A stretch of DNA of 64,000 bases from Cladochytrium replicatum (Eukaryota; Chytridiomycota; Chytridiomycetes; Cladochytriales; Cladochytriaceae): assembly GCA_025526935.1 (NCBI GenBank), contig JAHLKD010000113.1, positions 103,140 through 167,139 on the forward strand, written 5' to 3'. Position numbers and translations under genes: made by a program. Under the pieces are notes generated by a model. That model had not been told where the DNA came from. It did not search any database and saw only the letters and a program-made list of their open reading frames with translations. Shown piece after piece: positions 1 to 64,000 of this stretch (its first letter is position 1; every line of letters begins with the position of its first letter).

Positions 1-428
1 TTGAACTCTTTTTCGTTTTCAATTCCTCATTGCAGTTGTTTGCCAATCTTCATCCGTCATTGTATGGGCTTGCATTGATTGTACAATAGTCTGAAAGCAG
101 AATAGCTTCTGTTCTGGAATCGTTCAGGACTATGGCGTTCTGATGCTGGCCGTTGGGAACAAATTGTGTGGCGTGGGAACGCTAAAGACAACTGGCTGTT
201 GTATCGCCATTTTATGCGTAAATATATGAAAGAGATTTAATAACTCCAGCCTCTTCTACCTTACGGAATTGCACTTGAAGTCGTCCTGAGGTACTCTGCT
301 TTGTGGACAATTCGGTGATCTTTTATGAAGCTAAGCACACTCAAGATCTGGAATGGCTTTGACGAAAGAAAGCTCTATCATAGCTTCGACATGTGCTGCC
401 TTCTATTTCATATGAGGTACACAAATAG

Positions 429-1171
429 AGTTTTGGAAGAATCGTAATCAACAAAGACAACAAAGGCAAGTTGCGGCACGCAGAGTTTTGTTCAACTGAA
501 CTAAGAAAACGAACAGATGACACACAGCATGCGCAAAGCAATGTAACCGAAAAATCGATAAGCGAACCAATGGAGGAAGTTGTCCCAACAACAGCGACTG
601 CAGAAGACTCTATCTCAGTCAACAAAACCGCTTCAAATGTTTCCACTGCCAAGCATCCCTCTCGCAAATCAGCCGTCAAGACAACCAAGTCCTCAGACCG
701 AAACAGTGACCGATCGTCATGCGGCGAACATTCCGCTGCTTTGGTCGAAGGGGTTGGAAACGACACGCCCAGCTCTATCGAAACTAACGACGTAATTTTG
801 GGACCCACAACTGGTTTAGGATGTTGTTGACAGATGTTTGACTTTAGGAAACTGCTCGTGAGACGGAAGAAAACTAACTGGCCAATCGCGTTCCTGCATT
901 GGAGGATATTATACAGCGATTGGAACACGAGGTTGCTGAAATGAACGGCGTGATTGGAGCAAACAAAATAGAACAGGAACTCAACCAAAACAATGTTACT
1001 CGTCCTGACAAAGACTCAAAGTATGCAAATTAGCCGGCATTGGCCGGAATGGTGTGACGAAAGTACTCACTCTTGAAGAATTGGATGGAAACACCTGGTC
1101 ACACTTTCTGGAGTGGTTGCGTTCGTCCTTATCGTGATGTTCACTAGGCAATACAAAACCGAAAGACGTTG
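429..1171 (+). pseudogene. possible tail-anchored coiled-coil protein, interrupted
   Basis: Three coding-like blocks can be read in order. A Ser/Thr/Lys-rich block spans about 471-820. A coiled-coil block (LANRVPALEDIIQRLEHEV) lies at about 877-1020. A last exon after an acceptor near 1079 encodes a hydrophobic tail (VVAFVLIVMFTRQYKTERR) ending in TGA at 1169-1171. The overall shape, soluble linker plus coiled coil plus single C-terminal membrane segment, is that of a tail-anchored membrane protein. An in-frame TAA sits just before the coiled-coil block (near 874), and I found no alternative acceptor that avoids it, so the copy may be broken or have an unusual splice. No true start was found; upstream exons may lie outside the visible model. 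No family recognised. Confidence 0.35.
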
Positions 1172-2278
1172 ACGTTTCGGCTGATTAGATTATTGGGATG
1201 TTTTCTGCCCAAGCCGTCTTAATTTTTTCTAATGGACTTAGGCCCTTGTGTTCATTCTCAAATCGGCTTTTGCCTCCATTAAAAAGTCCGCATCCTTCTT
1301 AAAATATGTGGTTTGAATAATATCATTTGCTTTCGAAACGATATCTTGGTCTGAATTGTTCATCTTGTATCAATAAACGATGTACTGAAAGAAACTCCAG
1401 TCGCAGAAACACTGTAAAAGCAAGCTGGTAACTGGTTGAAGCGCGATACCGCGACATGCTTTGCTAGCTAGTTCGGTGATCTTTCGTGAACAAAAGGTGA
1501 GTGGCAACCGCATCATCATGTCTCTGCTCAGCTCAACTCTCGCATACTAACAACCCTCATTGCTCTAACTGAAGCTCGATTAACCTCTAGCAAAACGGGG
1601 TTAATACAACCTTGATAGCCTTCAAGACCAGTGTAGTCGCTCCAGCTGGCCTCTTATAGCCTCTCCAGCTCGATGCAACCAAAAAATAAGCCGACCCCGC
1701 GTTGAAAAGTATATCAACCAGCATTCTCCTCAATCAACTGCATGTTTCGATTGTACCCGACGATCTCTTTCCAGCCAGGACATTTTTCACGGAAACGAAA
1801 CATATTGATTACGAAGAGGAATTGATCCGCTCTATTTTGACCAACCAAGAGAGCTTCAAGGAAAAGAAAACTATGCACTGTGTGTAATTCCGCATCAACT
1901 GCAAAGGTGAACTATTTGTCAAAAGCAGTAAAAAGCGCAACTTTCTCTCCATGATTCTGCCCTTCAGCATAACTATTTTTGCCACTGTCGGCACAAGCTG
2001 CAGTGTCGGCAACAGGAAACAATCTCCATGATTCAATGAATTTACGTACTTGGACCTTTCAGGTTTCCTTCACCACTAACCTTACCCTTCAGCCAGGGAA
2101 ACTCTCGCGCTTTATGAACGATTCTTGAGGTCTATGTATCTGGCTGCATGGAAGATGTTATCAAACAGCTCGCTATGATGATGATTAGAAAACGAGCCAA
2201 AACGGTCACAATTGTATGCCACATATATACCTTCTTTTCTTTCTGAATGGTGAGTTTCTATATCCCCAGCCACACACC
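1172..2278. other. no gene recognised
   Basis: About 1.1 kb with only short, unconvincing open frames on both strands. I see no RNA gene, repeat or domain signature. Confidence 0.5.
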
Positions 2279-3093
2279 ATGCCCACCTTTGTGTCTTCCA
2301 AGACTGAGTACGATCGACACATCTCGGGATCTAAACCGGTAAGTTCCACATCGATGCAAACGTCAACTTACAGTGACGGAATTATTGTGTCCTCTCATCA
2401 GGTCGTCATCGACTTCTTTGCAGAATGGTGTGGTCCATGTATGTTCCTCTGTTCGCTCAAATTGAGAGTTCTCATGGCTGAACATCATTCAGGCAAAATG
2501 GTCGCTCCTCGCTACGAGAGCCTTTCGCAGCGGTTCCCAGGGGTAACTTTCTTAAAAGTCGATGTTGACAAATCCCCCGATATTGCACAGAAAGAAGGTG
2601 TCACCGCAATGCCTACCTTTGTGTTCTACTCTGGCGGAAAGCGTGTGGAATCAGTTCGAGGCGCAGATGTAAGTCGAACCCGCCTTATATTATCCACATG
2701 TTGAGAAGCAGCCAATGATGATGTCGTGCGTTTCCTACAAATTTTGTGAGGAATTGCATCACGCATGACCATTAAGGAGACCTGTTGCGGTCTGAGGCTG
2801 ACATTACCCATTGTATATTTCATCCCAAAGTCATTGAAGCGTACTGACACCAAGTTTTCCAGATCAACAAAGTTGAGCGTGTTGTCACTCAGCTTGCAGC
2901 GGGTGGTGCTGGAGGATTCCCTCAAACTGGAGGACGGCGACTCGGCGGCGGCAACGACGCATCTGGTGGGTCGGGCCCAAGTCTTCCAACAGTCAACATG
3001 AACCAAAACACAATGATCTACATTGCTGTCGTTCTTTTCGTCGTGTACCTGTACTTTAACAGGGAAAACCCATCCCACGTTGGTGGAAAGTGA
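2279..3093 (+). CDS. thioredoxin with C-terminal transmembrane anchor
   Basis: Thiol-disulfide oxidoreductase of the thioredoxin fold. Four exons join cleanly: 2279-2338, 2402-2438, 2493-2668 and 2863-3093, giving about 167 residues. The active site WCGPCKMVAP is reconstituted across the second intron, which splits the second catalytic cysteine codon. The FLKVDVD strand and the cis-proline segment AMPTFVFYSGG follow. A typical thioredoxin ends near residue 105; here a Gly-rich linker leads to a hydrophobic segment (MIYIAVVLFVVYLYF) and a short hydrophilic tail, so the protein is probably tail-anchored with the redox domain facing the cytosol. The start is the ATG that places the first conserved residues at the usual distance from the active site. 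The third intron (194 nt) is long for this window and could hide another small exon. Membrane and active site are seen; the compartment is inferred. Confidence 0.85.
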
Positions 3094-3826
3094 AGGAGTG
3101 TGTTTTAATGTGAGGAATACCTATGTTAATTTTATTAAATATTATCGTGAGCCGCATGTTGAGTGGCTCGACCCAAATGTCGCTGGACTGACGGTCTCAG
3201 ACATGTGAAGCTGATCAGTGTTGACGGCTTCGAGGTATTGGCATACGCAAACACACCAGTGCAAAGGATACGCAATGAGTGGCAGCCCGCTACTATGCGT
3301 TGAATGAAGTATTGATCAAGACGTTCGCTTTCAGTTCGTTATCGATCCGAAGTGTGCTATGTCTTCTGGTACAATCAAAAATATGCTCTCCAGTCCAGGT
3401 TAGCTTCACCTTTCGGTTTACGTTGTAGCGGACGTACGCTCACATAACTTAAATAATAGGGCAATTCACGGAATCACTACAGAGCGAAATCACGTTTAGG
3501 GATATTAAGGGATCAGTACTGAGCATTTTCACTCCTTTCGTAGGTGAGGATTCGTTTGGCTGTAGGGCGGTTGTTCTTGAAAGGGTTTGCCAATACCTCC
3601 ACTACAAAGGGCGGCACACCAATTCCGTTGGAGAGATCCCGGATTTTAAGATTGAGGATGAGCTTGGGCTTGAACTCTTAATGGCAGCAGACTTCCTTGA
3701 TTGCTGAATCGAGACGTTCATTGAATAGATATTTGTGCAAACTTCCAAATTTGGTGAAGTTGGTTTCTTTGAGGCACACAAATTGGACCAACATCGATAA
3801 ATGGCCTACATCTCGTCGCCAATCCA
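3094..3826. other. no gene recognised
   Basis: About 730 bases with no open frame or motif I can support. Confidence 0.5.
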
Positions 3827-4360
3827 TTGAAGTCGCGAACTCGTGCGAGACCAGATAAAATCCAAAACCTTTCCCCGTGGCCTACACAGTGCTTGAAGAG
3901 ATTCCGAGTGGTGATGCCGAGACATTTGCCTCGGAGCTATTTGATCGATTGGATGCAGGAAGAGAGACTCGACGTGAGCTCCCGCCACCTGCTCGAAAGC
4001 CGTCTCGTCTATATCAACCCACTTTGCAGCATTTTCAGGACATCCATGCAGTCCTCCCGATTGAAATCAGCTCGTGATCGCATTCAGGAGAGGAAGCAGA
4101 GAGCCATTGCAGTGGAAGGCCTGCAAAGATTCGCTGTCGCAACTTGCATTCAACATTTTAAGCAGCCAGGAACGAACGATGAATCTCGCTGTCGCTTGCT
4201 CACAGGTAGGACTGCACAAATGTGGTCCCGAATGGTAGATCTAATGATATATACAAAACAGACAACCCAACGAGTTCCGCTCAAGCTTCGCGAATTTCTT
4301 GCTAGGAAAGATTCTTTCCCGTTCGACTTGCAGATGGCAGACGACTGTGCCTCCAGCTAA
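3827..4360 (+). CDS. hypothetical protein, uncertain reading frame
   Basis: A 177-codon open frame with basic, helix-like composition in its second half (around DRIQERKQRAIAVEGLQRF). A different frame at 3877-4074 also reads like protein (ETFASELFDRLDAG). The two could be exons of one gene joined by an intron near 4040-4070, or a gene damaged by a frameshift. The frame opens at ATG 3827, but a true start is not established. I recognise no domain. It lies tail-to-tail with the hydrolase that ends at 4365 on the other strand, leaving almost no intergenic space. Confidence 0.3.
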   Translation: MKSRTRARPDKIQNLSPWPTQCLKRFRVVMPRHLPRSYLIDWMQEERLDVSSRHLLESRLVYINPLCSIFRTSMQSSRLKSARDRIQERKQRAIAVEGLQRFAVATCIQHFKQPGTNDESRCRLLTGRTAQMWSRMVDLMIYTKQTTQRVPLKLREFLARKDSFPFDLQMADDCASS

Positions 4361-4364
4361 ACGG

Positions 4365-5241
4365 TCACAGAGAAGACACTTTGGATCTTTCTGGGCGTCC
4401 ACCGGATGACAAGTTTATGCTACTCATCCATCTCCGTACTTCTTCAACCAGCACTTCCTCCTGCCCAAACCAAAAGTGATCCACTCCCGGCACGACCACG
4501 GTCGTCTTTGGGTCGTTTATTCCACTCACAAACGTCTCAAACGAGCGGACGGACGAAAAGGTGTCGCTGTCTCCGATCACGAAGAGTTTGGGAATGTTTT
4601 GGCAGGCGTTGATCCCGGAAACGAATGCAGATGTGTTCCACATTGTCAGAAACCATGAAACTAGAATCAGAGAATATAGCGAAAGTCAAAGTTTTCCAAA
4701 ACAAACTTTTGGAAAGCGTACCAGCACATGGGTAGGAGATTGCGATTATCGCGATAGCTTCAGGAATCTCGCAAGCGACCGCGCTGGTGCACATGCTCCC
4801 GTATGAGTAGCCGCAGAGAATTATTTTGGTGGGTTTGAATGATTCGTTGGCCATCAGGTGGCGATAGACTGCAAGTACATCATCTCGTTCAGCAAAACCT
4901 GACGTGCGGCACATAAGTTTGAGTTTTAATCATCACGAACTGTTCAAACCTCTGAACGAGGTCCTCCCGGATGATCTTCCAACACCACGGAAGTTGAATC
5001 GTGCAGTGCTGAATCCAAACTCCGAGAACAATTCACACACGCTCTCGACCACGTTGTTGTACATGCTTCCCCCCAGAGGACCATATGGATGAGCTACGAT
5101 AACGCATATGTCGGGATTTGTTGTTCCCTTGGCGATACGAGCTTCAAGGGTCACCCCGTCGGCCGCGTTGATAAGTTCCTCAACTTCTTTCATCAGCAAG
5201 CCACTGACTTGATACTGAAAACATTCACTTTGAGCCTTCAT
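4365..5241 (-). CDS. alpha/beta hydrolase, COG2945/YtmA-like
   Basis: Serine hydrolase fold; substrate unknown, as for most of this family. Three exons on the minus strand: 5241-4950, 4898 to about 4718, and about 4664-4365. The hallmarks appear in order. HPYGPLGGSMYNNVV is the family's HPHP-type oxyanion loop. ARFNFRGVGRSSG follows. The nucleophile elbow is GYSYGS, PKLFVIGDSDTF carries the catalytic Asp, and VPGVDHFWFG carries the catalytic His. The first two exons join as GRTSFRG-FAERDDV, the expected position of the conserved E-x-D-D segment, which supports the splice. All triad residues are present, so the enzyme should be active. No signal peptide is seen, so it is probably cytosolic. 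The ATG at 5239-5241 gives a short N-terminal lead; an internal ATG 16 codons on (MKEVEELI) is an alternative start. Confidence 0.82.
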
Positions 5242-5779
5242 AATTTGATTTTGGCGAAAAAAGCGATTTTAAGATACACAACGATGCTCTCCTGTTCTAG
5301 TACATCTGCGTCGTAGAGGCTCGCCACCATTATTAAAAAATTGTTTTCTATGTTTGCTTGAGTTCATGCAACTGCAGGTCTGAGAAGTGGATGAAAGCGC
5401 TGGTGCGATGAGGGTTAAGAGCCACTCCGTCGACTTCACCGATACCGCAAGACTTAATGACATCACCGCAGTAAAAGCACAATAGCTGGAGGAGACATCC
5501 ACTGGTCGAAATTTCGAAAAATCCCCAAAGTGGTTTACCTTTCTTTATTCTTCCCTATGAAGCTGTCTTCGTGTCTGCACAACAAGCATAATGCACAGAG
5601 CTATGTTACCAGCCAATGGGGCGGTATTTTTCTCATCGTTGGAGCACATCGCGGAAATCTTGAGACTGACCGCTGCGGGACCCCAAAGACTGGAATAGAT
5701 AGCCTGGATAACACATCTTCAGAGTTGAAGTACTTTGGAATGGTGATGCCGGACTTCCGAAAAACATCCTTGCACCGGT
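5242..5779. other. no gene recognised
   Basis: Short frames only. This probably holds the promoter of the minus-strand hydrolase. Confidence 0.4.
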
Positions 5780-7318
5780 TGTGAAAACACGAATGGAACG
5801 CCTCTGGCTGTCTGAGAATTGTTGATTCGTCAGTTCGAAGACAGTTTCAGCGAGACTTGGTGTTTCTCCAGTCTCATCTTGGTCACAATAAACTGTTTCA
5901 AGTCCTCTCTGTCAGGATTGGTGAGGTTCAATTACCCCTGTACCACTCAACCATTTTGAAAGATGCTTCCCACACTTCCTCATTGGAGCTAGTTTCCTCA
6001 AATAGATCTTTGATATCATCGTAATTGTCCCGCGAATTATCCTTGTCAATGTCATCCTCTATGTTACTATCGTCGGACTAAGTGGGATTTGTCCCTTCTT
6101 GACCAGATGCGCTGCTGCCATCGTCATTGGCCGAGCTGTCCTCTTCTGTTCATTTGGGCTACAGATAAATTGTCGTCTCCTGGATCGAGATTTCCTTGAT
6201 GGACATCGGCCATCATTACATTTCTCAGGAGACTTGAGTGAGCATCTTCCTTGGGTTTAATCGGTTCGTTCCCCTTTCGATATTGTTTAAGGTTAGACAG
6301 TATAATAATTCAACAGTAAAAAACTCTTCCACCTTTGTGTAGTTGATATCGCACTTCATCGATCGGGTACGTTCGATTTTCCACACTTCTGGCCTTTCCT
6401 TGGGGGCTTTCTTAACTCATTCTAGCTTTGATGACCATGCTGCTTCACTGTTTATTCGGGCCTCTTTGGTATCCATATATCTTTCTTCATCGCATCTGGC
6501 AAAGTGGCATCGCGGCAGTCCCGCGATCTGGCATTGTGATTTGTCGCTGTGCACGCTTTTCCCGGGGCTTGAATGGCAGATTTAAAGGTTCTTCCGACGC
6601 CGAAGAATGTAAGGACTTTGTGATCGCCCTCATTTTCCGCGGGCTTTTCACGCCACTTCTGTGCATGCTAACGTAGCCTCACTTCACCAGTGGGGATGCT
6701 ATCAGGAGAAGCCAGAGAGGAAAGATCATTGATTAACGACAGAGCTCCACGCTTACGCTTCTTTCTCCGCCGGTGAACTGGATGGAATGCCTTGCTTGCT
6801 GTTTCCCACAAATACGGCGTCAATGCTGCAAAGAACAGCGTGGCGACATGACTTTGGAACTCATCCGCAAAACTTTGACGTCAGTCGCTTCAGCTACATT
6901 ACAGTGCATTTCAATTGGAGAAGTTTATTTGGATGTAACTCAAACCTGGACTGGATTCAAACTGTTCCTTCGTCGCATTTCGTCACATCCCAAGATAAAG
7001 CTCGATCTTGCAATCTCTCAAAGGTCGCGAGTTGTGATTCAGGTTGACGACTGCGTCGAGAAAGTTTTCTGCGTCATAACAAAAGTTCGGCGGTCTGCCA
7101 AGCAAGTAGAAAGCTTTTATGCGGTGCGTCAGAGGCTGGATGAGTTTTTGAAGAATGAAAGTCAATTTAGAATAGGAGCAGTGTGTAGGCAAGGTGGTAC
7201 TTTGAGATCGTCGATGATAACATTTACCGTTTTGCATTTGAAAGAGTTGGATCATTTTGCGATTGGTGTATTCCCCACAGCCATGCAGCTGCGAAATAAA
7301 AATTGAAAACAGCGACAA
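5780..7318 (-). pseudogene. eroded or many-exon coding-like region, minus strand
   Basis: On the minus strand several separate stretches look protein-like but do not join into one frame. They include LLGRPPNFCYDAENFLDAVV (near 7070-7120), a basic stretch HRRRKKRKRGALSLINDLSS (near 6720-6780), an acidic Ser-rich block interrupted by an in-frame TAG (near 6080), and DQDETGETPSLAETVFEL (about 5830-5890). Possible short introns with GT..AG ends separate some of them. Either this is a real gene with many introns that I cannot resolve, or a decayed one. Plus-strand frames in the same region (6343-6676 and 6773-7306) look like shadows. No family recognised. Confidence 0.25.
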
Positions 7319-7449
7319 GATATAGAAACAGTGGTAGCATCGGTTGCCTTTGCGAGCGCCGTGTGACCCTCCCGTTTAAATCTCCAATGCCCTTCCGTAT
7401 CACGTGTCCAGAATTTGTTTGACTGCCAAATCGTTGAGTCTGCGTCGCC

Positions 7450-7848
7450 ATGAGCCAACCAATCCTCAAGACTGTCGGTTTCGACGCTCGCTTCCCCAAC
7501 ACGAACCAGGTAACGTGGATGTGTGTGTGCATATGCTGGGAAAAGTCTCTCTTTTTCGATCGGTTTGTTAACATTATTGTGTAATTCCAAATAAATAGAC
7601 CAAGAACTGCTGGCAGAACTACGTCGACTACTTCAAATGCGTTGACGCTAAGGGAGAGGATTTCAAACCCTGCCACCAGTTCAGGCAGGCATTCACGAGC
7701 TTGTGCCCCGACAGCTGGGTATGTCGTTCATTCCGCTGTGTGGTTAATATTAATTCCTTGTTCATAGGTTGAGCAGTGGGATGAACAGCGCGAGGCAGGA
7801 GTATTCCCCGCACTTGCCAAGAAGCAGGAAAGCCACGGCCACCACTGA
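7450..7848 (+). CDS. COX12: cytochrome c oxidase subunit 6B (Cox12)
   Basis: Small intermembrane-space subunit of respiratory complex IV that helps hold the oxidase dimer and the cytochrome c site. Three exons, 7450-7509, 7599-7718 and 7768-7848, give 86 residues, the usual length. The twin CX9C/CX10C helical hairpin is visible: NCWQNYVDYFKC with its second Cys nine residues on, then C-x10-C in the segment ending in LCPDSW. The family's FDARFPNTNQTKNCWQNY and WDEQREAGVFP blocks flank it. Both introns fall in phase 0. The protein should be imported and oxidised by the Mia40 pathway. It ends in a His-rich tail. Expression is expected to be constitutive; no specific regulatory site was identified. 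Confidence 0.93.
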
Positions 7849-8076
7849 TTATTCTTTTCATGAGTCATCGCTTATCAACTGAGAATCCTTCTGGCTTTCC
7901 GAGTTGAATTTGGCGATCTTGGATTTGGTGATCATATATACGGCAGGAGTTTGGCCAACTGAAGGTGGCTCACAAATAAATACACATGCTGCTTTATAAT
8001 CACAATCGGACTGTTCACCATTGTATGTGGAGATCGGTTGATGGCACCAAAGAAAGGCATATTTATACAGAGTCCG

Positions 8077-9286
8077 CTAATCATCCATTTCAACCTCAAC
8101 AATCGAATCGTCTGCTGGTTTTACGTCCTGCACAACTCCACCCCGTAGCTGCCGCTCAAGCCGGGCCACCTCATCCAGCGACTTTGCGTTCTCGATCGCC
8201 CTCTTAATCTTTTCAGCCTCTTCGCGGGATGGTCCTTGGTATGGCTTTGCTTCTTTCTTGGAAGGCTCTCCCACTTCAAATGTTTTAGCTTTCGATCGTT
8301 GACCCGACAATGACTTTTCGAGTCTTGTTCCTTCAGAGCCAGAGAAAAGCTTGGCTGCTTCAAGACGCTCCTGTAAATGCATTTTAATGAATGCACATAA
8401 TTACCGTTGTCGGTTCAAGAAACCTTCTGTCGAACACGTCTGAAATCTAAAACACGAACGCTAGGGCATTTCCGAATCACGTAGTGTCGGTAGTGTTTCT
8501 TCAGCGAGACCGGATTATCCGCGAGACTGAGATAAACCAAGTGTTTGAATCCAACAAGAGCATCCAAATCTCCCAGCTCTTGCATCTGGTTGTTGGTGAG
8601 GATTAGAGTTTGGAGATTCGGAATGTAGGAGACGATGTCTGGGTCAATCCTCGATATTCTGTTGCTCGCTATGAGCAGCGTCTTAAGCCGAGGCATGGCC
8701 GGAAAGTTTTCAAGTCTCCGAAGGTCGTTGTCAGTGAAATCGATTGCATCATGTTGATCCTAATTGTTCGTTTGAATATCCACAACGGATAAGGCGCCGT
8801 GTTTAGCATAATCTTGTTGATTCATTGCGGGTCCACGTACCCGTGTCATGGCCAAGTTCTCGATCAACTGGATTTTGAGTCCTGCAAAAGTTGAGCATGA
8901 GAACACGAAACGTAACAGGAAAGCACGAAAGCAAATGTGAAGATATCGCAAGCCTAACTGCACTCGCCTTTGCGGTAATATATACGCAATCATCAGGAAA
9001 CTCCGACCGACCGAACGCAAAGACAGGAGAAGCCCAGGGGATTTCCTGACTTCCCGAGCTCAAGCCTTCCATCAACGGTGGAGCTCCCAATTCATCAAGG
9101 CGCTTTAAAACATGGAATTTTTGCGCTGTGTGAGAAGAAGATTTACGGAAACAGAACAGCGACGCACGAAATGGAGAGCAGGAAAAGTAAAACGGGCGGG
9201 CATATACCTCGAAGATCGAGTTCTCGGTCGCCCACAGGATTGATTCGCGAGTCCGCGACGGACAGAACGTCAAAGTCCAGCTTCAT
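8077..9286 (-). CDS. LEA1: U2 snRNP protein A' (Lea1)
   Basis: Leucine-rich-repeat subunit of the U2 spliceosomal particle; with U2B'' it binds stem-loop IV of U2 snRNA. Four exons on the minus strand, 9286-9208, 8881-8841, 8759-8424 and 8370-8077, give 249 residues, a normal length. The start (MKLDFDVLS) and the next block (INPVGDRELDLRG) match the family. The second exon is only 41 nt. LRRs follow, from AIDFTDNDLRRLENFP through LKTLLIASNRI and LQTLILTNNQM to YLSLADNPV. The LRR cap KKHYRHYVIRKCPSVRVLDF is near-diagnostic for U2A'. The C-terminal exon is charged and probably disordered (EEAEKIKRAIENA, ending in EVEMDD). A nuclear location is inferred from the family. Confidence 0.92.
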
Positions 9287-9634
9287 TCTTGCCGGTCCAA
9301 ATGTAGGTTGACGTGCAGACGAAAAAAGCTGGGGGTCGGCGAGGATTGGAGGCACACGTGACCCAAATTTTGGGGATCAGGCAGTCAAAGTGTCAAAGTT
9401 ACACTTCAAAAACGAGGTATGTCGAACATAGGGACCCACAGATCTCCTCTACTCATTCATTTTCATCGTCAAAACAATTTCCGCCATGCATCACACATTT
9501 CAACCAAGATTCTTGACCGTCACCCACCGTGTGAACTCAATTGCAAGCAATCCTGCAAATCTGCGACCAGTTTGTCTCTGTACGTCGAAGGGGAGCCGGA
9601 CGCAGCTTAAAACAACCATTAGTTTACAATCAAA

Positions 9635-10716
9635 ATGGGATCCACTAACCTTCGAACGAGCGATGATCCGAACAGAGGTTCACCACCTTTCTGGAAACCA
9701 GAGAGATCGAGCGAATCCCTTTCTCGACCATCCACCGATTTCGAAGGTAGCTCGCTTTCACTCAGTGCACGTCTCAAATTTTGCTCGACCACGGCTGCTA
9801 TTGTGGACACGGAGTCCAACACCATCGCCGGAACATCCAAAATCTGGAATGCGCAACTGCGGAGCCATCTGCACACGCTCGACTTCCATTTCACCAGCAC
9901 TCTCATTGCACGCCCTATTTCAGCAATAGATGAAGGTATCTCATGAAAGCTCCTGATTGATTCAGCATGCTGACGAGAAACAGTTGGTATCTTGAAAAGT
10001 CAATGTATTCGTTCGCCAACCAGAAGCGCTACGGAATGGAACAGCGTAGCGTCTTTGCAAGCATATCTTTCGAAAATTTTGAAACCTCAGTTGCAAAGGA
10101 GGAATATTGTTTTGAGCGAGAGAGGGGTCCAAGGTTCACTCCCGAAGCTGTTCATTTGTGACAATATTTACAGCCAGACTCCGGAAGTGGTTAGAAGAGG
10201 ATTATCGATGAATGGAGTTGTGGACGGTGAAGGAAAGCTGTTTGTCGCGGTGAGCAGAATTTGTCACATCTCGGTGATATGTTTGATTTTAATCTTGTGA
10301 CACCAGATTTCTTGGTCTCCTGCTAGTTACACAGAGGAGGTAATTGTAATTGCTCGAATGTGTAAGTTGTTATTGATTCCATGTTCGTTCAGGAATTCCG
10401 AAAATTGCGCAACCGCAACTTGATCGTTGCTCTTCAACGTATTGCATCTAATCCACGAGTTCCGCTCCCTTCTGGGAGATGGATTCGTTTGTCGAAATCA
10501 GTCGTCCTTATGAGCATTGTCGGTAGCACAGCAGAGCTATACATCTTTGATGAGAAGGATCTCATCACAGCCAGATATTCTTTGATCTCAAACAAAGGAA
10601 CGATCACTGGTAGACGGGTGCTGTGGACTGGAAATTTAGGCTCGATTGTTAACTGGCTCGAGCCCAAGAGCGCCCCTATGCTCTCTGAAGTGGTTTTGAA
10701 ATCCCTAATGCTTTGA
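9635..10716 (+). CDS. conserved-looking hypothetical protein
   Basis: Four exons join without stops: 9635-9937 (ending SAIDE), from about 9985 after an AG acceptor (VGILKSQC) to 10249, a 33-nt exon at 10308-10340 (ISWSPASYTEE), and 10394-10716. The product is about 310 residues. The first 35 residues are polar and Ser-rich. A helical part follows (SKIWNAQLRSHLHTLDF), then a mixed alpha/beta segment (GSTAELYIFDEKDLITARYS). No signal peptide or membrane segment stands out. Several splice joints preserve frame, which argues for a real gene, but I recognise no family. It lies between LEA1 (divergent) and the Ded1-type helicase. Confidence 0.6.
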
Positions 10717-11088
10717 TTTGCTGCTGCAATCAATGTCTCTCGTTTGGTATTCGAATATATTCTTGTTAATGCCTCATTTTTTAAAATGGAATGGCTAAAT
10801 TGTTCCAATTCGGGTCGCCCAACTCTTTCCTAATTTGACTCGAAGCACCAACCCCTGCGAACAAGCTTCTTTTTCCTCTCACAAACAAAGGTGAGCAAGG
10901 TACCAACTGCACTTCAGGCATCCTTGCGTCTTTCTATGCGTTGATCTCTGAGCGGATCGCGGCCAGCCTGAAAAAAGACCTGCGTGTGCGTGAGAACCAT
11001 ATTCGGGCCAGCCGTTCCAGCCAGATCTTCCTCTTCAGCACCTGAAATTGTTACTGAGACCTTCCTCTCTTCCTAGCTCTCCACCACA
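10717..11088. promoter_or_regulatory. intergenic, presumed promoter of the DEAD-box gene
   Basis: 370 bases without coding signal. Pyrimidine-rich stretches (CCTTCCTCTCTTCC) lie just before the ATG at 11089, as is common at fungal transcription starts. No specific factor site can be named. Confidence 0.3.
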
Positions 11089-13582
<2,494 letters not shown>

Positions 13583-13700
13583 ACACCTTTAAATCCACAA
13601 ATCAGCAGAATTGGGAAGCAATACTATACAAAACTTTTGTAACGGAAGAAATTTAAAAAAACAGTGGCTGAGTGTTATTTAAAACAATCGGCATTTCTTG

Positions 13701-14091
13701 ATGGCACCAACAACAGCCCCCAAAACGAAGACTGCAGCGCATAAGAAGAAATCCGGTATGAAGTTGCCATAAGACTCAATTTCAGTTTGCTTGATGCTGT
13801 ATGATATTTGCAGCTGGTGGTGGGTCAAAGAAACTGAGTGCTTTCCAAAAGTATGTCAGCAAGGTGGGAGCTGCATGTTCTCCGCCTCTCTTCATACTTC
13901 AACTCTTATCAAATAGGAAATAAAGCGAATGAAAGAGGACAACCCGAACAAAGATGCGAAAGAGATTTTCGCGGAAGGTAAATCGCTCTCTTCGGGTTTA
14001 AATGTGTCACAATTCATTTGTGAATTTCTTTTGCTCCCTAGCTGTAAAGAGTTGGAAGGACTCTCCACAGAATCCAAAGAACTCGAAATGA
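13701..14091 (+). CDS. small YABBY/HMG-like protein
   Basis: Four short exons, from the ATG at 13701 to TGA at 14089-14091, give about 70 residues. A basic N-terminus (TKTAAHKKKS) leads into KKLSAFQKYVSKEIKRMKED and ends in a segment with AVKSWKDSPQNPKN. This is the pattern of the small fungal proteins assigned to the YABBY-like/HMG superfamily (SxYQxFxxxEIxRLKxxxP...WKxSPxNPK), thought to bind DNA or act as transcription co-factors. All four exons are needed to build the domain and every joint preserves the frame. The family call is from memory of the motif; function is not established. Confidence 0.78.
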
Positions 14092-14252
14092 TGTTGCGCC
14101 TAGTCAACTTAAGTGTTTTGTTTTGCATTCAATAACTTAAGCGCTTGCTGGAAAGGCTCCACTAAACCATGTAAAAGTCTCGAACGCCCCACGTATGAAG
14201 TCTGGTATATCAAGGGACTGAAGAGTCCTATTTCAGTTTGTAAAACTCCAAC

Positions 14253-15278
14253 CTAGTTTCTGGCGTCACCATCGTTTAGCGCATTGACAATCAAAGTGCG
14301 CAAAGACCAATAGCTCGAAACTGTCCCCAAAATGCCCAAAACCAGTGGGTGCAGAATAGGTTTTTCCAACGTCCAATGTACCGCGATAGGAATGTCACAG
14401 AAAAGCGAAAGTAGCCTCCATCGAACTTCTCGCCGGCTCTGCACCAGCATTCCCAAGTCGCGCTTCAAAGATGCCTGCTCTAGCGAAGTATCGACAATCA
14501 GCGGAGGGGGTCCGCCCTCTGTGCTCGGCGACGTTGGCTGGATAGGGCCAGCATAAGTCATCAATACGTCCAACGGAATGGATCCGGATGCGGCAGAGAC
14601 GACTTCCCTCGACCACGCCTCCTTGTACTTTAACCTATGTATCTGCTTCCGGATGACCGAAATCTGGCTCGTCATGGATTGCACTTGCCGGACTTTCAGG
14701 ATGAGCTCTAAGAGCAGATACGAGAACCATCCGAACGAGGAGATCCGACTCCATCTCTGCACGGTACGAAGCGACTTCCATCTTAACACACCGTGGAACG
14801 AGAGGTAGTAGACGTGCTCCATCGGGTAGAGCAAGAAAAGCGCACCAATCTGTCCGATCTGAATGAGCCGCTCGATTCGCTCCTCAAATGCATCGTTATC
14901 TGTGTCGTTCGCTTCGTCGCCACTTTGGGTCTCGAGCCCGTTCCCATCTGGAATGTGTCGGTGACGGACACGAGGCTCTTTCCACATGTTGATGATGGCG
15001 ACAAGGCGGTCCAACAGCACGACGGAGCTGAGGAAGCGGAGAGTCATGCGGGTAGTTAGGATGGGATCAACCAGGGAGTCGAGACGTTCAGCGAGCGATG
15101 CAAGTTTGCGCGAAATGAATCCATGCTGTTGCGGATGCCGATTTAGACGCCGCAACAACCGCAATGTTGCAATTTCAGTGCGAAGTGAGTATAGCAAGAG
15201 GCGGTAAATCTTGTCGGCTCCATCGAGGCTTCCAGCGACCGCAAGAAACGCAATGAGGAGCTGGTGGGAGGAAGCCAT
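14253..15278 (-). CDS. PEX11: peroxisomal biogenesis factor 11 family protein
   Basis: Peroxisomal membrane protein that elongates and divides peroxisomes. Single exon on the minus strand, 341 residues from MASSHQLLIAFLAV; an ATG 23 codons further upstream (15347) is possible. The family pattern is visible. An N-terminal segment includes LDGADKIYRLLLYSLR and a basic amphipathic stretch follows (LRLLRRLNRH). TTRMTLRFLSSVVLLDRLVAI comes next, then an acidic linker. A middle hydrophobic region is YPMEHVYYLSFHGV with FGWFSYLLLELILKVRQ. The C-terminal hydrophobic segment is LVLGILGTVSSYWSLRTL. A region of about 60 residues before the end is Pro/Ser-rich and looks lineage-specific. It most resembles the PEX11C-like type. 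Confidence 0.8.
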   Translation of the reverse strand: MASSHQLLIAFLAVAGSLDGADKIYRLLLYSLRTEIATLRLLRRLNRHPQQHGFISRKLASLAERLDSLVDPILTTRMTLRFLSSVVLLDRLVAIINMWKEPRVRHRHIPDGNGLETQSGDEANDTDNDAFEERIERLIQIGQIGALFLLYPMEHVYYLSFHGVLRWKSLRTVQRWSRISSFGWFSYLLLELILKVRQVQSMTSQISVIRKQIHRLKYKEAWSREVVSAASGSIPLDVLMTYAGPIQPTSPSTEGGPPPLIVDTSLEQASLKRDLGMLVQSRREVRWRLLSLFCDIPIAVHWTLEKPILHPLVLGILGTVSSYWSLRTLIVNALNDGDARN

Positions 15279-15448
15279 GCGGCTTTGATGAGCCAAACGG
15301 CGATTTAAAAGTTTAGATCTAGTGGTATTTTTGTAAAGTAACAACATCTGGTAGTCAATGTACAGAGGGGAAAGAGAAAAAAAGAATAAACCACCAAAAT
15401 TAAAGCAAAACGAAACACTGCAAAGAGTTTGAACAAAACGAAGTCAGA

Positions 15449-16530
15449 TCACAAGAGGGGTGAAAGAACTACGGTCACAATGCATGCAACCACCAAAGAT
15501 GCAACAACACCGCCCACTTTTTGTGCCGCACTTTCTATGATGATGAAGGGGTTCATCTCTCCGGTTACAAGGGCGTTTGCGTAGGCTTCACGTTCTTCAT
15601 AAGACATCTTCGCAAGCGCATTCTTTGCTTCCCTCGAGATAATGGCATCTTCGTCCCCAGCGTAGTATGATATGTATCCATCGTCGCCACTACCGGTGGT
15701 GGTACCATTCACGTCGATCGTACCCGGGACGACGTAAGCGTTCTTATCGGCGTCAAGTACAACTCCAGTCTCCTTGGGAGGATGCAACGGGTCGTAGTCG
15801 AGAGTTGGGGACGCGGACTGAGCGGGGGCTGACGTTGTGGAGGTGGTCCCAGTAACGGATGTTGCAGCAGCCGAGGTTTTGGCTGGAGAGGGAGAAGGAC
15901 TTGGCTTTGGCGAAGGCTTTGGGGACGGGGATGGAGAGGGTTGGACGTACCACCACCCATCGCCCGACTTTCCGTCGGCACCAGACATCTGCGCAAAGTT
16001 CTGAACCCAGTAGGTCCCCTCCTGTCCAAAACCAATAGCATTGTAGTTGGGGTTGACCATGTTGGCGTAGTGAACCGGCGAGGCTTTCCAGGCTTCGAAT
16101 ACGTTCGCATCGTAGGAGTAGCCCACTGCCACGTTTTCGCCGTTGTATCCAGGTCTGAAGCCCAAGCAGCGTTGCATACTATGTGCGCGCGGAAAATTAG
16201 CCAGTGTTATAGCATGAACTGGACGGCAGCATACCGATCACCCCAGTTCTGTCCATTTGGGCTGTAGTGCTGCAAACAAAGAAAGTAAGTTTAGGACGGA
16301 CTCGGAGCGCACTTGTGCCAAAGACTGACCGTCATCACACCCATTTGGTACTGCTCCAGCGCATGGAAGTGGGCACAGCCATTCAGCCTCGAGTCCATCG
16401 TCAGAGGCTTCAGCCTAAGCGAAGCACGGAGGTTGTTGATGAGCTGCAAGTCTACTGAATAGATGATGGCATCGCAGGTGCCCGAGATGGCCAGAACGGC
16501 CAGAGCTGCCGATACAGCTTCGACTCTCAT
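15449..16530 (-). CDS. secreted CAP-superfamily (SCP/PR-1) protein
   Basis: Extracellular or wall-attached CAP-domain protein; fungal members often bind sterols or lipids. Three exons on the minus strand: 16530 to about 16331, a 35-nt middle exon near 16236-16270 (HYSPNGQNWGD), and about 16180-15449. It starts with a signal peptide (MRVEAVSAALAVLAISGTCDA). Domain landmarks are LINNLRASLRLKPL, the alpha-helix ending CAHFHALEQYQMGVMT with the metal-ligand His, GENVAVGYS, and the CAP signature region HYANMVNPNYNAIGFG and YWVQNFAQ. A long Pro/Ser repeat linker (PSPKPSPKPSPSPSP) and a Ser/Thr-rich stretch follow. The C-terminus is hydrophobic (VVASLVVACIVTVVLSPLL), as in GPI-anchored proteins. It diverges from the AlkB gene across about 110 bp. 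Confidence 0.85.
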
Positions 16531-16639
16531 TATCGAACAGTCGACACTAAAATTGTTGGCGAAACCTGGCAATCGCACCAACACGACCCTGGAAATCAAA
16601 GCCACCGAATTGTTCCAATTTTTTTGAAGTTCGTTGACC

Positions 16640-17955
16640 ATGGGCAGGATACGAAAGAACATCAACCCACCTCCAGACTCGCCGCTGTGGGCGAATCAGA
16701 CTCCAATCAGGTCGGCAGAACGATTTTTCAAACGGAGAGACAAACCAGTTGACCTATCCTGCTGCATCGATTTTCGAACCCGCGCAAACAGCAAGGAAGA
16801 AGAGAGAACAACCATCCCGGCATACATCAACAACAATATCGACATTTCAGAATCGGACCTTCCACATGAAATATTCGCGTCGTGCCCAGAGTTTGGCAAT
16901 CATAGCAACGCAGCAAATCGCACCGCGCAAGTTCTTGGCGAAGGCCTCATCGTCATTCAGAACCCTTTCACGCCAGAAGCGGAGAGGAGACTTATCCGTG
17001 AGTGCCTTCGTGACTACACCAAGCGTCCCAACGTCAACAATCTCGACACACATTACGTGATCGATGGGAAGGACACAATTTCAGGGTTGTGGCAGCTGTA
17101 TGAAAAGGTCTATTCGGGCACAGTGAAGGAAGGCGAAACGGGCCACGCATTGCCGTTGCGAAATAAAAACAGGGATGCGGACTCTGAGGATGAAGGCGAT
17201 CCTGCTGGCGAGAAGGTGGCTCGTGCAGCCGTCGAGAGCGGTGGAGTGATTATCAATCCACCAAGCAATCCGACCCCGCTCATCGATCGTCCTCTCCCAG
17301 TCACCGAGGCGATCCGCAAGATTAGATGGACATCACTTGGATATTACTACGACTGGACTCGCAAGGAGTATCACAACCTTCACACCGGGACCCCTCCTCC
17401 ACCAATCCCGACTTTGGTCTCTAATCTGTGCCGAGCGGTCGTGAAGGCGATCGAGCACATTACTGGCTTTCCAGCTGAAAAGTACAATCCTGAAGCAGGA
17501 ATTGTAAATTTCTACGGCTTTCCCGATTCTCTGACTTCGCACCAGGATCGCAGCGAGCTGGACGCGGAAGCGCCCTTGGTCAGCTTTAGGTACGTCACCA
17601 AGTCACATGGTAGGGCGATACTGACTTCAAAGAACTAGCCTTGGATATTCCTGTATATTTCTTATCGGGACAGAATCCCGAGATGACCCGCCTACTGCGC
17701 TGGTCCTGCACAGCGGAGATATCTTGGTCATGTCGGGCAAAAGCAGGAGAAAATTCCATGGTGAGCACCTTTCAATGACGGTCGATAACGTTCTGACAGT
17801 TCGCAGGTGTGCCACGAATATTGGAGGGAACACTACCAGAATACCTGCGACGAGATGCATGTGTTGATGGAGAACAGGATGATTGGGGTATCTACGGAGA
17901 TTTTATTGAGAAGTCTCGCATCAACGTAAACGTCCGACAAGTTTTTCCTACGTGA
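16640..17955 (+). CDS. AlkB-type 2OG-Fe(II) dioxygenase, ALKBH1-like
   Basis: Oxidative demethylase of nucleic acids; ALKBH1 homologues act on tRNA and DNA adducts. Three exons: 16640-17590, from about 17639 to 17759, and about 17808-17955, giving about 405 residues. The start is the ATG of MGRIRKNINPPP. The jelly-roll core shows LGYYYDWTRKEYH, VNFYGFPDSLTSHQDRSE with the iron ligands His and Asp, then FLIGTESRDDPPTAL and the late-domain HSGDILVMSGKSRRKFHG with the third ligand His. VPRILEGTLPEYL and the Arg-containing RINVNVRQVFP close the 2-oxoglutarate site. Ligands and Arg are all present. An insert of about 60 residues before the core (Asp/Glu-rich around DADSEDEGD) looks disordered. The ALKBH1 subfamily is inferred from the LGYxYDWTxKxY block. 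Confidence 0.88.
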
Positions 17956-17998
17956 TTTAACCCAAACGCGAACGAAGCCACACCATATTGTTTTTACG

Positions 17999-20446
17999 AT
18001 GGAAGCACTGAAGCTTTACAAAGATTTGCTGGTGCTGTCAAAGAGACTGGATATTCCGTTCCTTTCCCACTTCTTCAAAATTACTGGGTGGTCTCACAAA
18101 ACAGAAAAAATGCATCTCCCAGATGGAACCGTACTGATTACGCACACACTAATACAACCACGTCATCTCAAAGACACCATTTCAAACTTTCACATACGCC
18201 AAGTTGAGTCCGCTGACTATCGATCTGCGTATCATCAAATTTGCGACTGGTTCTACGGGTGGAACGTTACCGATGGTGCAAACTTTGAAATCGAGAGCGT
18301 TTCGGATACGGGATTGGAGAACGATGTGAACGGGACAGCTGATGAAGATGATTCCGATGATGAAAATGGAGAAATAAGAAAGAGTAAAAGTGATCAGAAT
18401 GAAGGAAGTGATGACGGATCTGCAGACGAAGAAAGATTCAGAATGCGAAGAGTGCCCCGCGATATTAATTTGCAGATGGAAGGGGAAAGAGTAGAATGCG
18501 ACAGAATCTTGAAGTCTTTTGAAACACTTTTTTCAATGAGTCGCCGCATCGTGAAAAAGACCGTGCTTGATATTGAAGAAGAGCTCCCGAGTCTTGGAGA
18601 AGGTGTTAGCACGTTGCAGAATAGAGGTGGTGCTACACGCGAATATGGATCAGACGACAGCATTGATGAAAAAGTCGGTGAGAACGGAGGACTTGCTGAA
18701 TTGGAACGAGTTTGGGCAAAGCGTGGTCGCAGCAGGGATGATAAGAACTTGGCACCTGCACTTAACAAAAGCGAGGGTCAATCGGTCGACTTTGGAGACA
18801 GTCTGGATTCAATAGATCGAGAGATTGATCGGTTGATGAAGGCGTCCAAAGTTACCATGGACGGGGTGGTTGTTAAGAAAAAACCAAAAGCGGAGCGTAC
18901 TTCAAAAAGCAAGAAAGTGACATCTCGACCTGCATCTGCCTCTACGGTAATGGACGATTCTCTTGAGCACAGTGGGTCGCAAAGCTCGCGCTTCAAATCT
19001 GAGCCATTGAATACAACCAAGGACGGATCAAACCCGTTGGAAGTGAAGGCAATGCTCAAGCAAGTGCCAGATGCTGAAGAAGAAATGAAGAGAGCCCTGC
19101 TGCGGGACATCAACCACATCTATCGGGAAGTCGACAAAGCAACAGAATATACGCTTGTAGCTGTTACTTGCGGGATCGTCGTCCTCGGTTTCAGCCAGTT
19201 GCTTCGCAATCGCGAAAAGTACGCGAAAATGTTACAGATGCTCAACGAGCTTGGGTGTGAGTTTGTCGCTACTGTTGTCAAGACAGTGTACGATCTGCTC
19301 TCGAGAGAATTACCTGGGGAAATTGAAACGGCCGACGTTCGACACCCACCTACGCTCAAGGCAAAACTGAAGAAAATCAACGAGCTTCGTCGATCCGAGA
19401 CTGGAAGCAAGCCAAATATTCGCACCAACAAGCTACATTCGAAGTTTGCTCTTTTGAACGACCTGTTCAGCACAATCGATGTCCATGTGTTCCCACACTT
19501 TGTTTGGGGCCATCAAGAAGGTTGCAAGTCAATTCAATATTCTGCGTACGACCCCTCGTTGTGGCTCACCGGAGGATATGACTGTACAGTTCGGATTCAT
19601 GATCTTCGCAAACCAATCGCGAGCGAAAGCGGTCCGGTTGTCAAAAACGGACAACCAATCAGTCCTATCGCCGTTGGCGGGATGTGTTTGGCACAGTACG
19701 TCGGCCATAAATCCGTGATAACGGACGTGCGGTTCGTCAGGGATGATACCCACATAGTATCCTGCTCTCTGGATCGTACGTTGAAGATCTGGAACGCCCA
19801 AAGTGCAACTTGCGAAAAGACTTTGGTTGGCCATACTGATGGAGTGACAACTTGCGACATCACACCAGATTTTCGTGTGATCGCTTCTGGATCAATCGAC
19901 GGCACCATTCGTCTCTGGGACTTTATTACAGGACAACCGCACTGTACACTCAAGAAACACAGTCGATGGGTTAAGGTAGTCCGATTTACGCATGACGGGA
20001 AGTACCTCATCACTGGTGGACTGGATCGTCGCATCTTTCTGTGGGAAACAAAACTGCTCATGAACGCACGCAACGTTACACATGCACGATGCTTTGAGAA
20101 TCATGTGGACTATATCTTGGATGTAGCTTCAACGAAACCATCGCTTCTGCTCTCAACGTCGAGGGACTGTACCGTTCGATTATCCGACTACATATCCGGC
20201 CAAGAGCTGCATGTGATCAAACTTGGAACGTCCTGGGCATGCACAGTTGCCTTTTCAGGGGATGGAGAGTTGTTCGCGGCTGGATGTTTGGACAGTCAAG
20301 TGAACATTTATCGGACGAAAGGTGCGGATTTAGTTCGAAAAGTTCGAATTTTCAATTTGGGGATCTTGTGTGTGAGATTTCCAAGTGACTTGAGTCATCT
20401 GGTTGTTGGGACTGTCGAAGGCTTCCTTCAAAAGATTCCTCTGTGA
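17999..20446 (+). CDS. WD40-repeat protein with acidic N-terminal half
   Basis: A single uninterrupted 815-residue frame, unusual in this intron-rich window. The first 110 residues form a helical domain (MEALKLYKDLLVLSKRLD; QICDWFYGWNV). They open with a pattern reminiscent of LYR-type helices, but the Arg is Lys, so I do not call it LYR. Residues about 110-370 are Asp/Glu/Ser/Lys-rich and probably disordered. Residues about 375-480 are helical with one moderately hydrophobic stretch (TLVAVTCGIVVLGFSQLL). From about residue 500 there are six to seven WD repeats, for example SLDRTLKIWNAQ, SGSIDGTIRLWDF, TGGLDRRIFLWE and STSRDCTVRLSDY. It is a scaffold by fold; its complex is unknown. It lies 43 bp after the AlkB stop and 100 bp before the Suv3-like start. 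Confidence 0.85.
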   Translation: MEALKLYKDLLVLSKRLDIPFLSHFFKITGWSHKTEKMHLPDGTVLITHTLIQPRHLKDTISNFHIRQVESADYRSAYHQICDWFYGWNVTDGANFEIESVSDTGLENDVNGTADEDDSDDENGEIRKSKSDQNEGSDDGSADEERFRMRRVPRDINLQMEGERVECDRILKSFETLFSMSRRIVKKTVLDIEEELPSLGEGVSTLQNRGGATREYGSDDSIDEKVGENGGLAELERVWAKRGRSRDDKNLAPALNKSEGQSVDFGDSLDSIDREIDRLMKASKVTMDGVVVKKKPKAERTSKSKKVTSRPASASTVMDDSLEHSGSQSSRFKSEPLNTTKDGSNPLEVKAMLKQVPDAEEEMKRALLRDINHIYREVDKATEYTLVAVTCGIVVLGFSQLLRNREKYAKMLQMLNELGCEFVATVVKTVYDLLSRELPGEIETADVRHPPTLKAKLKKINELRRSETGSKPNIRTNKLHSKFALLNDLFSTIDVHVFPHFVWGHQEGCKSIQYSAYDPSLWLTGGYDCTVRIHDLRKPIASESGPVVKNGQPISPIAVGGMCLAQYVGHKSVITDVRFVRDDTHIVSCSLDRTLKIWNAQSATCEKTLVGHTDGVTTCDITPDFRVIASGSIDGTIRLWDFITGQPHCTLKKHSRWVKVVRFTHDGKYLITGGLDRRIFLWETKLLMNARNVTHARCFENHVDYILDVASTKPSLLLSTSRDCTVRLSDYISGQELHVIKLGTSWACTVAFSGDGELFAAGCLDSQVNIYRTKGADLVRKVRIFNLGILCVRFPSDLSHLVVGTVEGFLQKIPL

Positions 20447-20546
20447 AAGCTGCTCGATTCCTATCCCGAATGCTCCTCGAAATATACTAAAGAAAGTTAA
20501 CTTCTTCCGAAATGGCGCAGTGACATATTTTGATGGCCTACCAACA

Positions 20547-23500
20547 ATGAGGCCCTTCACGATCGTCTCGGGCCGGCAGCGCTGGCTGGAATCAGCGACG
20601 CTTATCAGAAGAGGTAATCTCTGTGCGTGCTGTTCTGATATGAAGAGCCGTGAGATACCTGCAGCGATGCGGAATGCGTCGTCTTTTTCGCTTAGAAAGG
20701 ATGACAGCAAGCCGAAATTGGAGGACGGGCAGTCGGATACATCATCGAGTGGAACGGAAAAGAGAGCCAATTGGAATTCAAAGTCGGATGTAGTTGGAAT
20801 GACGAAAGCAAGAAAGCTGGATCTCAATCCGAAGCGCAAACTGCGGTTCCAAAAGCTGATTGAGAGCAAGCCTCCACCTCCACCTTTAAAACTATCAACT
20901 GCGGGGAAAGGAACACCTTTCGATGACGTACTCGGTAACTATATACTGAAAAGCTGCTTAAATCGATCCGTGCTAAACCATGCTCCAGAGATGAAATGGT
21001 ATTTGAATTATGTGGGGGAAAGCGAGTATACACTTCGACGATGTGCAGCGTATGGACTTCAAGCGAGAGATGTGCGGATCTACATGCCCAAGTTTTTGGA
21101 TGCATTGATGGACGACGAGCTCCCATACCTCCGACGCAATACAGTTCTTCTTGCACTGAAACGGAACAGTAAGAATGTTGTGCCGTGCTTTACTTACCAG
21201 ATTCTCAAGCCAATATTTAGTTTCGATGGATTCGTACGTTATCCCGGGTTTCTTTCGATATGCAGCAGACCACATGCCATCTATCCCTCAACCACTGGCG
21301 TCTTTCATCGAGGTTTGCGATGTAACAAACTTGGAAACGTTCTACCCAGGCATTGCTGCCGCCTCTAACGAACAAAAGAAAGCGTAAGTAAGTTAATAGC
21401 AGTTTGTATGCATGCTGATGCGTCTTATGCAGCGAAGGGTGGAAATATATTCTGCATGTGGACACAGTTGGTCTAATGCGAGGAATTGTTAAAATGCTTG
21501 TGCGAATGCTTTCGAGTCAGAATGCAATCTTTGTTGCTTCCCATTCAAGGACTGCCGCGTACGCTGCGCGATACGCGAAAAGACTTCTCGATGCTGCCAG
21601 GGTACATGGAGACGATTCGCAACCACATTTGTATCTCTGGACCGAAGAGAAGATCGAGCATTTTGGTGGAGAGTATGCACCGATCGACAGGACACTATAC
21701 AGGAACGCAGTCATCTTCACAACCGTGGACATGGTAGGGCACATGACAAAGCTGCACCGCCAGCGTCTGTACGACTTGGAGCAAGGTCCTACCGAAAGTT
21801 TTGATCCATGGTTTGATGTGGTCGCACTGGATGATTTCGATCTCGCTGCTGATCCAGCTGATGGATGGAAGATGTCCTCTGCTCTTATGAGTAAGAAATC
21901 AATTCTTTATCTGTTTCTACGCTGAATATGTTCTTTTTGAAGGTATTCCGGGAAAGGAAGTGCACGTCTATTGCGATGAGAACGTGGCTAAAATAGTTCA
22001 ATCAACTTTGGATCACTTTGGAGCTAAGGTGACAATGAAATATCTAGTGTCATCGAAGAAGATTTAAGTCTGCTTTATGACGATACAGTCTGAACGGAAA
22101 GTTGGCTTCCGGCCTCGTGAGCTTGTCCCTACACTTCTCGCCTCCTCTCCAACAAAGCGTTTGAAGCCCGGCGACTGTATCATTATGTTTTCTCGAGCAA
22201 AGCCGCGCCAGATTGCTGGAGAGATCTTTAAGCTTAAAGAACAGATAGAGCGGCAAACCTCGTTTACGTGTGCGGTGGTGTATCCTGGGCTTCCTGCTGG
22301 TACCAGAGCACAATTTTTTGCACGAAATAGAACTAAATTGACGTTCTAAGGCGTTCAAAGCTCGGAGATTCGGCAGTTCAACAAGCAAAAGCGCCAGATT
22401 TTAATTCTTCATCCCGACTGTGTTGGAATTCATGGTGAAGTGTAAGTTATGAGAATATTTTCATTAAAGATTACTTATTTATCCCTTCCGAATATAGCAC
22501 AGTAAGAAGGGTTATATTTTCATCCTTCATAGAGACACGAGGTCGCGAATTTTTTGAAGAAGCAACATCCGAATGGCTCAATCCCCAACGAATTAATGGG
22601 GAGAATAAAAGCGAACCACTTCCTGCTCCCACTGTGAAGCAGGTTGTACCTTCGGAATTCACAATGGTAACCTCCGCTGATCAGCGAAAGACACACAAAA
22701 CATCCCGAGCATTAAGGACACGGGCTGTGCAGGGGGTGTTGTGGAAACTACGGCGAACCTCTTTACGACTCTTGGGCTATTTCCGCGGCCGAAAGTCTAC
22801 CCGTAGATTGATCGCAGTGTAAGTTTTGCTCGCCTCTAAAGAATTGCTGATCAATGTGATGAAAACAGGATGAACAACGAAGAAATCGACATTGTGAAAA
22901 GGATCGCTGAGATGTCACCACCACCATCTGCGGTATGCTTGAGTACCATATACATTGTTTCGCCTCTGAAGATGTATAACAGTCGCTGCACTGGCTCCCC
23001 TCGATCGAGCACTTCCAAGTTATTTCCCAGTACATCCCAGATCGTGATGTCGAACAAATTCTTGTATGCTCGAACCTCATATCTTTGTCCAGCTAACAGT
23101 TTGGTTTTCCTAGATGTACATGCGCATCATGTCAAATGATCACGTAATTAGCTCGCTTCGGCTATTACAAATGCCCCACAAGCACAAGGTTCTTGACGGC
23201 GTTGTGCTTACACCTCAACTTCAACGCAGCTATTCGGAGAATATCAAACTTCAGTTTTCCGTACTGGAGCGCTACATTATGATGAGAGCTCCCGGAATCT
23301 GGACGATCGAGGCGGCGCACCCGTTGTCAAAGCTGTTTTCCAAAATTGTCGAGGCGATCCTTTTGTACGGCAGTGTCGGCGCTAGTTGGAATTCTGCACT
23401 CTCCAGCAGAACAGGGTTGAACGTGGAAGTTCTGGATAACTCGGAAACCCGATTGTCTCTGCTATATGCTGCCATGAAGAGTTACGCTTGGATGAGGTAC

Positions 23501-25293
23501 TTTATTTCTTGTTGTGCTTTTCACAACAACATTGAAAAATGTCAACTCGTTTTAGTGCGTTCTTGCCCCAAGTATTCCCAGATTTTATGAGTGCTTATGA
23601 AAAAATGAGCATGATTCGAAAATCATTCCGTGCCCATCTTTCGAACTCTGGAACGAGGGGAGAAACGGTAGCCCGACTTTCCGAAGATCCAACGGTTCCC
23701 GCCATCAACAAGTTCATCAACGAGAAGGCGAACATTGTTCAAAACAAGGAGATGGAACGCATCTCGAAGGAACTTGGAATTCAAGGTGCTAAGCTCGCTA
23801 GAGATGACGACACCGACGTTTTCAAAGGCTTTGCGGAACAAGCTCGTCGTGGGACTCCTTCACAGTCGAACTCGTCAAGTGTCAACTTAGACATGGATGC
23901 AATCTCCCGCCTTATCAGAGCGGGTGGTAAGAAGAAACCCACGCTTGCCGCCAGGATGGCCGTCATTTCGAAAGAACAAGCGACGAAGGTGAACGCTTGG
24001 ATTCAGCAGCTCGCGCAAATGGGACAGTCTTTCCGTGGAAAGGTTGAGAGCTTTAAAGCTGAGCACGAAAAGTTTCTCCAAGGTCAAACAGATGTCGATG
24101 ACGATCTTGCGAATATATTCGACGATAAAGCGATAAAGCGTGATTTGAAGGAAGACATGAGAGATTTGACCAGACTCGCTCAGAGCTCTGTAAAGCTTGG
24201 TGATGATGAAGACGACTCCATATCGAGTGCTCTCGACGAAGCATTGAGCGCTGGAATGCAATTGATCGCCAAAAGTGAATTTAAAACACCAGTTCCTGCC
24301 GTCACCGAAATTCCCAAGGTTGAAACTGCCGTCGACAGTCTACCTGTGGAGGGAAGATTATTCGACCACGTTGATATTGAAGTTCGTTCCCTCAACAATC
24401 GAGACTTGTTCGAAACGCCTGTGACCGAAGTACCCGACCAGGAAACTAGGGATGAGCTGTTGGAAGAGGACGAAGTCGTCGAAGATCGTGGAACAAGATC
24501 CGTACAAGAGATCATTACAGACGCGTTGGAATTTGTTCGACCCGGTGATGGCGGCTCGCTTCTGAAAGAAGCCGTGGAGGTCAAAAATGAAGTTCGTGAA
24601 GGCGCCATCGAGTACGCCGAAATCGAAGACTATGAAGATGATTTTGAAGAGGAACAGAACGACACTGACACTGACGATGAGACATTGCTTGATGCGGTCT
24701 TGTCCGGCCTTGGGTTCGATAGCGCGACAGAGCGAGCAAAAATAGCAATGAGTATAGCGGACATGACTCTTGGCACCACAACCCCGAGGACACAGCCGTA
24801 TGTCACCTGGAAGGACATCGCGCACACGTTCTTGGGCTCTAGCGCAAATGTGCGACAAAACATCCCACTCACCGTTGCTACCGTACAACTGTACTCAGAG
24901 AGTGTCGATCAGGTGATGAAGGGAAAAGTTGCGCCAATAGACCTCAATGCGCACATGACGGATCTGAAGGTAGCTTCGAAACGTGTAATGGAAGGCGGGA
25001 AACAGATCACTTCCGTCAAGGATTTGCTCGACATTATTGCGGAAGATCACTTGTTCCGAGCTACGCATTCTGCTAGATCATTCTTTGGAAGGCAAGGACG
25101 GATGGACGACTTTGTAGTTCTGGAGCGGCAGTCGGCACAGGGCCAAATTGACAACGACATACCCAGTCTGATGGACGTTTTGCGATCAGAGCAAAAGGGC
25201 CAACGAGCGAACTTGTTGCTTCCCATGTCCTGGAGGATGCAAGTTGCGATTCCATCGCAATCGCAACAGGAATATTCCGAGATTTCTGAATAG
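20547..25293 (+). CDS. Suv3-like protein lacking helicase catalytic motifs (pseudohelicase)
   Basis: Homologue of the mitochondrial RNA helicase Suv3/SUPV3L1, which with an exoribonuclease forms the mitochondrial degradosome. Start MRPFTIVSGRQRWLE is Arg-rich and presequence-like. About ten exons align with Suv3 in order: DVTNLETFYPGIA, YILHVDTVGLMRGIVKML (Suv3 has ILHVGPTNSGKTYxAL), FTTVDMVGH (TVEM), DVVALDDFDLAADPADGWKM (VIDEIQMxxDxxRGxAW), KEVHVYCDENVAKIV, KPGDCIIMFSR, CAVVYPGLPAGTRAQ, LILHPDCVGIHGE (VATDAIGMGLN), IRRVIFSS, then a segment where QIAGRAGR is absent. The C-terminal domain continues through FLPQVFPDFMSAYEKM. A further 570 residues follow, largely in one exon (about 23554-25293), acidic (EIEDYEDDFEEEQND) and ending QSQQEYSEISE. 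Walker A, DExH, and motifs V and VI are all lost, while frames and introns stay intact over 4.7 kb, so it is probably an expressed non-catalytic protein rather than a dead gene. Total about 1,400 residues, twice the normal Suv3 length. One weak point is the joint around 22640-22830, where two frames compete. Confidence 0.72.
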
Positions 25294-25316
25294 GTTTTGT
25301 TGATTTCTAATAAATT

Positions 25317-26342
25317 ATGGCATATCCACCCCTGTGGCGCGTGCGCGTCTTCAGCATGACTCGAGTGTTGGTCGTGCGGTGGTATCCACCTCTGCAAGCG
25401 AGGGCATGGATGGGAATGGGGCTTACTCCCAGAACCGAGGCCATGATCTGCGCACATAGCAACATTCAATGCCGCGGATTTTCTAGAACCGCTCAGAACA
25501 GATCTCCGAAATGGGATCCGAATTATATGGACTGGAGAGAAATGATTTTTTCAAAAATGTGCGGACGAATGATGGCTTTTCTGTTTTCTAACTTCCAATA
25601 CAACTAGCCGTGGAAGTAGTGAAGAGATTTGGATATGCGGGCGTGATTCTCTTTGGTATGAACATGACGTGTTTTGGCAATATTTTCGAACTGAAAAAGT
25701 TGCGTGTTTAGGCTTATGCGCGTTTGGTAAGGCTGGGTTCAATAGTGTTTCGGTCTGGTATTGATTGTCGCCTTCCAACAAAGGTGTCGCGGGCTACCAC
25801 CTCACTGCCGAACTGCTTAGCCCTTCAAGTGCGACCGCGATCTATTCGGATGCGCTTGAGAAAATCAAGGAGCACGAAGAGATTAAGAATTCGCTCGGTG
25901 AGCCATTAATCGGGCATGGATCTGGGCGGCGGCATAGGCTGACTTCGCGAGAGGTCGCGGGAAGCAGAGAAGATGACACACGAAGGGTGATTGTCAATTT
26001 CGCTGTCGAGGGCACAAACGGAGAAGCACCTGTCAGTGCTGAAGTCATCGAGGTATTTATCATGTCGGAATCACCTCATAACTTCAACCAACTTCTGATT
26101 CCTTTCCTGTTCAGAACATGAAGACAAAAACATGGGAATTTTACACCCTATGGGTTGACGTTATGCCGGATGTTCTTGCAAAAACGGATCCTGCGAGGGG
26201 GAACAAGGTCAAGCGTATTTATGTGATCGACCACAGACCTAAGAGGGCAAAGAACCAGTACAAGGGACGGAGAAGAAGGTGGATGAGGGGTAGCGATGTG
26301 GATGAGGAAGATCGGCCAAAGGGAAGATTTGGATTCCTCTAG
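25317..26342 (+). CDS. TIM21: mitochondrial import subunit Tim21
   Basis: Inner-membrane subunit that links the TIM23 translocase to TOM and to respiratory complexes. It begins only 23 bp after the preceding stop. The N-terminus is Arg-rich and presequence-like (MAYPPLWRVRVFSMTRVLVV; CRGFSRTAQ). After two or more introns comes the membrane segment, reassembled as GYAGVILFGLCAFGVAGYHL. The intermembrane-space domain follows: TAELLSPSSATAIYSDALEK, NSLGEPLIGHGSGRRHR, RRVIVNFAVEGTNGEAPVSA and FYTLWVDVMPD. These match the Tim21 consensus (LFSPxSxxxIYxxAxxKIKxH...LGxPIxxHG). The C-terminal tail is strongly basic (KNQYKGRRRRWMRG). Exon joints near 25500-25610 are not fully resolved; 25674-25732 contains two very short exons. 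Confidence 0.85.
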
Positions 26343-26452
26343 ATTTATCAGCAATGCAGAAATGTAAACTTCCTTCACTATTTAAATAGCCCGTATCCTA
26401 TATTCCGTGACATACAACCAGGAAAACTGCATCGTGCTTTCATGAGAGCATT

Positions 26453-26930
26453 CTATTGTTTGGGCTCGCCAAACTTTGGCTCGTGCACGATTCCGGCCCT
26501 CCATTGTCTCGGATGCGGCGTCTTTGTCCAGCGAGGAACAAAGTCCATTGGTTTCACACCGTAGCGATATCTTTTGCTCTCCACCCAATATTTTTCGCTT
26601 GCGGGCATTTCTGATTCCTTTGGCATCGTCTTGGCGAGATCCTAAATAAACAGATCAGAGATTTTTTAGAAAACCGGTACTATGTAGAGCAGCATACTTC
26701 AACGTACAAGTACATGCAGCTTGACTTTTGACTCTTCGAGTTTGGCAATCACATCGTCCACGCCTCGCAATCGCCGTCGTTGGCGCAACTTCTGCATTGG
26801 TGTCAGCCTGAAAATCCTCTTCCTTCCACAGCAAAAGCCTTAAGAATAATTAATCATTTTTCAGAATGCGAGTTCCTCACCGCGTAAGGCCACCAAGGGC
26901 AACCAACGTCGAACGGAAAGCGCCGAACAT
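26453..26930 (-). CDS. MRPL31: mitochondrial ribosomal protein mL60 (MRPL31)
   Basis: Fungal large-subunit mitoribosome protein. Three exons on the minus strand, 26930-26881, 26807-26708 and 26641-26453, give 112 residues. The start MFGAFRSTLVALGGLT is the family's MFGPFRxTxxxxGGL signature and doubles as the import signal. QKLRQRRRLRGVDDVI, PKESEM, KYWVESKRYRYG and FVPRWTKTPHPRQW follow in the order seen in mL60. The protein is very basic, as expected for an rRNA binder. All joints preserve frame. It is convergent with TIM21 (26342), leaving about 110 bp between stops. Confidence 0.85.
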
Positions 26931-27493
26931 CTTGGATTTATTGCTGCTGTGCCACAACATTGGGGAAACTCGATATTGGATTCTTGGTCGAGTACTCTGA
27001 ATAGACGACTAAGCGCGCAGGATGGGTGGAAAGCTGGGATTCCTGATGCCGAAAGCATATCCGGCCACATGTATCGAATGCTATGAGCGACAATCCGTGT
27101 AAAACAAGACATGCTGTGGGCTGGGGCGTACAAAGAAGAGCATTTCTTCTCAGTGACACATTGTGCAAGTTCGATCCAATTCGAACTGTGATATTCTTTA
27201 TTGCACCGGAGGAGTAAATTATTGGATACTGAAGAACTTCAACAGTGCTCGTCGTTGAAAATATGACAAGCCATTGGAACGGAACTCAATCCTGTGAATT
27301 TAGTTGTCTATTGTAATGTGCCATTTCCCAAAAAAAAAAAGGTGCCATATGTAGATATAGAGCCATATAAGTGGTGGATAGATACTTATTTTCATCGAAA
27401 GAGAACTAAGAGAAATGAATAGAACATTGACAAACCAGCATACAAACGCACGTGGAATCAAACTCAGCGAAGATACACAGAGGAAATACGCAT

Positions 27494-29417
27494 TCATCTA
27501 CCGTGTTGTGAATTTCGTAGTTCATCCATCGCTGCTCCGAGCCCTCTCGAAACACCGCTTCCGACGCCCCCCTGCCCATTCTGTGCACTCGCAGCCGCAG
27601 CTTCTCGAATCACAATCGCTCGAATGTCCTCCCTGCAAAGCGGACACCGACCCATTCGTCGTGTGAGCCATACGTCGACGCAGGATCTATGGAAACAGTG
27701 CCTACATCGTGGGAGTTCTCGCAGCTCGTCCCCACGCGTGAACTCCTCCATACATATCGCGCAACTATCATTCTTCAAAGCGGAAGCGCGTTTCGAGGGG
27801 ATGTGTGCTGTTTCGGGCGTTTTGGGCGGTGACTTTGGAGGAGGGGTTGGGGGGTTTGATACCATGGATGATGGCGCGGTTGTAAAGGAGTCACAGTCGT
27901 CGTCGCCTGGCTGTGAATCGGGTTGCTCAGATGCATTTCTCAGAGGCAGCTCCATCGAAGTGGAGGACACCGTGGTCAAATTTCTCTGAAGGCTGATTCC
28001 TGGAGACCGCACTCTCCGCACATCGCTCACACTTCTTCGAAGTGCAGCCAAGATCGATGGTCGTCGTGCGGGCACAATTCCTGCTGGCAGAATAGCAGCC
28101 GAGGACCGTCGCAATTCCCCCGCATCGGCAGTCGTCGCCGCGACCGGAGGCTCAGTGACTACAATAACACCCTCCTCTTCGGCAATGTCATTGAGCTTGT
28201 CTGCTTTGCTTGTTTGTTTTCCGCTTCGTCCAGTTGTACTCCGAGTTGAGTTTGATCGAAATATGAGCTGGGGGATGTAATCGAGCAAGCTCTCCGGTAA
28301 TATCTGATGCAATCTCAGCTGTATCGAACCTTCTGAATTGCTCCGTGTGTGATTCGGACGTCGTTGATTGTGCCAAGGCGGAACCACGGGTGAAGGGCCA
28401 CGTTCCATCGAAGAAGATCTCCCTTCTTCAGCAAAACGTCGATTTCGAGATGAGTATGGAAATATCGAAAGGCGACTGCATGTGTGCAGGCTGGCTGCAA
28501 AGATCGCGATCAAGGCGAATATCACTACGAGGATCAGACTCCATCCAACGCCATCTGTCCAAAGATCTTGCGCATTTGTCTGAGGAGCTATGTCGGTCGG
28601 CGGAGGATGGGTCGGAATTGTCGCGCTCGTGTTTACAATGTAGCCCACATCTTGGTCTGCTATTATTGTCAATTTCAAGCCATACGGACTTCTTGTGTCT
28701 CCTGACGTTAGGAATTTCGCGTTGAGCAGCTCAAAGGAGATCGGATCTGAGAGGAAGAAGACCCGCTGCCCATGATGACTGCTAGCCGTTACGTTGCCCA
28801 TCCAAGAGTCAAAGCGAATGGGGCTCGTGCTTCCAAACGAGCTATGGCGGCTGCTGTACAAGACTAGAGCCATGATATTCGGAGAGACTGATAAAGCACC
28901 GATAGAATTTGAAAGCAGCTCAAGGCTGCAATAAGATTGAAGCAGTGTTGTGCGATTCATGTTAGCTTCCGCGGTTAAGTTCACTGATGAGTCGATGCTC
29001 AAGAGCACCATCTTTGGAGCAGAGGAAGTGTATGGTGGCTGCGTTGTTTCCGCAAGACTTGGATACTTGCATTTTCTGTATGGCTGCAGAAAGATGCCCT
29101 GTTAATGGAAAGTTATGATAGTTTGCGGAAGCTAGTGGAGCAAAACGCACCTGGAGTGGTCCTCTTGCGACGCTTGTGCCATCCTTCTCAAAACAATACC
29201 CTGCCATCATTTCCGAAAACCCAAGCTCAAAAGTTGCTGCTGGTGCACGTTGCTCTGCGGCCGGTCCTGTGGGCAACTGGCTCAATGGAATCACGTCCGA
29301 AAATCTCAGCGCATAGCGGAAGTTTTGATCCGGGTCGGCTTGCGATCCTGCGTATGCGCTGGCTGTAGAAAGCGAAATGATTGACGACACAAATAAATTC
29401 CTCCAGATTCGGCCCAT
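27494..29417 (-). CDS. membrane RING-H2 E3 ubiquitin ligase
   Basis: Two exons on the minus strand: 29417 to about 29152 and about 29100-27494. The product is about 620 residues. MGRIWRNLFVSSIISLSTASAYA is a signal peptide. A luminal region of about 260 residues follows with several N-x-S/T sites (NMNRTTL, NTSATIP). One transmembrane helix (WSLILVVIFALIAIFAASLH) leads to a cytosolic Ser/Arg-rich linker. The C-terminal RING is CAICMEEF...LPRCRHCFHRSCVDVWL...CPLC, a perfect C3H2C3 spacing. This layout is that of PA-TM-RING-type ligases, although I do not see a clear PA domain, so the luminal domain may be diverged. It probably ubiquitinates membrane or endosomal cargo; substrates unknown. The upstream ATG at about 29487 is an alternative but would bury the signal peptide. 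Confidence 0.85.
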
Positions 29418-29691
29418 GTGGAATTGTCCTGTTTGAACGTTCCACTGGAGGTGGTCGATAAATGTCGTTAAGCTGAATGGTATTCGCAACCAAAGAGAGC
29501 AAGTCCCTAATCGGGTTCGGATTATTTTCGATGAGCTTAGTTTAGTCTAAGCTGCACCCGTCTAACTCGGTTGACGGCGTGTTCCCTTTTTGGCTGGTTC
29601 GAACTGCACGTACCACAACCGATAAAGATCACGATCGTCGACACGATGAGTTCGCGCAGAAAAGCTCGTGCGATCTTTTGATTCGACTTTG

Positions 29692-30735
29692 ATGCTGATT
29701 TTCGGTGGATTCGACTGGCAGCACGACGTTGTGTTCGTTGGGCGGGTGGTGCAGTTTAACTATGCAAGCCACCCAGACATGGTGGGCGTCGACGAGACGC
29801 GACGCGTTTGGGAGCTGACACAGGCGGACCTGGAAGGAAGGAGGGTTGCAACCGACAAGCTAGATATTAAGGGAGACGTACTGAACGCTGATGATATCGC
29901 TGCATCGCTAAAGTACATCGCTGGTGTCGACATATCATTTGTGGGCGAAGTCACTGCGGATCCATCTAACAGCGATGCTTCGGCAGCTTCGAATGCGGCC
30001 GTTGTATGTGTCGCGGTACTCGATGCAAGAACTTTGGAACTTGTCGATCACGTTCTAGAAGAAGGTGGTCTGATGATCGGAATGCATCATTCAAACGTTT
30101 GACGATGTTTTACCCAAAGTCACTTTGACGCTGCCGTACATACCGGGATTTCTTGCTTTTCGCGAGGCGGCTCCTGTTCTTTCCTGCCTGGAAAAGCTGA
30201 AGAATAGAACAACATACCCCCAGCTGCTATTTGTAGACGGGAATGGGACACTCCACCCACGCCGTTTTGGTTCGGCTTGTCACATCGGTGTGCTTGCCGA
30301 TATTCCAACCATCGGGATTGGAAAGAACTTCCTGGAAATCAGGCATGACGGACTTTTGATGAAGGAGGTGAAAGCACGAGCAAGATCAGAGCTGGGTAAA
30401 GCGGGCAGTTACTTCGAGCTGATCGGTTCGAAGACGGGTTTTGTGTATGGAGCAGTGAGTGCTACCAAAATGCTTGCCGAAGGGCCCTTCTTGAACCGAC
30501 TATTCAGGCAGTCAGAGCTACAGCGGGTGCAGTAAATCCAGTCTTTGTTTCCCCAGGTGAGATTTTGAAGTCAATAATGTGGTCACATCACTTTTCTTTA
30601 AATTTAGGTCATCGTGTGAGCTTCGAGACAGCCGTGAGTTTAGCAAAGTTCTGTTCCCGTCATCGAGTTCCCGAACCAATCAGACATGCGGACCACCTTT
30701 CTCGGGAATACATTCGGCTGAAAAAGGCGCCGTGA
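29692..30735 (+). CDS. endonuclease V
   Basis: Inosine-specific ribonuclease/deoxyribonuclease. Four exons: to about 30061, from about 30118 to 30453, about 30508-30556, and about 30608-30735. Key blocks are YIAGVDISFV (first catalytic Asp), PYIPGFLAFRE, FVDGNGTLHPRRFG (second Asp, wedge region), IPTIGIGKNFL, NPVFVSPGHRVSFETAV and the C-terminal EPIRHADHLSREYIR. Catalytic acidic residues and the DGxGxxHPR motif are present, so it should be active. The reading frame opens upstream; ATG 29692 is the longest choice, but MVGVDETRRVWELTQ at 29779 fits the usual family N-terminus better and I consider it about equally likely. The exon after 30453 was found by its match to the family, not by an open frame. 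Confidence 0.88.
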
Positions 30736-31480
30736 GTGTGATTATCTCGCGATTTGTATGTATGGGTTTGGTTTGGATACATTAGCGGCATGTTCTTCTT
30801 CAGGCGGTGTATTTCCATATAAGTATCAATGTATGTCACAGTCCATCAATTTATGCATTAGATTAAAAATTGCCCTCGGCTCCGTACTCAGACGCTGAAA
30901 ATACTTTGCGAGAAATCAAAGGGGCAGAGGGGCTACGGGGCTGGCGGCGCAATTGTAAATTTTGTGATAAACAAGGTCGATCCTAATAAATGAATGTACT
31001 TCACTGGAGATTTATTGACCTAAACTGTCTTTTAATAGTGATTCCAACCCAATGAGAAACTTCCAGAAGCGAAGAAAAGCAATCAAGACAGAAAGAGAAA
31101 GAGGAAACACAAATGCAAATTCGGTTCATCTTACCCCACAAACAGAAATGACCAACTCACAGTGAATAGCTCATAGGGAAACATTACATCATAGTGAACG
31201 ATTCAATGTAAACGAAATATCCATAAACGATACATCCACTCCCTATTTACTGCGTTTTTGTCATCAAATTGATCAAGTAGATGTGGGGAGCATCTGTTCA
31301 GTATCAAACCATCTCTGCCTTGTCTTAATATGCTGAAAGATCTGGCTCAAAGGCTTGCTACAGGTTCTTTCGAGGTATGTGGTGCCGTCAATTTACAATT
31401 TACGCTCCCATTTGAAATTTTGTCTCTCGTTTCAAATTTTTTTTTGTCTTCTTAATTAATTATGCAAATTTGTCACAGTA
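30736..31480. other. non-coding, no feature seen
   Basis: AT-rich intergenic sequence with no coding frame, RNA gene or repeat recognised. The distal part probably belongs to the peroxygenase promoter. Confidence 0.5.
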
Positions 31481-31485
31481 CAGGT

Positions 31486-31492
31486 TATAAAG
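31486..31492 (+). promoter_or_regulatory. TATA box of the peroxygenase gene
   Basis: TATAAAG lies about 40 bp upstream of the ATG at 31531. It is the clearest TATA element in the window and fits an inducible, highly expressed secreted enzyme. Confidence 0.5.
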
Positions 31493-31530
31493 CGGTTCAC
31501 TCTCCTGAACAGCAGACCAGCCGACCAGCC

Positions 31531-32331
31531 ATGAGATCAATTGTTGTCTTTGCTGTGGTTGCCTTTGCATATGTCTCGGCGGCCCCTGTGAATTCCGAAC
31601 CACCAGTCGGAGTCTACTGTCCCCCAAAACCAACCGACAGTCGCAGCCCGTGCCCTGGTCTCAACTCCCTAGCCAATCACGGCTACCTCCCTCGCAATGG
31701 AAGAAACATCACATCTGAAGATATCATCTCTGCCATGGACAAGTTCCTCGGCATTCGTGCCGACGTGGGTGCCGCCCAGATCGCAGGTGCCACACAGCTC
31801 GGTGCAATTACCACCCTGCCCAACGGCCACACAGGCCTTGCAAGCCTCGATGTTCTCTCACAGTCACACAATCGAATCGAGCACGATGCGAGCTTCACGC
31901 GCAACGACGTGTTTTTCACACCCGAGCCCAAGATCAACGCAACCCGTGTCAAGAAGCTCCTTTCGTTCAGCTCGGACAACAAGTACCTCACGCCACTGGA
32001 GCTCGCAAAGGCCCGTCACTGGTTTATCCGCGACTCGTTCACAAACAACCCGAGCAAGACACTGGGCAAGCTCCAGACCGACGCGTGCTGGCGCGAAAAC
32101 GGCTTGATTCAGCTTGTCATTGGATGGAATGAGCCCGATGGAAAGATGCGCGTCGACTGGTTGAAGCAGTGGTTCCTCGAAGAGCGATTGCCGTTCAACC
32201 TCGGATGGAAACCTTCGACCACTGGAGGTGATATCGCTGATGCAACAAATATCACCACTCAGTACATCTTCAGGGAGATTTCTATCAATGCTGCTGACCC
32301 TCTGGGCCCTCTTCCCCTGGTTTTTCAGTAG
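31531..32331 (+). CDS. secreted heme-thiolate peroxidase/unspecific peroxygenase
   Basis: Extracellular heme-thiolate enzyme that inserts oxygen into, or halogenates, organic substrates with H2O2. Single exon, 266 residues, the size of short-form UPO/chloroperoxidase. MRSIVVFAVVAFAYVSAAPV is a signal peptide. The proximal heme ligand motif is SPCPGLNSLANHGYLPRNG, with the ligand Cys in PCP. The distal motif IEHDASFTRND contains the Glu-His-Asp that holds Mg and the heme propionate. NMI-type N-glycosylation sites are present (NIT, NAT). The ATG at 31531 is chosen because it opens the signal peptide; an upstream in-frame ATG at 31462 would place 23 extra polar residues before it. TATA is present upstream. 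Confidence 0.92.
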   Translation: MRSIVVFAVVAFAYVSAAPVNSEPPVGVYCPPKPTDSRSPCPGLNSLANHGYLPRNGRNITSEDIISAMDKFLGIRADVGAAQIAGATQLGAITTLPNGHTGLASLDVLSQSHNRIEHDASFTRNDVFFTPEPKINATRVKKLLSFSSDNKYLTPLELAKARHWFIRDSFTNNPSKTLGKLQTDACWRENGLIQLVIGWNEPDGKMRVDWLKQWFLEERLPFNLGWKPSTTGGDIADATNITTQYIFREISINAADPLGPLPLVFQ

Positions 32332-33961
32332 GAGGCTCATTTTGGATGAAAGCTCGTTTTGGATGAAATAGTGGCACATATCGGTCCTTTATTGGTTCAG
32401 TTATCTTTGTTCTGAACAGTTTTGTCGCGAATAGAATAGTTCACAATACGCCAGATAAACTGGTAAATGCATCCAATCCGAGCGGTTGTGACGGTTCGCG
32501 TATGCAGCTATAGCAAAGAGCGAAAGTTGAGGACGTCCTTGCCAGCCCGAACGTGTTGCTGACCGAAGCTGTTGAACAACGTTAGGATCCGTTGGGATCC
32601 GCGTGCAGAGCTGCCGCGTGTGTGGAGGTGGTAGGGGTCCGATACAGGACGCACCAGCAACAACCGAGCTGAAAACGACCCTGTGGATGTTCTTGCAGCT
32701 TAACGCTGCCATGTTCCCGGGTTCCCGTTTATCGAGTTCATTTGCACACTTGCAGTGGCTCTCGTGTACGACGGACCAGCAACACATCTGGTGGAAACCT
32801 TTGAAGAGGATCAGAATTAACATTCGGGTATTTCTCTAAGTCTATGCATTTTTGTACTTGTACGATTGTTTCTTTTTATATCCTTACATTTAGTGTTTCA
32901 AAGCTGTTTTGTCAGTGGAGTTTCTTATCATGGAACCCGAGTGTGTCTTTGTCCGACTAAGGAAGCCTAACCCGATGGAACAGACCAAGCTAGCCTGCAC
33001 AATGCGCTTTGGAGCATGACGTAAGATATTCACGTCGGCAGCCCAGAATTTTCATTGCTTCGGAATCCTAGGTCAATCTGATGATATTGTTTGAGTTCAT
33101 TCATAGCAGCATTTTGGTACTCAGCATTTGCTGAATATTCATTTCCCGGTTTCCATTGAAGGATTCAATAGACGACTTGCCGTTAGAAAGTTATCGTTGA
33201 TAACATGAACATGGGGCTCCAAAAACACCACTTTCTGTGGGAGCAGCACCTGTTGCAAGTGAGAATGTAGCTGCTTCCATTGCGGAAATCGATCTAGGAG
33301 CTCACAGAGCAGTTAGGTTAACGATATTTTCAGCGGTGGACGAGCTCTGTCGTAAATAGATGGTTTTTCTAACTTCACTGGATTTATTGAGAAAGGCTGT
33401 TCTCCTTTTATAGAGCAGAAACGGCAAAGGAAACATCTAGAAAGTAGGAAAAGAGAAAGAAAGAGAAACTTTTAACTTTCCAAATCAGAGAACAATCAAG
33501 AAAATGAATGATTCAGTGGCAGATGAACGGTTCAGGTGTAAATGAACTTTTCCATTTACGACACGCTCAGTACTTTCCGCCATAACGAACAGACGAAACT
33601 CTATTTCGCAACTTGCTCCATTTGCAATCATGAACGATGACGAGTTCCAAGTTGCTGGATCGACTTGTCCAATCAGATTGTGTCATTGTAGGATCATAGA
33701 GTCAAACATTCGTATTCAATAATGAGTTACAAATTCTGGATATTAGGGCGAATGTTTCATATCATCTTCAAATGCAAAGACAAGGAAAACTGAGCAGCAA
33801 AAATGTCTCACGTTCGCACTGAAGTGAGATTCGCTGCTCGTAGAGAATAGGAAGTGAAGGAAAGCCCAAAGCTGAATAGAGATATCACATCTTCGATCAA
33901 TCACACAACGTAAACCCTCATTAGCTGTACAGGGAGAGGGAGAGTCGCCGCGTGATTCTGC
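32332..33961. other. long non-coding stretch
   Basis: 1.6 kb. A minus-strand frame at 32401-32823 and a plus-strand frame at 32603-32839 are open but have no domain or good start context. I cannot support a gene. No tandem repeats or terminal inverted repeats noticed. Confidence 0.45.
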
Positions 33962-34260
33962 TTAAGCAGATCGTGAAGGTGATGACGCAAGAGCGGCTTG
34001 ACGGGCCTCGAATTCTCGTAGTTTAAGCCTCCAGTTCTCTGGGTTGTACCCTCGGTCTCGTCGGAGTCGAAGATCCTGGTCAAAGCCAAGTTTGCTCGAT
34101 GCAACGTAAATTCCAAAGCCAATACTGGAGGAGCAAAACGATAAGAATCATGATTAAAGTTCAAATCGATACAAGAGACATACGCGACGGAAATCATGCT
34201 GTAGACTGGGATAGCCTCAGTGGGCATGTTTTTGAAGAAGATGCGGACGAGGTTGACCAT
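33962..34260 (-). CDS. small single-pass mitochondrial protein, B12D/MLRQ (complex I)-like
   Basis: Two exons on the minus strand, 34260-34184 and 34124-33962, give 79 residues. The unspliced frame looks different after residue 26; the GTATGT donor inside the Ala codon and the CAG acceptor restore IGFGIYVASSKLGFDQD. The pattern is a short basic lead (MVNLVRIFFKNMPTEAIP), one membrane helix (VYSMISVAIGFGIYVASS) and a basic tail (LRLRRDRGYNPENWRLKLRE). This is the layout of small accessory respiratory-chain subunits such as NI9M/B12D (MLRQ). The gene is well supported by the splice; the subunit assignment is tentative. Confidence 0.65.
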
Positions 34261-35427
34261 TGTTGGGATAAGAAGAGGTTGGAAGTAGTTCAGACTGGGT
34301 CAGGGTGAGTTACTCTTGATGTTGTTTTGTGAGCGATGTTATGGACAGATTATATACCACCGGCCATTCACGGGAACCCAGGTGTTAGTGATATTGTTGC
34401 TCACTTTAGACAACAAACGCGTCACAGCTGGCACGCGACTTTCCCATTGCCGTTGAATGAGTCAAAGTTTCTCAACCAAAATTTTTAAGGATGGATCTAC
34501 CAACTACATAGGTTGCATTGATGAGCAAAACGTACTCCGCATCAAATCATGATGCAACAAGGATTTTTCGCTTTAAACAAATCATAAAAGAGCAACCAAT
34601 TATTCGTTGGATTGGCTCTTTTCTTGAATTGAGCAGAGAAATCAACGGTGCATCAAAAATAATTTTTTTATGATTCTGCCCAGAAATCTTCTGGCATGCC
34701 CTAAGGTTTGTAACCAAGATAATGTTGGCAATGTTTGGCAAATGACTGAGAAGGTAGTTTGGTAAATGCACAGCAGCGCAAAACGTTGCAGTCGGTTTAA
34801 AATTGTTACACATGGTGAGAGTTGACCGTTTCTAAGTTCGGTGGTCGCCAATAACATAAAAGATCGCTAACGGTGTGGGAACAGGTGCAACAAAGGCGGT
34901 TATCCATCCCTCAGGTCGAGTGTATGAGACAACTGGTGGTGGCTAAGATGGCGGTGGTGGCCGGATGGTGTCAAAAATTGTAGCGATAGCTCTTAACAAT
35001 AATGGTCAACAGTTCATTCTACACTGGTTGTTTATTCCAATTGTATGATCGTTACTCCTCCTCTTTCCGTCCTTTGTGCGTTTTAAGCTCACCATGCCGT
35101 GCGTTTCGTTTTCGTTTGTTTATAGCCACGGTGGTACTCAGTTTTTGCAGTCCTCCCCGCCTTATGTACACATATCTTTTGACAAACATCTCTTTTTGAT
35201 GTTCTGAATGGAATTCCATCAGGTTTGCACAAATGGTTCTGTTTTGCATCAAGTTATCCACAAAGCAGATGTCCCTAACATTTAGCGGGATGGCAACTAT
35301 GCACAGCAATGCACAAGGACTGCAGTGTGATGACAGCGATCCATATATTATCCTCTAAACCACAGAAAACGCAAAAAACTGGAGGTACGTGAACTAAGAA
35401 AGGCTGCTCTGATATGTCTCTGTCACA
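34261..35427. other. non-coding stretch
   Basis: About 1.2 kb with only short frames. A GGTGG-rich patch near 34930-34970 is a simple low-complexity run. Nothing else seen. Confidence 0.45.
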
Positions 35428-35945
35428 TCATCTCTTCTTCCCGCGGCGCTTTGAGGAAGGAGCTGAATACAAATGATAAGCAAATGATAAGCTCAACCAC
35501 GAAAGGTGAAGTCAATGTGACTTACCCGGTCCTGATGCAGCGACCGATACTGCTGCAGCGACACCAGGGTCTGGTGAGGTTGGGTTTGGTGGTGGAGCAA
35601 GTTTTCTCTGCTGCATTTTGTCCATCAATATCCGATTAAGGCGTTCGAACTTTTTCAGGTCAGGTAATCTCTCTGTCCGGTACTTTAGACACTGCGAAAA
35701 AAGACAACTAAATGGCGAGAAGAAACTGTATTCATGTTATAGTATACCGTCGGGCCATCTGTGACTTTGAGAACAAGCTTTCCGTCGCAATGTCTGTACT
35801 TGACCAGATATCTGCACTGCGATACCACATTAGTTATCCTTCTGTGCCGGTCATTTTCTCTCCAGAAACGTACCCGCACTGGTGCTGCCGCGTACAGATC
35901 CTCGACAGCCTTCTCGTAGTCCTGCCAGTTCTCAAAGTAGACCAT
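35428..35945 (-). CDS. SRP9: signal recognition particle 9 kDa protein (SRP9)
   Basis: Alu-domain protein of the SRP; with SRP14 it mediates elongation arrest. Four exons on the minus strand. The first (from 35945) encodes MVYFENWQDYEKAVEDLYAA and ends at VR. The second gives CRYLVKYRHCDGKLVLKVTD. The third gives CLKYRTERLPDLKKFERLNR with a Pro/Ala linker. A last short exon ends in SSKRRGKKR, stop at 35428-35430. This is the canonical SRP9 sequence order (Y-x-x-W-x-x-F...; LVxKVTDDxxCLKY). The basic tail could bind SRP RNA or be a nuclear signal. It diverges from the flippase-subunit gene (start 36149) across about 200 bp. Confidence 0.92.
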
Positions 35946-36148
35946 TTAATTTTTGAAAAATAAAACCCGTCACGTGGGTAGAGCCATCTGATTAACGGCA
36001 GGTTGTCATTGTGGTCGGTCATTCGAACCATGGCAGAAGGGGCCTGGGAGGGGGTCGGGAGGTTGGTTGTTGGCATGGTACGGATATCTAACCACTCTGC
36101 ATCTCTTCTCTTCGCTGCGTATGGTGTGTTTCACAGGGTCTGCTCAGC

Positions 36149-37700
36149 ATGGGTTTGGATGAGACAACGAAACAACAGTCTAAGCGTCCCGCTAGTGAGT
36201 GAGCAGATGGACAATCGATTCATTCACTGAGCGATATGGAATTTTCTTGTGCACTGTAGACACGGCGTTTAAGCAACAGCGGTTGAAGGCATGGCAACCG
36301 TTGCTGACACCAAAGACCGTCCTCCCCACATTCTTTGTCGTCGGATTGATTTTTATTCCTATCGGAATTGGGCTCTACATTGCTTCGAATAGCGTGAGTC
36401 TTTCTCAGGTTGCATTCTTCGATCGATCTGTTAACGAATCATAAATATCAGGTTGACCAAATTATCTTCGACTACACTAACTGCCCCAAGGCTGGAACTA
36501 CATTCGCCGCACCTGACATAGCTTTGGGAAACCTCGGCCCTATAACAGAATGGCGATACGTTCCCGAAAACAAAACGTGCAACGTACGCTTCCTCGTACC
36601 CAACGAATTCAAACCGCCCGTGTTCTTGTACTATCGTCTCACAAACTTTTACCAAAATCACCGTCGCTATGTCAAATCCTTCGATCAGGCCCAGCTATCG
36701 GGCGGTATTGTAGATCCTTCAAAGCTCAACTCCGGCTGTGACCCCTTGAGAGTGCCAACTCAGGAAGGATTGCCGGCCTCGATGAAGAATATTACACTTG
36801 GGCCTCAGGCACAATACTACCCATGCGGGCTCGTTGCCAATTCGTTCTTCACCGGTAAATGCCCAGATGCTCCCCAAGAAGTTGCCAAATTCTGATTGTG
36901 TTTTTATTGAAGACTATCTGGGTGGAGATCCATTGGAAGATAACTCTGAGCTTCAATGCATCTCAAACCAGTCAACAAACCCGCCAACCCCGTGTGACAA
37001 AGCGTACTCGTTCTCCCAGGACAGCGTCGCATGGCCTTCCGACACTGAAAAGTTCAAATCGTCATCGTGGAGGGCCTTGAAGCCCACCGAGGTGAATGCG
37101 AACTTGATCCCGCCCCCCCAATGGGTGGATGCGTTCCCGCGCTGGGCGAACGGATACACCGCCGACAACCTTCCTGATCTCCAGCAGTGGGAGCGTCTCC
37201 ATGTGTGGATGCGGACCGCGGGAATGCCAAACTTTAGGAAGCTTTACGGAGCGAACAGGGTTGGATCGTTGACCGCGGGAGTTTATCAATTGGACATTGT
37301 GAACAGTAAGCTGGATCATGTCTGGGCGGACGCGTTTTGAATTCTCCGACAATTTGCAGACTTTGATGTTGTACGATTCAGCGGAACTAAGTCCATTGTG
37401 ATCTCGACTGTTTCGGCTATTGGAGGGAAGAACCCCTTCCTTGGTATTGCCTACGTTGTTGTCGGTGTTGTTTGCTGGCTCTTGGGCATCATCTTTTTGA
37501 TCCGCCAGATGGTAAAGCCAAGGTATTTTGAAGGTTTAATGTCCGCTCTTGCACATACCTGATCACGTCTATCGAACAGAAAACTCGGTGACCACACACA
37601 CTTGTCGTGGAACCAAACGCAACCTGGACAGCGCCAGGATGGCGCTCAAAGCAGTGCCGTTGCTGGGGGAGACAGCATGCGGCAACGAACTGGCTACTAA
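36149..37700 (+). CDS. Cdc50/Lem3 family P4-ATPase subunit
   Basis: Non-catalytic beta subunit of lipid flippases, needed for ER exit and activity of the P4-ATPase. The start is the ATG at 36149 ([15 protein letters not shown]). An intron then joins to give the hallmark [20 protein letters not shown], which fixes this start. TM1 is [20 protein letters not shown]. The exoplasmic domain has conserved cysteines and N-glycosylation sites (NKTC, NIT, NQST) and motifs [29 protein letters not shown] and [11 protein letters not shown]2 is [18 protein letters not shown] near the end, followed by [11 protein letters not shown] and a short tail. Introns lie at about 36195-36236, 36395-36451, 36856-36925, 37308-37361 and one near 37520-37580. 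Complete and apparently functional. Confidence 0.93.
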
Positions 37701-37949
37701 AGTTGATTGACAGTCGCTGACTCAGTTTTCTATTATTTCCTTGGACAGGATGGTCTTTTTTGGACCTTAGTCGTTGTGTGTGTCTTTTCCAATTTATGCT
37801 TTCACAAGTTTAATCTTTCTCTTAATCACAAGTCTGCAATCAATGATCACACGAGTATTAGTACCGTGATGGTATCAATTAATGGTAAAATGCGTTCTCC
37901 CACTGACCAGGACGAAACTACTTCCGTTATCGATTAACGTGCCTTCATC

Positions 37950-38273
37950 CGCATCAACCGCCAAATGTGTCGGTCGGGATCCGGAACTGGATCAGCCCTG
38001 CAAACACCATCAGTCGTGTCGCCTTGCCCCGCAACTCTGCCGTCCGCTCACTCCGCACCCAGTCCTCCCCGCCCTTGTCCCCAACACGCTGTACAGCTTC
38101 TGCAACACGGACATCGTCACTACCAGCACCTAAGGGAACGTCACCCCAACTCCCTCGTCAAGCTCTCCAAACTCGTCCGCTTTGCTCGATTTGCGCTGAA
38201 TCATCTCCATGTCCAACACACCACTGCTTACCGCTCCACTCCCTTCCAACGGAATTAGCCCGCGCAACTTCAT
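37950..38273 (-). CDS. possible small unrecognised gene
   Basis: On the minus strand an ATG at 38273 opens MKLRGLIPLEGSGA, followed by a candidate 36-nt intron or read-through and RKSSKADEFGELDEGVG. Another frame then gives DVRVAEAVQRVGDKGGEDW and LRGKATRLMVFAGLIQFRIP, ending in TGA near 37953. Both blocks look protein-like, but joining them needs an intron of about 25 nt or a frameshift. Plus-strand frames across the same interval are Ser/Pro/Arg-rich shadows. No family recognised. Confidence 0.3.
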
Positions 38274-38365
38274 GATTCTGAGTCGAGACTTTTCCTACGA
38301 CAGGTTAACTCAATGATGTCTTTATATGAGAGCAAATAAGTGCAATTTTTTAGGTACACAGCACG

Positions 38366-39244
38366 ATGTCTCCTTATACTCCCGCCCTCCCGCTAGAGAT
38401 CGTCGATCGCATCCTCGTAACTCTCGCAGAGGGGGCGCAATCCCCGAAGCTCGCTTTCAGAATCGCAGCCCATTTCCGTCGTGGTCATGTCCAAATGGTT
38501 GTTGTACACAAGGTCATCTCAATGGACGACGCCAGCGCAAATGGATACATACACATTCTCGATCTCTATCGTTCCAACTTAATGTCCCTAGGCTCTCCTA
38601 AACCCTGTTGGAATCGTACGCCGTTTTGGACTGACCGTGCAATGGTCGAAGCTAGCAGGAACAACCACATAAGCGTGCTCGAATGGTGGAAGTCAAGCGG
38701 GTTGGAGTTGAAATACACCTCTCGTGCGTGCGATTACGCTACTGCAAACGGACACCTCGAAGTGCTGAAGTGGTGGAGGTTCAAGAGCGGTCTACCACCA
38801 AATTTCAACCCCTGGATGATGAACTTTGTTGCAAGTAGATACGGCCATGCTGACGTTTTGGAATGGATCAAATCGGAAAGCGGGCTCGAGATCGCCTACC
38901 TTGAAGACTCGATCGACTATGCCAGCGGCAACGGCCACGTCAATGTTCTGGAATGGTGGAAGTCCAGCGGTTTTGAATTGCGGTACACTGAAGGTGCAAT
39001 GAACTACGCATCAAAACACGGACATATCAATGTTCTCCAATGGTGGGTGGACAGCGGTCTCCCACCACGCTACGACGAGTTTGCGGTGGACTGGGCGTGC
39101 CTCAACGGGCACTTGGACATTCTGGAATGGTGGAAACGCAGCGGACTGGAAATCCTGATCAGTGGATTCGCTTCACAGAATGCTAGTGCGAATGGACACA
39201 TCCAGGTGCTCGAGTGGTTGAAGCGAAACGGATTCTTGATTTAG
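38366..39244 (+). CDS. ankyrin-like repeat protein with F-box-like start
   Basis: 292 residues up to a TAG at 39242-39244. The N-terminus (TPALPLEIVDRILVTLAEG) resembles an F-box helix. At least eight repeats of 31-34 residues follow, each with GHxxVLEWWKSSGLEL then a variable strand and A(x)xYASxNGH. These are degenerate ankyrin-type repeats of the LEWW class that are expanded in chytrids and in some protists and giant viruses. Such proteins are presumed SCF-type adaptors or scaffolds. The repeat array does not end naturally: the same frame continues with further repeats after the stop (see next entry). Confidence 0.8.
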   Translation: MSPYTPALPLEIVDRILVTLAEGAQSPKLAFRIAAHFRRGHVQMVVVHKVISMDDASANGYIHILDLYRSNLMSLGSPKPCWNRTPFWTDRAMVEASRNNHISVLEWWKSSGLELKYTSRACDYATANGHLEVLKWWRFKSGLPPNFNPWMMNFVASRYGHADVLEWIKSESGLEIAYLEDSIDYASGNGHVNVLEWWKSSGFELRYTEGAMNYASKHGHINVLQWWVDSGLPPRYDEFAVDWACLNGHLDILEWWKRSGLEILISGFASQNASANGHIQVLEWLKRNGFLI

Positions 39245-39580
39245 TGGCCACGTGCTAGTCTGCATGCCGCGAGCAACGGCAGACATATCAATGTTCTTGA
39301 ATGGTAGAAGAACAGTGGAGCGCAGCTGGAATGTGAGAGCTGGACTTTGGACAATGCGAGCAAGTGCGGGTTCGTCGATGTACTTGAGTGGTGGAAGGGT
39401 AGTGGCAAGCTCGTCTATACAGAAGCAGCAATCGACGAAGCGAGCACTGGCGGGCATGTGGAAGTTCTTGAATGGTGGAAGAGAAGTGGGCTTAAGTTGA
39501 AGTGGGATCGACCGCTTAATCTTCCACTTCGAAGCGATGATGTGATCAAATGGTGGGAAGCTAGCGGACTTCTGAAATGA
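39245..39580 (+). pseudogene. continuation of the ankyrin-like array after nonsense codons
   Basis: In the same frame as the preceding CDS, with no indel, the sequence reads on as HAASNGRHINVLEW, then a second TAG where the repeat consensus has the second Trp (TGG to TAG), then further repeats ending FVDVLEWWKGSG, VEVLEWWKRSG and IKWWEASGLLK with TGA at 39578-39580. Two single-base nonsense changes thus cut the original array of about eleven repeats. The distal part is either dead or expressed from a separate start. Confidence 0.7.
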
Positions 39581-39779
39581 GCAAATCCACATCAAGTTTG
39601 AAATAGTGGCTATTATTGCAGTGTTCCTGGATCTTTAAGCAAGTGAAAGGCATTTCTATCATGGAAAGTGTTGCAGGGTGGTGATATTTCCATAATGGGC
39701 AATGTTTAGAAGGACGGAGGGGCACAGACCCGCCTGCCGCACCAAGCAGTGTTTCTTCCGGAGAGTAACTCACAGCAGA

Positions 39780-40500
39780 CTAGGAAGATGAGGCAAATGA
39801 CGATATTCGAGACCGCGTAGTGGAGTTCAGCTGCACACCGTCGATCGCGCGACGCCCGAGGGTTACAGACGCCAACGGGTATTCATGGCCCCAGCCATTG
39901 TTGAGGAAGATCCCGTCGGTCACGAGGAGGCAGGGGAGGTTGTGGTCCGGAACGAGGTTTCGCCAGCGCAATTCGCCTGGTACGGTCACGGAGTTGTACC
40001 AAAGTACCAGGGAGTTCGAATTTTTTGTCGATGAAGTAGCGGAGGAACCATAACATATTTGATGCGTCCGACGGCAAAGGTGCATGACACATACCAAGTT
40101 TATCGGCAAAGTAAGGGTTGAGCATATCGGCTTACCGGGGTCAACGTCCTTTCCGTGCAACAACTTTGAGGGTGTCTAGCCTACCATCGTCCCACTCCGA
40201 TATGTAGGTGCCAGTCATCTTGACGGCGTTTCGATGTGATGCATTGGTCCAGGCAGCAGGACGAATGGCCAGGCGTGCATGGCTGAAATCGAAATTGTGG
40301 GCAAAGGTTCGTCGAAATATGAAGGTATCGAAGTGGAGAAAGTTACGGAGATTGTAGATCTGCTTTCCGTCTCCGTTTCCAGGGACTGAGCGGCTTATAA
40401 AAGGATCACTGCCGCGCATTGTATGGGACGTCCCACCCTTTGTTGTGTTTTCAGTTAAATTCCGCCCATTGTCAAGTGCAAAATAGTCGTAGAGTCTGAA
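39780..40500 (-). pseudogene. remnant of a GH85 endo-beta-N-acetylglucosaminidase
   Basis: On the minus strand, just after the uL23 stop, frames encode blocks typical of GH85 (ENGase). SHTMRG corresponds to the HDMxGGY segment. [20 protein letters not shown] and [20 protein letters not shown] correspond to FIYFSH...WxNAAHxxGVxVLGTFITEW. WYNSVTVPGELRWRN and DGIFLNNGW correspond to WYDSVTxxGxLxWQN...DGIFxNYxW. The N-terminal part of the barrel is missing, the segment carrying the catalytic Asn and Glu (WLINIE in the family) is not found, at least one frame change is needed near 40120, and it stops at 39780. It is therefore a truncated, inactive copy. The part 40141-40500 is open but lacks its own start. 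Confidence 0.65.
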
Positions 40501-40526
40501 CGGAATATATTTTGTTAATTGATTGT

Positions 40527-41423
40527 TCAAATGAAACCAATCTGATAGAAATGTGTCAGTAGGAAAGTAAGTGCAGGCAATAAGCGAACTGCTTACCTTG
40601 TTGGCGATGTCGAGTGCATCCGCATCGGGGGAGAGGCGGACGTAAGCCTTCTTGGTACCGTCAGGGCGGACAAGGGTGTTGATGCGCTGAGAGTCGACAT
40701 CGTAAAGCTTCTTGACGGCATCACGAATCTGGCGCTTGTTGGCGCGGACATCGCAGATGAAGACGAGGGTGTTGTTGTCCTCAATCAACTTCATGGCAGA
40801 CTCGGTGTTGAGAGGGTAGCGAACGACAGTGTACTGGTCGAGGGGAGAAACCCTGGGCACAGAGCGGCGGGGGTACTTCGGCACACGGGGGAGACGGAGG
40901 GTCTTAGGGCGACGGAAGGTGGTGGAGGTGCGGACCTTCTTCACGGTCTTCTGGGTTCCCTTCAAGGCAGCCTTCTTGGCGGCAGCGGCTTTGTTCACCG
41001 CGGCCTTCTTTGGCACAGCGGCCTTCTTGTCAGCGGCTGTGTGTCATAATATAACCGGAGTTCAATAAATGGCATTCGAAAGATGTTCACTTGTGCGCCC
41101 AGTAATGGCTAAGGAGGGAAACAGCAACCACCAGAAGGCGACGGCTGCTATTGAACGGCCCCTCCGAAACCTGTTCACTCAACCCGTTCGACGATATCTC
41201 GACTTTGGGTAGAGAGCCAGTAATCGTCATGGAAGCCATCCAAAGCAAGGTTCGGGACATTGAGAAACAGCGCCCAGACAACCTTCTTCCTCCAATAAAC
41301 ACCGAGCTTGGATCGAATGGGTTGCGTTCTCTCTTCCGTGGCATGCTGTTTCCTCTCGAGCACAATAGCACTGTGATAATGAAACGACGATCTCGCACGT
41401 TCCACATACCTTTGGGACCCATC
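40527..41423 (-). CDS. RPL25: ribosomal protein uL23 (RPL25/L23a)
   Basis: Large-subunit protein at the peptide exit tunnel, docking site for SRP and chaperones. Three exons on the minus strand: a 13-nt first exon 41423-41411 (MGPK plus one base), a 374-nt intron, an exon from 41036 to about 40598, and a tiny last exon 40541-40527 encoding IGFI and the stop. The N-terminus is a Lys/Ala-rich eukaryotic extension ([16 protein letters not shown]). The core shows [36 protein letters not shown] and [19 protein letters not shown]. First-exon choice rests on phase and on the family start MxPKA. The large first intron is typical of ribosomal protein genes. Stop and last exon match the conserved IGxI end. 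Confidence 0.9.
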
Positions 41424-42200
41424 TGTTCGAAAAGAGGAAAGTGAGAAGTGAGGCGCAGGGAAAGGATTTTCAGGAAAGAAAACCAAGCACAAGCCACGCT
41501 GCGGCAGGTGAGATCGTGGGAACGGTGGGTTGGTGTTTGGACAACGCGTCTCGCCAGGATGGCTTTATTTACAGAATATTGAGGCCAGCTTTCTCCTTGG
41601 TACCGACCACCAACAGATGTTCTACATAATCAAAAAACGTCACGCCAATACGGGCTTCTTCACAATGATAACCGGGCATTCGCAGTGATGAGCAAGAAGA
41701 TGGTTCACCGACCCAGTAAGCAACCTTCAGAAAACAATGATTAACATCCGGGACACCTGGGAGGTTCTGTACCACATATCTCACCCAATCGACGTGTGCC
41801 TGCTGCCGACAAGAAGCATTGTCGGGTTGACTTGCTTCGCCTAAATAAATGTTCAAGAGAAGGCCATTCTAGTCACCACGTGACCCAGCTTGGCACCCGC
41901 GCCAAATTATTCCACCCGAGATATGGAGCTCTGGCCGGAGTCACAGCCGGAGTGAATTCCTCAACTCTCCGGATGAGCGGCATTACTATGCGTTGTGCGA
42001 TCATATCAGTCACGAACGTCCTACTCAGCCAAACAGCATTTAAGTTTTGGTGGCGATGAATTTCTCAAATTTTAAATCCGAAATACAAATATATCTGTGC
42101 TCAACGCTGCACAGCTGTGCTGCCTATATCCAGATATCCACCCGTCGATAGAACTGACACAGAAAGCCACCATTATTAGAGCTGCTCAGTCTCTGCAATA
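41424..42200. other. intergenic with one weak minus-strand frame
   Basis: A 95-codon minus-strand frame at 41569-41856 (around VQNLPGVPDVNHCFLKVAYW) reads somewhat like protein but has no start or domain that I can support. The rest holds the uL23 and hydrolase promoters. Confidence 0.35.
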
Positions 42201-44116
42201 ATGCTTCTCCGAACAACCTTCTCGGCCACCTTGGCCTTCCTTGTCGCCGCTGCGTCCTCTGCATCAGCACAGTTTGTAACTGGTCGTCGCCCGCTATGCA
42301 CATCTGCCGGCACTCCCTCGACAGTGTTTGTCAACTGCACAAACTTTGCACCTGAGACCGGCGTGATGGCAGGGTTTAACGTCGACCTTGATGGACACGA
42401 TACTGTCGCAGCGTTCAAGAGCCGTATGAACCCTTGGACAAACTCACCAGCACTTTACGGTAGGTGGGAGTGGACTGTGCCGATGTCAGTGTGAGGCGGG
42501 GATGTGGTGTTGAACGAGGACAGATGGCGACTGGACTAAAGTCCCGTCGAGATACATTGCAACTGTTTACTTGGAAATGAAACTTACTTGCGGGGACAAA
42601 CATTGTGCTCGGAACGCTTATGCTAGTGCGTGAAATGTCGCTCACCAGATTCTCTCGTTACCAAGGAATGTTCATGAAGATTGCTCAGGTTCTTATCGGT
42701 CAGACTCCCCTCGACTCGCGCAAAGAGGATCTCGACACCTTCATCTCTCAGATTCGCGGGCAGAACGCCATGTTTGTTGTTTCCATCGACCCTTGGTACG
42801 GTTATAACAACGTCAGTGACGAGGCTGTCTCTCTGGTAAGAATTTTTGTATTAATCTGCTGACTGTGCTGATGTGGGATTTAGTTCGCATTGAAGATGCA
42901 GGAGTTTAACCAGTACGGTATCCCCGTGCTGATCCGTCCGGCGCACGAAATGAACGCACCGTGGTACCCGTACGGCATGCAGCCCACAGCCTTCAAAGAT
43001 TTCTACAGGAAAATCCACAGGGCTGTCCGTGCTGTGGCTCCATACACTCGGTTCAGTATGTAGCCTCAACTTCGCTCAAAAGTGGTCGTACTGATTAAAA
43101 GAATAGTCTACGCACCCAACCTTGGTACTGGGTACCCCTGGACCATTGGTGACTACCACATCAAGCCGACCGACCCTGACTTCCCTCTCGCCGACACGAA
43201 CAACAACAAAGTTCTCGACACCAACGATGACCCGTACACGGCGAGTAACGGCATTATCGTTTTATCACATGTTCTAATACCTTCCATTATAGCCCTACTA
43301 CCCCGGCGATGAGTATGTCGATTGGTTCGGTTGCTCAACTTACTGGAAGGGTGACTACCCTTATAACGGCAACCAAGTCGTCCCCGACAATGTATGTACA
43401 TTTGCTCTGCTTTATCACATCAGCAAGCTCATCCTTTTGTGTGACAGTTCATTTTCGGCCAGATGAGCCAGGTTCTGGGTGGGGGTCTCAGCACCCTGCA
43501 ATGGGCACAACGCCGCAACCTTCCCATCATCTTTCCCGAAATGGCAGGATCTTTCACCGCCGCCAACTCCGGCGTTCCCAACATTCAGACCAAGCAGAAG
43601 TTCTGGCAGCAAATCTACAGCCCTGCTGGCCAGACTGTCCTCCCAGGTCTCAAAGCTGTAAGCTTGTTCCGAAGTAAGAACCGTTTAGATCCGTTACTGA
43701 GACAATTTTCACTTCAGGGTCTCTGGTTCGACTACGTCAAGTTTGAAGACAATGCACTCCGTGACTTTTCGATCTCCTCCAACCGCAACGGTACCCTCAC
43801 GCAGGTCGCACCCAGCTTCAAGAGCGACCTAGCCGGCTACGGAACGGGCGTCGTGTGGGCTGCCAACATCGCCATGCCGAGCGCGAACGCGGCCTGCGGA
43901 TGCTTCGTGAACAACGAGGCCAAGCAGGCCCTTGCGGACTGGACCCCGCCGCCGTCGCCTTCTCCCACAACTACCACCACACGCGGCCCTACTGCCACGG
44001 CAACTGCGGCTGGAAACACCTCTGATGGTGCGGTTGGCCCAAGAGTTGCGCAAACGTTTGTGGTTGGGTCGGTCGTCGGCGCTATTGCTGCTGTTGTGGG
44101 AGCACTTTTCGTTTAA
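42201..44116 (+). CDS. secreted GH26-like glycoside hydrolase (beta-mannanase type), probably GPI-anchored
   Basis: Extracellular polysaccharide hydrolase. ATG 42201 opens a signal peptide (MLLRTTFSATLAFLVAAASSA). About seven exons follow. Recognisable parts are GVMAGFNVDL, KIAQVLIGQTPLDSRKED, FVVSIDPWYGYN, VLIRPAHEMNAPWYPYG (the GH26 HEMN motif with the acid/base Glu), VYAPNLGTGYPW, WFGCSTYWKGDYP, and LPIIFPEMAGSF (candidate nucleophile Glu). A Thr/Pro linker (PSPSPTTTTTRGP) and a terminal hydrophobic segment (VVGSVVGAIAAVVGALFV) suggest a GPI anchor or wall attachment. The joint between about 42460 and 42655 (containing GDWTKVPSRYIATVY) is not resolved: no donor/acceptor pair gave the right phase, so one exon may be mis-read or damaged. 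Confidence 0.8.
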
Positions 44117-44514
44117 GAGAGTGGGTTGAATTGACTCTCGTTTTGGATCTTGTGAATCATTTTCTTTCTGCACCTATTGCTTTTGCAACGAATTACAAAT
44201 TGGTCGAACATTTACCGTTGAGTTTGTTCTGCTTTGTTTTCAGCTTTGATAGTGCGGCTGAGTGTCATGAAGATTGTTTTGCTTTACTTGGCGGCAAGTT
44301 TTCGTTCACTTGGCAGTGGTTTCGTCGTCCTCGACATCATCGAACACGTCCCGTTTCTAATAGATTTCTCCTAAAAGACCCAAATGTTGCAAAATAGTCA
44401 CATCCCAGTCATGTTTGCGCGCTCCGAAACGCATAAATAAGACTGGCTCAAACTGAAGCCCGCCCATCTCCCGCAAAATGCATCAAAACAAACAAAAAGG
44501 ATCCTCCGTGGGGC
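44117..44514. other. intergenic between convergent genes
   Basis: 400 bases between two stops; only a spurious short frame on the plus strand. Presumed 3' UTRs. Confidence 0.5.
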
Positions 44515-45176
<662 letters not shown>

Positions 45177-45230
45177 TGCAGAAACTGTGCACGTGAGCAG
45201 AGTTTTTGACAGGAATAGTTAATGATCTTT

Positions 45231-46662
45231 CTATTGCTTCTTTAGCAAGTGAACAGGGGCATCCTCTGCTACCAAAGCAGTTTTACCACCGATTGTCCCA
45301 ACAGTTCCTGAAAAATTAAAAATATTTATCAGCCAATTTCGAGAGATTCGAGTCACTTTTATCACCTGTTGTGCCAAATGTGGTGAAGCTGACAATGTCG
45401 GTGCGCGGTTCGATACTTGGCCAGCTGATTCCATTCGCTTTGCGGAGGGTGATCTCAACCTTGGTCGACAAAACTTCGTACTTTGAAAGTTCAGGAGTGA
45501 TGGGCTAAAATAATTACTTAAGCAAAATTGTCGCGGATGTAGATTCTACCAAAAATCACCTGAACCAATGGAGTGTGGTACTTGAACCGCTTTCCATCTG
45601 CGAGCTTGCCCTCCAGCAACAACTCACCCTCTTTGAACACGCATGTGGTGCTTGCTTTGTCGACCTTTTTGGCAAAGACGGAGATGATCACACTGGTCTG
45701 CGTTTGGTACCAATCTCGACGGCACTCTACATATTCCTCAGCCGAAGCCTGTTCGATGGGCCAAATGTCAGAATTCTTTATAACAGTCATGTAATGTCGC
45801 TGAACCTTCGGAGAATCAAGGAAACGGTGATTTCCTTTAGTGCAGCCTTGAATCTTCACAAACTCTTCAAACTCCAAGACCTTCCTGGAGCAGCAAGACC
45901 AACCCTACACCAAAGCTTTGTCAAGGGACTTAAAACTTCTTATTTTGAACTACCTTGCTACCCTCATGGAAAATTGGTGCACCAGGGTGGAATATGCACT
46001 CGCCCGCTCTCGAGCTCTCGTCGACATACACATGCCCGCATCCCCGACGCTTACACTGAGTTCCAAACGCGATCACAGCGTCCGCCGAGTCATGCAAATC
46101 TTGCTCTTTCGTTTCTGGTTCCTTCTCGACGTGTTTTGGCTGGAACGAGTCCTGAGTCGCAGGAGCGGCAGCTGCTGCATGGGGGGGAACGGATCCATAT
46201 ACCTCTTTCCCGTTCAGGTCGGTGCTGACTGGAGCGGAAGCAGCAGAAGTGGGAGTGGCAGCAGGTTCAGCTGCGGCGTGGGTACTGTGCTTTCCGACCG
46301 AGCAACCCTGGATCTAAAAAAGGAAATCATTTGACGTTTGCAAGATTAAGTTCCGAGATGAGAAAGATTTCATGAATGTTAACCTTGAGGAAATCATCGA
46401 AATCTGTCACACGTTTTGAGCAGCAGGACCAGCCCTAAATGCAGTGGTGTGTTCGTTGATAGCCAACTTAGAGTAGAAAATAAATACCTTTAGACCTTCG
46501 TGGAACACCGGTGCACCAGGGTGATGCTCACAGGAGGTCTCATGGTTATCAGATTCCACGAACGATTTGCCGCAACCTTTGCAAAGAGCGTTGCAAATTA
46601 GACGCCGAACTTTTCATTGCAAGTCGGTGCGCACCTTTGTTTGCGCATGTCAACGTGGCCAT
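45231..46662 (-). CDS. CHORD-CS domain co-chaperone (CHORDC1/Rar1-like)
   Basis: Zinc-binding Hsp90 co-chaperone. About six exons on the minus strand. The ATG at 46662 gives MATLTCANKGCGKSFVES, the start of CHORD-I ([20 protein letters not shown], then VTDFDDFL, then IQGCSVGKH). An Ala/Pro/Glu-rich linker of about 85 residues leads to CHORD-II ([49 protein letters not shown]). The CS domain follows (DWYQTQTSVIISVFAK, GKRFKYHTPL, VLSTKVEITLRKANGISW). A C-terminal exon ends DAPVHLLKKQ. All Cys/His zinc ligands are visible in both CHORDs. The plus-strand frame at 45575-46228 is its shadow. Its start lies 44 bp from the start of the divergent transferase gene. Confidence 0.92.
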
Positions 46663-46706
46663 CTCTTTCTCGCGTCCCCCTGCACGGTGGTTCTACCTGC
46701 TTTAAA
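46663..46706. promoter_or_regulatory. 44-bp bidirectional promoter region
   Basis: Only 44 bases separate the initiation codons of the CHORD protein (minus) and the Aat-like transferase (plus). UTRs must overlap or be extremely short, so the two genes probably share control elements. No specific site recognised. Confidence 0.45.
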
Positions 46707-47867
46707 ATGACCGCTGACTATTTATCGAAGAACGTAGAACTTGCTACACTAAGCCACATCCTCTCAAGCCACCCCAGTGTTGAAATGGCGATGGTCGTTT
46801 CCCAACCCGCTCAGCTGCACGCTATCAGAGAACGCCCGTTCTTACTCAAAGACGAATTCGCTTTCTGCATACAATTTACTCCCAGAATTATCGATGCTGC
46901 TTGTTTCGAAGGATTCCTGCCAATGGCAACCGAGATCGAGCAAGACGACTCGCAGCGTTTTGCTCTGCTCCTGCTCAAACTCCACCACGAACGGTGCCTC
47001 ATTCGTCCAATATCATCCATGCACGTCGAGCGAAATGTGAGGAGATCGGCTTCTCGGTACTACCTGTCGACCAACAAGGCTTTCGATGGAATTGTTGCTG
47101 GCTGCTGGTATCAGCATCGTGATGTCTGCTGGCTATATCCGCCATTAGTCACCGCTTTCAAACAGATGGCATTGAACAGAAGACAACACATCACACATAT
47201 CTATTCTTTCGAGCTGTGGAAGAAGGTGACTGATGCTGAGTCACCGACATCGCCGAAACCACGATCTAGGAAATCAATGAAGAAGAATCACGGCTCAGAG
47301 GAGGAAAGTGACGAACTCGAGGATAGGGAAGACTGGATTGAGGTGGTGGATCCGCAAGAAAGCAGCACGGAGTCTCCGTTCATGCGCCATGTTCAGGAAG
47401 GTTACGAACTTGTTGCCGGCGAAATCGGTTACGTTGTGGGAAGTGTATACACATCCCTCACGGGATTTGCTTTGGAATCTGGGTCGGGCACGGTGCAGCT
47501 CTGCGCTGTTGGAAGATATCTGGAAAGCAAAGGAGTGGAAGTTTGGGATCTCGGGATGGAGATTTCGTACAAGACCCGGCTTGGAGCGAAATGCATCTCG
47601 CGAGAGAGCTGGCTTGACCTGCAGGGGCAATATCGAATGGCAAAAGGAACGAGATCGGGAGAAGCACCGACAATATCTTTGGATATAACTGGATTCATTC
47701 CAGCGAGCGATGTCATTTATTTTGGTCCATACGACGTACGACGTTGTGATAAAGAGAAACCCTCTTTGGGGCAGCTCAATGGAGATGAGATCGCCCTCTC
47801 TAAGAAGAAGCAGAAGCTAGCGGCAAAGCTGGCAGCCAAAACAGCGAAGAAGAACGCTGAAGTGTAG
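46707..47867 (+). CDS. leucyl/phenylalanyl-tRNA-protein transferase (Aat) homologue
   Basis: Member of the GNAT-like family that in bacteria adds Leu or Phe from aminoacyl-tRNA to N-termini, marking proteins for degradation. Single exon, 386 residues. The start MTADYLSKNVELATLS at 46707 is preferred to an upstream non-ATG opening. The core matches bacterial Aat in order: GIVAGCWYQHRDVCWLYPPL, HIYSFELWKK, a long acidic insert of about 70 residues (EEESDELEDREDW), then ELVAGEIGYVVGSVYTSLTG, GTVQLCAVGRYLESKGVEVW and MEISYKTRLGAKCISRESWL, corresponding to GGLYGVxxGxxFxxESMF...DxQxxxxHLxSLGAxxIxRxxFL. The C-terminal tail is Lys/Ala-rich. The ESMFS segment is replaced by TSLTGF. Eukaryotic homologues exist, but their substrates are poorly known. 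Confidence 0.8.
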   Translation: MTADYLSKNVELATLSHILSSHPSVEMAMVVSQPAQLHAIRERPFLLKDEFAFCIQFTPRIIDAACFEGFLPMATEIEQDDSQRFALLLLKLHHERCLIRPISSMHVERNVRRSASRYYLSTNKAFDGIVAGCWYQHRDVCWLYPPLVTAFKQMALNRRQHITHIYSFELWKKVTDAESPTSPKPRSRKSMKKNHGSEEESDELEDREDWIEVVDPQESSTESPFMRHVQEGYELVAGEIGYVVGSVYTSLTGFALESGSGTVQLCAVGRYLESKGVEVWDLGMEISYKTRLGAKCISRESWLDLQGQYRMAKGTRSGEAPTISLDITGFIPASDVIYFGPYDVRRCDKEKPSLGQLNGDEIALSKKKQKLAAKLAAKTAKKNAEV

Positions 47868-47951
47868 ATAGATAAACGCATTTTACATCATTCTCGTGTC
47901 TGTCACACCACCAAGGCCTTTCCATCGACTTTCCTTTTCAGGCAACGATGT

Positions 47952-47964
47952 TTCCGGAACATTT
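47952..47964 (+). promoter_or_regulatory. putative heat-shock element
   Basis: TTCCGGAACATTT about 70 bp upstream of the small heat-shock gene's ATG contains alternating nTTCn/nGAAn units (TTC, GAA and an imperfect third TTT), the binding pattern of Hsf1. Confidence 0.45.
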
Positions 47965-48031
47965 GCTCCCTAAGCTTATTTAAGCTTCAACCCATCCCCC
48001 CAGTGCCACCTAGTAAACTCGGTATTCAAAC

Positions 48032-48553
48032 ATGGCTCTTTCGCATTTCAGCGGCCCATTCTTCCGGTCTTTCGACGATTTCTTCAGCAATCAGATGAGG
48101 CAGTTCATATCTGACTTCAGCCTGATTCCATCCTACCACTCGGACCATCACTCAAAGGACGGTCGTCAATCTAACCTCTCGGCAATCTGGATTCCGCGCG
48201 TTGAGGTTTCGGAAAATGAACACGAGTACGCCCTGAAAGCGGAGCTGCCGGGATTCTCGAAAGATCACGTCAAGGTCTATATCAGGGAAGATGCGCTTGT
48301 GATCGAGGCGGACGAGACGACAAAGACTGCAAAGAAGGCGGATGGGAAGAGCGATCAAGAGAACGCTAAGGACAAAGATAAGAAACGGCCAGCGGAGCAA
48401 ACCATGACTCGCTCGTTCAAACGGTTGATGCGGCTACCATCTGATGTCGATCCGGCAAAGTGTACAGCCCTGATGCATGAAGGAGCACTGGAGATCAAGC
48501 TGCAAAAAAAGCCTGTCAACGTTGTGAACATTGAGATCAAGTCTCGTTTGTGA
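48032..48553 (+). CDS. small heat-shock protein (Hsp20/alpha-crystallin)
   Basis: ATP-independent holdase. Single exon, 173 residues, the normal size. The N-terminal arm is Phe-rich (SHFSGPFFRSFDDFFSNQM). The alpha-crystallin domain runs from IWIPRVEVSENEHEYALKAE through LPGFSKDHVKVYIREDALVI to FKRLMRLPSDVDPAKCTAL and HEGALEIKLQKKP, with the GxL/GAL motif expected near its end. A Lys/Asp/Glu-rich loop of about 30 residues (TAKKADGKSDQENAKD) is inserted between strands. An Ile-x-Ile-like tail (IEIKSRL) closes it. A candidate heat-shock element lies upstream, and the lack of introns fits stress expression. Confidence 0.93.
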   Translation: MALSHFSGPFFRSFDDFFSNQMRQFISDFSLIPSYHSDHHSKDGRQSNLSAIWIPRVEVSENEHEYALKAELPGFSKDHVKVYIREDALVIEADETTKTAKKADGKSDQENAKDKDKKRPAEQTMTRSFKRLMRLPSDVDPAKCTALMHEGALEIKLQKKPVNVVNIEIKSRL

Positions 48554-48862
48554 GTGACGGTGAATATTCTTATGTATCTCATTTCTTTTTGTGAAAGCAT
48601 CAATACTATATGTTCGATTAAGCAACTTACCTTTCCTTTCTACGTGCGTGGCTGAGTGCGACCCTGCAACCTTGGATTGGATTGGTTCGTGGCACACAGC
48701 ATTTAATTTGTGTTTTTGGTCACGAAGGATCGGGGTACTGAGGAAAGGCTTGTACGAGGGCTCGCATCACTCACTCTCGCCGATTTAATATCTCACCCAT
48801 CTTACGTCCTAACCGCCGATTCTCTTTCTTTCTTGCCGATCGCTTATTAGCACAACCAAACA

Positions 48863-50533
48863 ATGGCAACCCACCAACAGCGACCCATGTCAGACGTCCA
48901 ACCGGGCCCCGTTACTCGACCCATGTCCACGCACCTGGAGCTTGCCGCCCGAGCTGGGCAGCTTCGACCCAGTTCTGAGATGCTTCCTGGTCAATACAAA
49001 TCCCCCGAGGCAGAAGGTAAGGTCCACACAAGGAATGTTTGCAAGGAATTGTGGACTTATTTTCTCTTCAGCCATCGATCGGTGGTTCGAGGATCTAAGC
49101 TACTATGAGAGGACGCTTGAGCAGATGGCGAAAGCAAAGCTCGACGACAACTTTAGAGAAGAATTGAAAGCGATCGAACAGTGGTTTAGTGTATTGACAG
49201 AGCCAGAGAGGACAACCGCGTTGTACAGCTTATTACGACACACCACTCAAGTGCAGATCCGCTTCTTTATTACTGTGCTCCAGCAGCTTGCCCAAAAAGA
49301 TCCGGTGAACACGTCGCCCGGTCACAAGGGTCAACATGGTGCACCTATCTCGGCAAGCACGACACCAAAATGTGAGCTAGCTGAAATTATCTGTATCTCA
49401 ATGACCAACTGACCTTGCTCAGCGGCACATCTGGAGATGGAGAAAAATGGCGAAGACATGGGACCCATCATGGGAATTGGCAGGCAAACTCGACGTCTCT
49501 ATGACCGTCACAGCGCACCCCAGCCCGACGAAAAGTACCATGGAACCCATGGCTACGCTCCCGCCTACAACCCCGTCCCCGAAGGAGGCTACGAAAGCGA
49601 AGAGTACTACCATATGACCGGAACAAAGTCAAATCGCAATAGCGTTCACTCCCCTCTCATCCGCCCGAAAACTCCCGCCGACGACGCGATCGGGTCGGCC
49701 AACTGGTCTGTTACCGGTGTGCCGTCTCTCAATCTCCCTGTTGCTGGAGCGCCAGGAATGGCAAACATGACCTCCCCACGCCTTCCCGTTCACGAGGACC
49801 TCTCTGTTCCGGATAACATGGGACTCCGTGTTGGAAACTATACCCGGCGCCCCGGTTCAGTCTCCCCCATTATCGTGACCCCATCGACCCCAATGACCCC
49901 CGGAGCTGGACCCCTATCACCCTCAGTGCACGCTGCTGCGGCGGCAGCGGCAGCTGCAATCCAGCACGCTCACGGCTACGGTGTCCAGAACCCATCATTC
50001 CAGCAGCACCCCGCGAGCGGGTGGGGCCACGTGCGACTTGCTCCTGGCGCGGGCGGTGGACTTGCTCCTGGCGCGCTATCCCCTGGAGGAGGACTACGTT
50101 CACCTGGATCCCACTCTGATTACAGTGACTATGATGAAAACTATGCGGATACAAGCAGTGCAGGCACTGGTGCGCCGGGACGTCCGAGGAACGGTCCGAG
50201 CCACGGGGGCGCGCACAAAGAAAAGGGAAAGATTCCTGAGGCGATTGACTTGGAGGCGCTTAAAGGTAAACAAAAGGCTTTGTTCAAACACATTTGTTTA
50301 ACACCTTTTTTTATCTTGAAGACATTCCTGGATGGCTCAGAAGCCTTCGCTTGCACAAATACACTCCGGTGTTTGAGTCTATGGACTGGCGCACAATGAT
50401 TAAGCTCACGGATGAAGAATTAAATACAAAAGGTGTTCAAGCACTGGGAGCCAGACGGAAGATGTTGAAAGTCTTTGAGCTTGTTAGGAAGGAGCTAGAT
50501 GGAAAGGTTTGTTTCCCTGAAATTTCAAGCTAA
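48863..50533 (+). CDS. VTS1: SAM-domain RNA-binding protein Vts1/Smaug
   Basis: Post-transcriptional regulator; the SAM domain binds CNGGN hairpin loops and recruits Ccr4-Not for deadenylation. Four or so exons: 48863-49017, about 49072-49370, about 49422-50263, and about 50322-50533. The N-terminal PHAT/VHS-like helical domain is [20 protein letters not shown] with [21 protein letters not shown] long disordered middle (residues about 190-430) is rich in Pro/Gly/Ser/Ala with an Ala run ([13 protein letters not shown]). The SAM domain near the end is [20 protein letters not shown] and [14 protein letters not shown]; the basic ALGARRKM face is the RNA-binding surface. Domain order and the SAM sequence are diagnostic for Vts1 rather than other SAM proteins. 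Confidence 0.92.
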
Positions 50534-50956
50534 TGTGCCTGATCAAAACTTCACTGAATTTAAATGGGATGCAGGGGGTGCCTTATTGAGTCAAACTTGT
50601 GGTTACACGTGCTTGAGTGTTTTGAATACAGATTTAATGCGGGCTCAGGAGGTGTCTTTTTGTGCTCTGGAGTTTGTTGTACTGTCTTTACTTGGGTACA
50701 ATTTTGGTCAGACTTGCTGGTTTACTGAATTACCTGGCCGAAGATGCAGGTGTGTGTCTTACACCTCTGATGAAAAACAAGTCTTGATTATTTGATGCTG
50801 TTGTTGTGGGACTTACAATTATAAGACTGAGAAACAAGGAAGCTCCAATTTCAACTATCTTGAATTTAGCACGGCCCAACGCTCTGTGTCTGTAAACCGT
50901 GCGATTCGCCTTGCTCCGGCTCGCTCGCTCGTGGAGCCCTTTCTCGGCAAAGACTC
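50534..50956. other. no gene recognised
   Basis: Downstream of VTS1; probable 3' UTR followed by sequence with no supported feature. Confidence 0.4.
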
Positions 50957-51577
50957 TCAGAGCAGAAGTACACCGACCCGGAGACGAATGTAACCGTCGA
51001 GATTGGCGATTGTGTGTTTCGTTCCAGTTTCGGCGAACCTCGATTCGGCAAGCGCATCTATTTCGCTCCTTACAATCTCCCAGACGGAGACGGAGAAGAA
51101 GAGGGAATTGAGAACACAGTACAGTCCCTTTGAAGTGAACAATCCGAAAACGGAAGTCCACGGAAATCGGATCTGTCTGCACACGAAGTAATTTGCATCA
51201 GAGTATCCATCATTGCAGTTTAGCGGAATGTTAGGATGAGCTTTTTTATAGCAAAGAAACAAACCATCTCGAGCCTCCCGTATTCGACGGAAGCAATGGT
51301 TCACATATTGCGCGAATAACAAAATTGGGCCGGCAGTAAATGCAACACAAGGCGGAAGATAAACAAAAGTGAGATTTACTTTTGCAGAAGAGGATGGGAC
51401 GATAAGAAGGGTAATTTCATCAAGAATGCCGATTTCGCAATCCTTCGTCTGTTTGAATGTCCCAGGCAGCGCTTCAATTGGCGAGAGGATTGTGACGAGG
51501 AGGGACATGGAATGATCCGTCTGATCTATCGTCTTCAAAAGCACAGCTCTGATGTAGGGGACTGTTGGGATATCCAT
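50957..51577 (-). CDS. hypothetical protein
   Basis: A 206-codon minus-strand frame from an ATG in good position (MDIPTVPYIRAVLLKTIDQT). The first 65 residues (to LLIVPSSSAK) look like a genuine exon. A GTAAAT donor follows and the next 30 codons are probably intronic. The last part (FGLFTSKGLYCVLNSLFF; EIVRSEIDALAESRFAETGT) is again protein-like. A second frame in 50730-51182 competes. I recognise no domain. Confidence 0.35.
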   Translation of the reverse strand: MDIPTVPYIRAVLLKTIDQTDHSMSLLVTILSPIEALPGTFKQTKDCEIGILDEITLLIVPSSSAKVNLTFVYLPPCVAFTAGPILLFAQYVNHCFRRIREARDGLFLCYKKAHPNIPLNCNDGYSDANYFVCRQIRFPWTSVFGLFTSKGLYCVLNSLFFSVSVWEIVRSEIDALAESRFAETGTKHTIANLDGYIRLRVGVLLL

Positions 51578-51960
51578 TCCCTATTTAACTTGGCTTGGTT
51601 AGGATGAATGTCCCAGGAAGCGGCTACGTGGGAGGAAAAAGCCAACAAATGTCGGTCGAAATAAATCAGAGACTCCTGTGCGAAAGAAGATGACGAATGC
51701 TGCAGCACCTAGATCAGGTTAAGTAGTTGACGACTGAACTAATATTAATTCATCATTGTATTAGCAGAGCCAGACGCACGCTCTCAAGAGCTCAGAACAA
51801 GCAGAATCTGGAGTAAGCAGGTCTTGCTTTCCACAGCTCTATGTAAGTATGTGTTTGATCGCACAGCTTTAAGTGCATTAATCTCGACGTAATTGAACGG
51901 TTTGATGCTCTACTTCAAGTGTAAGTAATCGAATGGCACACAAATTGAAGTAACAAAAGT
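51578..51960. other. no feature seen
   Basis: About 380 bases with several stops in all frames and no repeat or RNA signature noticed. Confidence 0.4.
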
Positions 51961-52540
51961 TGGAAGAGGGATCGGTTCACTGCCAAAACCGCCCAGGCCA
52001 TGCTCAACGAATATTTCAGAACTCCCTCCCCTCAGAGAGTTCCATGGTATGACAATATGTTAGAGGTCAAAAAAATGTTCTCAATCTTTTGATTTGGACA
52101 GGGTATTGCTGATTGACGAGCTGGACGTGATTGCTACAAAAAAGCAGCAAGTCAATTACAACTTTTTTAAGTGGCATTCCCTGAAGCATGCAAAGCTCGT
52201 TGTCGTGGCTATTGCGTCTTGTGCTGAACAAATTTACAGCCGTGTGGGTATGTCATTGATAAACGAGTTGTGAAGTCGTGAGCCTGATCTTTGGGCAGAT
52301 CTGATCCGCATGAACTTTAACAAACACCAACAACGTTACCAAAAGTAGCATCAATATCGGAAGGCCCGACTTTGTTCTAATCCGATGCATTGAATTCTGT
52401 GCTCGCAAAGTCAGGTCAATATCTAGCGACGCACGAAGGGCACTGGACATTTGTCGGTAATACAAATAGAAAACTCTGAGCTTTGGATTTATACTAATCG
52501 ACTTAACTTCAAGGAAAAGGCTCATGATTCTCCTTCACAG
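51960..52540 (+). pseudogene. ORC1 (origin recognition complex subunit 1) remnant
   Basis: Pieces of the ORC1 AAA+ domain in order. AKTAQAMLNEYF and TPSPQRVPW lie before an intron-like gap. VLLIDELDVIATKKQQVNYN plus FFKWHSLKHAKLVVVAIAS is the Walker B region of ORC1 (LLDELDxLxTxxQxVxYNxFxWP...LVVIAIAN). After an intron-like gap come IRMNFNKHQQ in one frame, VTKVASISEGPTLF in a second and IEFCARKVRSISSDARRALD in a third, matching RLxFxPYxxxQ...LxxRKVAxxSGDARRALDIC. The two frame changes and an in-frame stop within about 130 bp show decay. The Walker A part upstream and the winged helix downstream were not found. It is a fragment, not a functional gene. Confidence 0.7.
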
Positions 52541-52974
52541 GTATTTTGCCAGCACCGATTGATTGATCGGATTCCAAAGTTGAAATTTGTAAAGTCTGTT
52601 CTCACTTGGCGGCGTCAAAGCTGGTGATTGGGGAGCCATCATTTCCCGTCATCCATTGTAGGACGAGTTTGAATGTTAGCGAGCACGATTCAGACATGGC
52701 ATTTATCAAGGTTGAGCATTTGAAGAAGCTTCTTTGAAAGCAAGGAAAATAAACGTGTGAGCACACATTCAACGCAAACGTTCGTGACAGAGAGCATGCC
52801 ATCGACCTTCCAGCAAATGTTCAACCAATGTGCTTGCGCAATGAATACAATGGCTTGGGGGAGAATTATATAGTTTGCAAGATCCTGGTGGCGGGCACCT
52901 TGGGAACATTTGGTGGGTTCAATCTTTGGGTTTTCTTGCTACGTTAGTACTGTGGAGTAAGGATCCGCGGGTTT
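52541..52974. other. decayed sequence after the ORC1 remnant
   Basis: Short frames only. Weak resemblance to further ORC1 sequence (FEEASLKARK near 52720) is not strong enough to call. Confidence 0.3.
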
Positions 52975-53110
52975 TCGGGTCTTTTGGGTCGGGTCTGGGT
53001 CCTCACATGTACGGTTTTCAGGACAATTTGTCAGGTCGGATCCGGGTCAGGTATCAGGTCCAGAAGCATAACCCTTATCGGGTCAAGATTCAGACCCGAG
53101 TAAACCCGAT
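52975..53110. repeat. GGGTC-rich array, left of the minisatellite
   Basis: Many copies of GGGTC/GACCC words (for example TTTGGGTCGGGTCTGGGTCC and GGATCCGGGTCAGG) crowd this segment. A similar array lies at 53637-53805. Together they bracket the 88-bp tandem repeat. No coding potential. Confidence 0.65.
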
Positions 53111-53145
53111 GTGATAAGAAAGCTAAAAGGAAGCTATTGTTCTTT

Positions 53146-53495
53146 CTGTCCACGCGGACACTTTCCAAGAAGACGCAATACAAGTTTTGTATCAAACAAT
53201 TTCTATCACAAAAGACATCGGCAGGTATTTTCTGTCCACGCAGACATTTTCCAAGAAGACGCAACATAAGATAAGTAATGAAAATTTCTTATCACAACAA
53301 ACGTAGAGAGCTGTACCTTCTATCCACCTGGACACTTTCCAAGAAGACACAATGGAGATTCTGTAACAAACAAGTTCTACCACAACAGACCTCGAGAGCT
53401 GTGCTCTCTGTCCACCAGGACACTTCGAGTCCATAATGTTCCAGCCATACCACAACAACAATGGACGCCACCTTTGTTAAACCAAAGCGTAAGGC
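53146..53495. repeat. minisatellite, four units of about 88 bp
   Basis: The word CT(G/A)TCCACnnGGACACTTTCC recurs at 53146, 53232, 53320 and 53408, spacings 86, 88 and 88 bp. Each unit continues with AAGAAGACnCAA, then a diverged part with TTCTATCACAA-like words. The last unit is truncated and diverged. Read on the minus strand, units encode similar peptides (CVFLESVRVDRK), but the period is not a multiple of three, so the peptides are an artefact. Confidence 0.75.
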
Positions 53496-53636
53496 AGCTC
53501 CGACGCAAGATAAAGACTGATGGACAGCATCCGCTTGACACACGGAGCAAAGTCTGCCAGCCCCCCGAATTTCAGAGGTGTCCAATGAGGGAAACAGCAT
53601 GCAGGAAAAACGCAGACGTATATCAGAACTAAGGTT

Positions 53637-53805
53637 CGGCGGGTCCGGGTCAGGTCCGGGTTTCAGTGGCAACCCGCACCAAACCCTTTGGGTCGGGTCG
53701 TGTTTGTCTGGGGACCCGCCGGGTCACTGACGGGTACAAAGGGAATACCCGGACCCAAAGTGGTTGAAACCCGTACCCGACCCTGACCCGCTGGGTTTTT
53801 GCTGC
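53637..53805. repeat. GGGTC/GACCC array, right of the minisatellite
   Basis: Contains both orientations: CGGGTCCGGGTCAGGTCCGG on the left side and ACCCGTACCCGACCCTGACC on the right, so the segment can fold back on itself. It pairs with the array at 52975-53110. Confidence 0.6.
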
Positions 53806-53927
53806 CCAGGAGAGGATTGATTGAATTTTGAGTTAGACCACAGATATTTGCATGAACACTTTGTGTCTGTGTGGACAGTGTGTATTTTAAACACTATCGA
53901 AAAAAGAAACAAAACTCCACTGAACAA

Positions 53928-55430
53928 TCACAAGTTGATAGGTGGAACAGCCCAAACCCAAATCAGCTTCTGTATCTGGTTCACATCGTCAGAGTCCCAT
54001 CCACCACTGGTTACGTCCTTCGCCAACCCAGTCCTGATGAACCGATCAATGTCGTCACTTGAAAGCATGAAATCCTTGGCTAAACCTGTCTTCCAAGGTT
54101 TCCAATCCACCTCAGGGAGCGTTATGGACGAAAGATGCCTGATGTATGCCGTCCAGAACCTTAGCCACTCCGAAGGATATGCATCCACTAATGCCCTGAA
54201 CATGCGATAGATAGTGGCAGACGTACTTAGCGAATTATTGTGCCGTATCCAGTTTCCAAGCAAAATGTGCACCCTAAGAAGAGTAAGGCTGCTCCGAGCA
54301 CTGCTTCTTGAAGTTGATATTCGGCTTGAGCGGTCGTCTGTTTCAACAAATATGGGCCGTAAAAACTCATTTCGGGAGAGGACTTCGTAGTTTACGTTGA
54401 CGAACTTGATTGATGGTGGAAGAGACGGCAATTTAAGGTCATAAATAACCTCATTGATCTTATGCATCTGGAAGCAGATACCCTGGATGACCTCTTTCAC
54501 CAAAAGGATAGCCGTACGACGGTGCTGCTGCAGGCTAAGCAATGCAAGGGAACTCGTTGGAGAACTGGTTCGATGTACCTTCGGAATTCTACCAATCCCC
54601 TTGATAGCCGACGATATGCTTATTGGGCCGCCTGTTGATGTTGGCGCCGCAGGTGCTGCAGCTTCTGAATGACCAGCTTGTCGTTTCAGAGCAGCAAGCT
54701 CTCCCTCCAGGGCGGTCACACGTGATTTCCATTGTGAAATCTCCTGGGAAGTTGCCTGCTTCTCCCTTTCCATTGCAGCGGTGATCTCCCTGAATCTTGC
54801 TAGCTCTTTGTGCTCGCCGTGCTGAATCAATGCACCCGCCCTGCCCAATTCATCAATGAGAGCCTTCTCTCGCACTTCTGCTGCGATGCGGGTCCTTCTC
54901 TTTCATTGCAGTCTCTTCAAGATCTTTTGTCATGTTCAACAGTCGTTCTGACTGTTTGAGGACCTGTTTTGTCCTTTCATGGTCCTCATCTGCTCGTTTG
55001 ATGGTCGCTTGGAACTCGTCAACCTTTGCAGTGACAGGCATTCCTCTGTAAATGCCGTACTTGTGTCCCTGCCGCCTGTAAAAGTCCAGAAATGGTGTTT
55101 CCTTCTGAAAGGAAGAGCTTTTCAAGCACTCCATACGATAGGCGTTTGCTGCTGTTATGAACTCCGTTCGTCTACTGCATTCATCGTGAATTTCGTTCAG
55201 GGCTTGACGAACTAGCTTGCTGTCAGAGTTAAGTCGGTTGATCAATCCTGTTTCTTTGAAGGAGCTGTCGATTTGACATCTGTCGATTTGACATCAAGGC
55301 CAACTTCTGTTTCTTCCACTTCAGAACCCGATCCCAGAGATGTTTCAGGTGCAGTCACAGGTTCTGCACTTGATTCTCTTTCAGATGATGGTCTGGATTG
55401 TTTTAACCTGAAAAACAATTTGCAACAACC
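53928..55430 (-). pseudogene. coiled-coil protein gene with frameshifts
   Basis: Three minus-strand frames carry one protein. 55430-55242 encodes a Ser/Glu-rich N-part (SRPSSERESSAEPV; DVKSTDVKST). 55245-54853 encodes LINRLNSDSKLVRQALNEIH and a coiled coil. 54875-53928 continues REKALIDELGRAGALIQHGE, a heptad-rich region (WKSRVTALEGELAALKRQAG), then a globular part (FQMHKINEVIYDLKLPSLPP; YPSEWLRFWTAYIRHLSS). Single-base shifts are needed near 55245 and near 54890. A 15-bp tandem duplication sits at 55267-55296. No family recognised. The N-terminal side runs directly into truncated LINE sequence at about 55430, so the true 5' end is missing or is supplied by the element. Confidence 0.5.
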
Positions 55431-58400
55431 ACTCTGGAAGAACAAAAATCAAACAGAGACTTCAAAACAAAAACAAATGGCAACGGTACTCCCCTAGAAA
55501 GAAGCTCAGCCCAAAGAATTGCACGATTTGCTTGAATATCTAAAAAACCAGCAACCCAAGGAACCTTGGCATTAGACGCACGGGAGATACATGCCTGAAG
55601 ACCAAAAACACATTCCATTCCTGAGTGGTGTGACTGAAATCCCGCTTGGGCAGCATCAAGTGGGCGTTGAGACGTGATAGCAGAATAAAGATGTTGCAAC
55701 AAAGCTCGCTCGAAAATTTTTCGGGCAACACACGAAAGAGTAATGGGGCGATAATTAGTAATGTCACCAAGCGTACCACGTTGCTTCCAAACTGGGTGCA
55801 AAAGCCCAAGATTCCATGAAGTGGGTGTAAGACTACTGCGAAAAATGGACTGCGAAAGTTGCAAGAAGAATGGAGCAAGAATAGCTGAAATTGGGCGATA
55901 AAGTTCTGCAGGCAGACGATCATGACCCGGGGCAGACTCCAAAGGGAAGTCCATAATAGCTAGGACAAAAGCTTCAACATCCAATGGCAGCTGAAAATCA
56001 CACAGAACAATTGAAGGTGAAACCGGGTCAGCAGTCTGAGCATTGTAGACCCTAGCAAAATGATCAGCATATTTGGCTAAAGACTGAGAGAGGATCAAAA
56101 TCTAAACCATTAGCTGAAGTATGAAAGTTAGCACAGCGCCGAGCATGAGACACACGTTTCAGAAGAGAAGGAACTGATGAAGAACTAGGGTCATCAAAAA
56201 AATTGCTTTTGTCTTACGCCTGGGTGATCTCAGAGCTGATTTGAATGCTTTGTGACTATCACGTTGGCAAGTTCTTAGAAAAGGAAGAAGAGGGTCAGAA
56301 GAATTGTGGTGCAAGAGGGAATAATAGTCACTTAATGCTGAACGAGCCTTACTACGCAACAAAGCAATCTCAGGGGGCAGAGGAGTGGTCGCTGGTGCTC
56401 TACGACGAGGTGTTGGGGGTCCCAATGTCAGAACTGCTGCTGCCTCAACAAAATCAACTATAATTTGAAATGCGGAATCAATTGCTCCCTGGGCCACTGC
56501 ACGAGAAAGAGAAGTCCCCACAGGGACCTGAAGTGGTTCCAATGCTGCTGTTAGCGCCTCTGAAAGCAGAATCTTAGCAGTTTCTCTGTGCGACTTACGA
56601 ATAACCTCATCCTTTAACAATCGGAGATTCCAAGAAGGTAGAGGAGGAGGCACAGTGGCCTGAGGATCTGGGCCAGCTAAAGAAAATGAACAGGTCACTA
56701 CAAAATGGTCTGAAAGATGGGGAGCCATAGACTGGGGTTGATCATGCACTAAATAAGAGGAAGCTGTCACATAAGTAGAAGCAAAAACAAATCAATAATT
56801 GAACTCCCTAAGTGGGAACAAAAAGTTGGGCGACGAGCTGAAGAAGAAGCTGGGACAACCAATGAAAGTGAGTGGGCTGTAAAAAAAGGAAGAAGTGCTC
56901 TGGCACGGGCATCAGTAATATTATCACCAGTGCTCTGAGTTCTAAAATTGAAGTCACCCATCAAAACTACTGGTGTATCCGAATTCGAAACAAATTGAAG
57001 AAAATCAGATAATGCACCCAAACAGTCTTCTGCAGTCCAACGTGGGGGAAAATAAAATCCACCAATCACGACCTGACAAAACCTAAACCACAAACCAAAC
57101 CCAGAAGGAACTGATGCAATCAACCTAAATTGATAAGTACTGCAACAATGTGGGTTAATAAGAAGAGCAACACCAGATGCCAAAGGAGCGTCTGGTGGAG
57201 GACGAGAATCAAACAACAAATACTCAGAAGAAACACTGTCTAAAGTTAACGGATGAGTTTCTGTTAAAACTAAATAATCAAGCTGATGAGTAACAAGCCA
57301 AGCAAGTAAATCTGAAAAATCCAGAGGCAAACCTCTACAGTTGAGGGTTCCAGAACGAAAAGTCCACATTAATTGCGAGATGTAGGTTCAGAACGCGAAG
57401 AACGGGCTAAAGAAACAGTAGCTTCAAAGTCTGCAGCAGGAAGATTAGAACGAAGATAATGAAAAACTGCAGGATCATGAGTAATTCGCAAGAGGTGAGC
57501 AAATCTTTTGTGAACAGCCTTTGCTACAGCAACTTGACGTTGCTCAAGTGATTGAACAGACCCAGAACGAAGCTACCCAGGGTCAAAAAGATCAACGGGC
57601 ACCTCATCGCCTGGAAAAATGTCCTTGCGGAGCTTGTCAGCACAGTCAGAAGTACAAATAAACTCAGCAGTGTTACACCCAATAAAACTAATATGGCGAA
57701 TGTCACGCGAAAATTGAGGGTTTCCAGAAATTCAATTAATCAGAGTGCGGAGCTGATTAAGTGGCTGACGACTAATTTCCTTAAACCTCACAGTAGCAAA
57801 ACCAGCAGCACGATCACGAACAGGCTGAGGAGGATTGATCAAAATTGGTGACTCAGCCGGGTAATCAATCACCAATCTGGGTGGCAGTAGTGATCTGCGA
57901 GATAGGGGGTCCACTCCGGCAACCACTGAGCGATAAAGGGCGGGTTGAGCATCAGCTTCGGCAGCTTCAATACGAACAATAGCATTTGATGCACGAGAGG
58001 CAAATTTTGCAGTGCTCAAAGGTCCAGGATTGCGAGTAGCAGGGGCAGGTGGCGGTCAGCTAGCACTCGCAACTTGAGCATAGGAAGGCACGGCAGAGAC
58101 AGCGGCAGGAGGGCAGCTGATAGTTTCAACCAACGGAACTACAGCAATAGTCAATGCAGCAAAGAAGGCAGCCTCAGTTTCTGGTTCCAATACTGGGAGA
58201 AATTGCATTGCACGAGTGAAAGCAGACATCACTAATGGATGAGATCCAGAAGTTTGAGCAGGGGCCAGCATATGCAGAGCATCCAAGAATCGGTCACGAG
58301 GAGTGGCCAAGGGAGAGGTAGCATGATCAGCTGCAGAGGCATTCTTCTCGGCCCTGGCACGAGAGGCAGGTCGGCGAGTCGGGGTAATTTTGAGGCTCGA

Positions 58401-58767
58401 CGTTTCCATTTGGGATCAGCATCAGCAATGGTAAGTGACATTTCGACTGTATCATTCATGTGAACATCAACGACACTTGCGGGGGATCTTCCTCTAATTC
58501 GAGCCGGTTCTGAAGTGGATGATGCTTGGTCACGTGATTGGCGGTCACGTGATTTGCGAGGAGAGTTCACTTCATCTGCCCACAGAAAATTTTCTCCATC
58601 AAAGTTGCTGGGCTGAGAGTCAGGAATAATTTCCTGAGGGGCGCGAGGGGGACACAGAGGGAGCATGGGAGTGAGCACGGCCAGAAGCGATGAAAATTTG
58701 GAGGGGTTGCGGCGGGCGGCGCGGCATGCGGCGCGTCAGGCGGAGCGCTGGGAGGCGGCATTGATTG
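55430..58767 (-). mobile_element. non-LTR retrotransposon (LINE), 3'-truncated and inactive
   Basis: Minus-strand element. ORF1-like frames lie at 58761-57520 (Ala/Pro/Ser/Arg-rich; SSLKITPTRRPASRARAEKN), broken by frameshifts. The APE-type endonuclease is at 57369-56767 (GTLNCRGLPLDFSDLLAWL, LVLTETHPL, PVVLMGDFNFR, SSIIDLFL). The linker and the N-part of the reverse transcriptase are at 56770-56159 and 56098-55430 (SAPGHDRLPAELYRP, GDITNYRPITLS, LDAAQAGFQSHHSG). The RT motif A aspartate region is deleted: FLDIQANRAILW here, against FLDIKAAYDTVHRPLLW in the second LINE. Homology ends at about 55430, well before the catalytic FADD motif. It is related to, but clearly diverged from, the LINE at 59.3-64 kb. 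Confidence 0.85.
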
Positions 58768-58803
58768 TGAGAGAGAGAGAGAGAGACAGAGAGAGAGAGA
58801 GAG
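58768..58803. repeat. (GA)n microsatellite
   Basis: About 36 bp of GA repeats, interrupted once by GACA, lying between the 5' end of the truncated LINE and the poly(T) of the SINE. Confidence 0.9.
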
Positions 58804-59105
58804 TTTTTTTTTTTTTTTTTTTTGAATGTTATAACATGTATTGACAATGTTTAATCAGTACATGTCACCCACGTGTACTTCAACCAAGATTTGGAATCTT
58901 CAGTACTTGGGGAGCCGTGCGAGCCGTAGGAAAGAGGAGCAAAGGCAAGGGCGAATCGAAGGAGGTGTGGCGCGGTACTTGCACGTGACACGATATTGCG
59001 AGAGATATATTTCGTAGGAAATTCGAATCCAGTCCCCTATAGGATTCCAACTGCGGAGCTTAGCTTCGAAAAGTCGCATTGGTACCGACTGAGCCACTAT
59101 GAGGT
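58804..59105 (-). mobile_element. SINE with tRNA-like head and LINE-derived tail
   Basis: Minus-strand element of about 300 bp. The head has a pol III A box (TGGCTCAGTCGGT, 59096-59084) and a B-box-like word (GGATTCGAATT, 59030-59020) about 55 bp apart. The body follows. From 58930 downward it shares with the neighbouring LINE the word CCTACGGCTCGCACGGCTCC and then a diverged but alignable tail (GGGTGACATGTACTG, AATACATGTTATAACATTC), ending in 20 A (T at 58804-58823). The head does not fold as a clean tRNA because the acceptor strands do not pair. Shared 3' tails of this kind are how SINEs use a partner LINE's reverse transcriptase. Confidence 0.7.
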
Positions 59106-59184
59106 AAGCTCTTTTTTTTTTAACAATATTATTATTTACTTTGCATATACAATGCATAACAAAAAACAACACCCGAGCTAAGCG

Positions 59185-59315
59185 TTTTTTTTTTGAACTT
59201 CATAATATGTATTTATTGTCCAACCAATACATATCACCTGCTGGTGCAAAATCCAAATACAAGTGTAAAAATACACGTAAATTGGCAGCACATGGGGAGC
59301 CGTGCGAGCCGTAGG
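59185..59315 (-). mobile_element. extra copy of the LINE 3' end with its own poly(A)
   Basis: Nearly identical (one difference seen, CCTGCTGG against CCCGCTGG) to the LINE 3' terminus at 59338-59458. It ends in poly(A) (T at 59185-59194) and abuts the poly(A) of the full LINE. It is a 5'-truncated insertion or a tandem product of reverse transcription. Confidence 0.8.
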
Positions 59316-59480
59316 TTTTTTTTTTTTTTTTTTTTTTGAACTTCATAATATGTATTTATTGTCCAACCAATACATATCACCCGCTGGTGCAAAATCCAAA
59401 TACAAGTGTAAAAATACACGTAAATTGGCAGCACATGGGGAGCCGTGCGAGCCGTAGGAAAAGTAAAATGTTTCAAAACA

Positions 59481-61967
59481 CTAAGGCATATCCAAATCAA
59501 CAAAAGCAGACAAGATACAATCAGGAGCTGGAGACAAAACTAACTCATAACCAAGACAGTTTGACCAAATGCGGTTAAGTGCACGAAGAACAAGAACCCA
59601 CTGGGAAAAGGCAGGGGAAGGATAAAAAGGCCGTGGTGAAAGCATATCAATTGCAATGTCAAGAGGTAGGCGGGGATCGTCAGGCGGGCCTAAATCAAAA
59701 CTAGCAGACAAACTAGCACGCAAATGTAGACACACAGAGACATGGGCACGCGACACTTCAGGGGCATCATGACAGTTCCTACAATAAGGTCGGGGGTTTG
59801 GAAACAGGCGGCCAAGCCGATATAGCAGGAACAAACGAAGACATACTGTTGGGAGATGTTGGTGTAGGGGTAGCAACAAAGGGTGGCGAAGTTTCAAATT
59901 GCGGACAGGGGCAAACGAAACTGCAATTGGTCCATTATGTGCAACAGCTAAAGACTGAAAATGCAACATCAACGGATGAAGTGGGGGCACAACAGGCATA
60001 GGAACAATGAGATCATTGTGACAAGCGGAAAAATAAGGAGATGAACCATAACCTACTGGAGATGACTGATAGAATTGCAACACAGCAGCTGGTAACAGAG
60101 GGCTGGAATCACTAGACCAGCAAGCAAACATACGTGCCTGAAGGTACTTCAGCCTGAACTCAAAAGTAGGAATTTGCGCTAACAGCAACAAACCAACACG
60201 CGAAGTGGTATGGGCTAGTGAAAACAGACGACACAGTGCATGATAACAAAAACGCTCGAGTACCTGAAGCTGAGCAGTGGAAGGCCGAATAAGTGCTAAA
60301 CCAAACTCAAGTGAAGGTCTAATAAAAGACAAAAACAACAACCTGGCAACACGAGGAGCAGACCCACCAAAGTACGAGACATAAGGTGCAAAAAGATACA
60401 ATGAGGCACGAGCTTTCTCTAAGCGATGATCAATAGTTGCAGCAAGATCAAACCCTTCAATAGTAAAATAGTGACCAAGGTATCTAAATGAAACCTCTAC
60501 AGGGAGGGCAGAGCCATGAAGCTTCAAGGGGGTGGGTAACCGTTGAGAAGATAACACAGCACACTTTGAAGGTGAAAACACAAAATGAGAAGCTAAAGCA
60601 AAATCTTCACAAATTTTCAATGCACGTTGGGCCTGCTCAGGGGTGGCAGAAAACAAAGCTATGTCATCAGCAAAAAACAACGAATTGAAAACAGGAGTGT
60701 TATAAGAAAACCTAGCAAGATGAGAAGATTCACGACGAAGGAGCTGTGCTAAAGGATTGATGAAAACTGAGTACAAGAACGGAGACAAAACAGAACCTTG
60801 AAAAAGACCTCGTGGAAGCGAAAACAAATCAGAAGAACGATTCTCTATAACAACCTGAGAAGAACAACGATCAAACATACTCATCAAAACAGAGATCAAA
60901 CGGTTTGGAATTCTGGGAAATTGACGAAGACGTTCCCACAAAAGAGGCCTATGCACAGTATCATACGCTGCTTTAATATCTAAGAAAGTAACACAATAAG
61001 GCAGAGCAGTGCGGGAAGCCCGTCGAAGGGTAGCATCTAATGCAAAAACACACTCAACACCTGAACGATTGGCCTGGAAACCAGCTTGGGCGGGATCAAG
61101 TTTACCAACATGAGCTACAAGCATAGGAAGCAGGGTACGCTCAAAGATTTTTCTATCAACATTGGTTAGAGTAATGGGGCGGTACTGACTAATATCACCA
61201 ATGGAGCCCTTATTCTTCCAAACAGGTAACAACAAGCCAGCATTCCAGGCAGAGGGCGACAAACCTGAACGGAAAATAGCGTTTGAAAGTTGAACAAAAA
61301 GGATAGCAACATCAGAAGCTAACGGCTTAAATAACTCAGCTGGAATATGGTTTGGGCCAGGAGCAGAGTTGTTTGGGGAAGAACGAATAGCACAAACAAA
61401 GTCACTAACACTAACTGACACAGAATCATTCAGCGCATGTAGACGAACGTGTTCTGCACTGGCAGAGGATTGTGCAAACTGAGTCTGATAAACGGAGGCA
61501 AAGTGATTGCGATAATGAGATAAAGAGGCAGGATCAGACAATAAACCACTTGCAGCTGAGCGCCGTTGATGACACCTACGCGCGGTGGAAAGAACTTTGC
61601 TAACCTCGGTTAAAGAACTAGGAGAAGAACTAAACATATTGTCGCCAGAAGCCTCTCGAGCTCGCTGAGAGAGGGACCAAGTACGAAAAGCTTTGACACG
61701 CTCACGCGATAGCCGGTCACGCTCCAAGCGGCAATACTCAACTAAAACAGGATCAGGATCATCACAGGAAGAAACAGCTAAATAGTGCTTATGAGCAAGT
61801 AAGTAGCTCCGTCGCAAGGCCACTAAATGCGGTGGCAACAATGGCAGGGCAGGGCGACGGCGAACTAAACTGGGGGGTCCAATGACACAAGCAGCACAGG
61901 AAGTAACAAAGGACAAAATAATATCCAATGCAGAGTCAATACATCCCTGTGCAACATCCACAGACAT
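59481..61967 (-). CDS. LINE reverse transcriptase (ORF2 C-terminal part)
   Basis: 828 codons without a stop. RT motifs in order: SAPGPNHIPAELFKPLA, GDISQYRPITLTNVDRKIFE, LDPAQAGFQANRSGVECVFA, FLDIKAAYDTVHRPLLWERL (motif A Asp), LPRGLFQGSVLSPFLYSVFI, SLFFADDIALFS (catalytic Asp pair), FVFSPSKCAVLSS and VSFRYLGHYF. The C-terminal domain includes a CCHC-like knuckle, CRNCHDAPEVSRAHVSVCLH. The N-terminal MSVDVAQGCIDSALDI aligns with AVAQGAIDSAFQI in the other LINE, showing that it should be continuous with the endonuclease frame, from which it is separated by one base. Acts on element RNA at nicked target DNA. Confidence 0.9.
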   Translation of the reverse strand: MSVDVAQGCIDSALDIILSFVTSCAACVIGPPSLVRRRPALPLLPPHLVALRRSYLLAHKHYLAVSSCDDPDPVLVEYCRLERDRLSRERVKAFRTWSLSQRAREASGDNMFSSSPSSLTEVSKVLSTARRCHQRRSAASGLLSDPASLSHYRNHFASVYQTQFAQSSASAEHVRLHALNDSVSVSVSDFVCAIRSSPNNSAPGPNHIPAELFKPLASDVAILFVQLSNAIFRSGLSPSAWNAGLLLPVWKNKGSIGDISQYRPITLTNVDRKIFERTLLPMLVAHVGKLDPAQAGFQANRSGVECVFALDATLRRASRTALPYCVTFLDIKAAYDTVHRPLLWERLRQFPRIPNRLISVLMSMFDRCSSQVVIENRSSDLFSLPRGLFQGSVLSPFLYSVFINPLAQLLRRESSHLARFSYNTPVFNSLFFADDIALFSATPEQAQRALKICEDFALASHFVFSPSKCAVLSSQRLPTPLKLHGSALPVEVSFRYLGHYFTIEGFDLAATIDHRLEKARASLYLFAPYVSYFGGSAPRVARLLFLSFIRPSLEFGLALIRPSTAQLQVLERFCYHALCRLFSLAHTTSRVGLLLLAQIPTFEFRLKYLQARMFACWSSDSSPLLPAAVLQFYQSSPVGYGSSPYFSACHNDLIVPMPVVPPLHPLMLHFQSLAVAHNGPIAVSFAPVRNLKLRHPLLLPLHQHLPTVCLRLFLLYRLGRLFPNPRPYCRNCHDAPEVSRAHVSVCLHLRASLSASFDLGPPDDPRLPLDIAIDMLSPRPFYPSPAFSQWVLVLRALNRIWSNCLGYELVLSPAPDCILSAFVDLDMP

Positions 61968-61969
61968 TG

Positions 61970-62690
61970 GGCAAAGGCGGGAGCTTCTAAAATTGGACTG
62001 AGTGCAGCATTGACATCAGCAAGGGTGGGATCAAAAAACAAATGTCCCACATCCTCCATTGCTTGAAAGACAGCAGGTTCACGCAACAGATGAGCAGCCC
62101 AGCGCTTGTGGGGGGGTGCAGCGGAGGGAGCGCTGGCATTGGGAGGAGCAAATGAAAAAACAGCTGTAACCGGAAAATGGTCAGAAGCCCAAGGCATAAA
62201 CTCGCCGTCGGCTAGACGACTATGAACTATGTAAGAAATAGGATCACATTGAAGCAGAGGATTGACAAACAACAAATCGATAATGGAGTCACCATTGCGA
62301 GAAGAAAATGTGGGGTTATGACAGGAAGGGTGCTTAACTAGAGAGAAACTAGCGGCAGAAATAAATTGCTCAAACAACCTACCCCTACGATTTGAAGAAT
62401 GATCACCAGTAGCTAAAAAACGGGCATTGAAATCGCCCAACAAAAGAACAGGGCACGGAGACGACGGGACATGTTGAGGAAGTGAAGCAATAAACTCTTC
62501 AAGGAAGGGGTCCTGAGCAATACCACACGGAGGCAAATAATACCCTCCAACCAAAAGCCCACGAAATGTAAACCATAGAGAGGTGCCACCATAACTAGAA
62601 ACGAGACGGAAATCAGAAGCTCTACAAAGACTGCGATTGATCAAGACTCCCACACCAGCCCGTCGTGTACCCGATGACCCAGGAGAAAAC
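61970..62690 (-). pseudogene. LINE endonuclease (ORF2 N-terminal part), frameshifted
   Basis: APE/EEP-type endonuclease: VGVLINRSLC, GLLVGGYYLPPCG, VLLLGDFNARFLATGDHSSN, NPTFSSRNGDSIIDLLFVN and PWASDHFPVTAVFSF (catalytic SDH). The N-terminal start of the domain (IVFLLLTETHLFPLDP, near 62740-62790) lies in another frame, so a shift is needed near 62690; another joins it to the RT frame near 61970. Confidence 0.75.
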
Positions 62691-62816
62691 GAGTGTCAAA
62701 AATCAAATCTGGGGAAGGCAGCGGGTCTAAAGGAAAAAGGTGTGTTTCAGTCAGGAGCAGAAAAACAATGTAATTTGCGCGCATAAAACGAAACAGTGAA
62801 TCAAGAACTCCAAAGC

Positions 62817-63905
62817 TCAAATTTCGACAATTGATGTACCAACTCGAACACTAATCATTGACGAAGATGGGTTGAGTGAGGCTGACGCGCAATCCCGCGG
62901 GCACTGTCCAGCACAGTTTCCTGGGCATCTATGGGGAGCTGACCACGGACATACAGGAAAAATAGCAGGATCAGTAACTGAACTGAGGATATGTGCATAT
63001 CTCTTGTGGACAACTTCCCTGACTGCAGCCTCCCGCTGCTCCAAAGGCAGAGTAGAGGCTCGGCGAAGAAAGTCAGGGTTTGATTTGTCAGTGGAAGCAT
63101 CCTGGGTGGAGAAGTGCGCACGGATAGCAATTCCGGTTGAGCGAATACAGATAAAGGAAGCAATGTTGCGACCAACAAAACTGATGTGGCAGATACCACG
63201 CACCACCTCATCGCCCAAGAGAGCCCTCAGCATGGTCCGCACAAAGCCGAGCCGCTGTCTCATGATGTCCTTGATGTACACAGTGGTCAAATCATCCACA
63301 CGGGCCTGAAGATCAGCAGGTGGGGAGACCAGCAGCGGAGAGGTTGGAGGATAGAATACGACAGGCCGAGGGCCACGAAGGCTGACATTCGAAGTGGGGT
63401 CACGACCAGCAAGGGCAGTCCTGACAGCTTCTGTACGAGATTCAGCACTCAGTGTGGGGAGACTCGCAAGCACACGGGCACGGGCATTGGCAGCAGCAGC
63501 AGCATAAGTGCGTGGACCACGAGGTCCACGTGGGGCAGGTCGACTAGACGGGGGGCGAGGGCCAGGAGCACCAGAGTTCCCAAGATCGTCCTGAATTGGA
63601 GGATTACCATGCAGTTGTCTAGGGGGAAGGCACACAGGCGCAGCCACATCATCATGGCGGGAGACAGGGCCAACCGGAGGTGAAAGCGAAGGCAGCGGCC
63701 TCCCAAAGCGACCCACCAGATCCTCGGCCATATCACGACAAACACTAAAAAATTCGGCAGGAGTGTCCCTCGGCAAATGTGCAAGCATAGGATCCAGCAT
63801 CGCCAACGGATCAAAGGTTGCACAAACAGATCGCATCTGAGTGAGAACGACACGGAGATCGGCCAGAGATGCAAAAAACACTAGAGGGAGCAGCCACAGC
63901 AGCAA
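62817..63905 (-). CDS. LINE ORF1 protein
   Basis: Open over 362 codons, ending at 62817. It is a basic, Pro/Arg/Ala-rich nucleic-acid-binding type protein (SRPAPRGPRGPRTYAAAAAN). A more folded middle includes VRGICHISFVGRNIASFICI, and a Cys-rich C-terminus (CPWSAPHRCPGNCAGQCPRD) could bind zinc. The frame continues upstream of 63905 into an Arg/Ser-rich stretch (PRGRSRSRSRSHLPG) to a stop near 63966, with no ATG in frame; an ATG at about 63966 lies in another frame. The start is therefore uncertain. Stop and endonuclease region overlap closely. Confidence 0.7.
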   Translation of the reverse strand: MLLWLLPLVFFASLADLRVVLTQMRSVCATFDPLAMLDPMLAHLPRDTPAEFFSVCRDMAEDLVGRFGRPLPSLSPPVGPVSRHDDVAAPVCLPPRQLHGNPPIQDDLGNSGAPGPRPPSSRPAPRGPRGPRTYAAAAANARARVLASLPTLSAESRTEAVRTALAGRDPTSNVSLRGPRPVVFYPPTSPLLVSPPADLQARVDDLTTVYIKDIMRQRLGFVRTMLRALLGDEVVRGICHISFVGRNIASFICIRSTGIAIRAHFSTQDASTDKSNPDFLRRASTLPLEQREAAVREVVHKRYAHILSSVTDPAIFPVCPWSAPHRCPGNCAGQCPRDCASASLNPSSSMISVRVGTSIVEI

Positions 63906-64000
63906 GAACCCGACACCCGGCAGATGTGATCGGGAACGAGAACGGGAGCGACCACGGGGAATTCATGTTCAGCAGGTTTTGGCGCGTCGGGTCACGTGAT

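Follow-up and report, generated by a model that had tools for sequence, protein, structure and literature searches.

In the chytrid Cladochytrium replicatum (Chytridiomycota, order Cladochytriales), the gene BJ742DRAFT_840536, deposited as coding for a 'hypothetical protein' (P0001), is a paralogue of the mitochondrial RNA helicase Suv3, because profile and structure searches agree and all introns of the active Suv3 gene of the same genome recur in it. Its product is probably a Suv3-derived pseudohelicase, i.e. a static, ATP-independent RNA-binding or scaffold protein, plausibly mitochondrial. The erasure of the ATP engine, together with the retained architecture, suggests that a former motor now serves to hold RNA or as a structural component.

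Gene structure

The window, i.e. the whole stretch of 64,000 nucleotides that was analysed, comes from contig C113 (positions 103140-167139) of the C. replicatum assembly (50.5 Mb, 198 contigs). Splicing of 12 exons of the window (Table 1) reproduced P0001 letter for letter. A first spliced model gave P0001 as the single match of a protein search (98% identity, full coverage), and differed from it in two places: the deposited model has an extra 54-nt intron (20935-20988) in what had been the first exon, and the intron at 22029-22088 is 60 nt long, not 42 nt. This 60-nt intron falls no more than two alignment columns from an intron of the active paralogue. The 11 introns, each with GT-AG ends, measure 49-60 nt, and the start and stop codons lie at 20547 and 25293, the gene limits given in the initial annotation.

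The order of the Suv3 landmark sequences, the open frames and the short GT-AG introns over 4.7 kb, which had been recognized previously, were all confirmed. The landmarks themselves stand, but their wording had to be corrected to TVDM (not TVEM), VRRVIFSS (not IRRVIFSS) and LPQVFPD (not FPxVFPD), while the TR of the reported CAVxYxxLPxxTR was found to be inside the intron 22300-22350, the spliced protein reading CAVVYPGLPAGVQSSE at that place. The description of the protein as doubled in length is roughly correct if the comparison is made with human Suv3 (760 residues in the longest PDB chain matched), but not if it is made with the modelled active Suv3 of C. replicatum (1074 residues, ratio 1.3).

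Table 1. Position in the window of the gene and of the features discussed in the text.
Feature	Position	Strand	Remarks
Whole gene	20547..25293	+	12 exons, 1387 aa, BJ742DRAFT_840536, P0001
Exons 1-6	20547-20934, 20989-21168, 21221-21383, 21433-21890, 21943-22028, 22089-22299	+	
Exons 7-12	22351-22441, 22498-22818, 22869-22932, 22983-23063, 23114-23496, 23556-25293	+	
Counterpart of Suv3 N-terminal domain	20925..21383	+	Residues 127-243, as far as the intron that precedes motif I
Former Walker A (motif I)	21455..21484	+	HVDTVGLMRG replaces HVGPTNSGKT
TVDM, counterpart of TVEM (motif Ib)	21722..21733	+	From alignment A2
Former Walker B	21830..21841	+	DDFD replaces DEIQ, inside the DEXQc_Suv3 match
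Motif IV, retained	22170..22196	+	GDCIIMFSR
Motif V, altered	22410..22439	+	HPDCVGIHGE, Asp retained
Basic stretch replacing motif VI	22679..22810	+	Net charge +14 in 44 residues
Counterpart of Suv3 C-terminal domain	23114..23616	+	Runs to about FLPQVFPDF; limits set by eye; SUV3_C matched weakly (E 0.15)
Last exon	23556..25293	+	End of the Suv3 part, then extension without known domain
Acidic part of the extension	24322..24771	+	Net charge -34 in 150 residues (residues 1065-1214)

Relationship to Suv3

In a Pfam search, the window protein matched DEXQc_Suv3 with an E-value of 4.4e-6 (26.8 bits, just under the curated cut-off of 27), SUV3_C with 0.15 and Helicase_C with 0.19; a score of 12.4 was far under its cut-off of 27. 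When PDB sequences were searched with phmmer, the best matches were yeast Suv3 (6f4a, E 9e-15) and human SUV3 (E 2.5e-14), and the first spliced model matched best over residues 386-573; for comparison, the E-value between human SUV3 and the active Suv3 of C. replicatum was 8e-124. An in-house profile made from 32 Suv3 proteins scored 96.6 bits against the core of the window protein in two stretches. It stops short of the Walker A region, where the alignment rests on a shared intron and on an HV anchor. Resemblance to Suv3 by chance was considered and rejected.

The structure model of the window protein (mean pLDDT 65.5, pTM 0.62, i.e. of moderate confidence) showed the N-terminal, the two RecA-like and the C-terminal domains of the Suv3 fold, and Suv3 proteins were the top matches when the predicted model was used for a structure search; it should be noted that the model leans to the Suv3 fold, since 31 of the 32 rows of the input alignment were other Suv3 relatives.

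The same genome contains a second, motif-complete Suv3 gene on contig C58, which carries HVGPTNSGKT, VIDEIQM, ASDAIGMGLNL and QIGGRAGR. In a profile search of the genome, PF12513 was found at one site (C58:34453-34661, minus strand, two matches), and PF22527 exceeded its cut-off in this active gene only (2 of 34 matches). Its spliced model has 9 exons and 1074 residues, with a start codon of our own choice. The sequences thus give good support to the proposal that one genome has both a catalytic Suv3 and, as a separate gene, a non-catalytic paralogue of it.

In 386 aligned positions, the core of the window protein and the active paralogue have an identity of 26%. When 15 proteins were compared by raw local scores, the C. 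replicatum Suv3 ranked first (324, next 227). In the tree, the window protein sits on a terminal branch with 10 changes per column, which is too long to fix its place. For alignment A2, 27 out of 80 bacterial loci were taken in.

Descent from an intron-bearing Suv3 gene

All 8 introns of the active Suv3 recur in the window gene in the same phase. Six of them share an alignment column with their counterparts, and the remaining two are displaced by 5 and 2 columns, beside gaps; the window gene has three introns more. Two intron-bounded exons, one of 22 and one of 27 codons, are equally long in the two genes. The probability of finding 8/8 introns by chance was roughly estimated as 5e-19 for exact positions and 9e-9 with a tolerance of 9 nt, figures to be used as a guide only, because one of the eight introns is outside the tolerance in this alignment.

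Alignment scores of six of the nine segments between shared introns beat all 300 shuffles, while those of the three weaker segments were reached by 1, 10 and 21 of 300. The counterpart of the N-terminal domain was aligned to the active paralogue in two segments, the first with a start cut by us, and the score was reached by 0/300 shuffles in either. Shared introns and segment alignments together indicate that the homology, and with it membership of the Suv3 family by descent, spans the protein from the N-terminal domain through the end of the C-terminal domain, and that the window gene originated when a Suv3 gene was duplicated as DNA together with its introns.

Helicase motifs and RNA-contact positions

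The substitutions first noticed in the catalytic motifs hold, with HVDTVGLMRG for HVGPTNSGKT, DDFDL for DEIQM, HPDCVGIHGE for ASDAIGMGLN, and QIxGRAGR absent. In the anchored comparison, none of the eight residues of GPTNSGKT is identical at the aligned place and one of four is identical between DEIQ and DDFD, so that neither the Walker A nor the DEIQ box of an active enzyme is present. The matching intron-bounded segment of the window protein has no counterpart of motif VI (QIxGRAGR). Motifs Ia (2/17 identical to the paralogue) and III (3/17) are poorly retained.

The loss of every helicase motif, as originally described, is true of motifs I, II and VI, but is overstated as a whole, because motif IV is intact and four of the six RNA-contact positions are equal to those of the active paralogue. 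Identity to the paralogue is 7/12 in the motif IV block and 9/21 in block IVa, which is also retained; SSTVEM and FTTVDM share three of six residues; and motif V, in which SDAIGMGLN has become PDCVGIHGE, has kept its Asp.

The Thr of TVEM is presumably Thr275 of human SUV3. Six residues of the human enzyme have been named as RNA contacts, Lys234, Thr275, Phe373, Lys375, Thr424 and Asp425 (PMC5758563), and the numbering was checked on the chain for Lys234, Phe373, Lys375 (by neighbourhood), Thr424 and Asp425. These six places are occupied by R, T, F, R, S and D in the active paralogue, and by S, T, F, R, P and D in the window protein (the motif Ia place being aligned by hand). The counterparts of Lys234 (motif Ia) and Thr424 (motif V) are therefore lost, and on this set of contacts the RNA-contact positions are better retained than those of the ATP site.

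The place of motif VI is occupied by a basic stretch, with 15 Lys or Arg and one acidic residue in 47 residues. The highest net charge over 47 residues in the window protein is +15, from residue 589; the comparable part of the active paralogue reaches +7, and its own tail up to +13. RNA contacts that outlast the ATP site and a basic stretch at the motif VI place are positive hints to RNA binding.

The C-terminal extension had been described as acidic and 570 residues long; it has indeed about 573 residues and a net charge of -36, but its acidity is mainly confined to residues 1065-1214. It has no Pfam match above the cut-off, and a search of 5.8 billion proteins with residues 815-1387 (E up to 10) returned only the protein itself. 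No significant similarity was found between the extension and the tail of the active paralogue (score reached by 82/500 shuffles), and its single-sequence structure model (mean pLDDT 41) is uninformative.

Possible function

The loss of the catalytic motifs in the sequence and the retention of the fold in the predicted model are the marks of a pseudohelicase. The nuclear Suv3 gene was duplicated at the DNA level long ago. The C58 copy remained a motif-complete helicase, while the window copy lost motifs I, II and VI, needed for ATP binding and hydrolysis. It retained the architecture of Suv3, in which two RecA-like lobes lie between helical domains at the N- and C-terminal sides, and, with motif IV, TVDM (motif Ib) and the motif V Asp, some of the surface that faces RNA. 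A basic insertion at the motif VI place and an acidic tail were added to it. Such a protein would most likely hold single-stranded RNA or an RNP surface with no ATP-driven movement. Two points speak against this reading: the Asp-Asp pair at the former Walker B could still bind a metal, and the counterparts of two RNA contacts, Lys234 and Thr424, are lost. The protein's lack of ATPase activity, RNA binding, mitochondrial site and scaffold role are what we infer from these features. Because of the Suv3 ancestry, a mitochondrial RNP would be its natural place. A hydrophobic-moment scan revealed no clear targeting peptide in the window protein, but even the active Suv3 is not clearly above background in it, and the scan has no power.

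We would advance a more specific proposal only tentatively, namely that this is the first pseudohelicase known from the Suv3 branch and forms a structural, RNA-binding and lineage-restricted part of a mitochondrial RNP of Cladochytrium (the mitoribosome or the degradosome), with a basic RNA-gripping element where the arginine-finger motif VI used to be.

By analogy with nucleolar Utp25, the protein might alternatively be a former helicase that now serves in the mitoribosome or in the assembly of ribosomes. Utp25 shows that a pseudohelicase can take part in ribosome assembly (PMC9539457), lineage-specific, repurposed RNA-binding proteins are recruited by mitoribosomes (PMC8998825), and a basic insertion would suit rRNA; this nevertheless seems unlikely to us.

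Less probable again is a role as a subunit that regulates the mitochondrial degradosome, in which a dead Suv3 would sit on Dss1 or on the active Suv3 and limit RNA decay. The window protein has a common ancestry with the degradosome helicase, and one of the five RNB-domain nuclease matches in the genome (on four contigs) could be Dss1. The contacts between Suv3 and Dss1 have been described (PMC5758563), but the Dss1-contacting helix before motif I is unrecognisable in the window protein, which reads FYPGIAAASNEQKKAEGW there, and of the contact residues Asn187, Glu190, Lys197 and Arg199 named there for yeast Suv3, only the Asn is matched in our alignment (1/4), a weak comparison because the active paralogue itself has 0/4 exact matches.

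A decayed duplicate and probable selection on the gene

The probable pseudohelicase could also be a pseudogene, or a gene being lost. Positions 170000-179900 of contig C65 are a diverged duplicate of window 13852-28568, with pieces of 70-88% identity, some of them inverted. The twin of the gene in this region has decayed: what is left of it covers residues 763-980 and 1357-1387 and is broken by frameshifts and stop codons. Nothing significantly similar to the remainder of the window protein was found in those 9.9 kb. A search of the genome with the region around the active Suv3 showed no twin of the C113/C65 kind, and one match of 187 bases besides the region itself.

The decay of the twin, the extremely long branch in the tree and the failure to find an orthologue among 5.8 billion proteins would all fit a gene being lost. 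The window gene, however, has 1387 stop-free codons and GT-AG ends at 11/11 introns. Compared with the C65 copy, it shows an excess of third-position differences, with 91 of 480 sites differing at codon positions 1 and 2 and 69 of 238 at position 3 (Fisher P 0.003, JC ratio 0.60); 27 of 56 intron sites differ. Values of about 0.5-0.6 are expected for a pair in which one copy is under constraint and the other free to drift, and part of the excess may come from a period in which both copies were functional. In a neutral simulation (substitutions only), 9 of 200 copies were still stop-free at 2% change, and 0/200 at 5, 10, 15 and 25%. From the open frame as compared with the decayed twin, the codon-position ratio and the simulation, the window copy has very probably been retained by selection, and we regard a pseudogene as very unlikely.

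With regard to distribution, the whole window protein found only itself among 5.8 billion proteins (E up to 1e-3), and its core (E up to 10) found four motif-bearing Suv3 proteins and no orthologue. These searches needed shared five-residue words, scored about 8000 candidates each and were limited in candidate length, and distant orthologues may therefore escape them; a close orthologue in the searched proteomes is unlikely. Among the matches listed from the open-licence literature, no title or abstract opening described an inactive Suv3 paralogue.

An ordinary helicase whose motifs were lost through an error of assembly or gene model, for which nothing was found in favour, can be rejected as hardly credible, because the entire core has diverged, not the motifs alone, the deposited model agrees with the spliced exons, and a motif-complete Suv3 exists elsewhere in the genome.

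Comparison with known systems

The window protein resembles Suv3/SUPV3L1 (PF22527, PF12513) in domain order, motif IV, TVDM in the place of TVEM and top structural matches, and its gene resembles the Suv3 paralogue of the same genome in intron positions and phases; unlike Suv3, it has no motifs I, II and VI, and carries a basic insertion at motif VI and a long acidic tail. The nucleolar Utp25/Def, which has been proposed as the first fully validated pseudohelicase, likewise combines a helicase fold with vestigial catalytic motifs; it is reported to resemble DEAD-box helicases and to be common to yeast and man (PMC9539457), whereas the window protein is Suv3-derived and was found in one species only. 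Inactive Dis3L2 pseudonucleases of the Ssd1 type are a further example of a fungal RNA-decay enzyme that has become non-catalytic, sometimes after duplication, but they derive from a nuclease rather than a helicase, and their non-catalytic lineage is old and widespread, with known phenotypes (PMC8097288). If the window protein is part of a mitochondrial RNP, it would add to the fungal RNA-decay enzymes remodelled into RNA-binding proteins.

Helicases that have lost the motor and are kept as structural parts seem to be seldom documented. A motif-complete paralogue, shared introns that testify to descent and a decayed twin that serves as a neutral yardstick make a clean test system, and open the question of which helicase surfaces count once ATP is dispensable.

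A duplicated block in the genome of C. replicatum

Window 13852-43000 is mostly co-linear with positions 170000-200254 of contig C65 of the same assembly, where it is present as a diverged duplicate. In a DNA comparison within the C. replicatum genome, the pieces of this block, shared by C65 and the contig of the window (C113), showed approximately 70-88% identity, and part of them were inverted. The sequence comparison suggests that C. replicatum underwent a duplication, either of a large segment or of the whole genome, accompanied by differential decay of genes. The neighbour of the Suv3 paralogue resembles TIM21, part of the mitochondrial import machinery, and C65 carries a DNA-level match to it.

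The active Suv3 and weak PF22527 matches elsewhere in the genome

The active, motif-complete Suv3 of C. replicatum (C58:30500-39500) has a C-terminal extension of its own, about 330 residues long, which includes a basic stretch with a net charge of +13 in 47 residues. The Walker A part of PF22527 (DEXQc_Suv3) gave 32 weak matches in the genome (E 4e-4 to 0.004), none of which exceeded the cut-off. The open frames that contain them measure 187-1479 aa, and many of the matches share a score. In 12 of the 32 cases the distance from the contig's first base, the only end from which it was counted, is 10 kb or less. Judged from sequence, they are a candidate telomere-linked helicase family.

Other open frames in the window

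Leu/Phe-tRNA-protein transferase, known chiefly as a bacterial enzyme, is represented by a domain in a fungal open frame. The frame combining L23 and glycosyl hydrolase 85 matches may be a fusion or two genes.

Features of the window and places of the weak PF22527 matches
Feature	Position	Strand	Evidence
TIM21 (PF08294), immediately 3' of the Suv3 paralogue	25765-26121	+	E 3.9e-13
Ribosomal protein L23 domains, then glycosyl hydrolase 85, single open frame	40141-41016	-	domain matches
Leu/Phe-tRNA-protein transferase domain (PF03588)	46617-47867	+	E 3.8e-15
LINE-type endonuclease and reverse transcriptase-like open frames	53928-63905	-	resemblance judged by eye
Weak PF22527 matches	C126:936, C116:1683, C61:2322, C57:3280, C58:3894, C76:3964, C52:4627 and 25 others
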